Below, piece after piece: positions 1 to 64,000 of a stretch of 64,000 nt of DNA. The stretch comes from Miscanthus floridulus (Eukaryota; Streptophyta; Magnoliopsida; Poales; Poaceae). The stretch lies in NCBI RefSeq assembly GCF_019320115.1, contig NC_089591.1:21120502-21184501 (forward strand). The letters are read 5' to 3'. The translations under genes were made by a program, and so were the position numbers. The first letter of the stretch is position 1. The number at the start of each line of letters is the position of its first letter. The notes below the pieces were generated by a model. That model was not told the DNA's origin. It saw only the letters and a list, made by a program, of their open reading frames with translations, and searched no databases.

Positions 1-2086
1 TGCAATTTCCATGATTTTTGTAGGTCACTATATAACTCCAAAAGTTATGAAATTTATTTTGGTACACTAATTTATCATGAGGAAGCTTACATAAAAATTT
101 GAGCATAATTGGACAAAGTTTATTTTATACCTAATGTAGACTTAATTATTTAATTAATTATTCATTTAATTAATGTTTAATCAATTAGGATTTGTTTGAC
201 TTTAGAATTGATTGTTGACCTTGGGTCATTCACTTATAATGATCCTTAGTACCTTAATTAGTATTGAACTCATACCTAATTTGTAATTAGTAAATCTTAA
301 TGACATTTCATGTGATAACCAAGGTCATTAACAAGTTAACTCGTCGAAACCCTAAGTGTTTGATTAGAGTTGGATCTTGTTTTGGTCATGTTTTATGACT
401 AGTAGGGTTTCAAGATCCATTAGGTCAAGTCACATGTGTGGTTCTTAATAATAGTGTTGCAGGTTGGTTTTGTTGGCTTGCAACTGTACCTGCGAAATAA
501 AATCTTTTGCGGGTGTTTTTACATTTCATGTGCCGTGAAAGCATCATGTTTACATTATCATCATGTTAAAGCATATGTTATCATTTCATGTAGAACCCGA
601 GAATGAAACGATTCTAGTTGAGCAAGTTCTGGAAGAATCCCCAGTTGTCACGGGATTCGATAATTGTGGTACTGAACCGGAATCTGAGATCATCAACGAA
701 GGCAAGCCCCGGTTTATGCATTAAGCCCTTACCTTGTTTACTTTGAAAAGTTTATCACCTATGTTATTTATTGCATTAAGTTGTTTCATTCAAATGTTAC
801 CTACTTGATGCATTACCTTCCTTGTTAATTGTTTACCATCCTTGAAGATGTTTTCATTTACAAAAGCATAGAATGCTTAGTATGCTTTATGGTAGGCTTT
901 CAAAGTAAAAGTTTCAATGAAATCAAAGATGGCATACTGGCCAAAGAAAGAAAGAATGTAGAATGAATTAGAGACTTGTCGGGTGACTTATCTTGAATGT
1001 CGGGTAATGTTGCCGACTATGTCGCTTAAAGGCCACTCATTGTGGATCTTCTAAACAAGACACTTTGTAGTACTGGTCACATACTCCGATAAGCCTACTT
1101 CGGCTAATTCGATACTAAGACAAATGCCCGCGCACTGGGAGTGGAGAGATGGCGGGAGTAGCGTGTACCCTCGTGGCTGGAATGTGGCCGGATTTGAGGT
1201 GTGCTGTGCTCTCGGGTGGTGTGGAGATGGCTTAGTATAGGAAGATCCGATAGCAAGGTTGATATATGCAAGATTAAGTTCTACATATGTCGTGTGATAA
1301 GGGAATCCCCAGCTGGGACTTGAATCAATTCGAATTGCCAGTGCTCCGCGGATATAGGAGACTCGATTCATTACAGAAGCAATGTAGTACTGGTGAATTA
1401 CTAAAATAAGAGAAAAAGAATGGAATGAGAAGGAATGGAATATGGGAAATGTATATTTAGTTGAGATAATGAAAGAACTTAGTGGTAAACTTGAAAATAG
1501 AATGAAGAATAGTAAGCTTTTGGCAAAGAACTTTTGAATCTTGCTACATCCTTACCTTGCCCCAAAGCCCTGCATCTCTAAAGTCTTACACCCCGTTATG
1601 TCGGGTTAGTCTTGTTGAGTACTTTTGTACTCAGGGTTTGTTAACCCTTGTTGCAGGTGAGTCACATGCACAGGCTTGTTTTGGTCCCTACTGCATGTCT
1701 GTGTTTGAAGTCAATGACGAAGAGGAGTGATGAATGGCCCTTGGACAAGGCACTAGTTTGTTTGATAAATAAAGTTAATGTAATATTATCCCGCTACTAT
1801 GGTTGTATGACACTTTGGTATTGTAAGTTTGAAAACAACTAGTTTGTAACTATGTTATCTTAAGACTTCCGTTATCTTTTACTCTGGTATATATTTGAAT
1901 AAACTGTTGTAATCTGCAATGACTGTGATTGGGATCCTGTTTGAAAAGAGAATCATGGATGATTCAGGTTTCCCGAGGACACCCGATAGACCTATTGAGT
2001 TGTTGGGAACTCGTGTACGCTATCCGAGGTCTATTAAGACAATGATAGGTGCATGTGGGCCCGATTCCTTAGGAGGTTCTGCCACA
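1..2086 (+). repeat. 5' LTR of Tekay-1, 3' portion only
   Basis: This is the right-hand 2086 bases of the 5' LTR, collinear with 9437-11525 of the 3' LTR. It ends GGTTCTGCCACA directly before the PBS. It carries the conserved double hairpin at 1616-1647. Short ORFs inside it are not conserved between the LTR copies and are not considered genes. Confidence 0.95.
1616..1647 (+). other. Conserved double hairpin in Tekay LTR (left copy)
   Basis: Two adjacent perfect inverted repeats: TGAGTACTTTTGTACTCA (7-bp stem, 4-nt loop, 1616-1633) and GGGTTTGTTAACCC (5-bp stem, 4-nt loop, 1634-1647), followed by TTGTTGCAGGTGAG. The same arrangement is present in the 3' LTR at 11054-11085, in the solo LTR at 48078-48109, and in both LTRs of Tekay-2 (complement of 52187-52218 and 60403-60434). 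Function is unknown; the position is in the transcribed R-U5 part of the LTR. Confidence 0.8.
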
Positions 2087-2088
2087 GC

Positions 2089-2100
2089 TGGTATCAGAGC
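2089..2100 (+). other. Primer binding site, initiator tRNA-Met
   Basis: TGGTATCAGAGC lies 2 nt after the LTR end. It is the standard plant PBS complementary to the 3' end of initiator tRNA-Met, where minus-strand cDNA synthesis would start. Confidence 0.95.
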
Positions 2101-2468
2101 AGTTCCCATCTAAGATCATTGTAGGTTACTTTGGAAAACCTTCAAAATGATTTGGATCAAGGAAAGTAAACATGATATTTTGAAAGTTCAATTTCTTTCT
2201 TCTTACCTTTGATCTAGACTCAATCCTGACTTATTTGAAAAGTTTGTGGCAGGATAATATGATTAGGTTTGTCCTATGAAAATCTAGTACTTATGATTAT
2301 ACTAATCTTTTGTACGTAGATTCGTAAGATCGATTCATGCATCATGCTTGAGCACCTTGCATTATAATTCCCCTTAATAGTGGTTGGGTAAGTAATGTCA
2401 ATCCCATTCTTGCTAACCTCCGTTATCCTCAAGCTATTCTTATAGTCCTACCCTAAATTCTTCAGGCT
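2101..2468 (+). other. Untranslated leader of Tekay-1
   Basis: Leader of 368 bases between the PBS and the accessory ORF. No coding or repeat structure was recognised in it. Confidence 0.6.
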
Positions 2469-3023
2469 ATGTCAAAGACCAAGAAAACCGCACGCAAGTC
2501 CACCAGGACCTCATGGAGTCCCTCGTCACCAAATGGCACCAAGAAATCACGAGCTTGGTGAAGGAAGTTCTAAGAACCCAGGAGAGTAAGGATCTTCAAG
2601 CAACCCCTGCCAACAGTCGAGAACATTAACAAGGAGCTCAACACTCTTTGTCGAGCTCATGCCAAAGACCAAGAAGAGCTAGCGGAAATGCAAAGGGGCA
2701 TCACCATGACCATGGAACTGCGAAATGAAGCCTAGACATGAGAAGATGCGGCCAATGAATGCGTCAATGAGTTGGAGTTCTATGTAGAGGACCTAGAGAT
2801 GGACAATGCCATTCTTCACGAGAATGTCCATATGCTGTATGCCCAACTTCATCCTCCTCATGGGGATGGTGAAGTTACCGATGAAGAAATGATTGTAGCT
2901 CCAGGGGAAGTCGAGAATGAAGAAGAGGAGGAGGATCCTGAGGAGTTAGTGTACTTCTCAGATGAAGATGAGGTTTCATCCGATATAGGGCACAGGATGC
3001 CGAAGACTGAAAGCTTGGAGTAG
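2469..3023 (+). pseudogene. Broken accessory ORF upstream of gag (coiled-coil/acidic protein)
   Basis: This is the counterpart of the intact 194-residue ORF in Tekay-2 (58985-59569). It starts MSKTKKTARKSTR, matching the basic MARAKMTPRKSTR start there. The best preserved part contains ELEFYVEDLE, a heptad-like stretch, LHENVHML and an acidic tail with EEEEEDPEELV; the same blocks occur in Tekay-2. In-frame stops at 2733 (TAG where Tekay-2 has Trp) and 2739, plus earlier frame changes, inactivate it. The predicted product is a small basic-to-acidic protein with a central coiled coil. It is separate from gag, which starts 146 bases downstream. I do not recognise a named family; Tat/Ogre elements are known to carry extra ORFs upstream of gag, but no homology to those was established. 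Confidence 0.75.
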
Positions 3024-3169
3024 TAGTAGTTCCTTTACTGCTTTCCTAGAGAACCAGGGTTGTCTTATGGGATACAAGACATGTAATTTAAATAAGAACC
3101 CTTTGTAGCATGCAACCTTTTAAAAGCTTTCAATAAAGAATAATGTAAGTAAATGTGTTTCTCTAACAG

Positions 3170-6100
3170 ATGCCTCGTCCTATCACCCGAACTGGTGCTA
3201 GTGGCTCGCATGATGATGATGAGTGCCCAAATCCTCCACCAATGCCCTCGACTATGGCAGATGCCATAGCTGCACTCATCAATGCAACAGCAGAGAATGC
3301 CAGGCTGTTAAGGGAGTTGGCGCAGAACCAGCAGGCACCATACCCTAATCGTGGCCATCGTAATAATGGAAACGACGAGTCAACTTATGTGGATTTTACT
3401 GACACACGTTCGCCTGTGTTCTCTAAGGCAGATGAACCTTTAGAAGCTGATGATTGGCTTAGGACAATAGAGCAAAAGTTCAAGCTGATCCACTGTACTG
3501 AGGTTCAAAAACCAAGGTTTGCGGCACAGCAACTCCGAGGAGCTGCTGGTGCCTGGTGGGCAAATTTGGTAGCAATACAACCCGCTGGTCACCAAATCAA
3601 CTGGAGGGAGTTCAAGGATGCCTTCAGGGCACATTATATTCTGGACGGTGTGATAACCATGAAGCTGGAAGAGTTCTTGGCTCTTAAGCAAGGGGAGCAC
3701 CCGGTGATGCAATATGTTGGGCATTTCAACCACCTATCTCAGTATGCTATTGAGTATGTGAATACGGACTGGAAGAAAAAGAATCATTTTCTTTGAGGCT
3801 TGAACACTAAACTTCAGACAATGATGGCAGCCTATGGTAATGCAACTTACCATGAAACAATCAACATTGCTATCGCTTCGGAAGAGAATTATCGCCGACA
3901 CAAAGAGGCGAAGAAGAAGAAAATATTTACTTCCGGATCATCAAGTGGCAAGCGTTAGAAGATAGTATACCATCCCTAGAATCATGGCCGTACGCCATTT
4001 CGCCCACAACAAGGCCAAAGCAGGCATCAAATCTTCATTCGCCCTGCAACTAATACACCTTATACACATCAAGCACCACAGCAGCCGAACAATGCCAATA
4101 ATGCAAACCGCAATGCTACTCCCCAGAATCACAATTTTCCATGCTATAATTGTGGTAAACCCGGGCATTTTTCCCGAGAATGTCCGTATCCTAGGAAGAG
4201 CAATCCTGATGCAACCAAAGCCCCTGTTAATCAAGCTCAAAATCAGTACAAGGGCAATGCTCAAAACCATCAAAAGGGTCTGGCTGAGAAGAAAACTGGA
4301 AGGGTATTCTATACGCAAGTGGAATCTATTCCAGAGGGAGAACCAGTTATGATGGGTATGTTTCCCATTGCTAAGCATCCTGCAATTACCTTATTTGATT
4401 CTGGTGCATCCCATACATTCATCAATCGTACATTTGTTGTGAAGCATGGGATAGCTATTGGGGAAACAAAAGAACCCTATCATATACAGTCGCCTAGGGG
4501 ACGAATCTGTACAAGGGAGGTAGTTCAGCATGTACCTATTGATTTGGGAGGTTATGAGTTCCCTACCAATATGCTGATATTAAAGGATCAAGATATAGAT
4601 GTGATCCTTGGTATGAATTGGTTAACTCAACACTGGGGCTATCATAGATGTCCTGCGTAGAGCAATAAGGGTAAATGCACCTGACAGCAAAACCCAACTT
4701 CTCATCCAACTTCCTTTTCCTAAGAGTACTGTAGAGATAGTCTGTGCAACTATTGTTGAAGGAGCCGAGGAAATTTCAGTGGTATGTGAGTTTACGGATG
4801 TCTTTCCCGATGACCTACCTGGTCTGCCACCAGACCGAGACGTAGAGTTCAGAATTGATCTGAAACCAGGGACAGCACCAGTGTCCAGAAGAGCATATAG
4901 GATGCCACCGAAAGAATTAGCAGAATTAAAAATGCAACTACAAGAGTTGTTAGACAAGGGTTTCATTCAACCCAGTTCATCACCTTGGGGATGTCCTGCT
5001 ATTTTCATGAAGAAGAAGGACCAAACCTTAAGGTTATGTGTTGATTATAGGCCATTAAATGAAGTCACCATCAAGAACAAATACCCATTACCCCGAATTG
5101 ATTTGCTTTTTGATCAACTTGCGGGAGCTAAAGTATTCTCAAAGATAGACTTAAGATCAGGCTACCACCAGATTATGATCAGATGTGAAGATGTGCCAAA
5201 GACAGCGTTTACTACTCGATATGGTCTATATGAGTATCTAGTCATGTCTTTTGGGCTGACCAATGCCCCGGCTCATTTCATGTACCTGATGAACTCAATT
5301 TTCATGCCTGAGTTGGATAAGTTTGTCGTGGTGTTTATTGATGACATTCTTATCTACTCTAAGAGCAAAGAGGAACATGCGGAACATCTCCGTATTGTTC
5401 TACAAAGATTAAGAGATCACCAACTATATGCCAAGTTCAGCAAATGTGCATTTTGGTTGGAGGAAGTACAATTTCTGGGTCATGTGCTATCTGCTAAAGG
5501 TATAGCTGTTGATCCAAGCAAGGTAGAAGAAGTCCTTAATTGGAAAGCACCTACAACTATTCATCAAGTTCGTAGCTTCCTAGGGTTGGCAGGGTATTAC
5601 CGTCGGTTTATCCCTGACTTCTCCAGAATTGCGAAGCCAATTACTGGACTGTTGAAAAATCAAACTAAGTTTGTATGGTCAACCGAATGTGAAGAGGCCT
5701 TTCAGACGTTGAAGAAGTTACTGACAACTGCACCAGTATTAACACAACCTAATATTGAGAGGCCATTTGATATCTATTGTGATGCATCTGGAATTGGTAT
5801 TGGCTACGTTCTTATGCAAGAAGGCAGAGTCATAGCATATGCTTCCAGACAACTCAAGAAGCACGAAGAACATTATCCCACCCATGATCTTGAATTAGCT
5901 GCTGTTGTCCATTCACTCAAGATTTGGCGACATTATTTATTGGGCAATATATGTCATATCTATATGGATCACAAGAGTTTGAAATACATCTTCACTCAGT
6001 CAGAGCTGAATATGAGGCAAAGGAGATGGTTAGAACTTATCAAAGATTATGACTTAGAAGTGCATTATCATCCGGGCAAGGCTAATGTGGTTGCCGATGC

Positions 6101-7668
6101 CCTGAGTCACAAGAGTCATTGTCATTGCCTAATTGTAGAACCTATGCAGCGAACATTGTGTCAAGAGATGGAGCATCTGGATTTACAAATCATAGAACAA
6201 GGTTCCCTGTCCAATATTGTAGTCGAGTCCACTATCAAAGATCTGATCATTGCTGCTCAACAGAAAAGTAAGGGCATAGCCCATATTAAGGATAAGGTTA
6301 GATCTGGAAAACCAACCTATTTCAAGATTGATGAATCAGATGTCGTATGGTTCAATGATAGGTTGGTAGTACCCAAAGATCCGGAGCTACGAAAGCAGAT
6401 TCTTGATGAAGCTCATTCTACAAGATACTCCATTCATCCGGGTAGCAACAAAATGTATCATGATCTGAGAAAGAGATATTGGTGGACCAAAATGAAAATA
6501 GAAATAGCTCAATATGTGGCCAAGTGTGATATTTGCCAGAGAGTCAAAGCAGTTCATATGAAGACTGTAGGTCCATTACATTCGTTGCCAGTTCCATCTT
6601 GGAAATGGGAAGATATTTGTATGGACTTCATAGTAGGGTTGCCTAGAACATCTGTAGGCTACAATTCAATATGGGTTATTGTTGATCGTCTAACCAAGAT
6701 ATCTCATTTTTTGCCAGTCAGAGATAAATATCGAGCGGAGCAGTATGCAAAGCTTTATCTTGATAGAATTTTCAGTCTGCATGGGGCACCCAAGACCATT
6801 GTTTCTGACAGAGGATCATTGTTCATATCCAAGTTTTGGAAAAGTCTACATGAGTCTTTAGGAACTAAACTTATCCGTAGTTCTGCTTATCATCCACAAA
6901 CAGACGGACAGACTGAAAGGGTAAATCAAATTCTTGAAGATATGCTAAGAGCCTGTGTTCTTTCCTTTGGTGCTAAATGGGATGAATGCCTTCCCTTAGC
7001 AGGAATTCTCATATAACAACAGCCATCAAGAGAGCATTAAAATGGTACCATTCGAAGCACTGTATGGCCGTAGGTGCCAAACACCTTTAAATTGGTTAGA
7101 ATCTGGAGAACGTTGGTTCTTTGGACTGGATGTGGTCAAGGAAGCTGAAGAGAAAGTTAAACTCATACAAGCTAATATGAAGGTAGCTCAATCCTGACAG
7201 AAAAGCTATGCTGATAAGAGGAGACGACCGCTAGAATTCAAAGTGGGAGATTATGTCTACCTCAAGGTATCACCGATGAAAGGAGTTCATCGATTTGGGA
7301 TTCAGGGAAAGTTGGCGCCCCGTTATGTCGGCCCTTTTCAGATCCAACAACGATGTGGACCAGTCGCCTATCGCGTCAAGCTACCAGATCACATGTCAGC
7401 GGTGCATGATACCTTTCATGTATCTCAGTTAAAGAAGTGTCTTCAAGTACTTGACCAAGAAGTTGACTTTGGTGCTGTAGAACTAGAACCTGATTTGACT
7501 TATGCTGAGTACCCCATTAGAGTCTTAGATCAGAAAGATCGAGTCACTCGTAGATGTACAATCAAGTTCTACAAAGTACAATGGAATCAACACACGGAAG
7601 ATGAAGCTACTTGGGAGTCTGAGGATTACTTAGAAGAGAACTTTCCTGACTTCTTCACTTCTATCTAG
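3170..7668 (+). pseudogene. gag-pol polyprotein of Tekay-1, disrupted
   Basis: The gag start MPRPITRTGA is followed by a gag core (WWANLVAIQP region) and a CCHC knuckle (CYNCGKPGHFSREC, 4142-4183). Then come a protease ([11 protein letters not shown] near 4391), RT with FIDDI at 5334-5348, RNase H, an integrase with HHCC zinc finger (about 6413-6550) and DDE core ([20 protein letters not shown]), and a C-terminal chromodomain ending at 7668. Lesions: TGA at 3794 (Arg in Tekay-2), TAG at 3956 and 3977 (Gln positions), a frameshift near 4635 just after the protease, an extra base near 7002 just after the integrase core, and TGA at 7195. The in-frame stops fit C-to-T changes on the sense strand. 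All domains of an autonomous chromovirus are still present, so the copy is recently dead rather than structurally deleted. Confidence 0.92.
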
Positions 7669-7803
7669 TTGCAATACCTTGTCTATATTGTAACTTGTCT
7701 TGTTATTAATAGAATGGAAAAACCCCCTCAATAGCCTTTTGAATAAAGTTGTAATGTGTTAGCTTGACACATTTCCTTTTCCATTACTTAGCCTTAAGTT
7801 TTA

Positions 7804-7838
7804 AATCTCGGGACGAGATTTCTTTAAGGGGGAAGGGT
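7804..7838 (+). other. Polypurine tract with upstream hairpin
   Basis: AATCTCGGGACGAGATT (7804-7820) is a perfect 7-bp stem with loop GGA. It is followed by the purine run AAGGGGGAAGGG directly before the LTR TGTAACACC. The PPT primes plus-strand cDNA. The hairpin recurs in Tekay-2 with a changed loop (55355-55371). Confidence 0.85.
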
Positions 7839-8636
7839 TGTAACACCTCTGGTGTTTTGACCTAATACTAAAATTTGACATGTCATCATGTGCATTGCAA
7901 AGCATTCATATAGTATAAAGTTTTGAATGCATTCACTAAATAAGATTTATTTCATAATGTTGTTATTTCATGTGATGTGTTTCAAAAACCCTAAATACAG
8001 ATCATGACCACAAGGGTCAAATTTCATGTGTTCATGTGAGGCCATGTGTCATTTGACTCAAATAACCCTAATGGGCCATGTTGCTGGTCAAAAATCAAAA
8101 TCTAAGTAAAAGGAAGACAAATCAAATTTGAATTCACATTCAAATTATAAAAGTCCTTTTTGCCCCTTTTAACTAATTCAAAATCCATGAGGAATTTGGG
8201 GTTGAGGCAAAAAGCAAAGTTGGAGATTATTTTATAAGGATCAACTTTGGTATTCAAAGTTTTTCAAGTTTACATACAAAATTTGGAGTAATTTTGGAAT
8301 GATTCAAATCTTTAAATGTACCCCAAATGTGAAATTCAAAATGGAGGCAGAATTTGAAAATGTTCCTAGAAGTAAAGTTGTAGAGTTTGAAAAATTGAAC
8401 AACTTTCATTTTTGGAGATTTTCAACTTCTTTAGAAAAATTCTGAGTAATTTGGAAAATAGGCACAGTGGCAGTTCTGTAAATAATGCAAAATTTAAAAA
8501 TCACATCGCCGCTCAGCGCCGGCGCCACGCAGTCTGCTTGCCGCCGACCTTCTTCGCCGCTTTCACGCGCGGTGACACGCCGATGTCACCGTGGCGAATC
8601 CACCCGTGCGTTGGCGACACCGGACGCCTTCTTCCG

Positions 8637-8650
8637 GGCTATAAATAGCC
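8637..8650 (+). promoter_or_regulatory. TATA box of Tekay-1 LTR
   Basis: GGCTATAAATAGCC lies at the switch from AT-rich U3 to a GC/pyrimidine-rich leader, as expected for a plant core promoter. Transcription would start about 30 bases downstream, giving an R-U5 leader of nearly 2.9 kb. Confidence 0.75.
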
Positions 8651-11053
8651 ACAGTCGCCGCCGTCACTCCCGTTCTACCCCTCTGCTCTGCTCCGCCACC
8701 GCATAGCTCCGCCGCTCGCCGTAGGCCTCGTCGAGCCGCGTTAGTCATTCCCAGCTACGTCAACGCGATCGCATTGGTCTTGCGCTCCTCCTCGATTTGC
8801 TCTCATCGCTGATGTTGGCCGGAATCGCCCGGCGCAACCCGTCTTCCCCGTGACTGGTCGGAGCTCCGCCGCGACTGCCCTCACCGTGGCCAGGCTACTC
8901 CAGACCATCTCCGACTACACCAAGCCCATCATCGTGATCACGGTGAGCTCCTGAGCGTGTTGCTCACTCTTCCTTTGACTCTACTACGCCGTAGCCTTAG
9001 TTACATCGATCACCGTCGGGTCCGAGCCGCCATGGCCGGCGTCGAGTTCCATCCAGTGTGCCCTTTTCTGTTCTGAGGCTTGGGATAGATGCGCGACTTG
9101 GTGTAGATCATGTAGGAGCAGTCCGTCTCACTGGAGATTCACCACCGGCGCGTTTTGCTGGCCAGAGCTGGCCGCGCCGCCGTGTCTGGTTCACTACCGC
9201 TAACGCGTGGGGTCAGTCTGTCAATGAGCAGGGAGAAGAAGAACAGTGCTGATTTTTGTTTTCTGATTTTGAATAGTGCAGCAATTTGGCAATTTTGTAG
9301 GAATTTATTTACACATCCAAAAATTCTGAAAATTTGTGGGTAGCTTCTGTACATGTTTTAGTATGATTTAAAAATTTGAAACTTGGAATTTGAATAAATT
9401 TTTAATGTTCAAATATTTAGTCCATTAATTGAAAAATGCAATTTCCATGATTTTTGTAGGTCACTATATAACTCCAAAAGTTATGAAATTTATTTTGGTA
9501 CACTAATTTATCATGAGGAAGCTTACATAAAAATTTGAGCTTAATTGGACAAAGTTTATTTTATACCTAATGTAGACTTAATTATTTAATTAATTATTCA
9601 TTTAATTAATGTTTAATTAATTAGGATTTGTTTGACTTTAGAATTGATTGTTGACCTTGGGTCATTCACTTATAATGATCCTTAGTACCTTAATTAGTAT
9701 TGAACTCATACCTAATTTGTAATTAGTAAATCTTAATGACATTTCATGTGATAACCAAGGTCATTAACAAGTTAACTCGTCGAAACCCTAAGTGTTTGAT
9801 TAGAGTTGGATCTTGTTTTGGTCATGTTTTGTGACTAGTAGGGTTTCAAGATCCATTAGGTCAAGTCACATGTGTGGTTCTTAATAATAGTGTTGCAGGT
9901 TGGTTTTGTTGGCTTGCAACTGTACCGCGAAATAAAATATTTTGCGGGTGTTTTTACATTTCATGTGCCGTGAAAGCATCATGTTTACATTATCATCATG
10001 TTAAAGCATATGTTATCATTTCATGTAGAACCCGAGAACGAAACGATTCTAGTTGAGCAAGTTCTGGAAGAATCCCCGGTTGTCACGGGATTCGATAATT
10101 GTGGTACTGAACCAGAATCTGAGATCATCAACGAAGGCAAGCCCCGGTTTATGCATTAAGCCTTTACCTTGTTTACTTTAAAAAGTTTATCACCTATGTT
10201 ATTTATTGCATTAAGTTGTTTCATTCAAATGTTACCTACTTGATGCATTACCTTCCTTGTTAATTGTTTACCATCCTTGAAGATGTTTTCATTTACAAAA
10301 GCGTAGAATGCTTAGTATGCTTTATGGTAGGCTTTCAAAGTAAAAGTTTCGATGAAATCAAAGATGGCATACTAGGCCAAAGAAAGAAAGAATGTAGAAT
10401 GAATTAGAGACTTGTCGGGTGACTTATCTTGAATGTCGGGTAATGTTGCCGACTATGTCGCTTAAAGGCCACTCATTGTGGATCTTCTAAATGAGACACT
10501 TTGTAGTACTGGTCACATACTCCGGTAAGCCTACTTCGGCTAATTCGATACTAAGACTGAATGCCCGCGCACTGGGAGTGGAGAGATGGCTGGGAGTAGC
10601 ATGTACCCTCGTGGCTGGAATGTGGCTGGATTTGAGGTGTGCTGTGCTCTCGGGTGGCGTGGAGACGGCTTAGTATAGGAAGATCCGATAGCAAGGTTGA
10701 TATATGCAAGATTAAGTTCTACATATGTCGTGTGATAAGGAATCCCCTAGCTGGGACTTGAATCAATTCGAATTGCCAGGTGCTCCGCGGATATGGAGAC
10801 TCGATTCATTACAGAAGCAATGTAGTACTGGTGAATTACTAAAATAAGAGAAAAAGAATGGAATGAGAAGGAATGGAATATGGGAAATGTATATTTAGTT
10901 GAGATAATGAAAGAACTTAGTGGTAAACTTGAAAATAGAATGAAGAATAGTAAGCTTTTGGCAAAGAACTTTTGAATCTTGCTACATCCTTACCTTGCCC
11001 CAAAGCCCTGCATCTCTAAAGTCTTACACCCCGTTATGTCGGGTTAGTCTTGT

Positions 11054-11085
11054 TGAGTACTTTTGTACTCAGGGTTTGTTAACCC
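11054..11085 (+). other. Conserved double hairpin in Tekay LTR (right copy)
   Basis: Identical to 1616-1647: two tandem perfect hairpins followed by TTGTTGCAGGTGAG. Confidence 0.8.
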
Positions 11086-11525
11086 TTGTTGCAGGTGAGT
11101 CGCATGCGCAGGCTTGTTTTGGTCCCTGCTGCATGTCTATGTTTGAAGTCAATGACGAAGAGGAGTGATGAATGGCCCTTGGACAAGGCACTAGTTTATT
11201 TGATAAATAAAGTTAATGTAATATTATCCTGCTACTATGGTTGTATGACACTTTGGTATTGTAAGTTTGAAAACAACTGGTTTGTAACTATATTATCTTA
11301 AGACTTCTGCTATCTTTTACTCTGGTATATATTTGAATAAACTGTTGTAATCTGCAATGACTGTGATTGGGATCCTGTTTGAAAAGAGAATCATGGATGA
11401 TTCGGGTTTCCCGAGGACACCCGACAGACCTATTGAGTTGTTGGGAACTCGTGTACACTATCCGAGGTCTGTTAAGACAACGATAGGTGCATGTGGGCCC
11501 TGATTCCTTAGGAGGTTCTGCCACA

Positions 11526-14500
11526 ATGTGTGCCTACATACTCTCCCTGCCTCCTTCATGAACCCCTGGAACCATCCCCATGCCCTTAGGCCTCTCTCGA
11601 TCAATCCCAGCTGCGGTGTCCTTGGCACATCTTCTGCTAGCATCATTTCGATGAGGTTAAGGATCGGCAAAATGCCCTTTGCCACCTCCTGGCACCTGGC
11701 TTTTCTAGGTGTCACGGTCCTTGGTGATCTCTTGGCATTGCGCCTTCCAGCCATCATGGTCTTTCATCATGGCCTCTAGATGCTTCTTTGCATTGATTTT
11801 TATAACTGCAAACCGCACATGCTATTAAGACGTTAGACCACACCAAACTACGATAGGCAACAAAAATAAGCAAAGGCTGGTTGGACAACTTACCTTTTAG
11901 CTCCTCTATCATCTTGGTCATGTGGTCCCAGAGCTACGACTGGTCTTGCGCCAGTTTTCTATTGTCCTCGTTTAGGTGATCACACTCCCTGACCACATGA
12001 CTGTTCTCCTCTCAGAGATGGATCACTTCAGCTTCTAAGCCTGCACTACAGCTGTTACTACCAACAACGCAATATCACTTGTCAGTAGTCAGGTCTGATA
12101 AAATGGCTACTTACTTGTTCTTTCCTGCTCTTTCTTACTGAGCTAGATGACTAGGTTCTGGTTTTGGGAATCTTGCACCATCTTTTCATGATCGGTGGCT
12201 TCAAGTCGCTGGCACAAGCGGTCCACCTCCGCTGTCAGCTCCTTGTTGTTTGCAACAACCCCCTTGATCTGGTCGAAGCATTTCTTATGGCACCTTGCGG
12301 TCTTCATTAAGTCCTGTGTGTAGATAGCTAAGTAAGACAACTATGACTAGACCGCAAGACTAGGGGGGTGAAGTGAAGCTTACCTGCACTTCCATAACAA
12401 GCCGCTTCACCGCCCGTTCAACTTTCTTGGTTTCTTTGACCTCCGGGATTTTCTCATGGATAACCCATTGGTTGTTCTGCCAACGCGACACATAAACATG
12501 TTGTTGCTTGTCTTGTAGATGGCCCAGGACCTCCTCCACCTCATCCTCTTCGGGCTCTTCTTTGGGTCCTAGTGCTGGCCCGGCGTCAGCAGCATCTGTG
12601 ATCGCCACAGCCTTCCCATGAGCTACAACATCGGTAAATGTGGTCTGTGCTCTCACCTTAGGCCACTGCTCCTTGGTCTGCTCTGTTACCCTCGATGCTG
12701 AGGTGTTGCCCTCAGTAGGTTTAGTGCTCGGAGCACTCATGCTCGGCTCGGCTGGTCCCTCGACCACCTACTCGAGGACTGTTGTCTGACTGCTCGCTTG
12801 CTGAGGCCCTGATGGATCTTCTACTATGGCTTCCTTGGTGGTTGGTTGCTGGGTAGTCTGCTCTATGCTTATTGGCGGTGCTACGCCACTTTCGGCTAGC
12901 TGGTCTAGACTTTCTGTGGATGCCGAGCTAGTACATCCGAGATAAGTTCAGAAAGCAATCATATTAAATGCAAATTGCTAACTTATATCAAGGTTACAAA
13001 TACTTACATGTTGGAAGCATGGAATGATGTGGAGAAGGCGCGTCTCTTCGGCCGTACTTGCTCCACGTGCTGTGCGAATAACTCCTGGTCTCCCTCTACA
13101 TCTAGCACTATCGCTGGGCCTAGGTGCTCGACCCCTCTGCCACTTGTCCTTCGCATTGTAGTGGTCGGTGGCGTGCACGGTTGAGTTGTTGCTCCCATCG
13201 CCAGTCGCATTCCTTGCCCAGGTACTTCCGAGGTCGACCTGGCTGCATCCTTCACCGCCGTCGGTGATGTGGGTCCCACAGGCGTGGAGGACCCACCTTG
13301 CTCCATCGACTCTAGTTGCTTCCTCCTTTTTCGAGGGACAAGTTGAAAGTTGTCTGCATCTTCTCCCTCCTCCACGTTATCGTCCGGCCAAGCAAAAATT
13401 GCCTGCCGACAATTGCTGGCTGGGTTCTCCTCCGGGTCCTCCTCGGGCTCATTGATATTTAGCACTCCCCCAGTGAGTAGGGTGGTTACTGATCTCTTCT
13501 TTGACTATTTGGGGGCAGTCGACCGCTTACCAGCAGCTTTGGCTGCTGCCTCCTCTCCAGCTCTGAGCTCTACCCAGTCAACGTCCTCGTCCTCGATCTT
13601 GATGCTGGTCTAGGTGGTGGGATCAGCTCCTTGTGGCCACTCTACTCTAGGGGGTGGCGACACAAACACTGTCGCTCTATCCCGACCATTAACCTGAGTA
13701 ACAAAAGGGAGTGAACACAGTAAGTTTCCACTTACCCCACCACTAATATAAGACTATGGGTACGCGGCAAGATGAGTTACCTTTGGGGGAGGTCGGGCAA
13801 GCTTGAAAGCATGCTCGATGTCGCTCAATCTAGCATAATTTGGATCGGCTAAGTTAAATAGCTCGCCAATTCTAGCTTTGACTTTGATTTTGTCAAGCGC
13901 CCTCTGCCTCGTCCTTATTGGGTCTACGCTCCCTTGATACTCATAGCCAGGATGTACCCTCCTCTAGCAGGGCTGGACCCGTCGACTGATGAAACTCCCA
14001 ACTATGCTCGAACCATCCAGTTTTTTTCATGGGATCATTCCAAATATTTCTGGGGTCTATCCTAGATGCTCGGGCTTCTCTGACCAGCTCATCTTCTTCT
14101 CCGGAATGTAGCCCGCATCGCACAGCATGATCATGTTCGGCTCTTCGTGGATGTAGAACCATTTTTTGTACCAGTCATCGAGCGACGTGTTCCATGGGCA
14201 GTGCAAGTACTGGGCTTTCATGCCGTCATGGAGGTTGAGGTATACACCCCCGGCTATCTTCAAACCACCGCTTCCTTTCTTCTATAGACAGAAAAGATGG
14301 CGGAAAAATCGAAATGGGGCTGGAAGCCACCATACACTTTGCACAGATGAATAAAAGTGGCGACAAGGAGGATCGAGTTGGGATGTAGATTGCAAATCCC
14401 AATCTCATAGTAAAGACAGAGCCCCTGAAGAAACAGATGCACCGGAACTCCAAATCCCTATTTAAAGAAATCCTCGAACACCATGATCTCACCTGGTTGT

Positions 14501-14828
14501 GGGTTGGGGTACCCCTTGCCCTCAGGCACACACCATCCTATGAGCTCCTTGTTGTGGAGTACCCCCATGGTGACAAGGTCTTCAATGGTATGCTCGTTGC
14601 TTTTCAACTTCCACCATTCCTTCACCATGACCCTTATTTTCTTCCGCGCATCACTTTTCGCCATTTCCTTTCGTTTTCTGCCTCTAACTCTGGCCTTGCT
14701 GGTGAATGGGGAGTGTTCTGATCTTCAACAGCAGGCGGGGGATTAGCAGAGGCGGCAATCAAAGATGGCAGTGGATTGATTGGTGGTGATTTCGGATGTG
14801 TTAGGGTTGGTTGGCGAGAGGAAGACAA
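11526..14828 (-). pseudogene. Antisense extra ORF with Transposase_28-like domain, decayed
   Basis: Reading leftward from 14828, a Pro/Ser-rich start is followed by WWKLKSNEHTIEDLVTMGVL, then GKGYPNPQPGEIMVFEDFF. After an in-frame stop the frame continues with the block containing YYEIGICNLHPNSILLVATF and HLCKVYGGFQPHFD, and after a frameshift with a block containing WNTSLDDWYKKWFYIHEEPN. These are the order and signature of the putative gypsy-type transposon domain (Pfam PF04195) common in grass retroelements. Further left are acidic, low-complexity and coiled-coil segments (13465-13004, 12767-12360, 12340-12143). The frame is broken by several stops and shifts and is cut at 11526 by Tekay-1. 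The role of the protein is unknown. Its strand is opposite to the LTR that follows. Confidence 0.7.
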
Positions 14829-15225
14829 AATCTATGGTTGCGAATGGCAATGGGGTTCAGTAAATAGTAACTGACCTATCATATACCAGTATTTAACCCA
14901 AGAGTTATGCCGTTTTGTCTACCGAGGATTCTTGGGGGACATGCGCATGTGTCGCAGACGGTTGTTTTCACGTTTGTAGTATTACTCAGCCTCAAGATCT
15001 ACGCCAATATATGCGCCTCTTCATTGCTAGTGTGGGAGGGCCCACGCTGATGCACCTACTAACAGGTGCCACTGCAACTGTTTGCTTGACAAGACAAAAA
15101 GGTAGTATGACGTGCTATACCCATCTACTTTTTTGACCAGACGTGTCAGACCGGAACTTGTCAGAACAAATAAATAAATACATAAAATAATAGTAAAGGT
15201 GGCATATGGTTTTTTGCCACACTTT
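14829..15225. other. Noncoding spacer of element C
   Basis: Untranslated sequence between the antisense ORF start and the minisatellite. Nothing else recognised. Confidence 0.5.
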
Positions 15226-15455
15226 TTGTGCTTGGGGACTATCCCGACCACCCTCGTGCTCAGGGACTATCAGTGACTATCCTTGTGCTCGGGGACTATC
15301 CTAACCACCATCATGCTCAGGGACTTTTTTGACCACTCTCGTGCTCGGGACTGTCTTGACCAGCCCCCGTGCTTGGGGACTGTCCCGACTACCTCTGCGC
15401 TCGGAGACTGCACCGACCACTCTCCAACCATTGCTCAGGGACCGCTCTCCTCGGC
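15226..15455 (+). repeat. PPT-like minisatellite, about 8 units of 28-29 bp
   Basis: Degenerate tandem units each start with a version of GTGCTCGGGGACTATC and continue with CCGACCACC. The same core GCTCGGGGACT recurs singly near 15545 and 15680 and forms the purine-rich tract directly before the LTR at 16034-16047. Confidence 0.8.
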
Positions 15456-16047
15456 TACATGTGATTTGTACTCACATACAGTTGAGAGGCATTTATTTTT
15501 TCTCACTTAGACCTTGCTACAAGGCTGATACCTCGCCTTCTAGCAAGCTTGGGGACTACATCGGTACGATGCACCTGCCAGTGCAGCTCGTATCGCTTAT
15601 ACGACTGATTGGATTCTCAACTTAACTGGGAATTCTTTTTAGACCCTGGCACCACGTGTCTACGTCACCTACTACTAGGCTCAGGGACTAAGTGGGCACA
15701 CTTCACCTTGTGGTGAATGTGCTTATTTTATCGACCCTACGCTCTAACTATTGGCCATAACTACTACTATACAAGGGTCACTTACATTTCTTTTCAGAAA
15801 TACAAGTGGGCACACTTGATCAGGAAAGAAATCTTTTTTCTTTTTTCTTTAGAGCACCATGCATTCTTCGGACAACCGAAATCTTTGGCTATAATCGTGG
15901 TCTACTACTCTCTGTGCTGACCAGAATACTGGCACATTTGCTTGGTCAATGTTTCAACTAGTTGGAGATGACATGAAGACAGACCGCATTAGCCGAAGAA
16001 GATCAAACGGCATGTCGCAACATAATACATGGTGCTCGGGGACTAGC
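15456..16047 (+). other. 3' untranslated region of element C
   Basis: Noncoding stretch with two further single copies of the GGGGACT/AGGGACT motif, ending in the presumed PPT GCTCGGGGACTAGC before the LTR. Confidence 0.5.
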
Positions 16048-16517
16048 TGTGGGGGTATTAACCCCTATACCCTTATGGCTAGGTTTGGGCTGGCCTGGAC
16101 CAGGGGATCCGACCCACTAGAAGACGATGCGTGGCCCCACCAATCTGCTCGGAGTCCCGCACATGGAATCAAGGCAGACTTGGAGATCAAGCAAGATCCT
16201 GGTTGGTTAGAATAGGAATCCTTATCCGGCCACCTATGGCAATTGTAACTAGTTAGGATTAGTTTCTAGATCTATAACCCTGCCCCCTAGACTATATAAG
16301 GTGGGCAGGGGACCCCTCTCGAAAATTATCTCATTTACATATAGCAATACAATCAAACGCAGGACATAGGTATTACGCCTTCACGGCGGTCGAACCTGGA
16401 TAAAACCTCATGTCTGTCTTGCGTCACCATCTCATTCATAGCTTGCGCACCTATCTGCCAATAATCTACTACCTTGGGCTTACCCCTAGGTAGACTGCCG
16501 ACCATATTTCGTCGACA
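16048..16517 (+). repeat. 3' LTR of element C, 470 bp
   Basis: It starts TGTGGGGGTATTAACCCC and ends TTTCGTCGACA. A TATA box (TATATAAG, 16293-16300) precedes a GC-rich initiator region, which sets the orientation as plus. The bases after it (16518-16522, CCTTT) would be the right target duplication. Confidence 0.85.
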
Positions 16518-18929
16518 CCTTTGCTTGAAGGCGGAAAAATCTAGCCAATTAAATCAATTCCCCAACCTCAAAATGGCCATGGCTTGATTATTGGATTCAT
16601 GGCTAACGCAGGCGATCTCTGGATATTACCAAAATGTTGATAGTCCTGGCACCCCTTGTAATATTCAAAACAATCTTCCAATATCGTTGGCCAGAAATAT
16701 TCAGTTCTACGATTGATCCACTTCATCTTATAAGCCAATTGATGAGCTCCACACATCCCTTCATGCACCTCGCCCATCAACACCTTAGCTTCTTCTTGGT
16801 TTAAATATTTGAGCAACACCCCATCAACTGTTTTATAATATAATTAATCATCTAACAAAACATACTTAGTCGATTTATACCTTAGCTTTCTGGAAACTTT
16901 CTAAGATGGATCTCTAAGGTAATCGGCTATTTCGACCCTCCAATTATTACTTGAGGCTTCAATACTCAAGACTTCTTGAAACATTCGATATCCTGATGCA
17001 CCTTGAGCTAGACTGATTAGCCTCTTGGTTTTGTGCTCTGGGAATATGTTGGAAAGAGATATGAAGAGACTCCTTGAGCAACTTTTGGCACTTATCATAG
17101 TATCCTTTCAAAGTCTCTTCTTTGCACTCATATAGGACGATCAACTAATTAATAATTAACTGTGAATCTCCAAATACTTCAATTGCTTCAGCCTTTACTT
17201 CGTGAAGAAGTTGAAGTCCCTTAAGAATAGCTTCATACTCCCCTTGATTGGTAGTAATCATTGGTTTAGTTGGAAGAGCAAACTCAAAACTTGCCCCTCG
17301 AGGTGAAATAATAACAATACCAATGCCACCACCTTGCTTGCATGATGATCCATCAAAGAATAACGTCCAAGGCATTGACTCTACATAACCAATGCTTGGC
17401 TTGATGATGCTGGGAGACAAAATCGGCCATTATTTGTCCCTTGACTGCTTTAGCCGATTCATACTTCAAATCAAATTCTGATAACGCAAGAATCCACTTT
17501 CCCACTCTTCCATTCAGTATTGGCATTGATAACATGTGCTTAACCACATCAACCTTGGAAACAACTGTACACTCGGCCGATAACAAGTAGTGTCGCAACT
17601 TAGTGCAAGAGAAATATAAGCACAAGCATAACTTCTCATTGGGAGAATATCTTGTCTTTGGATCTAGTAGTCTTCTACTCAGATAGAAAATAACTCTATC
17701 TTTTCCTTCAAGCTCTTGCATCAAGGCTGATCCAATTGTCTTGTTATCAGTCGATATGTATAACTTAAAAGGCTTACCTTGCTGAGGAGGGACCAACACA
17801 GGTGGACGCTTCATGTATTCTTTTATCTCTTCAAACACTTTCTATTGTATGTCACCCCACTTGAATTCTTGATCATTCTCCAACTTCAACAAGGGAGAAA
17901 ACGACAGGATCCTTTCCGACAAATTTGAAACGAATCTTCTAATGAAATTTATCTTACCAAGCAGAGATTGCAACTCTATTTTGGTAGTTAGGGGATCTAC
18001 CTCATCAATTGCTTTTATGCTTTTCTGCCCAACTTTGATTCCTCTCTCATGGACCATGAATCCCAAGAATTGTCTAGCTAATACTCCAAAAGCACATTTA
18101 TTAGGATTCATCTTTAAACCATGTTTTCTTGTGCATTCCAGAGTCTCTCGCAAGTCAGTCAGGTGCTCTTGGTACCATTTGGATTTTATCATCACATCAT
18201 CGATGTAGATTTCAACAATCCTACCTGATCAACTTATGGAAAATGTAATTCATCGCCCTTTGATAAGTTGCACTAGGCATTCTTCAGACCAAAGGTCATC
18301 ACAACCCACTCAAATAGACCGATTGTGCTGGGGCATCTGAAAGCGGTCTTTGCTATATCTTCCTCAGCCATGAAAATTTGGTTGTATCCTGCATTACCAT
18401 CCATGAAGCTAATAATCTTGTGCCCAGCTGCTGCATCCACTAACATATTAGCTATCAGTATCGGATAACCATCCATGGGTGTGGCTTTGTTCAGGTCCCT
18501 AAAATTGATGCAAACTCTCAATTTTTCTTATATACAGGGACAACATTCGATATCCACTATGCATATTGGCACGGTCAGATAAATTTTGCTTCTAGTAACC
18601 TTTCATTCTCCTTTTTGATATCATCGAGCATGTTCAGGTTGAATCTCCTTGGAGCTTGTTTAAATGGCCGATATCCAGGGTTTGATTGGCAACCGATGTT
18701 CAACAATTGATCGGTCTAAACCAGATATCTCATAATATTCCCAAGCAAAGCAGTCTTTAAATTCCTTTAATAAATCAAATAATTCTCGCTTATACTCTGG
18801 ATCCAACTTAGCACTTACATACGTTGGCCTAGGTCTATCTCTAGGACCAATATCTACTTCTTCCAATTCATCGGCCAATGTGAAGCCATGTCCTAGTTTA
18901 CCATCTGTACCATCTATCGGATTATCCAT
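16518..18929 (-). pseudogene. pol of element B: RT, dual RNase H, truncated integrase
   Basis: On the minus strand: an RT N-terminal block (CFAWEYYEISGLDRSIVEHR), RT core (FRDLNKATPMDGYP; FEWVVMTFGLKNA) and the catalytic YIDDV at 18193-18207. Next are the RT-connected RNase H (KLYISTDNKTIGSALMQ, 17838-17400), a second RNase H (WTLFFDGSSCKQGGGIGIVI, 17420-17145), and the integrase zinc finger (HEGMCGAHQLAYKMKW; GCQDYQHF with the last Cys changed to Tyr). The frame then reads GWGIDLIG, the start of the integrase core, and is cut at 16518. Multiple frameshifts and stops make it nonfunctional. Confidence 0.87.
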
Positions 18930-19622
18930 TAATACAAATCTTCAAAGTCGACTGCTTGGATCAGCTATTGGCTTTCACCATTGACTCTAAATTCTGATGG
19001 TAGCAGAAAAGCTATTTGGATATTAGCCGATGGTTGCTTTCTATCGGCTGTCTGCTTAGTACGCCATACTTGTGGTTTACCGAATGCCTGAGCATATTCC
19101 TAACTCTTTATTCCTTAGGCATTGCACCCTTCTCTTCTGGCTTCTTGTTAAACCTCCTGGACACCATTGGCCTTCCTACCGAACATATTTTCCTTCGTTG
19201 CCTTCTTCTCAATGATTAGCCTAGTTTTGGTCAATAATTTCCTTTCCAAGCCGATCATGAACACTTCCATTTTTTAAGCGCCAATCCATGTTATTATGAT
19301 GATATGCATCTTGAGTATGGATAGACCGGTGGTTGGTTTGAGATTGCCTAAACTTCCAATACTGATTGCTTCATTCTGGACAGTCATATCTGGTAGGCAA
19401 CTTCAAACCTTCATTCTAGCAATGTCTAAAGAAAGGACAATTCCAATGTGATTCGGCCTTTTCCTTTCATACCATTCTCTTTCTAGTTGACGCTGGTATT
19501 CTTGATCCTTTAACCAACGCTGATAATCCTTTTTCTTCTATCGCTGCCTACTTATTAAATAGAATCCGAGATGTAACTCGTAGCTTTATCGTCCCTGCTT
19601 TTGATGTTCCTCCCTGCTCATA
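18930..19622 (-). other. Decayed gag-pol linker of element B
   Basis: This should contain the protease by position, but I could not recognise a convincing active-site motif. No other gene is visible. Confidence 0.4.
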
Positions 19623-21649
19623 TTAGCTCTTTTGCTCATCACGACGTCTCTTAATTTTCCTGTATTCGTTGGTCGATATTTGCATCTTGGGATCGACTGT
19701 TCTGGCTTCTTTTGATTTGGTTGATGTTAGGACCTTAGTCTTTCCATTGAGTAGCCTAGCATCAACCATGTTTTGATTTTCTAGGAAAGAATTATCATCA
19801 ACTTTCATTTTTTGAGGTGTATCAAATTTAAGCCTCTGTATATGCTGCCGGAAGATTCTGCATTCAATAGTGGAATGAGAAGCAGTGTTATGGAACTTGT
19901 AGAACTTCTTATTCTTCAACTGATTAGGGGGTAACATAACATGACCATCAGGCAGTTTGATTTGCTCTTTCTCAAGCAAGAAATCGAAGAGCTTGTCTGA
20001 TTTGGTGACATCAAAGTCATAGCTCTCCTTGACTCCTCTTCCCCAAGGATTTCGCACCATTACTATTTTCTTGCCCCAATTCCATTCAGCCATAGCAACC
20101 TCTTCTTCTTCATCTTCATAGCCGTCATTGACTAAGTATGGATTGTAAGCCTCAGCCACTGTGGTACTTTTCTGAAATTGGGTATCTCTGTGCATACTCT
20201 AGAATTGGCTATTGAGCGCTGCCACTCATTGAGCCAATTGACCCAAGTTGTCAAATTCTTGTCCCAGTACCTTTTCTTTCCACATTGGCAGCATTTCTTG
20301 AATAGCTAAAGCAGCTAGTTGATCATCAGCCAAGTTTAAGGAGAAGCATAAGTTCCTAGTCTCTCAGAAACCTCTAAAGAAACTCAGTGTCTGATTCATT
20401 AGTCTTCTATCTTATAGTTGTTAGATCGGTAATCTTCTTTTCTTCAGTCCTAGTGTAAAAATATGTATGAAACTTCTTCTCTAGGTTCAGCCCAATTGGC
20501 AATGAAATTAACTGGTAGTGATGAAAACCAAGTGAACGCTGGCCCCGATAGGGATAAGGAGAAGAAACTGAACTAGATGGGCATCCTTAACTGATGCTTC
20601 GCCCAATTGTGTAAGATACCGACTAATATGTTCTATCATGCTTGTACTGTCTTGGCTAGTGAACTTAGCAAATTCTAGGACCCTATAATTTGTGGGAAGA
20701 GCGACCAAATCATACCATTTTGGATATGGACGTTTATACGAAAAGGTCAACCCTTTTGGCTTTAGACCAAACTGATTTTTCATCTTCTCGGTCACCTTCA
20801 GCAGCAACTCATCAGCATTTGAATTTGGATTTCTCTAGTACTTGCTGACCCATCTGTGGATTGAAATCATGTGTGCCTTGATACCTTGGATTTGGAATCA
20901 TGTGAAAGGTATTATAGTCTGATCCATAGTGATATCCTTGTGGAATCTCCATCTACTGGGTTCTTTGCTGGCTTGCTGCTTGAAGTTTGATTATAGACAT
21001 AAGGATCTATATATCTCTATGGATCCTTTACATTGATGGTGCTATTTTTGAGCCGACGATGGTATGTGGTCTGATGTGCCAAAATTGATCACCTAGTTCT
21101 AACCTTGCCCCGCTGGCTGTTGCACATGCTATATTGATGGTCCAAGGATTAAACTGTATCTGATTTGCAATAATTCCTTGAGTCTATTCAGATGAACCCT
21201 GAACTGCCTGGACGTCACCATTACCAGCCGATTGCTGCTTCTTGATGGCTAATACCGACTTGATTAGTCCCTTGGGTCAACGAATCTAGAATGTTGTAAT
21301 AAGTCGGCCCAGCTTGACCAACTGGACACCCATGCATCGCTTCTTTCATGGCTTTGTGGAATGTGTCCAAGAAAACTTCATTTTGGCTTGATATGGCATC
21401 ACGAATAGATTTGTCTACAACCTCCATAAAGAAACACCTATCTTCAGCTTCAGTTGTATCTGTCTGCTCGTGCAATAGAACTTTTGGTAGTGGAAATTTC
21501 AAAACAATTGTGTTGTCATGTATTTTGGTGTAGGACAACAAACACTTATTCTAAAACTCTTCTATAGCTTTGTTGATGACACCTTTATCTCCATCAGGTA
21601 GATGTTCGTAATGTATCATAAGGATATCATTGCTGTTGTGAGCCGCCAT
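19623..21649 (-). pseudogene. gag of element B, disrupted
   Basis: The likely start is ATG at 21649-21647 (MAAHNSNDILMIHYEHLPDG), 11 bases after the PBS on the minus strand. The frame soon breaks and continues as FPLPKVLLHEQTDTTEAED and SQNEVFLDTFHKAMKEAM. The gag core is at 20807-20508 (PYPKWYDLVALPTNYRVLEF; HISRYLTQLGE). A C-terminal block at 20195-19623 contains KFYKFHNTASHSTIECRIFR. Several stops and frame changes separate the blocks. The arrangement matches Tat-lineage gag; the product would form the particle shell. Confidence 0.75.
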
Positions 21650-21660
21650 GATAATTGTAG

Positions 21661-21680
21661 GGTCCCACCTAGGCGTGCCA
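21661..21680 (-). other. Primer binding site of element B
   Basis: On the minus strand TGGCACGCCTAGGTGGGACC follows the LTR end (GTGTCGACA) after an 8-base spacer. It has the form of a plant PBS starting TGG; which tRNA it matches was not determined. Confidence 0.7.
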
Positions 21681-21688
21681 GAAATGCA

Positions 21689-23489
21689 TGTCGACACGGA
21701 ATTTTGTCCCATGCCAAGGACACACGAGCAAGACGGAAGGGTCCGCTCGATGGAGCTGAGGATCCGCCTAGCTTCAGCGCAGGGATGGTCAATCCTGTGC
21801 ACTCCTCCTGAGACATGCCATTCAATTTGACCCTGCAATTGACAAGAAGAGAAAGTTTATTAGTAATTAAGGGCAGAACGTGCCGGTGTTGCCAGACAGT
21901 CCCGAATGTGTGGCTCTGAGAGCCGATATGAAAGGAGATCGACTAAATAGTCGATTCTAGCATATTCATAAGAATAAATCGATTAAGGCTCATGGGGTTG
22001 TGTAATAAGAACCGATTATCATTCTAGATGAATATCATTGTTTAGACATATATTAGTCACTAGCAAAAGGATATCAATAGTAATTAATTCATGCTAAGCC
22101 AATGACTGCTAGTAACCGAACTCCATTTATGAAAGAAACAATTCATCATCATTCAACTGTTTAATAGAAATAAATCTAATGAACATAATAGATCTCATCT
22201 ATTGCTCTGACCAGTGGGGCATGAGGTAGAATCATGCAGGCCATAGAAACAACAATAGACTCAACGACCCTAACTTATTACTAATATTAGTGGGGCATGA
22301 GGCAAAATCATGCAGGCCGTAATACAATAATAAGATCATAGGGCTAACACATCTTTCAACCTATTGATACTTCAACGATCTCGTGATGTGAACTATTCGT
22401 GAAAGCGCTCGATATCGGCTAAACAACCGATTCAGACATAGCGCACAGTTAAGGTCATGCCCTCTTAGGAACAGATCTACCAAATAATGATCCCCACTCT
22501 ATGGTGCTAACAGTGGTGGTGTGAGGCAGAATCACATAGGCCGTGATAACGGGCCATGAAATGGTTTTCGCTAGCCAATAGATCTACTCAAAATCGGACA
22601 TGCCTTAACCGCATTCTATGTACGATCAAGATTGATATAAAACAGCCGATAAAACATAACTTATCATTTAAAGTGTAGATTAGATTAAATCTTAGATCAG
22701 CAGGCGATGAGTTAAAAAGAATATAGGGCTGATCTAGATCAATCCCAATTGTGCAAAGTGATATTGCTATAATTAAATAAACAATAGGAAGCAATAAGCA
22801 ATATCGGTAACTTAATGAATCTATTCGAAGGAATGCCACCCTTAGATAGAGCCGATAACTTGACCATGATCTAGTTCAAGCAGTGGAGGTCGACCGGATC
22901 GATGCAGTCATACTTGAACTAGACAAGAGTCGATAACTAACTCATACCAGAGTCGCAGTGGAGGTCGACCGGATCGATGCAACCATACGAACAGAGTTAT
23001 AAGCCATGACGGTACTTATAGACAAGCAGTGGAGGTCGATGGGATCGATGCAGCTGTACTTGCTGAAGAACTCACCGAGATCTACTCTACTCCTACTCCT
23101 AAGGGGTGGCCAGAGCTGAAAAAAGTAAATAACTGATATTTGATTGATTGTGTGTCTTTTACAATAACCGGGCTTTGATATTTATACCCGGGACCTATGC
23201 GTGACTCCTGTCTAAGCACGACTCATCATAATTTGAAGACTAGAGAAAACATTCCTAATTTAAGATAACTTGGACTCTAATCTTTCCCTTTTTTGTAGAG
23301 TCCAACATGTCTCGTCCTGGCACCGATCATAGCCTTTATCGTTATCTGCTGGCGCTATCTGAAGAAAGTCGATTCTAGTTTTGCATTCAAATCAGCTGGT
23401 TTTGATCTGCATGCAATTGATCCCTTAATGACATGATCTTGGGAGTTTTTGAGTCCCTATGACTCTTCTTCCAAATTCTGGTGTAAACA
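21689..23489 (-). repeat. 5' LTR of element B, about 1.8 kb
   Basis: On the minus strand it starts TGTTTACACC at 23489 and ends GTGTCGACA at 21689. A TATA box (TATAAATA, complement of 23179-23186) lies about 300 bases in. The part after the promoter contains two families of short direct repeats. The 3' partner is outside the window. Confidence 0.8.
22213..23052. repeat. Two interspersed short-repeat families in LTR of B
   Basis: Three copies of a 27-bp motif beginning GCAGTGGAGGTCGA and ending GATCGATGCA are at 22880-22906, 22955-22981 and 23026-23052, about 71-75 bp apart. Three copies of a second motif beginning GTGGGGCATGAGG or a close variant and ending GGCCGT or GGCCAT lie near 22213, 22290 and 22513. 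All are downstream of the TATA box in transcript orientation, so they would be in the leader RNA. Confidence 0.8.
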
Positions 23490-24731
23490 GATCGATAGGC
23501 CATCCATGACACTTATAATTCACAAAACATATGTGACATCTATGGAAACATTGGGCACTTAGAGAATAACTACCCTAAAGCACAAGAGGACGTGAACTTC
23601 ATCATCAATAATTCTGGTTCACAGCAACAAAGACAAGGTTGGGGCCAACAATAATGGTCAAACTACCAAGGTTACCTAGGTAACTAGTATAATTCTTTCA
23701 ATCCTAATCGGCCTTCCTTGAGAGATTTGATCTTACAACAAGCTAAGATTAATGAAAACATTTCTAAAAACATTGCTTCTACTGATAAGGTTTTTAAAAA
23801 TATAAATATTAAAATAGATAGTTTTTCTTCTACTATAACGGACCAACTTAGCTATAATAAAAAGTTAGAATCAGAAATAGCTCAGCTAGCTACTGCTCTA
23901 CCTTTTGCCACTAACCCTAAAAAGGTTAATGCCATAACCACAAGAGGTGGCAAGTCTACTCATGATCCTCCATATCCAACAAAGACAGGTAAGGCACCAA
24001 CAACATAGGAAGAAAAGAAAAACGATGAAGTTGAAGAAGTTGAGCCACAAGAACAAGAAATTCAACATGATTTTCATGACACCAACTTCCTACCATTTCC
24101 ATGTAGAAATCAAAAATCCAAAGTCGATGAGCAGTTTGGTAAGTTTGTGGAAGTAATTCAAAAATTATATATCAATATCCATCTGCTAGATGCCATACAT
24201 GTACCCACCTATGCAAAGTACCTTAGAGACACTCTAAACAACAAAAGACCACTGCCCACCACTGAAGTGATCAAGCTAATAGAGGAATGTAGTGCGGCCA
24301 TCCTAAACACATCACCCATAAAGAAGAAGGATCTAGGATGCCCCAATATCAATTGCTCGATTAGAAACCAGAACTTTGAGCATGCACTATGTGACCTTGG
24401 TGCTAGCGTAAGTGTCATGCCCAAAACCATCTTTAACAAGCTCAACTATTCAACACTCTCGCCAACATCAATGTGCCTGCAGCTAGCCAACTAATCAGTT
24501 TGCTACCCTAGAGGAATCGCTGAAAATATCTTGGTAAAAATAAGAAATTTCTTTGTGCTAGTCGACTTTGTAGTGCTTGATATGCAGGAAGACATAAAGA
24601 CGCCCCTCATTCTTGGGAGGCCCTTTCTAAGCACCACAAATGCACAAATTGATGTTGGAGCTAGAGAAATCTGGTTCCATATCAATGGGAAGGAGGAGCG
24701 ATTCGCCTTCAAGCCAAGACCGGAACAATGA
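23490..24731 (+). pseudogene. gag C-terminus and protease of element A
   Basis: A CCHC knuckle is recognisable as CDIYGNIGHLENNY, but its second and fourth Cys are both Tyr (G-to-A changes). After stops comes an Athila-type gag tail at 23718-24008 (LESEIAQLATALP; NAITTRGGK), then the protease at 24147-24494 with CDLGASVSVMP and a flap region, continuing at 24531-24731 (TPLILGRPFLSTTNAQIDV). The DLGAS motif is the retroviral-type aspartic protease site as found in Athila/Tat elements. Stops at 24006 and 24492 and frame changes disable it. No RT follows. Confidence 0.8.
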
Positions 24732-25182
24732 TCCAAGGTGAAAATGGTATGCCATGGGAAGGAAGTACAACTGACCTAGTCTTCATCTCCTAGATTGGAC
24801 CATGCATCTATGGAAAACTAAAATACAAAGAGAAGTCTGGTTTGGTAGACTCAAAACACCAAACCCTCACCGGGAGGAAAAATCGGTAGTTATCCATATT
24901 TACTTTTCTAAATTTCATAAATTATTTTTCCTTTAGCATGTTACTTTCTGCAAATGCATTTAAAAAAACTTAGTAGAGGACAAGGGTGTTTTGTTTTCTC
25001 ATCAAGTAAATCCTCTATATTTTAATCTTATATATTGAAACTGAGAATGTTTGTGGAGTTCTTAGAACCCACAAAGCTGATGTTTATGGAGACAACCATA
25101 CACTGCAGGAACAATTAATTCTAGGACAACTAAACCACTAACAATTATTCTAATCCATTCCACTAGTTTTGTTGTTCTCTGG
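24732..25182 (+). other. Spacer of element A between protease and accessory ORF
   Basis: AT-rich sequence in the place where RT, RNase H and integrase would lie in an autonomous element. No RT or integrase motif was seen. Confidence 0.6.
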
Positions 25183-26123
25183 TTGAAATTTTGTAGGTTA
25201 TCGAGAAGCGTCATGAACAAGGTCTCCCGATTATCATCCTCTCACACCACCAAGAACATGCCTTTAGATCAAGCAGGCTCTAGCATGCAAGTGGATGTAC
25301 CATTCACAAGAGCAAGGACACTCCATGAACAATCACCAACCAATGTCATGATGGAAGAAGCAGACCTCCATTGGCAATATTGCCAAGAGAGAGAAAACTA
25401 CCAAAAGTTGAAGCCACGTAAGTTTTCACTAACAAACATGTAAGATTCTCCTCTGCTTCAAGCAATAGGTATGGATGTTGAATTCGATTTAATATTTCAT
25501 GTGGTTAGTTGGGAAGATTTTTGGGATGTCTTGGAGTCTAGTTCTAGATTTTTTACCATACCCTAAAAAAGCATGGACACAGGGGTAGATTATAGATTTT
25601 GGGAAGGAGTACTCTTCTCTTGAGAAAGATTTAAGTCTTCTTCTTGGTTTTGATGCACAGTGTGTCATAGACAAAAAATTCTACCAATTAAAGACTTTGA
25701 TAAAAATAAAAGTTTGGACGGAAATTTTTGGGAACACTGTTTTTTATCGTCCTCGAGTTAATAATATTCATAACCTCACTCTGTGCTTCAAACATAAATG
25801 GTTAGGGATGATGAGGTCTCCCAGGTTTGACACACGCACCATTAAAATAGATGAGTTAAAACTGATGTATGCCATGGTCAAAAGAAAGAAAGTTTCTCCT
25901 GTTAAATTGATGATAAGTCAATGGTTGGAAGTGTTCACTCTCACCAGGTGACAATGAGTGTGCCTCCTTGGTCACTCAAATTGCCACCAACAAGGGTCTT
26001 TTGGAAAATGCCTTAGTTTCATTCATTACTAACCAATGCCTTTACATTGATTTTGATTATTTTCAGCAAGCTCATATGCTTAAGCAAAAAGAAGATGGGA
26101 GAATTGCTATGATGCATCAGTGA
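25183..26123 (+). pseudogene. Athila-type accessory ORF, decayed
   Basis: An N-terminal block (25183-25443) is followed after frame changes by LEKDLSLLLGFDAQCVID, then WTEIFGNTVFYRPRVNNIHN and DELKLMYAMVKRKK. After a further stop come residues of the type CASLVTQIATNKG and YIDFDYFQQAHMLKQKEDG. The W..I / IHN.TLR / ELKLMY signature resembles the extra protein of Athila-type grass retroelements (family assignment from memory of the pattern, not a search). At least three stops or shifts interrupt it. Function unknown. Confidence 0.55.
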
Positions 26124-28306
26124 CTATAAAAATGAGATTCTGTTACCTAACCGGACTTTTGGTTTGTATGATGTGCAATCTTTAACCCTGAACTTGTAGA
26201 AGAAAGATGCAGGACCTCATAGGAGTGCTTCTGCAAGGATGACTCATGCAACAAACCCATAGTACTACACCATTGATCCAGCACCAGAGGAACCAATTTA
26301 TGCTAGTTATGAAGGTTTTGACCAAGTGGGACCTTCCCATAGGTTTCAACCTGAGCATTTGGTCTAGGTGCCAACCCACACCTAATCATTCAATGAGCTC
26401 CTAGCAACAAGCTCTAAGTGAACAATGGCATGCTACAAATTTTTAGTACTATCAAGGGCAAGACCAAGAAGGAACCTCAAGTGGGCATTAGGGAGGACTG
26501 AATGTCCTTCTCTGGACCATGGGCACCACGACACTTTGGAGACCTTCCACTGCATCGACAACAAGCTTGAGATCATTGATGATAGGACAACTGCCATACA
26601 AGGTACGTTACATAGTCACACACAATGGCAGGAAGATATAGGTCATGAGATGGCCAATCTACAATAACAACAAAACCAACAACACTGAAATTGGGGGACC
26701 CTATTCCAACACTTCAACATTCGGCCAACTCACTAAGCCACCACGCTAACAACTAGCTTAGGGGAGAGGCGCCCCATGTATCCAGCTATGTATTCCTTTT
26801 CTTTTCTTTTCTTTTGTTACTTTTAGTTTCTTTCATATTATAAATAAATGATGCAAAACTAAAAGCAAAATAATTAATTATCCTTATAGTAATAATAATA
26901 CTAAAAACAAAATAAAGAGTGTGTACATAATTTGCTTTTATTTCTTTTTAAGAGCTGATAATAAATAAAAGGGACTCTAAAAATAATCTCTGAACATGGA
27001 AATGATGAATAGTTGCACTATTATAATTCCTTTTAAGTACCTAGTTTTTAGTCTTGAATTCTCCTGAGTTTTGGATAAAATTGTTTGGATATAAAGATTT
27101 ACACTGAACTTGAAACTCGTGGGTAGCATATGCTTGATCTAAGTCTAGGTAATTGATGGATATGATATGAGAAGGTCTGAGCTGTTATTTATCTTGCTTC
27201 AAGTAACACTAAAATTTTGGAGATTTACCTTTTGAAAAATATAAAAATGCTACATGATGAGTTCCTATATGACAAAGCTTGAGTTCCTACTAGAGCCATA
27301 CATGTTATTTAGCCTAGGAAAACTTCCACATCTATGCTGCTTGTTTTTGCATTGAGTTTTATCATGCTTTGTGACCTTTATGAGAGATTTGTCATGCTCT
27401 TGAAATCAAGATCACGTACACACCACCCAAATATGCACTACTCCTACATTGGAAGTAGGCGCAAAAACATGCTTTCCATTTAGATCCATTCAAAAATATT
27501 TTACTCCTACACTAGGAGTAAACAAAACATGCTCGATAGGTTTTCTATCCACCAAATAAATGCTCCAAGTTCTTGTTGCTATCTCTCTAAAAAGTTTTGT
27601 TGCGGGAAAGAGACGTGGGGCTATACAAAAGTTTGAACGAAAAGAAAAAAAATGGACATAAAGATGTCCGAGATATTTAAAATAATGGGTACCTAGATGC
27701 CTGCCTAAAAAAATGAGAATTAAGATAGCCCCTATTCTCACCAAAAATATTTTCAAGTTTCAAAAGAGAGATATGTTTTCAAGGAGCAAAGTAAAATTAG
27801 GTTAGCTACCATATATATCCACTTATATCCATACACATGCACATCTTTATTTGATTATATGACTCATTTCTCTTTGGATCTAAGGTTTGACTTTACAACA
27901 TATGTATTGCAAGTATGTACATGCTATCTCCACACCTATGAGCTCCACATAAGCCTTAGTTGTAGGAAGAGAAAAGGCACAACATCATCATTGTCTTAGT
28001 GAGGATCCACAAATACCATATATATTGAGAGGCTTGAGAGTGTCATACAATGGAATCTCTAAGTTTTATTTTGAAAACTTATAAAAACTCTGGAACAATG
28101 GTGGAACAAAGAACTTGAGATATAGTGCTTGACTTGATCATTCTATCTTTTAGTTGCTCAAGACCCAATTGAATGCTAAGAAGCCCCATGGTTGAAGGTA
28201 ATATGGGTAAGTTTGAAAATCAAATTGGTTTATTCTAATCAAGAGGGGAATTTTAGATTGAACGCATGTGTACTTTTGAGAAGTGAAAACATTGTTGAGT
28301 TTAGCA
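26124..28306 (+). other. Noncoding 3' region of element A
   Basis: Between the accessory ORF and the PPT. A short degenerate ORF stretch lies around 26425-26667. The rest is AT-rich with no coding signal. A small palindrome ACTCCTACACTAGGAGT occurs near 27502. Confidence 0.5.
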
Positions 28307-28344
28307 TTGCTCAGGGATGAGCAAAAGTTAATCATGGGGGAGTT
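28307..28344 (+). other. Hairpin and polypurine tract of element A
   Basis: TTGCTCAGGGATGAGCAA (28307-28324, 6-bp stem) is followed 10 bases later by the purine-rich TGGGGGAGTT (28335-28344) and the LTR start TGTTGACACT. Confidence 0.75.
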
Positions 28345-29683
28345 TGTTGACACTAGTTAACACTCATCATGAAACATCAATATAACTTGTATAAATGAAT
28401 GAATATGATCACCAACATAGGTCTAGGGGTTGAAACTAATGAATTCGACAAGTTTTGGTGAATCTATGTTTTCAGGAGGATTTATTCAGGAAACTAGCAA
28501 AGTGGACCAAATCATCAGAGCAAATCATGATTGTCCACGACGAAACTAACTTAGAGGACCCCCAATCCACCATTCAAGACAATTCACCACAATCTAACCT
28601 GAACAGGCACAGAGTGGGGCTAGCCTGGGCCCACCTATCGGCTTCTCCTTCATATGATGGTTTCCCACTGCCTCTAAGGTTCAATCTACGCCATGGATCA
28701 AGGTTGGTTCAAATCGAGAGTCTAAATTGAGCATTGCCACATATTCATGGGCTCTAGGATGCCTGGTGGCCCCTATAAAAGGACCGCCTACCTCCTCCTG
28801 AAGGCGACCATCTGCAATTTGATCAATAGCCATCACAATTATCCAAGAAGATCAACCAGAGAATAGGATGATCTCCAATACCTCAGAGCTTTTGTATAGT
28901 CTAGCAAGTAAGATCCAAGTAGAGTTGAGCTACTACTTAGGATTCTGGATTCATCATCTAAAAGCTTGGTAAAAGCCATTGTATCTATATTATGTTTCTA
29001 TCTATCATGTTCTTAGTTTACTTTGGTTGTATGCTTGATATAGTCATTGTAAACACTAAGTTTATGCATAGGATTGCAAAGAACTTAGCTCAGTACTCGA
29101 GTGGGTCAAGTCATCGACATTGTGTACCTACAGAAGCACCCTACATTCTAGATCATGTGGTAGATCTCAAGGGTGACAACCTCGTTGAGTTCTTTGTAGT
29201 CCACCTCCCATTTATAGGTCAAGTAGGACCTAGTTGTGATGGAAGTCATGCTCTATTCTTGATCTTCCTTAGTAATGTCCCTTATGCTTAGATGAAGAGT
29301 TAGTTATGCTATAGAAGAGAGTATATATGCCTTTGTAAATATAGACTTGATATATAGGAATGACTTAGGAATCTTTCCCTTTTGTATTATTACTTAGTCT
29401 AGCTATACTATATTTATGAGTATCTATTCCTATCTCTGGATTGTTATAATTGCCATGCACTTATCATTCATATATCTTGTTTCTTACCCGTATTTAGACT
29501 AAGTGTTTAGTTAATGATTCCATCATAAGTATAATATTTATCAATATCTCTAGCCACCACCCCTTCCTATTATAAAATATAAACAACCATACCTGGAATA
29601 CTCTTGGTGAAGTGCTACAATGGTATATCTATGCGCTTGCAGAATTCCATATCTTTCTAAGTGACATTTTATTACCATAAACA
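28345..29683 (+). repeat. LTR of element A, about 1.34 kb
   Basis: It starts TGTTGACACTAGTTAACAC after the PPT and ends ACCATAAACA. A TATA box CTATAAAAGGA lies at 28773-28783, confirming plus orientation. Unusually, a PBS-like sequence follows it on the right. Confidence 0.75.
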
Positions 29684-29687
29684 TTTC

Positions 29688-29705
29688 TAGTGTCGTTGCT
29701 TTTAG
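29688..29705 (+). other. PBS-like sequence after LTR of element A
   Basis: TTTCTAGTGTCGTTGC (from 29684) differs from the TTTCTGGCGCCGTTGC found after 5' LTRs of Athila-type elements (tRNA-Asp type PBS) only by three transitions. If real, this LTR was once a 5' LTR as well as a 3' LTR. Confidence 0.45.
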
Positions 29706-30560
29706 TAATGATGCTAAGAAATGTCAACATGAACATTTGTGAGCTAGAGAATATGGAAGACTTGTCTGAGGAGATTATTATGCTCATCCCTATCAAACCT
29801 AGCACTCATAATAGCAGTAAAGTCTGCCCATGTCATGGTATTCAGGGTGGATTGTACTGTCTAGAACCACAAAGCTACAAAACCTGTGAGGTGCATGGTG
29901 GAGTAGTGAATCCATAAGCGTGGATCAGCACGATAAACATAAAAAAATGTCTCATAGTGCTTGATCTAGGGTCTAGTGTTTGAGCCACCAAATTTGGGGA
30001 AAGGCATATCAGGCATAGCAGCACTAAGTAGAGGACTCGCATGCTAGTCACCAAGTGTAGAATCACTACAATTAAGCTTATTAGAAGGGAGTTTAGTGTG
30101 ATTCATCGCACCTATGACTGGAGGCGGATCTAGGGTGGTATACACCACCCCAAATATAGCGATCCGGTGATGGGTTTCTTCACAAGTGGCTGATTGGCCC
30201 TAATGTCACCGCAAATAGGGACATTTCCAGATCAGGTGGAACCCAACACCACAATCGCACTAGCCTTGTATGAGGAAGGCTCGAGGTGCGTGGAGGGGTC
30301 GATGGCTTCCCCTATCGGTGCCGGTGACATGATTTGGTCGAAGAAGAGCTTCTCAACCCTTTCGCTGAGATGGCTAACCACCTTATTAGATCGATGACGC
30401 GGTGGTCGATCTTAGGCTTCCTAGGCTTTGATCTCCTCCATCACTACTCGGATCTCCGACATTGAGAGCTTCAAATTGGTAGTTCCCTTCGAGTTCTCAC
30501 TGAACAGGGCAAGGATCTACCCGAATTGTTCCTCAAGCAACATCCTAGATGATTGTCAGG
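29697..30560 (-). pseudogene. Ty3/gypsy gag fragment, minus strand
   Basis: Read leftward with stops suppressed, it gives an N-terminal block (ERVEKLFFDQIMSPAP; IDPSTHLEPSS) and then a gag core: FPKFGGSN, HYETFFYVYRADPRLWIHYS, TMHLTGFVALWF, TMTWADFTAIMSARFDRDEH and NLLRQVFHI. This is the retrotransposon gag fold seen in grass gypsy elements. Stops and frame changes are frequent. It ends against element A at about 29697, and no pol follows. Confidence 0.65.
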
Positions 30561-31094
30561 TGAGGTGTAGGTGGTGGTGGATTTGAGGCACCAAAATCAA
30601 TGCTCTATACTAGATGTAATCGGACTAGGTAGTTGCAACGCTAACTAGCTCGGGGATTGCTTGAACTCAATACTTCAGCCACCGCCGAGACCTTGCCGCC
30701 AAAGCCAACTGGCTCAGTTCGATAATGTGTTCAAGCTTGTGCTTATCTTCGCTAGCAAGCAATACATAGAGAGCCATTCAGCAACCCTCGTATGTTACAT
30801 ATGGGCCACAAATGAGTTAAATGATAAAGCAAGAATGGGTCGCTCACACTTCACACCTAGTCCGTCCCATAGACTTTAGAGTTGGGCCTATGGCTCCAAG
30901 TCCCCTTCCTACCTCTAGCTTGAGTCCTTCTCCCACCGCCATCAGAATCATTAGGTTCGGTGACTTGCTCATCATCTGGTTTAGGTTTAGTGTTTCAGCA
31001 CCCATAGCTCGGCGTCGATGATAGCAGAGCACACGGATGACAGAGAGGCTGGTGGGTGAGGTGGTCATTTCTAGTGCCACCCTTTCATTGATGC
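30561..31094. other. Unclassified sequence left of the tandem array
   Basis: Probably the leader of the same decayed minus-strand gag element. The last five bases (GATGC, 31090-31094) are the left target duplication of the array element. No gene recognised. Confidence 0.5.
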
Positions 31095-32275
31095 TAATGG
31101 GGATGGGGTTCCTGATCTTCCGTCAGGTGATGGTAACTATCGTTGTGGCGGAGAATGACACACTGATCCAGCTTCAGATCGAAAGATCGAACCCTACAAT
31201 CTTAGCACCACAGCTCCTCTGGTTATCAACCAAGTCACGGACCAGGTTGACCTCGCCAAGAAGGCTAATCCCTGCCTGCGCAACGAAGAACACAAGCAAG
31301 AACGAGAAAGAAAGCAACCAAATTGTAGATGAATGATTAATCTCACGAGTTGGGGTCTCACAAACCGAAGAACGGCGAAACTGTTTCTTGACAGAATAAT
31401 CTAAGCAAAACCCCAAACCCTAAAGTAGGTGGTGGCTACTGATTATATAGCCTAAGGGACGTCCAAGGATCCCTCTTCACGTCCTAAAGGTGTCCCAACA
31501 CGTTACAAGGCCCAACGGCCCAAAAGAAGGTGTCGCAGCACCCTGACAGATTCTGGATGCTGACTTGTTTCGATGATTCCCGTTGATTCCGAAGAGCTTT
31601 TGATGTGAAACCACTTGGATTGGCTTCCTTATCAAATTATCTTTCCATCCATATGTGGATCATCGAAAACGGAGTTCGGATGCGTCCTAGGCGTCCATTT
31701 TATTGCAGACTGGTCCTGATGGCCGAGGCAGACTCAAACTCGGATTGGACTGGGCCTCTGGCTTGGCTTGGACGTCCTTGCTGGCCTCCTAAGGTGGTGG
31801 CCAAGGAGGAGGACGTCCAAGGCCATCTCTTAGGTGTTCTCCATCTTCTTGGGGCGTGCTCCAACTTGGGCCTGGGTCCCAAGGATGTCTAACAAGCCCA
31901 TGATGACAGTGTAGCTCCCGCCAGAAATAGTGACAGAATATATTGATGATTTGGAGGCCTTGTTGATGTGATATTGAGATGGAACCAGATCTATTTGAAA
32001 GCTTATCAAACAAGCTTTCCATCAAGTGCTCATTGACCTCGATCGCACTCCGGATGGATGAGTTATGGCCTTCCCAATGAGGCACTATCGGGCTACCGAC
32101 GAACTGAAAGTTCAACTTTGATGAACTTCCATTATGAAACACATTTGAACCTACAATCAAATAGTGACATGTACATGTGGAACCAAGTGAATTATAACCA
32201 AAGCCACTATGCAAATGTAGGAACGAGCGCACCTTATAATCATTGTTCATATCCGAAGGTGCCATGTCCTCATCA
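31095..32275 (-). repeat. Full 3' LTR of the array element (unit A)
   Basis: On the minus strand it starts TGATGAGGAC at 32275 and ends CCCCATTA at 31095. A PPT (AAGAAGGGGAGGA, complement of 32276-32288) precedes it, and a hairpin CAAACCGAGGACGGTTTG (complement of 32294-32311) lies just upstream of that. The last 168 bases (31095-31262) are missing from the three internal LTRs. Confidence 0.88.
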
Positions 32276-33415
32276 TCCTCCCCTTCTTGACAACAAACCG
32301 TCCTCGGTTTGGGATTAGATGAAGAAAACATTGTTGGTAGTAGCCAACATTGCTCCCCTTCTTGAAATTTAACATGTTTCTTTATAACAAAACTAGGGGA
32401 GCTCGACATGACAAGATTATAGCAATTGCAATCCTTTGGTTGATCATACTTTTGCACAATATAAGGAGATTTCAGATTTGAACAAATATAGACACGATGC
32501 ACCATATACTCTCCTTTACAATTATATTTTCCAATAAAATGATATGTATGTCTAGAGAACCATGGCAAATCAGCATATGCATAAAGTTTTTCCTCTAAAG
32601 AACTAAGATTACACAGGAACATCAAATTCAATGTAACCCAAAGTATTTAAAGAAGACAATAATTTCAGCTCATCAACTTCACTAGCATTATGAATAACAA
32701 GTCTATTTTCAGCACAAGTACTCATTTTCAGCACACATATAGCGTGATCATTCTTCAATGATTGCATGGGTATAACATAAATATCATCATGCAAGTCATC
32801 TTCATCACAAGAAACATCACGCAAATCATCTTGTGACAAAGGTAAATCAAGCGAAGGCTCCACTAAAATTTGCTCTATCATAGCATGATTGGTGGAAAAA
32901 TTCAGCACATCAAGAGAACTCTCACCTTTCATGAGTTTAGCATCGTGGGCTTTACCTTTGCTCTCATGATTAGTAGGAGTATTAGTTGATTGTTCTGAAT
33001 TGTCATATGAGACTGTGAGCATCTTATTTTCTATCACGTCATCCTCGCTCTTTTGTATATTGTCCTGCAAAAGGTTGGGCATAGCAGGAGGAATAACAAG
33101 AGATTGATCTAGTTGATGCACCTCATCATTTGAATTAATTACAAGAGATGGGTTAACAAAGGTTTCTCGCATAAGATCTTTCATATCATTCCAAGTTTGA
33201 GGTTTATCAGAAGGATCTAAAGACTCCCACCAAGATAAAGCAAAATGTCGTAAAACACTAGCTGCATTTTTTACCTTCCTCCTTGGACACATAAAGCGAG
33301 TAGCAAATATGTTATCGATGGCAATTTCCCACTCCATGTACTCATCAGCACCTATACCATCATAAGTCGGTGGATACGAACAACCTGTCATTGTAAACAC
33401 AAAAACAAGGAACAA
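31789..33415 (-). pseudogene. gag-like ORF of unit A, frameshifted
   Basis: Same protein as the ORFs of units B and C, but one extra base near 32614 (ACACAGGAAC instead of ACACGGAAC) splits it into 33415-32609 and an overlapping downstream frame ending at 31789. The N-terminal part has the gag core, the C-terminal part runs through the PPT into the 3' LTR. The rest of the frame is open, so the lesion is recent. Confidence 0.85.
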
Positions 33416-34174
33416 ACGGTGAACGTTATCCCTACCAAATAACTATGTGGTTGCAATGGTGTCACTTTTCACAGCAAGTGGAATCGTCTTACCAAGCTCT
33501 TACAAAGATTCTTACCAACGCAAGCAGTGGCGGTACAACTGGCGACTGGTTCATGATACCTATGAGGCAGTGGTACCGAGATTGCAAAGCCCTTTTTCTA
33601 TACTGATCTGAAGAATTTGTGGAGCTTGGAAGGCAAACAAAGAGTAATATGTATATCTGGCACACAAGTCAGTAACAGACAGCAATATTGAATAAATGTC
33701 CAGAGCACTTGTCCTAGTTGCTGGCCTATACGTGTTCCTATCACCAGTTGTGATAAACAAGAGAGAAAACAAGGATGAAAGGAAACAAGTATTAAAGGTA
33801 GCAACGGATATGAACAAGGCAAAAGGTACCACAAACAATAGAGCTATTGAGTGTTCCTTATGTGCTCCTTTTCGATATCTTCTATTCTCTTTTACTATTT
33901 TTTCTTTTATTTTTTGTCCAATCTTTTTTTTCTTGCTTTTGCTCTTTTGATATTTTTTTCTTAGCAAGGAGCACACAAGAATAAACCACAAAAAATTTGA
34001 GCTCAATTGAATAAAAGATGTGGCCTATAGAAAATTAGGACTGTGCTCTAAAAAGAATACCAAAACTTGTGGGCCCAGAAACTCAATTTTCCTAATCGAA
34101 TTTCGCAAATCTAATTTTTGCAAACCCAGCTTTGCTAGGATGAAATAGATCTAAAATTTTCTAGCGTTCTCTGT
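33416..34174 (-). other. Noncoding internal region of unit A with deletion junction
   Basis: Upstream (minus strand) of the ORF. It holds a pyrimidine-rich run and the junction near 34165-34175 where internal sequence passes directly into a 3'-truncated LTR without a PBS. Identical junctions lie near 37075-37085 and 39985-39995. Confidence 0.75.
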
Positions 34175-35186
34175 GGCTAATCCCTACCTGTTCAACGAAG
34201 AACACAAGCAAGAACAAGAAAGAACGCAACCAAATTGCAGATGAAAGATTAATCTCACGAGTTGGGGTCTCACAAACCGAAGAACGGCGAAACTGTTTCT
34301 TGACAGAATAATCTAAGCAAAACCCCAAACCTAATGTAGGTGGTGGCTACTGATTATATAGCCTAAGGGACGTCCAAGGATCCCTCTTCACGTCCTAAAG
34401 GTGTCCCAATACGTTACAAGGCCCAACGGCCCAAAAGAAGGTGTCGCAGCACCCTGACAGATTCTGGATGCTGAATTGTTTCGACGATTCCCGTTGATTC
34501 CGAAGAGCTTTTGATGTGAAACCACTTGGATTGGCTTCCTTATCAAATTATCTTTCTATCCATATGTGGATCATCGAAAACGGAGTTCGGATGCGTCCTG
34601 GGCATTCATTTTATTGCAGACTAGTCCTGATGGCCGAGGCAGACTCAAACTCGGATTGGACTGGGCCTCTGGCTTGGCTTGGACGTCCTTGCTGGCCTCC
34701 TAAGGTGGTGGCCAAGGAGGAGGACGTCCAAGGCCATCTCTTAGGTGTTCTCCATCTTCTTGGGGCGTGCTCCAACTTGGGCCTGGGTCCCAAGGATGTC
34801 TAACAAGCCCATGACGATAGTGTAGCTCCCGCCAGAAATAGCGACAGAATATATTGATGATTTGGAGGCCTTGTTGATGTGATATTGAGATGGAACTAGA
34901 TCTATTTGAAAGCTTATCAAACAAGCTTTCCATCAAGTACTCATTGACCTCGATCGCACTCCGGATGGATGAGTTATGGCCTTCCCAATGAGGCACTATC
35001 GGGCTACCGACGAACCGAAAGTTCAACTTTGATGAACTTCCATTATGAAACACATTTGAACCTACAATCAAATAGTGACATGTACATGTGGAACCAAGTG
35101 AATTATAACCAAAGCCACTATGCAAATGTAGGAACGAGCACACCTTATAATCATTGTTCGTATCCGAAGGTGCCATGTCCTCATCA
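34175..35186 (-). repeat. Internal LTR, truncated at its 3' end (unit B)
   Basis: 1012 bp. It starts TGATGAGGAC at 35186 and lacks the last 168 bases and the PBS. The TATA region is retained. Confidence 0.88.
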
Positions 35187-36325
35187 TCCTCCCCTTCTTG
35201 ACAACAATCCGTCCTCGGTTTGGGATTAGATGAAAAAAACATTGTTGGTAGTAGCCAACATTGCTCCCCTTCTTGAAATTTAACATGTTTCTTTATAACA
35301 AAACTAGGGGAACTCGACATGACAAGATTATAGCAATTGCAATCCTTTGGTTGATCATACTTTTGCACAATATAAGGAGATTTCAGATTTGAACAAATAT
35401 AGACACGATGCACCATATACTCTCCTTTACAATTATATTTTCCAATAAAATGATATGTATGTCTAGAGAACCATGGCAAATCAGCATATGCATAAAGTTT
35501 TTCCTCTAAAGAACTAAGATTACACGGAACATCAAATTCAATGTAACCCAAAGTATTTAAAGAAGACAATAATTTCAGCTCATCAACTTCACTAGCATTA
35601 TGAATAACAAGTCTATTTTCAGCACAAGTACTCATTTTCAGCACACATATAGCGTGATCATTCTTCAATGATTGCATGGGTATAACATAAATATCATCAT
35701 GCAAGTCATCTTCGTCACAAGAAACATCACGCAAATCATCTTGTGACAAAGGTAAATCAAGCGAAGGCTCCACTAAAATTTGCTCTATCATAGCATGATT
35801 GGTGGAAAAATTCAGCACATCAAGAGAACTCTCACCTTTCATGAGTTTAGCATCGTGGGCTTTACCTTTGCTCTCATGATTAGTAGGAGTATTAGTTGAT
35901 TGTTCTGAATTGTCATATGAGACTGTGAGCATCTTATTTTCTATCACGTCATCCTCGCTCTTTTGTATATTGTCCTGCAAAAGGTTAGGCATAGCAGGAG
36001 GAATAACAAGAGATTGATCTAGTTGATGCACCTCATCATTTGAATTAATTACAAGAGATGGGTTAACAAAGGTTTCTCGCATAAGATCTTTCATATCATT
36101 CCAAGTTTGAGGTTTATCAGAAGGATCTAAAGACTCCCACCAAGATAAAGCAAAATGTCGTAAAACACTAGCTGCATTTTTTACCTTCCTCCTTGGACAC
36201 ATAAAGCGAGTAGCAAATATGTTATCGATGGCAATTTCCCACTCCATGTACTCATCAGCACCTATACCATCATAAGTCGGTGGATACGAACAACCTGTCA
36301 TTGTAAACACAAAAACAAGGAACAA
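34700..36325 (-). CDS. Gag-like protein, nonautonomous CRM-like element, unit B (541 aa)
   Basis: Intact 541-codon frame. Residues about 1-95 form a gag core (YPPTYDGIGADEYMEWEIAI; MCPRRKVKNAASVLRH; WWESLDPSDKPQTWNDMK). About 95-265 is an acidic, Ser/Asn-rich linker. About 265-380 is a Cys/aromatic-rich part (LEEKLYAYADLPWFSRHTYH) I do not recognise. The frame then crosses the PPT, enters the LTR at EDDEDMAP and ends 162 codons inside it at a Pro-rich tail. There is no zinc knuckle, protease, RT or integrase. A gag N-terminus suggests particle or RNA binding; the rest is unassigned. The first Met may not be the true start, since an acceptor-like TTTACAATGACAG overlaps it. Confidence 0.75.
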   Translation of the reverse strand: MFLVFVFTMTGCSYPPTYDGIGADEYMEWEIAIDNIFATRFMCPRRKVKNAASVLRHFALSWWESLDPSDKPQTWNDMKDLMRETFVNPSLVINSNDEVHQLDQSLVIPPAMPNLLQDNIQKSEDDVIENKMLTVSYDNSEQSTNTPTNHESKGKAHDAKLMKGESSLDVLNFSTNHAMIEQILVEPSLDLPLSQDDLRDVSCDEDDLHDDIYVIPMQSLKNDHAICVLKMSTCAENRLVIHNASEVDELKLLSSLNTLGYIEFDVPCNLSSLEEKLYAYADLPWFSRHTYHFIGKYNCKGEYMVHRVYICSNLKSPYIVQKYDQPKDCNCYNLVMSSSPSFVIKKHVKFQEGEQCWLLPTMFFSSNPKPRTDCCQEGEDDEDMAPSDTNNDYKVCSFLHLHSGFGYNSLGSTCTCHYLIVGSNVFHNGSSSKLNFRFVGSPIVPHWEGHNSSIRSAIEVNEYLMESLFDKLSNRSSSISISHQQGLQIINIFCRYFWRELHYRHGLVRHPWDPGPSWSTPQEDGEHLRDGLGRPPPWPPP

Positions 36326-37084
36326 ACGGTGAACGTTATCCCTACCAAATAACTATGTGGTTGCAATGGTGTCACTTTTCACAGCAAGTGGAATCGTCTT
36401 ACCAAGCTCTTACAAAGTTCTTACCAACGCAAGCAGTGGCGGTACAACTGGCGACTGGTTCATGATACCTATGAGGCAGTGGTACCGAGATTGCAAAGCC
36501 CTTTTTCTATACTGATCTGAAGAATTTGTGGAGCTTGGAAGGCAAACAAAGAGTAATATGTATATCTGGCACACAAGTCAGTAACAGACAGCAATATTGA
36601 ATAAATGTCCAGAGCACTTGTCCTAGTTGCTGGCCTATACGTGTTCCTATCACCAGTTGTGATAAACAAGAGAGAAAACAAGGATGAAAGGAAACAAGTA
36701 TTAAAGGTAGCAACGGATATGAACAAGGCAAAAGGTACCACAAACAATAGAGCTATTGAGTGTTCCTTATGTGCTCCTTTTCGATATCTTCTATTCTCTT
36801 TTACTATTTTTTCTTTTATTTTTTTGTCCAATCTTTTTTTTCTTGCTTTTGCTCTTTTGATATTTTTTTCTTAGCAAGGAGCACACAAGAATAAACCACA
36901 AAAAATTTGAGCTCAATTGAATAAAAGATGTGGCCTATAGAAAATTAGGACTGTGCTCTAAAAAGAATACCAAAACTTGTGGGCCCAGAAACTCAATTTT
37001 CCTAATCGAATTTCGCAAATCTAATTTTTGCAAACCCAGCTTTGCTCGGATGAAATAGATCTAAAATTTTCTGGCGTTCTTTGT

Positions 37085-38096
37085 GGCTAATCCCTACCTG
37101 CGCAACGAAGAACACAAGCAAGAACAAGAAAGAACGCAACCAAATTGCAGATGAAAGATTAATCTCACGAGTTGGGGTCTCACAAACTGAAGAACGGCGA
37201 AACTGTTTCTTGACAGAATAATCTAAGCAAAACCCCAAACCTAATGTAGGTGGTGGCTACTGATTATATAGCCTAAGGGACGTCCAAGGATCCCTCTTCA
37301 CGTCCTAAAGGTGTCCCAACACGTTACAAGGCCCAACGGCCCAAAAGAAGGTGTCGCAGCACCCTGACAGATTCTGGACGCTGACTTGTTTCGACGATTC
37401 CCGTTGTTTCCGAAGAGCCTTTGATGTGAAACCACTTGTATTGGCTTCCTTATCAAATTATCTTTCCATCCATATGTGTATCATCAAAAACGGAGTTCGG
37501 ATGCGTCCTGGGCGTCCATTTTATTGCAGACTGGTCCTGATGGCCGAGGCAGACTCAAACTCGGATTGGACTGGGCCTCTGGCTTGGCTTGGACGTCCTT
37601 GCTGGCCTCCTAAGGTGGTGGCCAAGGAGGAGGACGTCCAAGGCCATCTCTTAGGTGTTCTCCATCTTCTTGGGGCGTGCTCCAACTTGGGCCTGGGTCC
37701 CAAGGATGTCTAACAAGCCCATGACGATAGTGTAGCTCCCGCCAGAAATAGCGACAGAATATATTGATGATTTGGAGGCCTTGTTGATGTGATATTGAGA
37801 TGGAACTAGATCTATTTGAAAGCTTATCAAACAAGCTTTCCATCAAGTACTCATTGACCTCGATCGCACTCCGGATGGATGAGTTATGGCCTTCCCAATG
37901 AGGCACTATCGGGCTACCGACGAACCGAAAGTTCAACTTTGATGAACTTCCATTATGAAACACATTTGAACCTACAATCAAATAGTGACATGTACATGTG
38001 GAACCAAGTGAATTATAACCAAAGCCACTATGCAAATGTAGGAACGAGCACACCTTATAATCATTGTTCGTATCCGAAGGTGCCATGTCCTCATCA
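37085..38096 (-). repeat. Internal LTR, truncated (unit C)
   Basis: 1012 bp, nearly identical to that of unit B, with the same truncation point. Confidence 0.88.
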
Positions 38097-39235
38097 TCCT
38101 CCCCTTCTTGACAACAATCCGTCCTCGGTTTGGGATTAGATGAAAAAAACATTGTTGGTAGTAGCCAACATTGCTCCCCTTCTTGAAATTTAACATGTTT
38201 CTTTATAACAAAACTAGGGGAACTCGACATGACAAGATTATAGCAATTGCAATCCTTTGGTTGATCATACTTTTGCACAATATAAGGAGATTTCAGATTT
38301 GAACAAATATAGACACGATGCACCATATACTCTCCTTTACAATTATATTTTCCAATAAAATGATATGTATGTCTAGAGAACCATGGCAAATCAGCATATG
38401 CATAAAGTTTTTCCTCTAAAGAACTAAGATTACACGGAACATCAAATTCAATGTAACCCAAAGTATTTAAAGAAGACAATAATTTCAGCTCATCAACTTC
38501 ACTAGCATTATGAATAACAAGTCTATTTTCAGCACAAGTACTCATTTTCAGCACACATATAGCGTGATCATTCTTCAATGATTGCATGGGTATAACATAA
38601 ATATCATCATGCAAGTCATCTTCGTCACAAGAAACATCACGCAAATCATCTTGTGACAAAGGTAAATCAAGCGAAGGCTCCACTAAAATTTGCTCTATCA
38701 TAGCATGATTGGTGGAAAAATTCAGCACATCAAGAGAACTCTCACCTTTCATGAGTTTAGCATCGTGGGCTTTACCTTTGCTCTCATGATTAGTAGGAGT
38801 ATTAGTTGATTGTTCTGAATTGTCATATGAGACTGTGAGCATCTTATTTTCTATCACGTCATCCTCGCTCTTTTGTATATTGTCCTGCAAAAGGTTAGGC
38901 ATAGCAAGAGGAATAACAAGAGATTGATCTAGTTGATGCACCTCATCATTTGAATTAATTACAAGAGATGGGTTAACAAAGGTTTCTCGCATAAGATCTT
39001 TCATATCATTCCAAGTTTGAGGTTTATCAGAAGGATCTAAAGACTCCCACCAAGATAAAGCAAAATGTCGTAAAACACTAGCTGCATTTTTTACCTTCCT
39101 CCTTGGACACATAAAGCGAGTAGCAAATATGTTATCGATGGCAATTTCCCACTCCATGTACTCATCAGCACCTATACCATCATAAGTCGGTGGATACGAA
39201 CAACCTGTCATTGTAAACACAAAAACAAGGAACAA
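37610..39235 (-). CDS. Gag-like protein, unit C (541 aa)
   Basis: 541-codon frame with one visible residue change from unit B (Pro to Leu in SLVIPLAMPN). The two units are 2910 bp apart base for base, so B and C are the newest duplicates. Domains as in unit B: gag core, acidic linker, unassigned Cys/aromatic region, LTR-encoded tail. Confidence 0.75.
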   Translation of the reverse strand: MFLVFVFTMTGCSYPPTYDGIGADEYMEWEIAIDNIFATRFMCPRRKVKNAASVLRHFALSWWESLDPSDKPQTWNDMKDLMRETFVNPSLVINSNDEVHQLDQSLVIPLAMPNLLQDNIQKSEDDVIENKMLTVSYDNSEQSTNTPTNHESKGKAHDAKLMKGESSLDVLNFSTNHAMIEQILVEPSLDLPLSQDDLRDVSCDEDDLHDDIYVIPMQSLKNDHAICVLKMSTCAENRLVIHNASEVDELKLLSSLNTLGYIEFDVPCNLSSLEEKLYAYADLPWFSRHTYHFIGKYNCKGEYMVHRVYICSNLKSPYIVQKYDQPKDCNCYNLVMSSSPSFVIKKHVKFQEGEQCWLLPTMFFSSNPKPRTDCCQEGEDDEDMAPSDTNNDYKVCSFLHLHSGFGYNSLGSTCTCHYLIVGSNVFHNGSSSKLNFRFVGSPIVPHWEGHNSSIRSAIEVNEYLMESLFDKLSNRSSSISISHQQGLQIINIFCRYFWRELHYRHGLVRHPWDPGPSWSTPQEDGEHLRDGLGRPPPWPPP

Positions 39236-39994
39236 ACGGTGAACGTTATCCCTACCAAATAACTATGTGGTTGCAATGGTGTCACTTTTCACAGCAAGTG
39301 GAATCGTCTTACCAAGCTCTTACAAAGTTCTTACCAACGCAAGCAGTGGCGGTACAACTGGCGACTGGTTCATGATACCTATGAGGCAGTGGTACCGAGA
39401 TTGCAAAGCCCTTTTTCTATACTGATCTGAAGAATTTGTGGAGCTTGGAAGGCAAACAAAGAGTAATATGTATATCTGGCACACAAGTCAGTAACAGACA
39501 GCAATATTGAATAAATGTCCAGAGCACTTGTCCTAGTTGCTGGCCTATACGTGTTCCTATCACCAGTTGTGATAAACAAGAGAGAAAACAAGGATGAAAG
39601 GAAACAAGTATTAAAGGTAGCAACGGATATGAACAAGGCAAAAGGTACCACAAACAATAGAGCTATTGAGTGTTCCTTATGTGCTCCTTTTCGATATCTT
39701 CTATTCTCTTTTACTATTTTTTCTTTTATTTTTTTGTCCAATCTTTTTTTTCTTGCTTTTGCTCTTTTGATATTTTTTTCTTAGCAAGGAGCACACAAGA
39801 ATAAACCACAAAAAATTTGAGCTCAATTGAATAAAAGATGTGGCCTATAGAAAATTAGGACTGTGCTCTAAAAAGAATACCAAAACTTGTGGGCCCAGAA
39901 ACTCAATTTTCCTAATCGAATTTCGCAAATCTAATTTTTGCAAACCCAGCTTTGCTGGGATGAAATAGATCTAAAATTTTCTAGCGTTCTCTGT

Positions 39995-41006
39995 GGCTAA
40001 TCCCTACCTGCGCAACGAAGAACACAAGCAAGAACAAGAAAGAACGCAACCAAATTGCAGATGAAAGATTAATCTCACGAGTTGGGGTCTCACAAACCGA
40101 AGAACGGCGAAACTGTTTCTTGACAGAATAATCTAAGCAAAACCCCAAACCTAATGTAGGTGGTGGCTACTGATTATGTAGCCTAAGAGACGTCCAAGGA
40201 TTCCTCTTCATGTCCTAAAGGTGTCCCAACACGTTACAAGGCCCAACGGCCCAAAAGAAGGTGTCGCAGCACCCTGACAGATTCTGGATGCTGATTTGTT
40301 TCGAAGATTCCTGTTGATTTCGAAGATCCTTTGATGTGAAACCACTTGGATTGGCTTCCTTATCAAATTATCTTTCCATCCATATGTGGATCATCGAAAA
40401 CGGAGTTCGGATGCGTCCTGGGCGTCCGTTTTATTGCAGACTGGTCCTGATGGCCGAGGCAGACTCGAACTCGGATTGGACTGTGCCTCTGGCTTGGCTT
40501 GGACGTCCTTTCTGGCCTCCTAAGGTGGTGGCCAAGGAGGAGGATGTCCAAGGCCATCTCTTAGGTGTTCTCCATCTTCTTGGGGCGTGCTCCAACTTAG
40601 GCCGGGGTCCCAAGGATGTCTAACAAGCCCATGACGACAGTGTAGCTCCCGCCAGAAATAGCGACAGAATATATTAGTAATTTGGAGGCCTTGCCGACGT
40701 GATATTGCGATGGGACCAGATCTATTTGAAAGCTTATCAAACAAGCTTTCCATCAAGTGCTCATTGACCTCGATCGCACTCCGGATGGATGAGTTATGGC
40801 CTTCCCAATGAGGCACTGTCGGGCTGCCGACGAACCAAAAGTTCAACTTTGATGAACTTCCATTATGAAACACATTTGAACCTACAATCAAATAGTGACA
40901 TGTACATGTGGAACCAAGTGAATTATAACCAAAGCCACTATGCAAATGTAGGAACGAGCACACCTTATAATCATTGTTCATATCCGAAGGTGCCATGTCC
41001 TCATCA
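39995..41006 (-). repeat. Internal LTR, truncated (unit D)
   Basis: 1012 bp, same truncation point as in B and C, but with more substitutions. Confidence 0.87.
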
Positions 41007-42148
41007 TCCTCCCCTTCTTGACAACAAACCATCCTCGGTTTGGGATTAGATGAAGAAAACATTGTTGGTAGTAGCCAACATTGCTCCCCTTCTTGAAATT
41101 TAACATGTTTCTTTATAACAAAACTAGGGGAACTCGACATGACAAGATTATAGCAATTACAATCGTTTGGTTGATCATACTTTTGCTCAATATAAGGAGA
41201 TTTCAGATTTGAACAAATATAGACACGATGCACCATATACTCTCCTTTATAATTATATTTTCCAATAAAATGATATGTATGTCTAGAGAACCATGGCAAA
41301 TCAGCATATGCATAAAGTTTCTCCTCTAAAGAACTAAGATTACACGGAACATCAAATTCAATGTAACCCAAAGTATTTAAAGAAGACAACAATTTCATCT
41401 CATCAACTTCACTAGCATTATGAATAACAAGTCTATTTTTAGCATAAGTGCTCATTTTTAGCACACATATAGCATGATCATTCTTCAATGATTGCATGGG
41501 TATAACATAAATATCATCATGCAAGTCATCTTTGTCATAAGAAACATCAAGCAAGTCATCTTTTGACAAAGGTAAATCAAGCGAATGCTCCACTAAAATT
41601 TGCTCTATCATAGCATGATTGGTGGAAAAATTCAGCACATCAAGAGAACTCTCACCTTCTGTGAGTTTAGCATCATGGGCATTACCTTTGCTCTCATGTT
41701 CAGCAGGGGTAATAGTTGATGGTTCTGAATTTTCACATGAGGCTGTGAGCTTCTCATTTTCTGTCACGTCATCCTTGCTCTTTTCTACATTGTCCTGCAA
41801 AAGGTTAGGCATAGCAGGAGGAATAACAACTGACTCTTCCTCTAAATGGTGCACCTCATCATATGAAGTCAAAACAGGAGGTGGATTAACAAAGGTTTCT
41901 CGCATAAGAAGTTTCATATCATTCCAAGTTTGAGGTTTATCAGAAGGATCTAAAGACTCCCACCAAGATAAAGCAGAATGTCGTAAAACACTAGTTGCAT
42001 TTTTTACCTTCCTCCTTGGACACATAAAGCGAGTAGCAAATATGTTATCGATGGCAATTTCCCACTCCATGTACTCATCAGCACCTATACCATCATAAGT
42101 CGGTGGATACGAACAACCTATCATTGTAAACACAAAAACAAGGAACAA
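40520..42148 (-). CDS. Gag-like protein, unit D (542 aa)
   Basis: The most divergent copy and the one nearest the 5' LTR. The gag core is nearly identical to B and C, while the linker differs at many positions (for example VLTSYDEVHHLEEESVVIPP against VINSNDEVHQLDQSLVIPP) with one codon gained, yet the frame stays open. That pattern suggests the sequence was under coding selection before or between duplications. It also runs into the LTR and lacks pol domains. Confidence 0.78.
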   Translation of the reverse strand: MFLVFVFTMIGCSYPPTYDGIGADEYMEWEIAIDNIFATRFMCPRRKVKNATSVLRHSALSWWESLDPSDKPQTWNDMKLLMRETFVNPPPVLTSYDEVHHLEEESVVIPPAMPNLLQDNVEKSKDDVTENEKLTASCENSEPSTITPAEHESKGNAHDAKLTEGESSLDVLNFSTNHAMIEQILVEHSLDLPLSKDDLLDVSYDKDDLHDDIYVIPMQSLKNDHAICVLKMSTYAKNRLVIHNASEVDEMKLLSSLNTLGYIEFDVPCNLSSLEEKLYAYADLPWFSRHTYHFIGKYNYKGEYMVHRVYICSNLKSPYIEQKYDQPNDCNCYNLVMSSSPSFVIKKHVKFQEGEQCWLLPTMFSSSNPKPRMVCCQEGEDDEDMAPSDMNNDYKVCSFLHLHSGFGYNSLGSTCTCHYLIVGSNVFHNGSSSKLNFWFVGSPTVPHWEGHNSSIRSAIEVNEHLMESLFDKLSNRSGPIAISRRQGLQITNIFCRYFWRELHCRHGLVRHPWDPGLSWSTPQEDGEHLRDGLGHPPPWPPP

Positions 42149-42912
42149 ATAGTGAAGATTATCCCTAATAATCCTACTACGCAGGTGGAGTGGTGCTGCC
42201 TCTCAAGATCACAGCAAAAGGAAACACCTTATCAAGCTCTTACAAGGTTCTTACCAACGCAAAGCAGTGGACGGTACAACCGGTGGCTGGTACATGATAC
42301 CTATGAGGGTGTGACACCAAGATTGCAAGGGTCTTTTTCTATACCGATCTGAAGTATATGTGGAGCTTAGGAGGCACACAAAAAAACAAATATGTATATG
42401 TGGCACACAAGTCAGTGACAGACAGCAATATTGAATAAATGTCCAGAGCACTTGTCCTAGTTGCTGGCCTATACGTGTTCCTATCACCAGTTGTGATAAA
42501 CAAGAGAGGAAACGAGGATGAAAGGAAACAAGTATTAAAGGTAGCAATGGATATGAACAAGGCAAAAGGTACCACAAACAATAGAGCTATTGAGTGTTCC
42601 TTATGTGCTTCTTTTTGATATCTTCTATTCTCTTTTACTATTTTTTTCTTTTTTTTTGTCCAATATTTTTTTCTTGCTTTTGCTCTTTTGATATTTTTTC
42701 TCAGCAAGGAGCACACAAGAATAAACCACAAAAAATTTGAGCTCAATTGAATAAAAGATGTGGCCTATAGAAAATTAGGACTGTGCTCTAAAAAGCATAC
42801 CAAAACTTGTAGGCCCAGAAACTCAATTTTCCTAATCGAATTTCACAAATCTAATTTTTGTGAACCCAGCAACGCTGGGATGAAATAGATCTAAAATTTT
42901 CTGGCGTTCTCC
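42149..42912 (-). other. 5' internal region of unit D
   Basis: Noncoding leader part shared with units A-C. A donor-like TTG/GTAAGA occurs near 42262 and an acceptor-like site at the ORF start, but joining them does not give a frame shared by all units. Confidence 0.55.
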
Positions 42913-43883
42913 GTAGATATAAAATTTTTCCCGTTTCGAGTTCGGATGCAAAAGTTATGACTGTTTTAAGGAAGCTGCTCGAATAAGGGTTTTAGTGGAC
43001 ACAAGATGCAAACCGATGGTGATACGGAATAGCGGTGGGTGAAGGGATCAACACAAACTAGAAAAGAACACAATCTAAACCAGCAACAAGAATTTGACCT
43101 AGGACACAAACTCAACAAAGCGGACTCTGAAACTGAAATATGCAAAGGCTATGGCGCGAAAGGTTCTAGGACAGGAAAAACGAGTATGGCACTGGACTAT
43201 AGGATGAATGCGAAACACTCAAGTGAGGGAATAAATGTGAACCTGATGGTATACCTTAGCTCTGATTACCACTTAATGGGGATGGGGATCCCGATCTTCT
43301 GTCAGGTGATAGTAACTATCGTTGTGGCGGAGAATGACACACCGATCCGGCTTCAGATCGAAAGATCGAACCCTGTAATCTTAGCACCATAGCTCCTCTG
43401 TAGATATAAAATTTTCTCCGTTTCGAGTTCGGATGCAAAAGTTATGACTGTTTTACGGAATCTGCTCGAATAAGGGTTTTAGTGGACACAAGATGCAAAC
43501 CGATGGTGATACAGAATAACGGTGGGTGGAGGGATCAACACAAACTAGAAAAGAACACAATCTAAACCAGCAACAAGACTTTGACCTAGGACATAAACTC
43601 AACAACAGAATCTGAAACTGAAATATGCAAAGGCTATGGCACGGAAGGTTCTAGGATAGGAAATAAAAGTATGGCATTGGACTATAGGACGAATGCAAAA
43701 CTCTCAAACTAGGGAATAAAAGTGAACCTGACGGTATACCTTAGCTCTGATACCACTTAATGGGGACGGGGTTCCCGATCTTCCGTCAAGTGATGGTAAC
43801 TATCGTTGTGGCGGAGAATGACACACCGATCCGGCTTCAGATCGAAAGATCGAACCCTGCAATCTTAGCACCACAGCTCCTCT
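42913..43883 (-). repeat. 487-bp tandem duplication of LTR end, PBS and leader
   Basis: Two direct copies, 42913-43399 and 43400-43883. Each holds the last about 125 bases of the LTR, the PBS and the adjacent leader. The PBS in the copy farther from the 5' LTR has an extra base (complement of 43259-43271, TGGTAATCAGAGC); the other is perfect. Confidence 0.85.
43744..43755 (-). other. Primer binding site of the array element
   Basis: On the minus strand TGGTATCAGAGC (initiator tRNA-Met type) begins 2 nt after the LTR end CCCCATTA. It is the only intact PBS in the 13.8-kb structure. Confidence 0.92.
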
Positions 43884-44938
43884 GGTTATCAACCAAGTCA
43901 TGAACCAAGTTGACCTCACCAAGAAGGCTAATTCCTGCCTACGCAACGAAGAACACAAGCAAGAACAAGAAAGAAAGCAACCAAATTGCAGATGAATGAT
44001 TAATCTCACGAGTTGGGGTCTCACAAACCGAAGAACGGCGAAACTGTTTCTTGACAGAATAATCTAAGCAAAACCCCAAACCCTAAAGTAGGTGGTGGCT
44101 ACTGATTATATAGCCTAAGGGACGTCCAAGGATCCCTCTTCATGTCCTAAAGGTGTCCCAACACGTTACAAGGTCCAACGGCTCAAAAGAAGGTGTCACA
44201 GCACCCTGATAGATTCTGGACGCTGACTTGTTTTGACAATTCCCGTTGATTCCAAAGAGCTTTTGATGTGAAACCACTTGGATTGGCTTCCTTATCAAAT
44301 TATCTTTCCATCCATATGTGGATCATTGAAAACGGAGTTCGGATGTGTCCTGGGCGTCCGTTTTATTGCAGACTGGTCCTGATGACCGAGGCAGACTCGA
44401 ACTCGGATTGGACTGGGCCTCTGGCTTGGCTTGGACGTCCTTACTGGCCTCCTAAGGTGGTGGCCAAGGAGGAGGATGTCCAAGGACATCTCTTAGGTGT
44501 TCTCCATCTTCTTGGGGCATGCTCCAACTTGGGCCTAGGTCCCAAAGATGTCTAACAAGCCTATGACGATAGTGTAGCTCCTGCCAGAAATAGCGATAGA
44601 ATATATTGATGATTTGGAGGCCTTGTTGATGTGATATTGAGATGGAACCAGATCTATTTGAAAGCTTATCAAACAAGCTTTCCATCAAGTGCTCATTGAC
44701 CTCGATCGCACTCCGGATGGATGAGTTATGGCCTTCCCAATGAGGCACTATCGGGCTGCCGACGAACCGAAAGTTCAACTTTGATGAACTTCCATTATGA
44801 AACACATTTGAACCTACAATCAAATAGTGACATGTACATGTGGAACCAAGTGAATTATAACCAAAGCCACTATGCAAATGTAGGAACGAGCGCACCTTAT
44901 AATCATTGTTCGTATCCAAAGGTGCCATGTCCTCATCA
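43758..44938 (-). repeat. Full 5' LTR of the array element
   Basis: 1181 bp, the same length as the 3' LTR. It starts TGATGAGGAC at 44938 and ends CCCCATTA at 43758. A TATA box (TATATAAT, complement of 44105-44112) drives leftward transcription. The 5-bp flank GACGC follows at 44939-44943. Confidence 0.88.
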
Positions 44939-44991
44939 GACGCCACTGCCCCACGCCGAATCAATGCTGTTGATCTACCCCACCTCACGCC
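44939..44991. other. Short target remnant between array and solo LTR
   Basis: 53 bases including the right target duplication GACGC; probably continuation of the sequence left of 31090. Confidence 0.5.
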
Positions 44992-47900
44992 TGTAACACC
45001 TTGGGTGTTTAAATATTAAAACCTGCCATGTCATCATATGCATTGCAAAGCATTTGGCATTTAGTGAAAATTTTGATATGCATACAGTAAAACAAGTTTA
45101 CCTTTATGTGGTATGTGTTGAATTGTATTGTTTGAATCAAGTTCAAAATTTGGTTTGGATTTGAATTTTTAAGAAAACCCTTATTTTCAACATTTAAATC
45201 CTACCCTGAAAACCCATTTCAAAATCTAAGCACATTTTGGGGTTGAGCCTTAAAGCAAAAGTGTAGAGCTTGTCAAGTTATACAAAGTTTGTTTTTGGAG
45301 TTTTCAAAGTTATGAAAAATTTGAAGTAATTTGAAAAGGCGTAATTCGTTAAATGTCCTCTATTTGAATTCAAAAGTGTATTTCAAAATGTAGACCGAAT
45401 TAGGGGGTGGTTATAAAAGCAAAGTTGTAGAACTTTGGATTTTGAGCAACTTTTATTTTTGGAGATTTTTTAGTTGTTATACAAATTTGGGAGTAATTTG
45501 AATTTTAAAATGGATGGTAGTTCTGTAAATATGGTGAACAGTGTCATGACCACCGCCCCACCGTCGGCGTTCCTTCTCTGGCGTTCCAGTTGCGTCTGTG
45601 ACCACCCTCGGCTTCGTGCTGGCATGAGCTGGTCACTGCATGTCGCCTCCTTGCTCTCTTTGCCGTTCTATAAATCTCAGACGACGTCGCCGTTCTTCAT
45701 TTCGCTGCTCTGTTTTTCCCGTTGCCTTACTCATCTCCAGCGAGCCATCGTCGTCGAACCAGCGCTAGTGCTGTTGTAGCAAAGTGCCCAATAGCTTCGC
45801 CTACTCGTTGGGCATCCATCTAGCTAGCTTGGGTCATCTGATTTTGTTAGGAAACCGCTATGAGCACCCTTCTTCCTCGCGGTCGACAACCTCACCAGAG
45901 ATCCCGTTTCACCATGGCCAGCGTCCTCCGGTGAGCCGTTGCCCTAGATCAGTGTACCTATGGCTTTGTCTCGATGCCGTGGTGCTTAATCCCTTGTTGC
46001 TTGGTCATTTTGCCCACTGCAGTCACTGGAACACCGTCACCGACGATCCTTGCTCCGACGTGATCACTGTGGACGTCTACCCGCGTCGCCGTTGCTCCTC
46101 TAGTCTCGCTCTTTGCTTCAACATGTTCGGGGTGAGCTACTGATGCTTCCTGAGCCATTTATTTAATTGCTACTAGTCTCTTGTCGCCGAGCCACCGCAT
46201 TTGCCATGGCCGGCGTCAGGCTTGTTTTGTGTTGTAATTAATCTTCGTAATGCCTCAAATCGATGCGCCTAGTCTTGGTGAGTGTTTTGGTACCTTGGCC
46301 GTCGCCGTTGGACTCATCGTCAGCGAGTTTGCGTCGATCAGCGCTGTCGCCGTCGTGGTCAAAGCTAGAGGTTGAAGATGACAAGTGGGACCCGATGTCA
46401 GTGACTGTGTAGTTCAAAATGAATTTTCTGTTTTCCAGATTTGAATGAATAGTGATGTAATTTGTTATATTTGTGTAGATTTATTTAGAGCTCCAAAAAT
46501 TATGAAAATTTTTGTGTGACCTCTCTATGATGAATACTATTTAGGAAAAATATGAAATGTTATTTTTCAGCACTTTTTGAATGTGATAACAATTGCTCAA
46601 TTAATTAATAAATGGGTTTCCATGATTTTTCTAGGCTTAATTAATTATCCAAAAATTATGAAAATGGTTTTGCCACTTAGTTATCATGTGATGAAAATTT
46701 AAAAAAAAAATTGAGCTCAATTGGAATAAGTTGATTTATTTCATAATTTTGAATTAAATAATTAATTCATAAAAGCAAATAGTAACCTTTAATAATTTAG
46801 GTTTTGTTTGAAATTTTGGATTGAGTGATGACCTTGAATCATTAGTTGGTAATTATCCTTGGCAATTGATGCATGTGTTACGAAAAAGATTTAGTTCGTT
46901 TGACTTGCAACTGTACCACAAAGGAAAGTTGTATTCGAGTTGTTAATTTTTGCATCCATCATCGAGCATCATGTTTCGTATCTCGCATCATGTTAAACAT
47001 AGCATTGTTACTACGTGTAGTGAACGAAGGTGAACACATGGTAGTTAATCAAGTTGCGGAGGAAGTTAATCCATCTATTGAGGTCGGATTGGATACTTGT
47101 GGAACGTCGTAGGAACCTAACTTTTCTGTCAACGAAGGCAAGCCCTGGATGCATTTAACCCTACCTTGTGTTTTACAAATTTTATCACTTTTGCTTTTAT
47201 ATACTGCATTAAGTGATTAGGAGTCAAGTGAAAACCTAATTGGTGCATTACCAACCTTGTTTTTCCATATCTACCTTGTTACCAGTTTTAATTCGAAAAT
47301 GACTAGTTATGCTTAGTCCTGCTTAGCCGGGTGATTACCTATCACCTGCAAGTTTTAAATGGATCTTTGGTTACTTATGTTATCATAAGATATGAGCATG
47401 TGAAGTAATAAATCTAGACCGGGCGGACTCGATGTGTGAGAGCCACAAGACATGGAGGTCTTATGAGCGGCTTCTTTCCGCCTGTGTCAATTAAGGTCCG
47501 TCCGTTGTTGAATTGCATGAGATGAGACTTTGTAGTACTAACCACATACTCTGGTAAGCCTTAACTTGGCTATTCTATTACGAGAATGGCTACTCACGCA
47601 CTAGGAGTGGAGAGATGGTGGGAATAGCATGTACCCACATGGCAATAGGCCAGATTGGTGGAGTACTGTATTCTCGGGTGGCGCGGACCCATTCTTATTT
47701 TAGAAGATCCGAGGGTAGATTGATATATGTAAGTCGGGGACCTGCATATGTCGTGTGGTTTGGAATCCCTAGCTAGGTTTAATCGGTTCGAATCATCATT
47801 GCTCCTCGGTTATGGAGACTCAACTCACTGTTCATCATCGTAGTTAATAACTGGAACTTGAGAAAGGTTTGAGAAAGAGATTGATATGAAGTTCATGATC

Positions 47901-48552
47901 TCATTACAGATCATGGCAGATTCATATGTGGTACTTATAAAGTTTTACATGTTCAGATAAAGAATTTTGTGAAAGAGCTTTTACGCAAAAGAACTTTGAT
48001 TATTGCTAAAGCCATACCTTGAATCCCTGAGCCTGCATTCCAGAGTCTTCTCAGTTTTTATTTCGGTTAAGTCTTGTTGAGTACTTTTGTACTCAGGGTT
48101 TGTTGACCCTTGTTGCAGGTGAGCCTCATGAGCAGGTCTATTTTGGACCCTGCTGCATGACTATTTTTCCTGTCGATGATGATAAGTGAATGTGTGATCC
48201 TTGGGTAGGATGCTTATTTTGTGTGTTATGTTTATGTTAATTATGCTACTCCACTACTACTATGGTTTGTAATAATTATCGAACTTAGTTTGTAAGGTTT
48301 GAAACAACTAGTTTATAAACTATGTTATCGTAAGACTTCCACTATTTTACTCTGATATATATATTTGAATAAATGTTGTGATACTGCAATGACTCTGTAA
48401 TGTGATCCTGCTCGGAAATCATGGATGATTCGGGGTTCCCTAAGGACACCCGAGAAACTTCTTAAGTTACCAGGAACATATGCATAGTTGTCAAAGGTCG
48501 TTGGACAGTGATAAGTGCATGTGAATCCTATAATTTAGGAGGTTCTGCCATA
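44992..48552 (+). repeat. Tekay-type solo LTR, about 3.56 kb
   Basis: It starts TGTAACACCTTGGGTG and ends GGTTCTGCCATA, the same termini as the Tekay LTRs apart from CA to TA. It has a TATA box (CTATAAAT near 45668), a GC-rich leader, donor-like GGTGAGCTAC at 46131 and the double hairpin at 48078-48109. Neither PBS nor PPT adjoins it, so it is a solo LTR. Flanks ACGCC and GCACC match at three of five bases, so the target duplication is uncertain. It is closer to the Tekay-2 LTR than to the Tekay-1 LTR. Confidence 0.82.
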
Positions 48553-50899
48553 GCACCCCACTCTATTCATCGATGAAGACTGGGTGAATGTGTAGTAGCA
48601 ACACCAACATGTTGGCCCCTACATGTTTGCTCTGAGGGACTAGGATCTCTCCTAAAGGATTTGGGCTAGGTGGATGAGGTCGGCGAGTGGTGCGGTAGGT
48701 GGAGGAAGGCATGGGTGTAACACCCAAACCCATTAGTATCCTATAGTAGTTGTGAAGTTGGCCCATGTGGCCCAAGTGGCACATGTTGATATGTTGTTGG
48801 TGGGTTTAGTACTATCTTGGAAGTTTAGGAGGGTGAGAGCCAGCTTATAAGCCTTGTCGTTCCAAACATAGCACCTCTAGATTAACCCTTTAACACGAAG
48901 CGAGGACGAAAGTGTAAGCGAGGTGCTTTGCATATGTAGGCCCGTTCGACATGCGGAGTTGGGCCATATAATTAGTTTTAGACATGGGGTGTTACAACAG
49001 GTGGCTTGGTAAGGAAGCCGACATCCCGAGGAGTGGAAGGAGGAGTGGTGTTGGCCAAGGGAGTAGTGGGTGGAGGGCAGAGGCGATGATAAGATGGAGA
49101 CCGGCACCTTTCTCGATGCTCGTGGCTCACTCGGCGAGGTAGATAGGTCATATAGCCTGACTACCCGAGTGCGTTCATGAATCTTCACAAGCACCTAGTT
49201 TTCCTTCTTAATGGGCAACAGACCCACTACGGACGGTTCAACTTAATCCAACGACTAACAAGTTAGTAGGCGACGTAGCCTAATCGGGTGACTGAGCTTG
49301 GCTGATCTACCATTACCCATATTTTTGTACACCATTTATTGATCCCTCTATGCCATGTCGATGCATTTTTTGGGCCACACAATCCCACCTCACCGCCATC
49401 AGACTTCGCGTACAAAACCAAGACAGAACCATGCAAACATGTATGACACGCATTGGAGACTTGTACTTGTACATACCAACACATGCAACATGAAGCCCAC
49501 ACATGCAAACATGCTGCTTGCACGCCCTAGCAGAGTACTAGTTTGGAGGCCGCTAGGCCGAGAGTTCAGGATAGGGGTCGTGCCGCTAGATCTAGCGTGG
49601 AGTTGACCTGGAGGATCATGAGAGCGGTGAGCTCGCCAAGGGATGATAGGACTAGTGTCTAGATCTGGTGCAGGGCCATGGGTCTAGCTAGTGGCAAGGG
49701 GTTAGGGTGGTGGACGACCAGCAGTAGGAGTCAACTAGAGAAGATGAAGAACAAGGTCATCCATGGTGCTCCTCAATGGAAAAGAGAAAGGGTTAGGGGA
49801 ACGATCAATAGGCATGGATTTGCACAACCAAGTATAGCACGATGTAGATAACAAAGGGAGCTACCTTGTGGTGGTCATGGTTGATGTTGCAATGCGATAG
49901 TTTGGTCAGAAAAGCTCGACGGAGAGTTCGCTAAAAACCTAGCTGTGGAGAACTTCGACTTTAGATGTAGGAGGCTACGGGTGGCAGCATGAGAATGGAT
50001 TGTACTTCTGCAACAAGATCATCGGCATATATATTGGTTGGGTTTTCGATAGGTGAAAAAACCAGATATTTTATTATTTTTAGAATTAATTAATTTTGTG
50101 AATAAAATAATTCTAGAAAATCCTAGAATTATTTGTCATGAAAAACACTCCGAAAGCTTTGAAAATTTGGGAAAATTTTTAGAGACATTTTGGAGTATAA
50201 GGGACCCAAACAAAGTATTTGAAGCTTATGAAAAGATATTTTGGAGCATCGAAAAATTATATTATACTCGCAGAAAAGTGGGAAAAGTTCTAGAAAAGCT
50301 GAAATAATTCTTAGGATGTTTGTAGAGATAGGTTGATGAATAATGAACTCAAATGAGTTAGTTGGATTATAGATAAAAGATTTTGGGAAACTCCAAATGA
50401 AATAAGGAATTTGATGATAGAAAAAGACGGAGACAAGCCAAAAAAGATAAATGACTTACTAAACGTGTTTTGAAAACTTTACGCACTCACAACAAAAAGT
50501 CAAGCAAAAGCATGTGAAATTAAATTTAGAAAAATTTGAAATTTCATATTTTTCTACAACTAAATTTGTGCTTGGTCAAACTAAACTTAGTAAATTTTAT
50601 CAAAATATTAAAATCATTCAGTTTATTTTGTGTTTTCTACTCACAACCTAAAACCAAAACTTTTAGGGTGTGACAAACAGCACTGCCAAGCCCTCATCAA
50701 GGAATACCTACAACAACCAAACCAAGGTATGGCTTCTGCATCTATAGTTACAAACATTAATAGGTTGCAAAGACAGATGATACACAACGCTACAAGGACT
50801 ACACCAATGCCTCCCCTTTATAGGACCATGCTACCGGCACTTCTACCAGGACCAAGGAGTCACTCTGATGCCTCAACAGCCCCAGATCAAACTCATCAT
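48553..50899. other. Mosaic of degraded repeat fragments, no gene recognised
   Basis: It contains a 281-bp unit with inverted ends (48716-48996) and GC-rich unclassified DNA to about 50040. An AT-rich stretch ends GGGTGTGACA at 50675; read on the minus strand it begins TGTCACACCCTAAAAG, like the start of a gypsy LTR. An unidentified 220-base piece (50676-50899) follows. Short ORFs here show no family signature. Confidence 0.5.
48716..48996. repeat. 281-bp element with TGTAACACCC / GGGTGTTACA ends
   Basis: Perfect 10-bp inverted termini beginning TG and ending CA. It is compatible with a small solo LTR (TRIM-like) or a miniature element. No clear target duplication flanks it. Confidence 0.5.
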
Positions 50900-51741
50900 C
50901 ACTACTAGATTTATAGGGGCGGCTCTTGATGATTCGGAGGGGTGGTTTTGCCAACCGCCCGTACCAAAAGGGTGGCTAAAAATGGCTGATTTATAGGTGC
51001 AGTTGGCCAGCCGCTCCTATAAATCGGATTTATAGGGGCGGCTCAATATTCAACCGCTCCTATAAATCCGTTTCAAAAAAATTCACAAATTTGGGCGAAA
51101 AAATAGGATTTTTTTAATCCGGGGAGGCCCCCACTGGTCACCTAGGGTCATGCACTTCTTCGCGTGACTCCACGGCCGGTGGGGTTGAAACCCATGAACT
51201 TGGGCTCGTGCGTCCCCTTCTCTAACCACTCCACCCATCACTCACTTGTGTCCATAATTGATTTTCTGTACCCGCATATTATGCTAAACTGAGTTTAAAT
51301 TGACTGATTGAGGCCTTAAACAAATTCAAATTGTAACACACTAAAAATTTTCATGGTTTTAAAATAGGAGAAAATGATTTAATTATGCATTTTGTGAGCA
51401 TTGAAATTTTGAAAAATAATAACTTTATTAAAATTAAAATCAAATATAGGTCTACATACATGTCTATGCACTCACGCTGCTACATATTATTTTTGAATTG
51501 TGGTTTGAAATCAAACTTCAAATTGATTTGAATTTGTATTTCAAAATTGGTTTGGAAAATTAGAAAAAAAGAGAAAGGATTTTTCTCCCTCCCTTGCTTT
51601 CAGCCTGTTGGCTCAGCTCCCGCCGGCCCAGCCTCGCTCGCGCAGCCCATCTCACTTGTGCTTTCTCCCATAGTGGCCAGCTGGCGGCCTAGTAGTGCGC
51701 TGCGCCGTTCCTCTCATGCACCCTGAGTCGCTGACCAATCG
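50900..51741. mobile_element. CACTA (En/Spm) transposon end, extent unknown
   Basis: It begins CACTACTAGATTTATAGGGG at 50900. Two subterminal inverted pairs follow: GATTTATAGG with CCTATAAATC at 50988-51025 and again at 51027-51068. A CACTA start with repeated GATTTATAGGGGCGG motifs is typical of grass CACTA elements. From 51069 the sequence is noncoding and AT-rich, then GC-rich near 51600. Tekay-2 interrupts it at 51742. The other end was not found, so how far it reaches past 63557 is unknown. Confidence 0.7.
51737..51741. other. Target site duplication AATCG of Tekay-2 (left)
   Basis: AATCG here and at 63553-63557 flank the element exactly. Confidence 0.95.
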
Positions 51742-54700
51742 TGTGGCAGAACCTCCTAAGTTATTGGGCCCACATGCACCTGTCACTGTCCGACGACCAT
51801 TGACATTCATGCATATGTTTCCATTAACTTAAAAAGACTGTCGGGTGTCCTCGGGGAACCCCGAATCATCCACGATTTCCGAGCAGGATCACGTTACAGA
51901 GTCATTGCAGTATTACAACATTTATTCAAATATCAAAACCAGAGTGAAATCAGCGGAAGTCTTACAATAACATAGTTTACAAACCAGTTGTTTCAAAGCT
52001 TACAAACTAAGTTCGATAATTATTACAAACCATAGTAGTAGTGGAGTGGCATAATTAACATATACTTAACACACAAAATAAACATCCTGCCCAAGGATCA
52101 CACATTTAATTCTCATCGTCAGAACGAATGATAGTCATGCAGCACGATCCAAAACAGATCTGCTCATGAGGCTCACCTGCAACAAGGGGTCAACGAACCC
52201 TGAGTACAAAGGTACTCAACAAGACTTATCCGAAATCTTAACTGATAAACTCAGTAATGCAGGCTCAAGGATTCAAGGTATAGCTTTAACAATGATCAAA
52301 GTTCTTTTGCGTAAAAGCTCTTTTAACAACATTCTTTATATAGAAAACTTCTCTATAATTATATACAAAGCTGACACGATCCGCACTGAGATCATGAAAC
52401 TTCATATCCAACTTCTTCACAAGCCTTAGTCAAGTTCTGGTTATTAATTCTATGATGATGAACAGTGAGTTGAGTCTCCATAACCGAGGAGCAACGACGA
52501 TTCGAACCGATTAAGCCCAGCTGGGGATTCCAGACCACACGACATATGCAGGTCCCCGACTCACATATATCAACCTATCCTCGGATCCTCTAAAACAAGA
52601 ACGGGTCCGCGCCACCCGAGAATACAGCACACCTCAAATCCGGCCACATTCCAGCCACGAGGGTACACGCTATTCCCGCCATCTCTCCACTCCCAGTGCG
52701 CGAGTAGCCATTCTCATAATAGAATTGCTAAGTTCAGGCTTACCGGAGTATGTGGTTAGTACTACAAATTCTCATCTCATACAATTCAACAACGGACGTG
52801 CCTTAATCGACACAGGCGGAAAGAACCCGCTCATAAGACCTCCATGTCTTGTGGCTCACACACACCGAGTCCGCCCGGTCTAGATTTATTACTCCACATT
52901 CCCATATCACATGCTAACATAATTAATCAAGGTTCCATTTAAAACTTGCAGGTGGCAGGTAGTCACCCGACTTTCATCGTTCTACGCATAGCTAAGCAAA
53001 ACTAAACATATACGAGTTTAAGATTGGTAATATGGTAAATATGGAATAACAAGGGTGGTAATGCAACAATTAGGCTTTTACTTAACTCCTAATCACTTAA
53101 TGCAGTAACGGAAAGCAAAAGCGAAATTAATTTATAAAACACAAGGTAGGGTTCTATGCATCCGGGGCTTGCCTTCGTTGACGGAAAAGTCCGATTCCTG
53201 CGACGTTACACAAGTATTTGACCCGACCTCAACAGACGGATTAACTTCTTCAACAGCTTGATTAACTACCACGTTTTCACCTTCGTTCACTATACGTAAT
53301 AACAATGCCATGTTTAATATGATGCAGAATTCGAAACATGATGCTCGATGAGGGATGAAAAATTAATAATTTGAATACAACTTTCCTTCGCGGTACAGTT
53401 GCAAGTCAAACAAACTAATTCTTTTTCGTAAACACATACATCAACTGCCAAGGATCATTAACAACAAATGACCCAAGGTCATCACTCAATCCAAAATTTC
53501 AAACAAAACCTAAATCACTAAAGGTTACTATTTGCTTTTATGAATTAATTATTTAATTCAAAATTATGAAATAAATCAACTTATTCTAATTGAGCCCAAA
53601 ATTTTAGTACATGTTCATTACATGTTAACTAAGTGGCAAAACAAATTTCATAATTTTTGGATAAATAAATAAGCCTAGAAAAATCCTGGAAATCCATTTA
53701 TGAATAAATTGAGCAATTTTTATCACATTTAAAACTTACTGAAAAACATTATTTCATATTTTTCTTAAATACTATACATCTCAGAGAAGTCACACAAAAA
53801 TTTTCATAATTTTTGGAGCTCTAAATAAATCTACACAAAAATAACAAAAACATACACTATTCATTCAAATCTGAAAATAGAAAAATCTATTTGAACGCTG
53901 AGTCACTGACATCGGACCCCACCTGTCATCTTCTACCTCCCGCGTGTTGACTACGACGACGACGGCGCTGACCGGCGCAAACTCACCGACGGTGAACCCA
54001 AAGGCGACGGTCAAGGTACCAAAATGACCACATCATCACGGCGCATCGACTGAAGGCACTAGCTAGACGAATTACTACGAGTTACGAGCTTGGCGTCGGC
54101 CATGGCGGATGCGGTGGCTCGGCGACGTTATGCCGGCGAAATGAAGCCGAAAACGGGGAAACAGAGGGCATGGGAAGGTCCAGTAGCTCACCACGAACAC
54201 GTTCAAGCAAGAATTAAGGCCGGAGAAGCAACGGTGAAGCGGGGCAGCGTTCACAGCGATCACGGCGGTGCGAGCAATAACGACGGCGGTGTTCTAGTGG
54301 CTGTGGTGGACAAAACGAGCAATCAATAAGATATTAAGCACCACAGCATCACGGAGAAGCTGAAACAATGCTTCCCGAGATCAGAAGCTCACCATAGAGT
54401 ACTGGCCACGACGGCGCTCGCTCGACGGGGACTCTGCCGGCCGCGAGGAAGAAGAGCGTGGTCAGTGAGTTCTCGGCGAAATCAGCCGACCACAGTTGGC
54501 TGGGTGGATGCGCAAGAGAAAGACGGAACTGGAACGGCCTTTACCAAGATGACCGCGGCGCTAGGGAGACGGTGCGGGCTCGCCGGAGCTATGGCGGTGG
54601 TGTCGGGAAAACAGAGCAAGAGAACGGGGCCAACGGCGACGGCCTGGGCTAAATAGAGCAGCTCAGAAGCGCAAGGAAGCTGCGCTGTGGCCTTCACTGC

Positions 54701-55336
54701 GCCAGCGCGATGCCAAAGACGGCCACGACCGCGCCGGGAAGCAAACCGAAGGTCGCCGCCGGTGTAGCCTGAGCGGTGAGTACTGTTCACAGAAATTACA
54801 AGTTTGCCATTCGCCAAATTTCACAAATTACTCTCAAATTTTCATAACAACTCAAAAATCTCCAAAAATAAAAGTTGTTCAAAATCAAAAGTTCTACAAC
54901 TTTGCTTTTATAACCATCTCCTAATTCGGTCTAGATTTTGAAATGAACTTTTGAATTTGAATAGGGAAATTTACCGAATTACGCCTTTTTGATTTACTCA
55001 AAAAATTTCTAAACAACTTGAAAAACTCCAAAAACAAACTTTGTATAACTTGCCAAGCTCTACACTTTTGCTTTTGGGCCCAACCCCAAAATATGCTTAG
55101 ATTTTGAAATGGATTTTCAGGGTAGGGTTTAAATGTTGAAAAGCGGGGTTTTTTGGAAAAATTCCAAATCCAAACAAACATTGAACTTTAAGTCAAACAA
55201 TACATTGCAACACATACCACATAAATATAAACTTGTTTTAGTAAATGCACATCAAAGTTTTCACCAAATGCCAAATGCTTTGCAATGCATATGATGACAT
55301 GTCAGATTTTAATATTTAAACACCCGAGGTGTTACA
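51742..55336 (-). repeat. 3' LTR of Tekay-2, 3595 bp
   Basis: On the minus strand it starts TGTAACACCTCGGGTG at 55336 and ends GGTTCTGCCACA at 51742. It contains a TATA-like CTCTATTTAG near 54655, donor-like GGTGAGC at 54191 and the double hairpin (complement of 52187-52218). Confidence 0.95.
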
Positions 55337-55371
55337 ATCCTTCCCCCTAAAAGAAATCTCGCCCCGAGATT
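55337..55371 (-). other. Polypurine tract and hairpin of Tekay-2
   Basis: On the minus strand AATCTCGGGGCGAGATT (7-bp stem, loop GGG) precedes TTTTAGGGGGAAGGAT and the LTR start. The stem is identical to that of Tekay-1 while the loop differs. Confidence 0.85.
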
Positions 55372-55503
55372 CAAAGCCATAGGGTAAGTAATGGAAAAGG
55401 AAATGTGTCGCGAGAATACATACAAACTCTGTCCATAAAACAGCTGAGGTCCCTTTTACAAAACACAACATGTACTACCGAGCTCAACTAACATTACTCG
55501 ATT

Positions 55504-58500
55504 CTATATTGACGCTAAAAATTCGGGAAACTTTTCTAACAAGTAATCTTCTGATTCCCAAGTAGCTTCCTCTTCTGAATGTTGATTCCATTGTATTTTA
55601 TAGAACTTGATTGTCCGTCTTCGAGTAACACGATCTTTCTGATCTAACACTCGGATAGGATATTCGGAATAAGTTAAATCCGGTTCTAGTTCCACTCCTT
55701 CAACTTCAATATTCTGTTCAGGCACTCGGAGACACTTCTTCAATTGAGAAACATGGAACACATCATGCACAGCTGCAAGATGTTCAGGTAATTTCAAACG
55801 ATATGCCACTTTTCCATTTCTTGACATAAATTCAAACCTATTGTTCTCACTGTCAAACAATTGCAATAACTTTTGTGACTGAGAGCATCGGCAACCACAT
55901 TTGCTTTACCAGGGTGATAATGTACTTCCAAATCATAATCCTTAATCAGTTCTAACCATCTTCTTTGTCGCATGTTCAACTCTGACTGAGTAAAGATATA
56001 CTTTAAGCTTTTGTGGTCTGTATACATATGACACGTATTACCAAGCAGGTAATGCCGCCAAATCTTCAGAGCATGAACCACAGCTGCTAACTCCAAGTCA
56101 TGAGTCGGATAATGTTCTTCATGTTGCTTAAGTTGCCTAGATGCATAGGCAATGACTCGGCCTTCTTGCATCAACACACATCCAATACCAATACCTGAAG
56201 CATCACAATAAACATCAAACGGCTTCTCGATGTCAGGTTGGGCTAACACTGGCGCAGTAGTCAACAGTCTCTTCAAAGTCTGGAAAGCCTCTTCACAATC
56301 TGATGACCAGACAAACTTAACTTGGTTCTTCAACAATTCAGTTATGGACTTTGATATCTTTGAGAAGTCTAGAATAAACCGACGGTAATATCCCGCCAAA
56401 CCCAGAAAACTCCGAACTTGATGAACTGTGGTTGGCGGTTTTCAATCAAGCACATCCTTCACTTTGCTGGGATCAACTGCAACTCCTTCGGCTGATAAGA
56501 CATGTCCAAGAAATTGCACTTCTTTAAGCCAAAAATCACACTTGCTGAACTTGGCATATAGTTGATGTTCTCTCAAGCGGGTCAGAACAATTCTGAGATG
56601 TTCTGCATGTTCTTTCTTATTCTTGGAATATACTAAAATGTCATCAATAAACACCACTACAAACTTGTCTAGCTCCGGCATGAATACTGAGTTCATAAGA
56701 TACATGAAATGAGCTGGAGCATTTGTCAAACCAAAAGACATTACCAAGTATTCATATAACCCATATCTTGTGGTAAATGCCGTTTTGGGAATATCCTCAG
56801 GCTTTATCTTGATTTGGTGATATCCTGATCTCAAATCTATCTTGGAGAAAACTTTGGCTCCGGCCAGTTGATCAAAAAGCAGATCTATCCGAGGTAATGG
56901 ATACTTATTCTTGATGGTCACTTCATTCAATGGACGATAGTCAACACATAACCTCAGGCTCTCATCTTTCTTTTTCACAAAAATTGCCGGACATCCCCAA
57001 GGTGAAGAACTAGGTTGGATAAACCCTTTCTTAATCAATTCTTGTAACTGAGTTTTCAACTCGGCCAATTCCTTAGGTGGCATCCTATAAGCTCTCCGAG
57101 AAATCGGAGCTGTTCCAGGTTGTAACTCTATATTGAACTGTACATCCCTATCAGGTGGTAGACTGGGTAAATCTTCAGAAAACACATCCGGAAATTCACA
57201 CACTACCAGAATATCTCTAATCTCTTTGACAGCAGTTGCACAAATCTTGCCCACTGATCTTCTTAGGGTTGGAAGTTGGATAAGAAGTTGAGAATTACTA
57301 TCAGGCAAACTCACTCTTAAGGTCCTATTCAAAGCATCTATAACAGCCTTATGCTGATACATCCAATTCATTCCCAAGATTACATCTATATCCTGATCCT
57401 TAAGGATAATCATGGTAGTGGGAAAAATATGCCCACCCAGGTTTACGGGTACCTGGTATACCATCTCCTTAGTACACAGACGTCCCTCGGGCGACTGTAT
57501 AAAGAAACTTTCCTTTGTTGCCCCAATCGAAATTTCATGCTTCACGACAAATGTTCTATTGATGAATGAATGCGATGCGCCAGAATCAAAAAGTATAACT
57601 GCAGGGTGATTGGCAACAAGAAACATACCCATCATCACTGGCTCCCCTTCCGGAATTTCTCCAGCTTGAATATAGAACACCCATCCTGTCTTCCTCTCAT
57701 CTTTGCCCTTCTGAGCATTCTGATTGGGGTTCTTGTTTGGTGCCTGACCCTGTTGTTGATTGGCAGGAGCCTTCTGATAATTTTGATTAGCCTGCCTAGG
57801 ATATGGACATTCCTTGGAGAAATGACCAGTCCTTCCACAATTATAGCACGGATAGTTGTGACCCTGGGATGTTGGAGTATTGCCACCAGGAGTATTGGTT
57901 GACTGTGAACTCGGATAGGTTATAGCAGGATGGACATTTGACTGTTGCCCGGCTTGGAACTGCGGCGGACGATAAGGAGGACGATTATGATGTACTAGAT
58001 GATAAATCACCCTTTGCCTCTTCGGATTTCCCCCAAAAGATCCAGACGGCACACTCTTTTTCTTTTTGAGCTCCTTGTGCTGCCGATACTTTGATTCTGA
58101 AGCAATTGCAATATTTACTGCCTCATGATAAGTGACATTGGTGCAAGTGGTCATCATAGTCTGCAACTTGGTATTCAGGCCTCTCATAAACCACCTCTTC
58201 TTCTTGACATCGGTATTGACATGTTCGGATGCATATTGGGACAGATGATTAAACCTTCCCACATACTGCATCACGCTTTGATCTCCTTGTTTCAAAGCAA
58301 GGAATTCATCTAGCTTCATAGCCATTACTCCTTCAGGGATATAATGGGCTCTAAAGGCTGTACGGAACTCAGCCCAAGTTATTGGAATGCCAGTTGGTTG
58401 CATAGCCACTAAGTTTGCCCACCAAGCACTTGCTGCTCCTCTAAGTTGTTGGGCGGCAAACGTAGGTTTCTGATACTCTGTGCATGGGATAAGGTCAAAT

Positions 58501-58808
58501 TTCTGCTCCATGGTTCGAAGCCAGTCATTAGCCTCCAATGGTTCATCTGCCTTGGTAAACACTGGGGGTCTTGTGTCTGTGAAATCAACATATGTAGCCT
58601 CCTGTCGGTTATGATGGCGTCCACGGTTTCCGTACATCTGATTCTGATTACTCTAAGCCATCTCATGAAGCAAACGAGAATTTTTAGCCGTCACATTGAC
58701 AAGTGCAGTTATAGCATCAGCTAAATTGGTTGGAATTGGTGGCGGATCAGGAATACCATCCTCATCTTGTGAAGTTCCCGGAATAAACGAACCCCGTGTA
58801 CGACGCAT
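55504..58808 (-). pseudogene. gag-pol of Tekay-2: two stops and integrase deletion
   Basis: The start is ATG at 58808 (MRRTRGSFIPGTSQDEDG). Codon 52 is TAG (58655-58653). The frame then runs open through the gag core ([10 protein letters not shown]), CCHC knuckle ([14 protein letters not shown]), protease ([11 protein letters not shown]) and RT (FIDDI near 56650). A TGA replaces the Trp of VLNWKAP just after 56442, and the frame continues into RNase H ([22 protein letters not shown]). After LCQEMEK the sequence jumps to [20 protein letters not shown], the region before the chromodomain, with a frame change. About 1.2 kb holding the entire integrase zinc finger and DDE core, present in Tekay-1, is missing. 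The chromodomain end (EEEATWESEDYLLEKFPEFL) is intact. Confidence 0.93.
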
Positions 58809-58984
58809 CTGCTCATAACAAACCAAACTTTATTCACATATCTTTATTGAATTGTACCATAGCTTACTCTAGACACATTACATGGAGCTTACTAATGTAC
58901 AAACAAACCTACGGGTACGAAAACAGAACTACATAACTTAACTAAAGCTACTATTATACAACTCTCCTCCTTTCCACAATTTCT

Positions 58985-59569
58985 TCAAACTTCAGGCTCG
59001 GTATCCATTCCGGAATTATTACCGCCTTCATCATCACTTTCATCGATCATTACTAATTCTTCAGGATCTTCTTCTTCTTCCTCTCTCGATTCATCATCAT
59101 CGGCAAGGATGACACCGGGGTCCATGGCATCAGCTTGAGGCTCATGATTTGGATTCAGTAGATTGCTAAGCCTATGAACTTCCTCATGTAGATAGGTATT
59201 ATGTTCTTCTAAATCTTCTACATAGAATTCTAGCTCATGAGTTCTAGCTCTAGCTACATTTTCCCTGTGCCAAGCTTCATTTCTTCCCTCCACCGTACGA
59301 ACTAACATACTTTCGCAGTTCCTATGCACGGTGGTGAGCTGCCTCAATTGACCCTGTAATTCACCTATTTGTATAACATCCAAAGCCCTACCTCTAGTAG
59401 ATTGTGCTAACTCTGCGGAAATCCTCTGTATCTCTGCCTGAGGATCAGGCCTAGTACTGCTACTGCTAGCACCATCATTTCTAGGGGCAAGTTGGTGACG
59501 AGGAACTCCTTTGGGTCTGGTGGACTTACGGGGCGTCATCTTGGCACGAGCCATACTGTAGGAAACCAA
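58985..59569 (-). CDS. Accessory coiled-coil/acidic ORF upstream of gag (194 aa)
   Basis: Intact ORF between PBS and gag, 176 bases upstream of the gag start. The true start may be Met-6 (MARAKMTPRKSTR), which aligns with the Tekay-1 copy. Layout: basic N-terminus (residues 6-30), Ser/Pro-rich link, a long helical stretch (about 45-135: IQRISAELAQSTRG; LEFYVEDLEEHNTYLHEEVH) likely to form a coiled coil, and an acidic tail (REEEEEDPEELVMIDESDDE). No signal peptide, membrane segment, zinc finger or catalytic motif is visible. The LEFYVEDLE, LHE-VH-L and EEEEEDPEELV blocks are conserved in Tekay-1 despite divergence elsewhere. Family unknown. An open frame here while gag-pol is broken argues that it is a real retroelement gene, not chance. 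Confidence 0.75.
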   Translation of the reverse strand: MVSYSMARAKMTPRKSTRPKGVPRHQLAPRNDGASSSSTRPDPQAEIQRISAELAQSTRGRALDVIQIGELQGQLRQLTTVHRNCESMLVRTVEGRNEAWHRENVARARTHELEFYVEDLEEHNTYLHEEVHRLSNLLNPNHEPQADAMDPGVILADDDESREEEEEDPEELVMIDESDDEGGNNSGMDTEPEV

Positions 59570-59942
59570 TTTAATCCAAGTAAGACCATTTGATCAAAAT
59601 CCAAAGAGTAGCTAAGATGGATTACATTCCTCAAACCAGTCTCACTACTTAACTCCAGACTAAGAGGTGAAGGAAGTAACGAGTGAATTATTCATGATGC
59701 ATGAATCGTTCTTACGAACAAAAACATCAAAGTTTATAATGCATATAAACAACATTTATTTTTATATAGGGCATAGCATAATTACTACTCCACCACACAA
59801 AACATTTTAATCAAATAGGGAATGGTGAGAAAGAATTAAGATAAGTCAGAAGTAATTTGGACCAAATTATCAAGTTAAATTTAGTCATCCCAATTCATTT
59901 TGAAGTTTTCGTAAAACAATACAGCAAAACCTTGTAACGAAT
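59570..59942 (-). other. Untranslated leader of Tekay-2
   Basis: 373 bases between PBS and accessory ORF, similar in length to the 368-base leader of Tekay-1. No further feature seen. Confidence 0.6.
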
Positions 59943-59954
59943 GCTCCGATACCA
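59943..59954 (-). other. Primer binding site of Tekay-2
   Basis: TGGTATCGGAGC on the minus strand, one base off the initiator tRNA-Met consensus TGGTATCAGAGC, 3 nt after the LTR end. Confidence 0.9.
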
Positions 59955-59957
59955 ATC

Positions 59958-62900
59958 TGTGGCAGAACCTCCTAAGTTATTGGGCCCACATGCACCTGTC
60001 ACTGTCCGACGACCATTGACATTCATGCATATGTTTCCATTAACTTAAAAAGACTGTCGGGTGTCCTCGGGGAACCCCGAATCATCCACGATTTCCGAGC
60101 AGGATCACGTTACAGAGTCATTGCAGTATTACAACATTTATTCAAATATCAAAACCAGAGTGAAATCAGCGGAAGTCTTACAATAACATAGTTTACAAAC
60201 CAGTTGTTTCAAAGCTTACAAACTAAGTTCGATAATTATTACAAACCATAGTAGTAGTGGAGTGGCATAATTAACATATACTTAACACACAAAATAAACA
60301 TCCTGCCCAAGGATCACACATTTAATTCTCATCGTCAGAACGAACGATAGTCATGCAGCACGATCCAAAATAGATCTGCTCATGAGGCTCACCTGCAACA
60401 AGGGGTCAACGAACCCTGAGTACAAAGGTACTCAACAAGACTTATCCGAAATCTTAACTGATAAACTCAGTAATGCAGGCTCAAGGATTCAAGGTATAGC
60501 TTTAACAATGATCAAAGTTCTTTTGCGTAAAAGCTCTTTTAACAACATTCTTTATATAGAAAACTTCTCTATAATTATATACAAAGCTGACACGATCCGC
60601 ACTGAGATCATGAAACTTCATATCCAACTTCTTCACAAGCCTTAGTCAAGTTCTGGTTATTAATTCTACGATGATGAACAGTGAGTTGAGTCTCCATAAC
60701 CGAGGAGCAACGACGATTCGAACCGATTAAGCTCAGCTGGGGATTCCAGACCACACGACATATGCAGGTCCCCGACTCACATATATCAACCTACCCTCGG
60801 ATCCTCTAAAACAAGAACGGGTCCGCGCCACCCGAGAATACAGCACACCTCAAATCCGGCCACATTCCAGCCACGAGGGTACACGCTATTCCCGCCATCT
60901 CTCCACTCCCAGTGCGCGAGTAGCCATTCTCGTAATAGAATTGCCAAGTTCAGGCTTACCGGAGTATGTGGTTAGTACTACAAATTCTCATCTCATACAA
61001 TTCAACAACGGACGTGCCTTAATCGACACAGGTGGAAAGAACCCGCTCACAAGACCTCCATGTCTTGTGGCTCACACACACCGAGTCCGCCCGGTCTAGA
61101 TTTATTACTCCACATTCCCATATCACATGCTAACATAATTAATCAAGGTTCCATTTAAAACTTGCAGGTGGCAGGTAGTCACCCGACTTTCATCGTTCTA
61201 CGCATAGCTAAGCAAAACTAAACATATACGAGTTTAAGATTGGTAATATGGTAAATATGGAATAACAAGGGTGGTAATGCAACAATTAGGCTTTTACTTA
61301 ACTCCTAATCACTTAATGCAGTAACGGAAAACAAAAGCGAAATTAATTTATAAAACACAAGGTAGGGTTGTATGCATCCGGGGCTTGCCTTCGTTGACGG
61401 AAAAGTCCGATTCCTGCGACGTTACACAAGTATTTGACCCGACCTCAACAGACGGATTAACTTCTTCAACAGCTTGATTAACTACCACGTTTTCACCTTC
61501 GTTCACTATACGTAATAACAATGCCATGTTTAATATGATGCAGAATTCGAAACATGATGCTCGATGAGGGATGAAAAATTAATAATTTGAATACAACTTT
61601 CCTTCGCGGTACAGTTGCAAGTCAAACAAACTAATTCTTTTTCATAAACACATACATCAACTGCCAAGGATCATTAACAACAAATGACCCAAGGTCATCA
61701 CTCAATCCAAAATTTCAAACAAAACCTAAATCACTAAAGGTTACTATTTGCTTTTATGAATTAATTATTTAATTCAAAATTATGAAATAAATCAACTTAT
61801 TCTAATTGAGCCCAAAATTTTAGTACATGTTCATTACATGTTAACTAAGTGGCAAAACAAATTTCATAATTTTTGGATAAATAAATAAGCCTAGAAAAAT
61901 CCTGGAAATCCATTTATGAATAAATTGAGCAATTTTTATCACATTTAAAACTTACTGAAAAACATTATTTCATATTTTTCTTAAATACTATACATCTCAG
62001 AGAAGTCACACAAAAATTTTCATAATTTTTGGAGCTCTAAATAAATCTACACAAAAATAACAAAAACATACACTATTCATTCAAATCTGAAAATAGAAAA
62101 ATCCATTTGAACGCTGAGTCACTGACATCGGACCCCACCTGTCATCTTCTACCTCCCGCGTGTTGACTACGACGACGACGGCGCTGACCGGCGCAAACTC
62201 ACCGACGGTGAACCCAAAGGCGACGGTCAAGGTACCAAAATGACCACATCATCACGGCGCATCGACTGAAGGCACTAGCTAGATGAATTACTACGAGTTA
62301 CGAGCTTGGCGTCGGCCATGGCGGATGCGGTGGCTCGGCGACGTTACGCCGGCGAAATGAAGCCGAAAACGGGGAAACAGAGGGCATGGGAAGGTCCAGT
62401 AGCTCACCACGAACACGTTCAAGCAAGAATTAAGGCCGGAGAAGCAACGGTGAAGCGGGGCGGCGTTCACAGCGATCACGGCGGTGCGAGCAATAACGAC
62501 GGCGGTGTTCCAGTGGCTGTGGTGGACAAAACGAGCAATCAACAAGATATTAAGCACCACGGCATCACGGAGAAGCTGAAACAATGCTTCCCGAGATCAG
62601 AAGCTCACCGTAGAGTACTGGCCACGATGGCGCTCGCTCGACGGGGACTCTGCCGGCCGCGAGGAAGAAGAGCGTGGTCAGCGAGTTCTCGGTGAAATCA
62701 GCCGACCACAGTTGGCTGGGTGGATGCGCAAGAGAAAGACGGAACTGGAACGGCCTTTACCAAGACGACCGCGGCGTTAGGGAGACGGTGCGGGCTTGCC
62801 GGAGCTATGGCGGTGGTGTCGGGAAAACAGAGCAAGAGAACGGGGCCAACGGCGACGGCCTGGGCTAAATAGAGCAGCTCAGAAGCGCAAGGAAGCTGCG

Positions 62901-63552
62901 CTGTGGCCTTCACCGCGCCAGCGCGACGCCAAAGACGGCCACGACCGCGCCTGGAAGCAAACCGAAGGTCGCCGCCGGTGTAGCCTGAGCGGTGAGTACT
63001 GTTCACAGAAATTACAAGTTTGCCATTCGCCAAATTTCACAAATTACTCTCAAATTTTCATAACAACTCAAAAATCTCCAAAAATAAAAGTTGTTCAAAA
63101 TCAAAAGTTCTACAACTTTGCTTTTATAACCATCTCCTAATTCGGTCTAGATTTTGAAATGAACTTTTGAATTTGAATAGGGAAATGTACCGAATTACGC
63201 CTTTTTGATTTACTCAAAAATTTTCTAAACAACTTGAAAAACTCCAAAAACAAACTTTGTATAACTTGCCAAGCTCTACACTTTTGCTTTTGGGCCCAAC
63301 CCCAAAATATGCTTAGATTTTGAAATGGATTTTCAGGGTAGGGTTTAAATGTTGAAAAGCGGGGTTTTTTGGAAAAATTCCAAATCCAAACAAACATTGA
63401 ACTTTAAGTCAAACAATACATTGCAACACATACCACATAAATATAAACTTGTTTTAGTAAATGCACATCAAAGTTTTCACCAAATGCCAAATGCTTTGCA
63501 ATGCATATGATGACATGTCAGATTTTAATATTTAAACACCCGAGGTGTTACA
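59958..63552 (-). repeat. 5' LTR of Tekay-2, 3595 bp
   Basis: Same termini and length as the 3' LTR; double hairpin at complement of 60403-60434. Small ORFs inside are shared by both LTRs but are not coding by any family signature. Confidence 0.95.
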
Positions 63553-64000
63553 AATCGGCCCCACCCATTAGCGCCGTTCTTCAACCTCATTATCATCTCC
63601 AACTCGGACTCCACTACCACCGGGAGTCCTTGCCACCCATGCCTCCCTCCTTGCCTTGCGCCCCAAGGCGCTCCCGGCCATAAATAATGGATGCCCATGT
63701 CATGCCACTCCCCTTCCAAGCTTCAAAGCCGCCTCACCTCGTCCCGAGCTCATAGCGCCACCGCTAGCTCTAGCCACCACCGTGATCAATCCATCAAAGC
63801 CGCACACCGCCTCCATCTGTTCCACACCTTGGTAAGTTACCGAGCTGAGCTCGCCGTCATCTCCTCTCTCTCCTAGTGTCCTTGGTTTTCTATTTCATGG
63901 TCCGTAGACCGTATTCTATGAGCGTCGCCCATCTCCGACCATGGCGCCGCTGTCGGAGCTCACCGCCGCCCTCGCCATCTGCTCTCTCTGGTTTATTTCC
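63553..64000. other. Right flank of Tekay-2, unclassified
   Basis: Begins with the right AATCG duplication (63553-63557) and continues the sequence interrupted at 51741. It is GC- and pyrimidine-rich with a TATA-like CATAAATAATGG at 63679 and a donor-like TTGGTAAGTT near 63829, so it resembles an LTR promoter and leader or a captured promoter inside the CACTA element. It runs out of the window. Confidence 0.5.

Follow-up and report, generated by a model that had tools for sequence, protein, structure and literature searches.

The window, a 64-kb stretch of a large grass genome, contained a 13.8-kb array on the minus strand (31095-44938), known from the assembly alone, in which five LTRs alternated with four internal regions. 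The start-to-start spacing of the LTRs was 2911, 2910, 2910, and 3932 bp. The two outer LTRs were 1181 bp each, while the three inner ones (B, C, and D) were 1012 bp each and shared one truncated end. Our alignments reproduced the original prediction with respect to the number and strand of the units, their spacings and lengths, and the common terminal base of the inner LTRs. Chance resemblance between the units was ruled out because they matched over kilobases at more than 90% identity. A search of the window for tandem repeats with short periods (up to 500 bp) gave 11 rows and no long array.

Two sources of sequence were distinguished in the array, a resident element Y and a sister element X. 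To the resident we assigned the full-length outer LTRs, namely LTR E on the 3' side (31095-32275) and LTR A on the 5' side (43758-44938), both placed by alignment, as well as the internal regions i1 (32276-34174), where the reading frame was split into two overlapping ORFs, i2 (35187-37084), and i3 (38097-39994), the latter two typed by alignment and trees. LTR D (34175-35186) and LTR C (37085-38096) were chimeras according to site patterns and trees, with an E-like U3 and a B-like R-U5. Based on its edges, the trees, and junction searches, a stretch of 3406 bp (39995-43400) was interpreted as a captured fragment of X. It comprised LTR B (39995-41006), which by alignment and haplotype was the truncated 3' LTR of the fragment; the X-type internal region i4 (41007-42910; alignment and trees); a second copy of the 5'UTR (42911-43273) that was closest to the relative L026 in the tree and carried a second primer binding site (43259-43271); and, at the 5' edge (43274-43400), an LTR end 127 bp long that corresponded to columns 1055-1181 of the alignment. 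The first 5'UTR copy (43401-43757) was closest to L024 and not sister of copy 2. It carried the intact primer binding site TGGTATCAGAGC (43744-43755) of the tRNA-Met type, located two bases past LTR A and one base shorter than the second site. Within the 3932-bp 5' unit, the terminal 127 bp of the LTR and about 360 bp of 5'UTR were thus present a second time in diverged form, a repeat absent from the original prediction, and the size of the fragment equaled one LTR-plus-internal unit minus about 41 bp of LTR.

Three of the four units had a coding frame of 550-560 aa that entered the 3' LTR. The frame from i4 into LTR B (40520-42202) was 560 aa long from stop to stop and gag-like, with a PF03732 match of 20.3 bits that fell under the cut-off of 24.1, whereas the 550-aa gag-like frame from i3 into LTR C (37610-39262) passed it with 25.2 bits; the third frame, also of 550 aa, was open from i2 into LTR D (34700-36352). 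The element resembled the CRM group A in this frame, in the TGATG start of its LTRs, the 5-bp target duplication, the tRNA-Met-type primer site, and an A-rich stretch that, as read from the sequence, preceded the coding frame. The 3' end of the LTR was CATTA instead of CATCA (one change). The two scanned frames gave gag-like matches only, and no protease, reverse transcriptase, integrase, or pol frame was seen. Group A elements are concentrated at centromeres; the 41 copies listed here (from 8370 candidates, of which 40 were scored) lay on 18 contigs, one of them close to the end of C3. The CRM group A has been described as having TGATG..T/CATCA termini, a 5-bp duplication, a tRNA-Met primer site, and a frame extending into the 3' LTR, and frequent recombination has been reported between CRM subfamilies (Neumann et al. 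2011, PMC3059260; Sharma and Presting 2014, PMC4079200). No relatives were confirmed on viral contigs.

The edge of the second U5-5'UTR copy and the inner LTR-internal junctions coincided at a single 5'UTR position. Copy 1 terminated with ..ATATCTA, i3 and i1 began with ACAGAGAACG, i2 began with ACAAAGAACG, and the unbroken sequence within the fragment was ..ATATCTACGGAGAACG.., so that excising the fragment restored a continuous join between the 5'UTR and the internal region. The two junctions were thus complementary, and they were unique in the assembly. With up to 4 mismatches allowed, the normal join occurred at 22 places in 19 of the 23 fetched stretches, and the two novel joins in none of the 23. 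When the 2.68-Gb assembly was searched with up to 2 mismatches, the right junction was found at three places and the left one at a single place, all within the array. A sister relationship of the two 5'UTR copies was rejected (AU p 7e-4), which, as far as the UTR is concerned, ruled out a simple tandem duplication of U5-5'UTR in the 5' unit; the 127-bp LTR end was indecisive in itself since it had 7 differences from A and 9 from E, with A and E being 6 apart. The junction of LTR B had no poly(A) tract, which spoke against an RNA-derived end. Although the prediction that the inner LTRs were truncated at the same base was correct as an observation, the end of a captured fragment explained it better than expansion of the array.

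The same junctions might have arisen from an ordinary mixed array of X and Y units with full inner LTRs that underwent two deletions, one of an internal region plus LTR after 5'UTR copy 1 and the other of U5-5'UTR after LTR B, and we considered this unlikely. Tandem arrays with full inner LTRs did occur in 4 of the 20 first-fetched stretches (L011, L016, L021, and L024), which overstates their frequency because one array may bring in several places; of the 40 listed places that lay outside the window, these stretches covered 25 and omitted C269 and 14 other low-listed ones. Moreover, successive deletions with a common UTR end point have been proposed for the CRM1TR and CRM4TR repeats (PMC3648361). 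However, independent deletions would have to share a breakpoint within a few bases, and in the 20 stretches no deletion ended at this 5'UTR position; the shortened copies there (L012, L016, and a diverged piece in L023) were broken elsewhere. It was similarly improbable that an X/Y composite predated the integration, having formed through template switching or from transcribed one-LTR circles, and was inserted whole, with the later units formed in place. Such a composite would account for LTR A being of the same type as E despite adjoining X sequence, and circle-derived tandem transcripts are among the proposals of a survey of plant arrays (PMC11899658). On the other hand, the search of the assembly placed both junctions in this array only, although a donor could have been lost, and a return to the exact base left behind would be odd for template switching.

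Evidence on the origin of the units also came from the internal regions. While i1-i3 were only 0.2-0.4% apart from each other, i4 diverged from them by 6.9%, and the comparison of i4 with i3 gave 47 transversions in 1894 columns vs 1 in 1181 for the A/E LTR pair. In trees of the quick type (as used for the UTR and LTR as well) with 21 relatives from the same genome, a clade of all four internals was rejected in the four tested segments (AU p 4e-4, 1e-57, 6e-54, and 9e-4), the test being confined to segments other than columns 801-1000, where the internals were nearly equal. The four internal regions did not all coalesce after the insertion, and i4 differed in origin from i1-i3. In the protein linker, i4 clustered with P0002 and i1-i3 with P0005 and P0006; outside the linker, this split was weak. 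Over columns 801-1000, i4 was nearly equal to i1-i3, and no synonymous change separated them in residues 29-97. The nearest relative of i4 in columns 501-800 was L026. The element family was mosaic, which blurred some of the X and Y assignments: scoring all relatives for X or Y letters produced no clean partition (50 of the 71 positions showed both), L025, which was closest to i1-i3, carried a copy-2-type 5'UTR, and L024 and L027, which grouped with 5'UTR copy 1, were i1-i3-like in columns 501-800 and i4-like in columns 1001-1300. Because of this, copy 1 was ascribed to Y mainly by its position, and it was probably the resident's own 5'UTR.

The original prediction viewed all units as in-place copies of one inserted element, produced by unequal exchange or slippage. 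This was very unlikely for the array as a whole. A single target duplication, a single outer LTR pair, the closeness of i1-i3, and the chimeric state of C and D would agree with it. Three further arrays of the family were spanned completely and looked like products of such copying; their internals differed less than their LTRs, and their outer target duplications matched 5/5 (an array on C6 was not spanned and was left out). Nevertheless, simple copying of the whole array was ruled out by the rejected monophyly of the internals, and the excess of transversions in i4, the non-sister 5'UTR copies, and the different alleles of LTR B refuted it for i4 and B, short of a replacement of the two by ectopic conversion.

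The inner LTRs had a different history on the two sides of the U3/R border. In the U3 tree, C, D, and E were together (support 89), and in the R-U5 tree B, C, and D were together (support 88), both values being under the strong mark of the tool and both groups having been named on the basis of site patterns in the data that were then tested. The C+D+E grouping was rejected in R-U5 (p 9e-5), and a breakpoint test restricted to shared sites gave p 0.026. The switch point of the chimeras lay between columns 829 and 852, close to the TATA box at column 827. A comparison of 43 LTRs demonstrated that the haplotype of LTR B differed from the others. The prediction of a promoter in every unit was nearly right as far as the sequence goes: the TATA box was TACATAA in B and TATATAA in the other four LTRs. 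Expansion in place at the DNA level was upheld for units 1-3, which unequal exchange accounted for since C and D looked like E/B chimeras, but not for i4 and B. C and D had 15 differences in the last 450 columns and none in the first 563, so a single exchange was insufficient as an explanation.

An assembly error, in the form of duplicated units or joined haplotypes, was highly improbable. Such an error might be suspected since i3 with the U3 of C was near-identical to i2 with the U3 of D over about 2.4 kb. Against this, B, C, and D differed from each other at 15-39 of 1012 bases and i1 had its own indels, indicating that the units were not one stretch copied.

LTR A and LTR E were aligned without gaps over 1181 bp at 96.1% identity, and their differences were 45 transitions and 1 transversion, whereas LTR pairs from different fetched loci had at least 2 transversions (875 pairs, 43 LTRs). 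Direct reading of the flanks gave GATGC on the 3' side of the element (31090-31094; GCATC on the element strand) and GACGC on its 5' side (44939-44943; GCGTC), a 4/5 match with a single CpG-type transition. The LTR ends were correctly placed, as judged from the two-LTR relatives in the fetched stretches of the same genome, 11 of 13 of which were flanked at the corresponding ends by perfect 5-bp duplications; the exceptions were L017 (3/5) and L023 (1/5). Inspection of the inner junctions of the array revealed no LTR-end junction and no 5-bp insertion duplication between the units, though the inserted fragment was bordered by ACAGAG on either side. Thus, the predicted single integration bounding the array was supported, and its flanks with one transition and the lack of inner target duplications were confirmed. 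A sister grouping of A and E was nominally rejected in R-U5 (p 0.03) but not in U3 (p 0.56), and A and B had two CpG-type changes in common (columns 462 and 796; found in 2 and 3 of the 43 LTRs). That two adjacent insertions were fused through LTR-LTR recombination was extremely unlikely: the presence of two sources and the R-U5 result would suit it, while the outer target duplication, fewer A-E transversions than in any between-locus pair, and inner junctions located away from LTR ends all spoke against it.

We therefore favored, with a probability of roughly 0.6, a history in which a fragment of X was captured in the 5'UTR of Y and exchange between B and E then built the array. A non-autonomous CRM-like gypsy element Y would have integrated once, leaving LTRs A and E and a target duplication of 5 bp. 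Its 5'UTR would later have suffered a DNA break that was sealed by the 3406-bp piece of X. This piece, which consisted of the final 127 bp of an LTR, the primer site, 5'UTR, i4, and an LTR (B) cut after its first 1012-1013 bp, would have placed another LTR in the middle of the element. By unequal exchange of B with E, the internal region of Y together with an LTR would have been duplicated twice; the new LTRs C and D would combine the U3 of E with the truncated R-U5 of B, giving a 2910-bp unit without the primer site or 5'UTR, and later conversion between the units could have homogenized i1-i3. The order and number of exchanges are likewise conjectural. As for the source of the piece, we only tentatively suggest a linearized one-LTR circle captured in the break of the resident, the extra LTR having made the latter expandable. 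Its size would be as expected from such a circle, a coincidence with a chance of about 7% by our own estimate, and element-derived circles have been reported in plants. The size would also suit a segment that had been copied or excised from an X element or array.

Arrays of tandem LTR units bounded by a single target duplication were already known, and the capture route is a variant. Those surveyed in rice and other plants (Morales-Diaz et al. 2025, PMC11899658) are described as having shared inner LTRs and one outer target duplication, with gypsy elements favored, and their origin was left open there between complex insertion and recombination. Our array was similar in its alternating LTRs and internals, shared inner LTRs, and single outer duplication (4/5); in contrast to those described, its history was readable from a sister-element internal region, one illegitimate junction, and LTRs that were chimeric at the TATA box. 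The CRM1TR and CRM4TR tandem repeats were derived from maize centromeric retrotransposons, with monomers composed of LTR-UTR pieces (187 full-length CRM1TR monomers were extracted; Sharma et al. 2013, PMC3648361). They shared with our array the broad element type, the joining of an LTR part to a 5'UTR point, and conversion or homogenization between units. However, the unit here was a truncated LTR plus internal region in three copies, the U5-UTR repeat was confined to the 5' unit and its UTR copies were non-sister, and the junction was best explained by an inserted fragment rather than deletions. LTR-internal tandem arrays of the Cassandra and Wukong TRIMs have been attributed to LTR-LTR recombination or concatemers (PMC7215508; PMC4528315), and most of the multi-LTR elements of Wukong (532 bp with two 230-bp LTRs) have a target duplication (PMC4528315). 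Unlike these TRIMs, which have no coding frame, our array had truncated inner LTRs and one unit of other origin.

Although tandem LTR arrays are known, their origin is rarely readable from sequence, and many are so homogeneous that exchange in place and the insertion of a concatemer look alike. In the present array, a unique illegitimate junction and two sources that could be told apart served as markers and separated insertion, capture, and exchange. Every array in long-read genomes could be scored for how its inner LTRs group on each side of the U3/R border. If a one-LTR circle was indeed captured, capture of extrachromosomal element DNA would be a general seed for tandem and satellite-like LTR arrays with truncated LTRs, and an alternative to intrastrand deletion.

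The structure of the array was confirmed: the original prediction for 31095-44938 was borne out, with five LTRs alternating with four internal regions, all in minus-strand orientation and at the spacings it had claimed. In element order, LTR A (44938-43758) was followed by a 5'UTR (copy 1), a 127-bp LTR end, a second 5'UTR (copy 2) and internal region i4, and then by LTR B (41006-39995), i3, LTR C (38096-37085), i2, LTR D (35186-34175), i1 and LTR E (32275-31095). A single LTR related to gypsy elements with LTRs of ~3.6 kb lay at 44992-48553, beginning 53 bp from the array. Self-comparison located two such gypsy elements, one at 1-11525, cut at the window edge, and one at 51734-63553 (LTR pair 99.1% identical). 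A 28-bp tandem repeat of 6.5 copies was present at 15228-15409.

The genome search (2.68 Gb, 2,420 contigs; the window corresponds to C12:21120502-21184501) listed 41 family places on 18 contigs, and 20 stretches cut around the best LTR matches included 25 of the 40 listed places outside the window. In the fetched stretches, the normal element consisted of an LTR of 1181 bp, a 5'UTR of ~360 bp, an internal region of ~1.9 kb and a second LTR. Since 11/13 two-LTR elements of the same genome had exact 5-bp target duplications, the LTR ends used here were right. One fetched stretch (L014:550-9819) held two family copies in opposite orientation, with 3' LTRs face to face, ~43 bp between the aligned ends and both LTR ends a little short. 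A frame of 550-560 aa that continued past the internal region into the LTR was found in three of the four units, and the equivalent frame of i1 was split in two; open gag-like frames of this kind were at 34700-36352, 37610-39262 and 40520-42202. Of two frames scanned, one matched a gag profile just over the curated cut-off and the other fell under it. Few of the 81 protein relatives had a named source; those named were from Panicum and rice, the rice ones often labelled Ty3-gypsy or centromere-specific retrotransposon. Judged by such relatives, the array comes from a grass genome. The element had an LTR start TGATG, a tRNA-Met-type primer site, a 5-bp duplication and a frame running on through the start of the 3' LTR, all of which PMC3059260 gives as CRM features. 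No pol frame was among the frames seen in the array, and the element was therefore taken as non-autonomous.

LTRs A and E differed by 45 transitions and 1 transversion over 1181 bp, while LTRs of different loci differed by at least 2 transversions (median 9; 875 pairs, 43 LTRs). In the part common to all five LTRs, 19/20 private changes of A were C to T or G to A. On the element strand, GCGTC preceded A and GCATC trailed E. Taken together, the few transversions, the private changes of A and the flanks supported a single insertion bounded by A and E. The nominal rejection of A and E as sisters in the short R-U5 part (p 0.03) counted against it; in U3, this sisterhood was not rejected (p 0.56). 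The ratio of 45 to 1 was unusual (p 0.004) compared with LTR pairs within single family elements (224 transitions vs 51 transversions in 16 pairs), and our guess is heavy cytosine deamination at the array locus.

The internal regions had two sources. Namely, i1, i2 and i3 were mutually 0.2-0.4% apart, whereas i4 stood 6.9-7.0% away from all three, a difference that included 46-48 transversions. In trees that included 21 internal regions from other loci, a single clade of all four was rejected in each of the four alignment segments covered: columns 1-500 (p 4e-4), 501-800 (1e-57), 1001-1300 (6e-54) and 1301-1900 (9e-4). In columns 801-1000, i4 and i1-i3 were almost equal; thus, the mosaic was finer than two blocks. 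The protein linker of i4 was 94% identical to that of the protein relative P0002 and 70-71% identical to those of i1-i3, and the linker tree joined i4 with P0002 (0.92) and i1-i3 with the relatives P0005 and P0006 (0.96); in two later protein parts the split was weak. Between i4 and i3, synonymous divergence was 0.14 for the linker but zero for the gag core. At LTR columns 189, 313 and 330, B had the family majority letters, while A, C, D and E had common rare letters (3, 7 and 7 of 43 LTRs).

The two 5'UTRs of the 5' unit were not sisters either (AU p 7e-4). Copy 2 grouped with the fetched stretch L026, as did i4 in columns 501-800, and copy 1 grouped with L024, which was on the i1-i3 side in columns 501-800 and on the i4 side in 1001-1300. 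Moreover, L025, the closest relative of i1-i3, had a 5'UTR of the copy-2 type. Because the family was mosaic in this way, copy 1 was assigned to the resident element mainly via its position beside A. At the left junction, copy 1 ended in ATATCTA and was followed by CAGAGGAGC from the LTR end. At the right junction, B, C and D ended in GGATTAGCC, followed by ACAGAGAACG in i3 and i1 and by ACAAAGAACG in i2. The undisturbed UTR-internal join, ATATCTACGGAGAACG, was retained inside the fragment; it occurred at 22 places in 19/23 fetched stretches, and the two novel joins were found in 0/23 (both at <=4 mismatches). With <=2 mismatches, the right junction was found at 3 genome places and the left at 1, all within the array; both figures may be underestimates, as withheld stretches are given as N. 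A single 3406-bp insertion, from the LTR end through copy 2 and i4 to B, would account for both junctions. The fragment ran from LTR column 1055 round to 1012-1013, and was thus ~41 bp short of a full turn. ACAGAG was present at each edge, explicable as a short duplication or alternatively, over five letters, as microhomology. The seed of the array was most likely this captured fragment of a sister element, rather than a copy of the element itself.

Expansion through exchange was supported for three units. At sites discriminating B from E, C and D were E-like through column 829 and B-like from 852, the switch point being at the TATA box (column 827). At the exceptional columns 171, 345, 372 and 587 the odd letter belonged to E alone; at 47, B, C and D were alike, and at 678, B and C. 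The rare letter 540T was common to C, D and E (3/43 LTRs), and 852A and 1002T to B, C and D (1/43 each). The U3 tree joined C, D and E (support 89; with A, 71) and the R-U5 tree joined B, C and D (88). A C+D+E group was rejected in R-U5 (p 9e-5), and a single clade of the five LTRs in U3 (p 0.04). The breakpoint gave p 0.026 on shared sites alone; the permutation values of 0.0008 and 0.0002 were overly sharp since letters private to one copy were counted. An exchange between B and E would yield such chimeras and duplicate an internal region plus LTR as the 2910-bp unit. A reverse-transcription switch at the U3/R border would also suit the chimeric LTRs, and a single event gave no means to choose between it and exchange. 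A single exchange left unexplained that C and D were identical across 563 columns with 15 differences in the last 450, while the internal regions flanking them were almost equal; conversion spanning internal region and U3 would give this pattern, as proposed for CRM1TR in passages of PMC3648361.

Tandem LTR arrays flanked by a single target duplication are already known, according to passages of PMC11899658 and others, and no fragment-capture route to such an array was described in the portions of the literature searched. Within the family, arrays at C3:54857000-54872900 and C16:42718300-42734200 (stretches L011, L029, L024 and L030) each had three LTRs, the inner ones complete, with primer sites and the exact target duplications (5/5) ACTAA and CAAAC, respectively. 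The internal regions of the C3 units were 0.09% apart. An array at C13:55944000-55959900 (L031, L016) had four full LTRs and three internal regions in 2555-bp units, with a perfect target duplication GTGTT (5/5); all its units shared one inverted piece of 5'UTR and one internal deletion. In all three arrays the internal regions were mutually closer than the LTRs, and in an incompletely spanned C6 array two internal regions were 1.7% apart and the LTRs 1.4-2.5%. The array studied here was the exception, with i4 diverging by 6.9% vs 3.9% between the outer LTRs. Thus, of the predicted in-place growth of one element, exchange was supported for three units, and the seed was most likely contributed by a sister element and not by the element itself.
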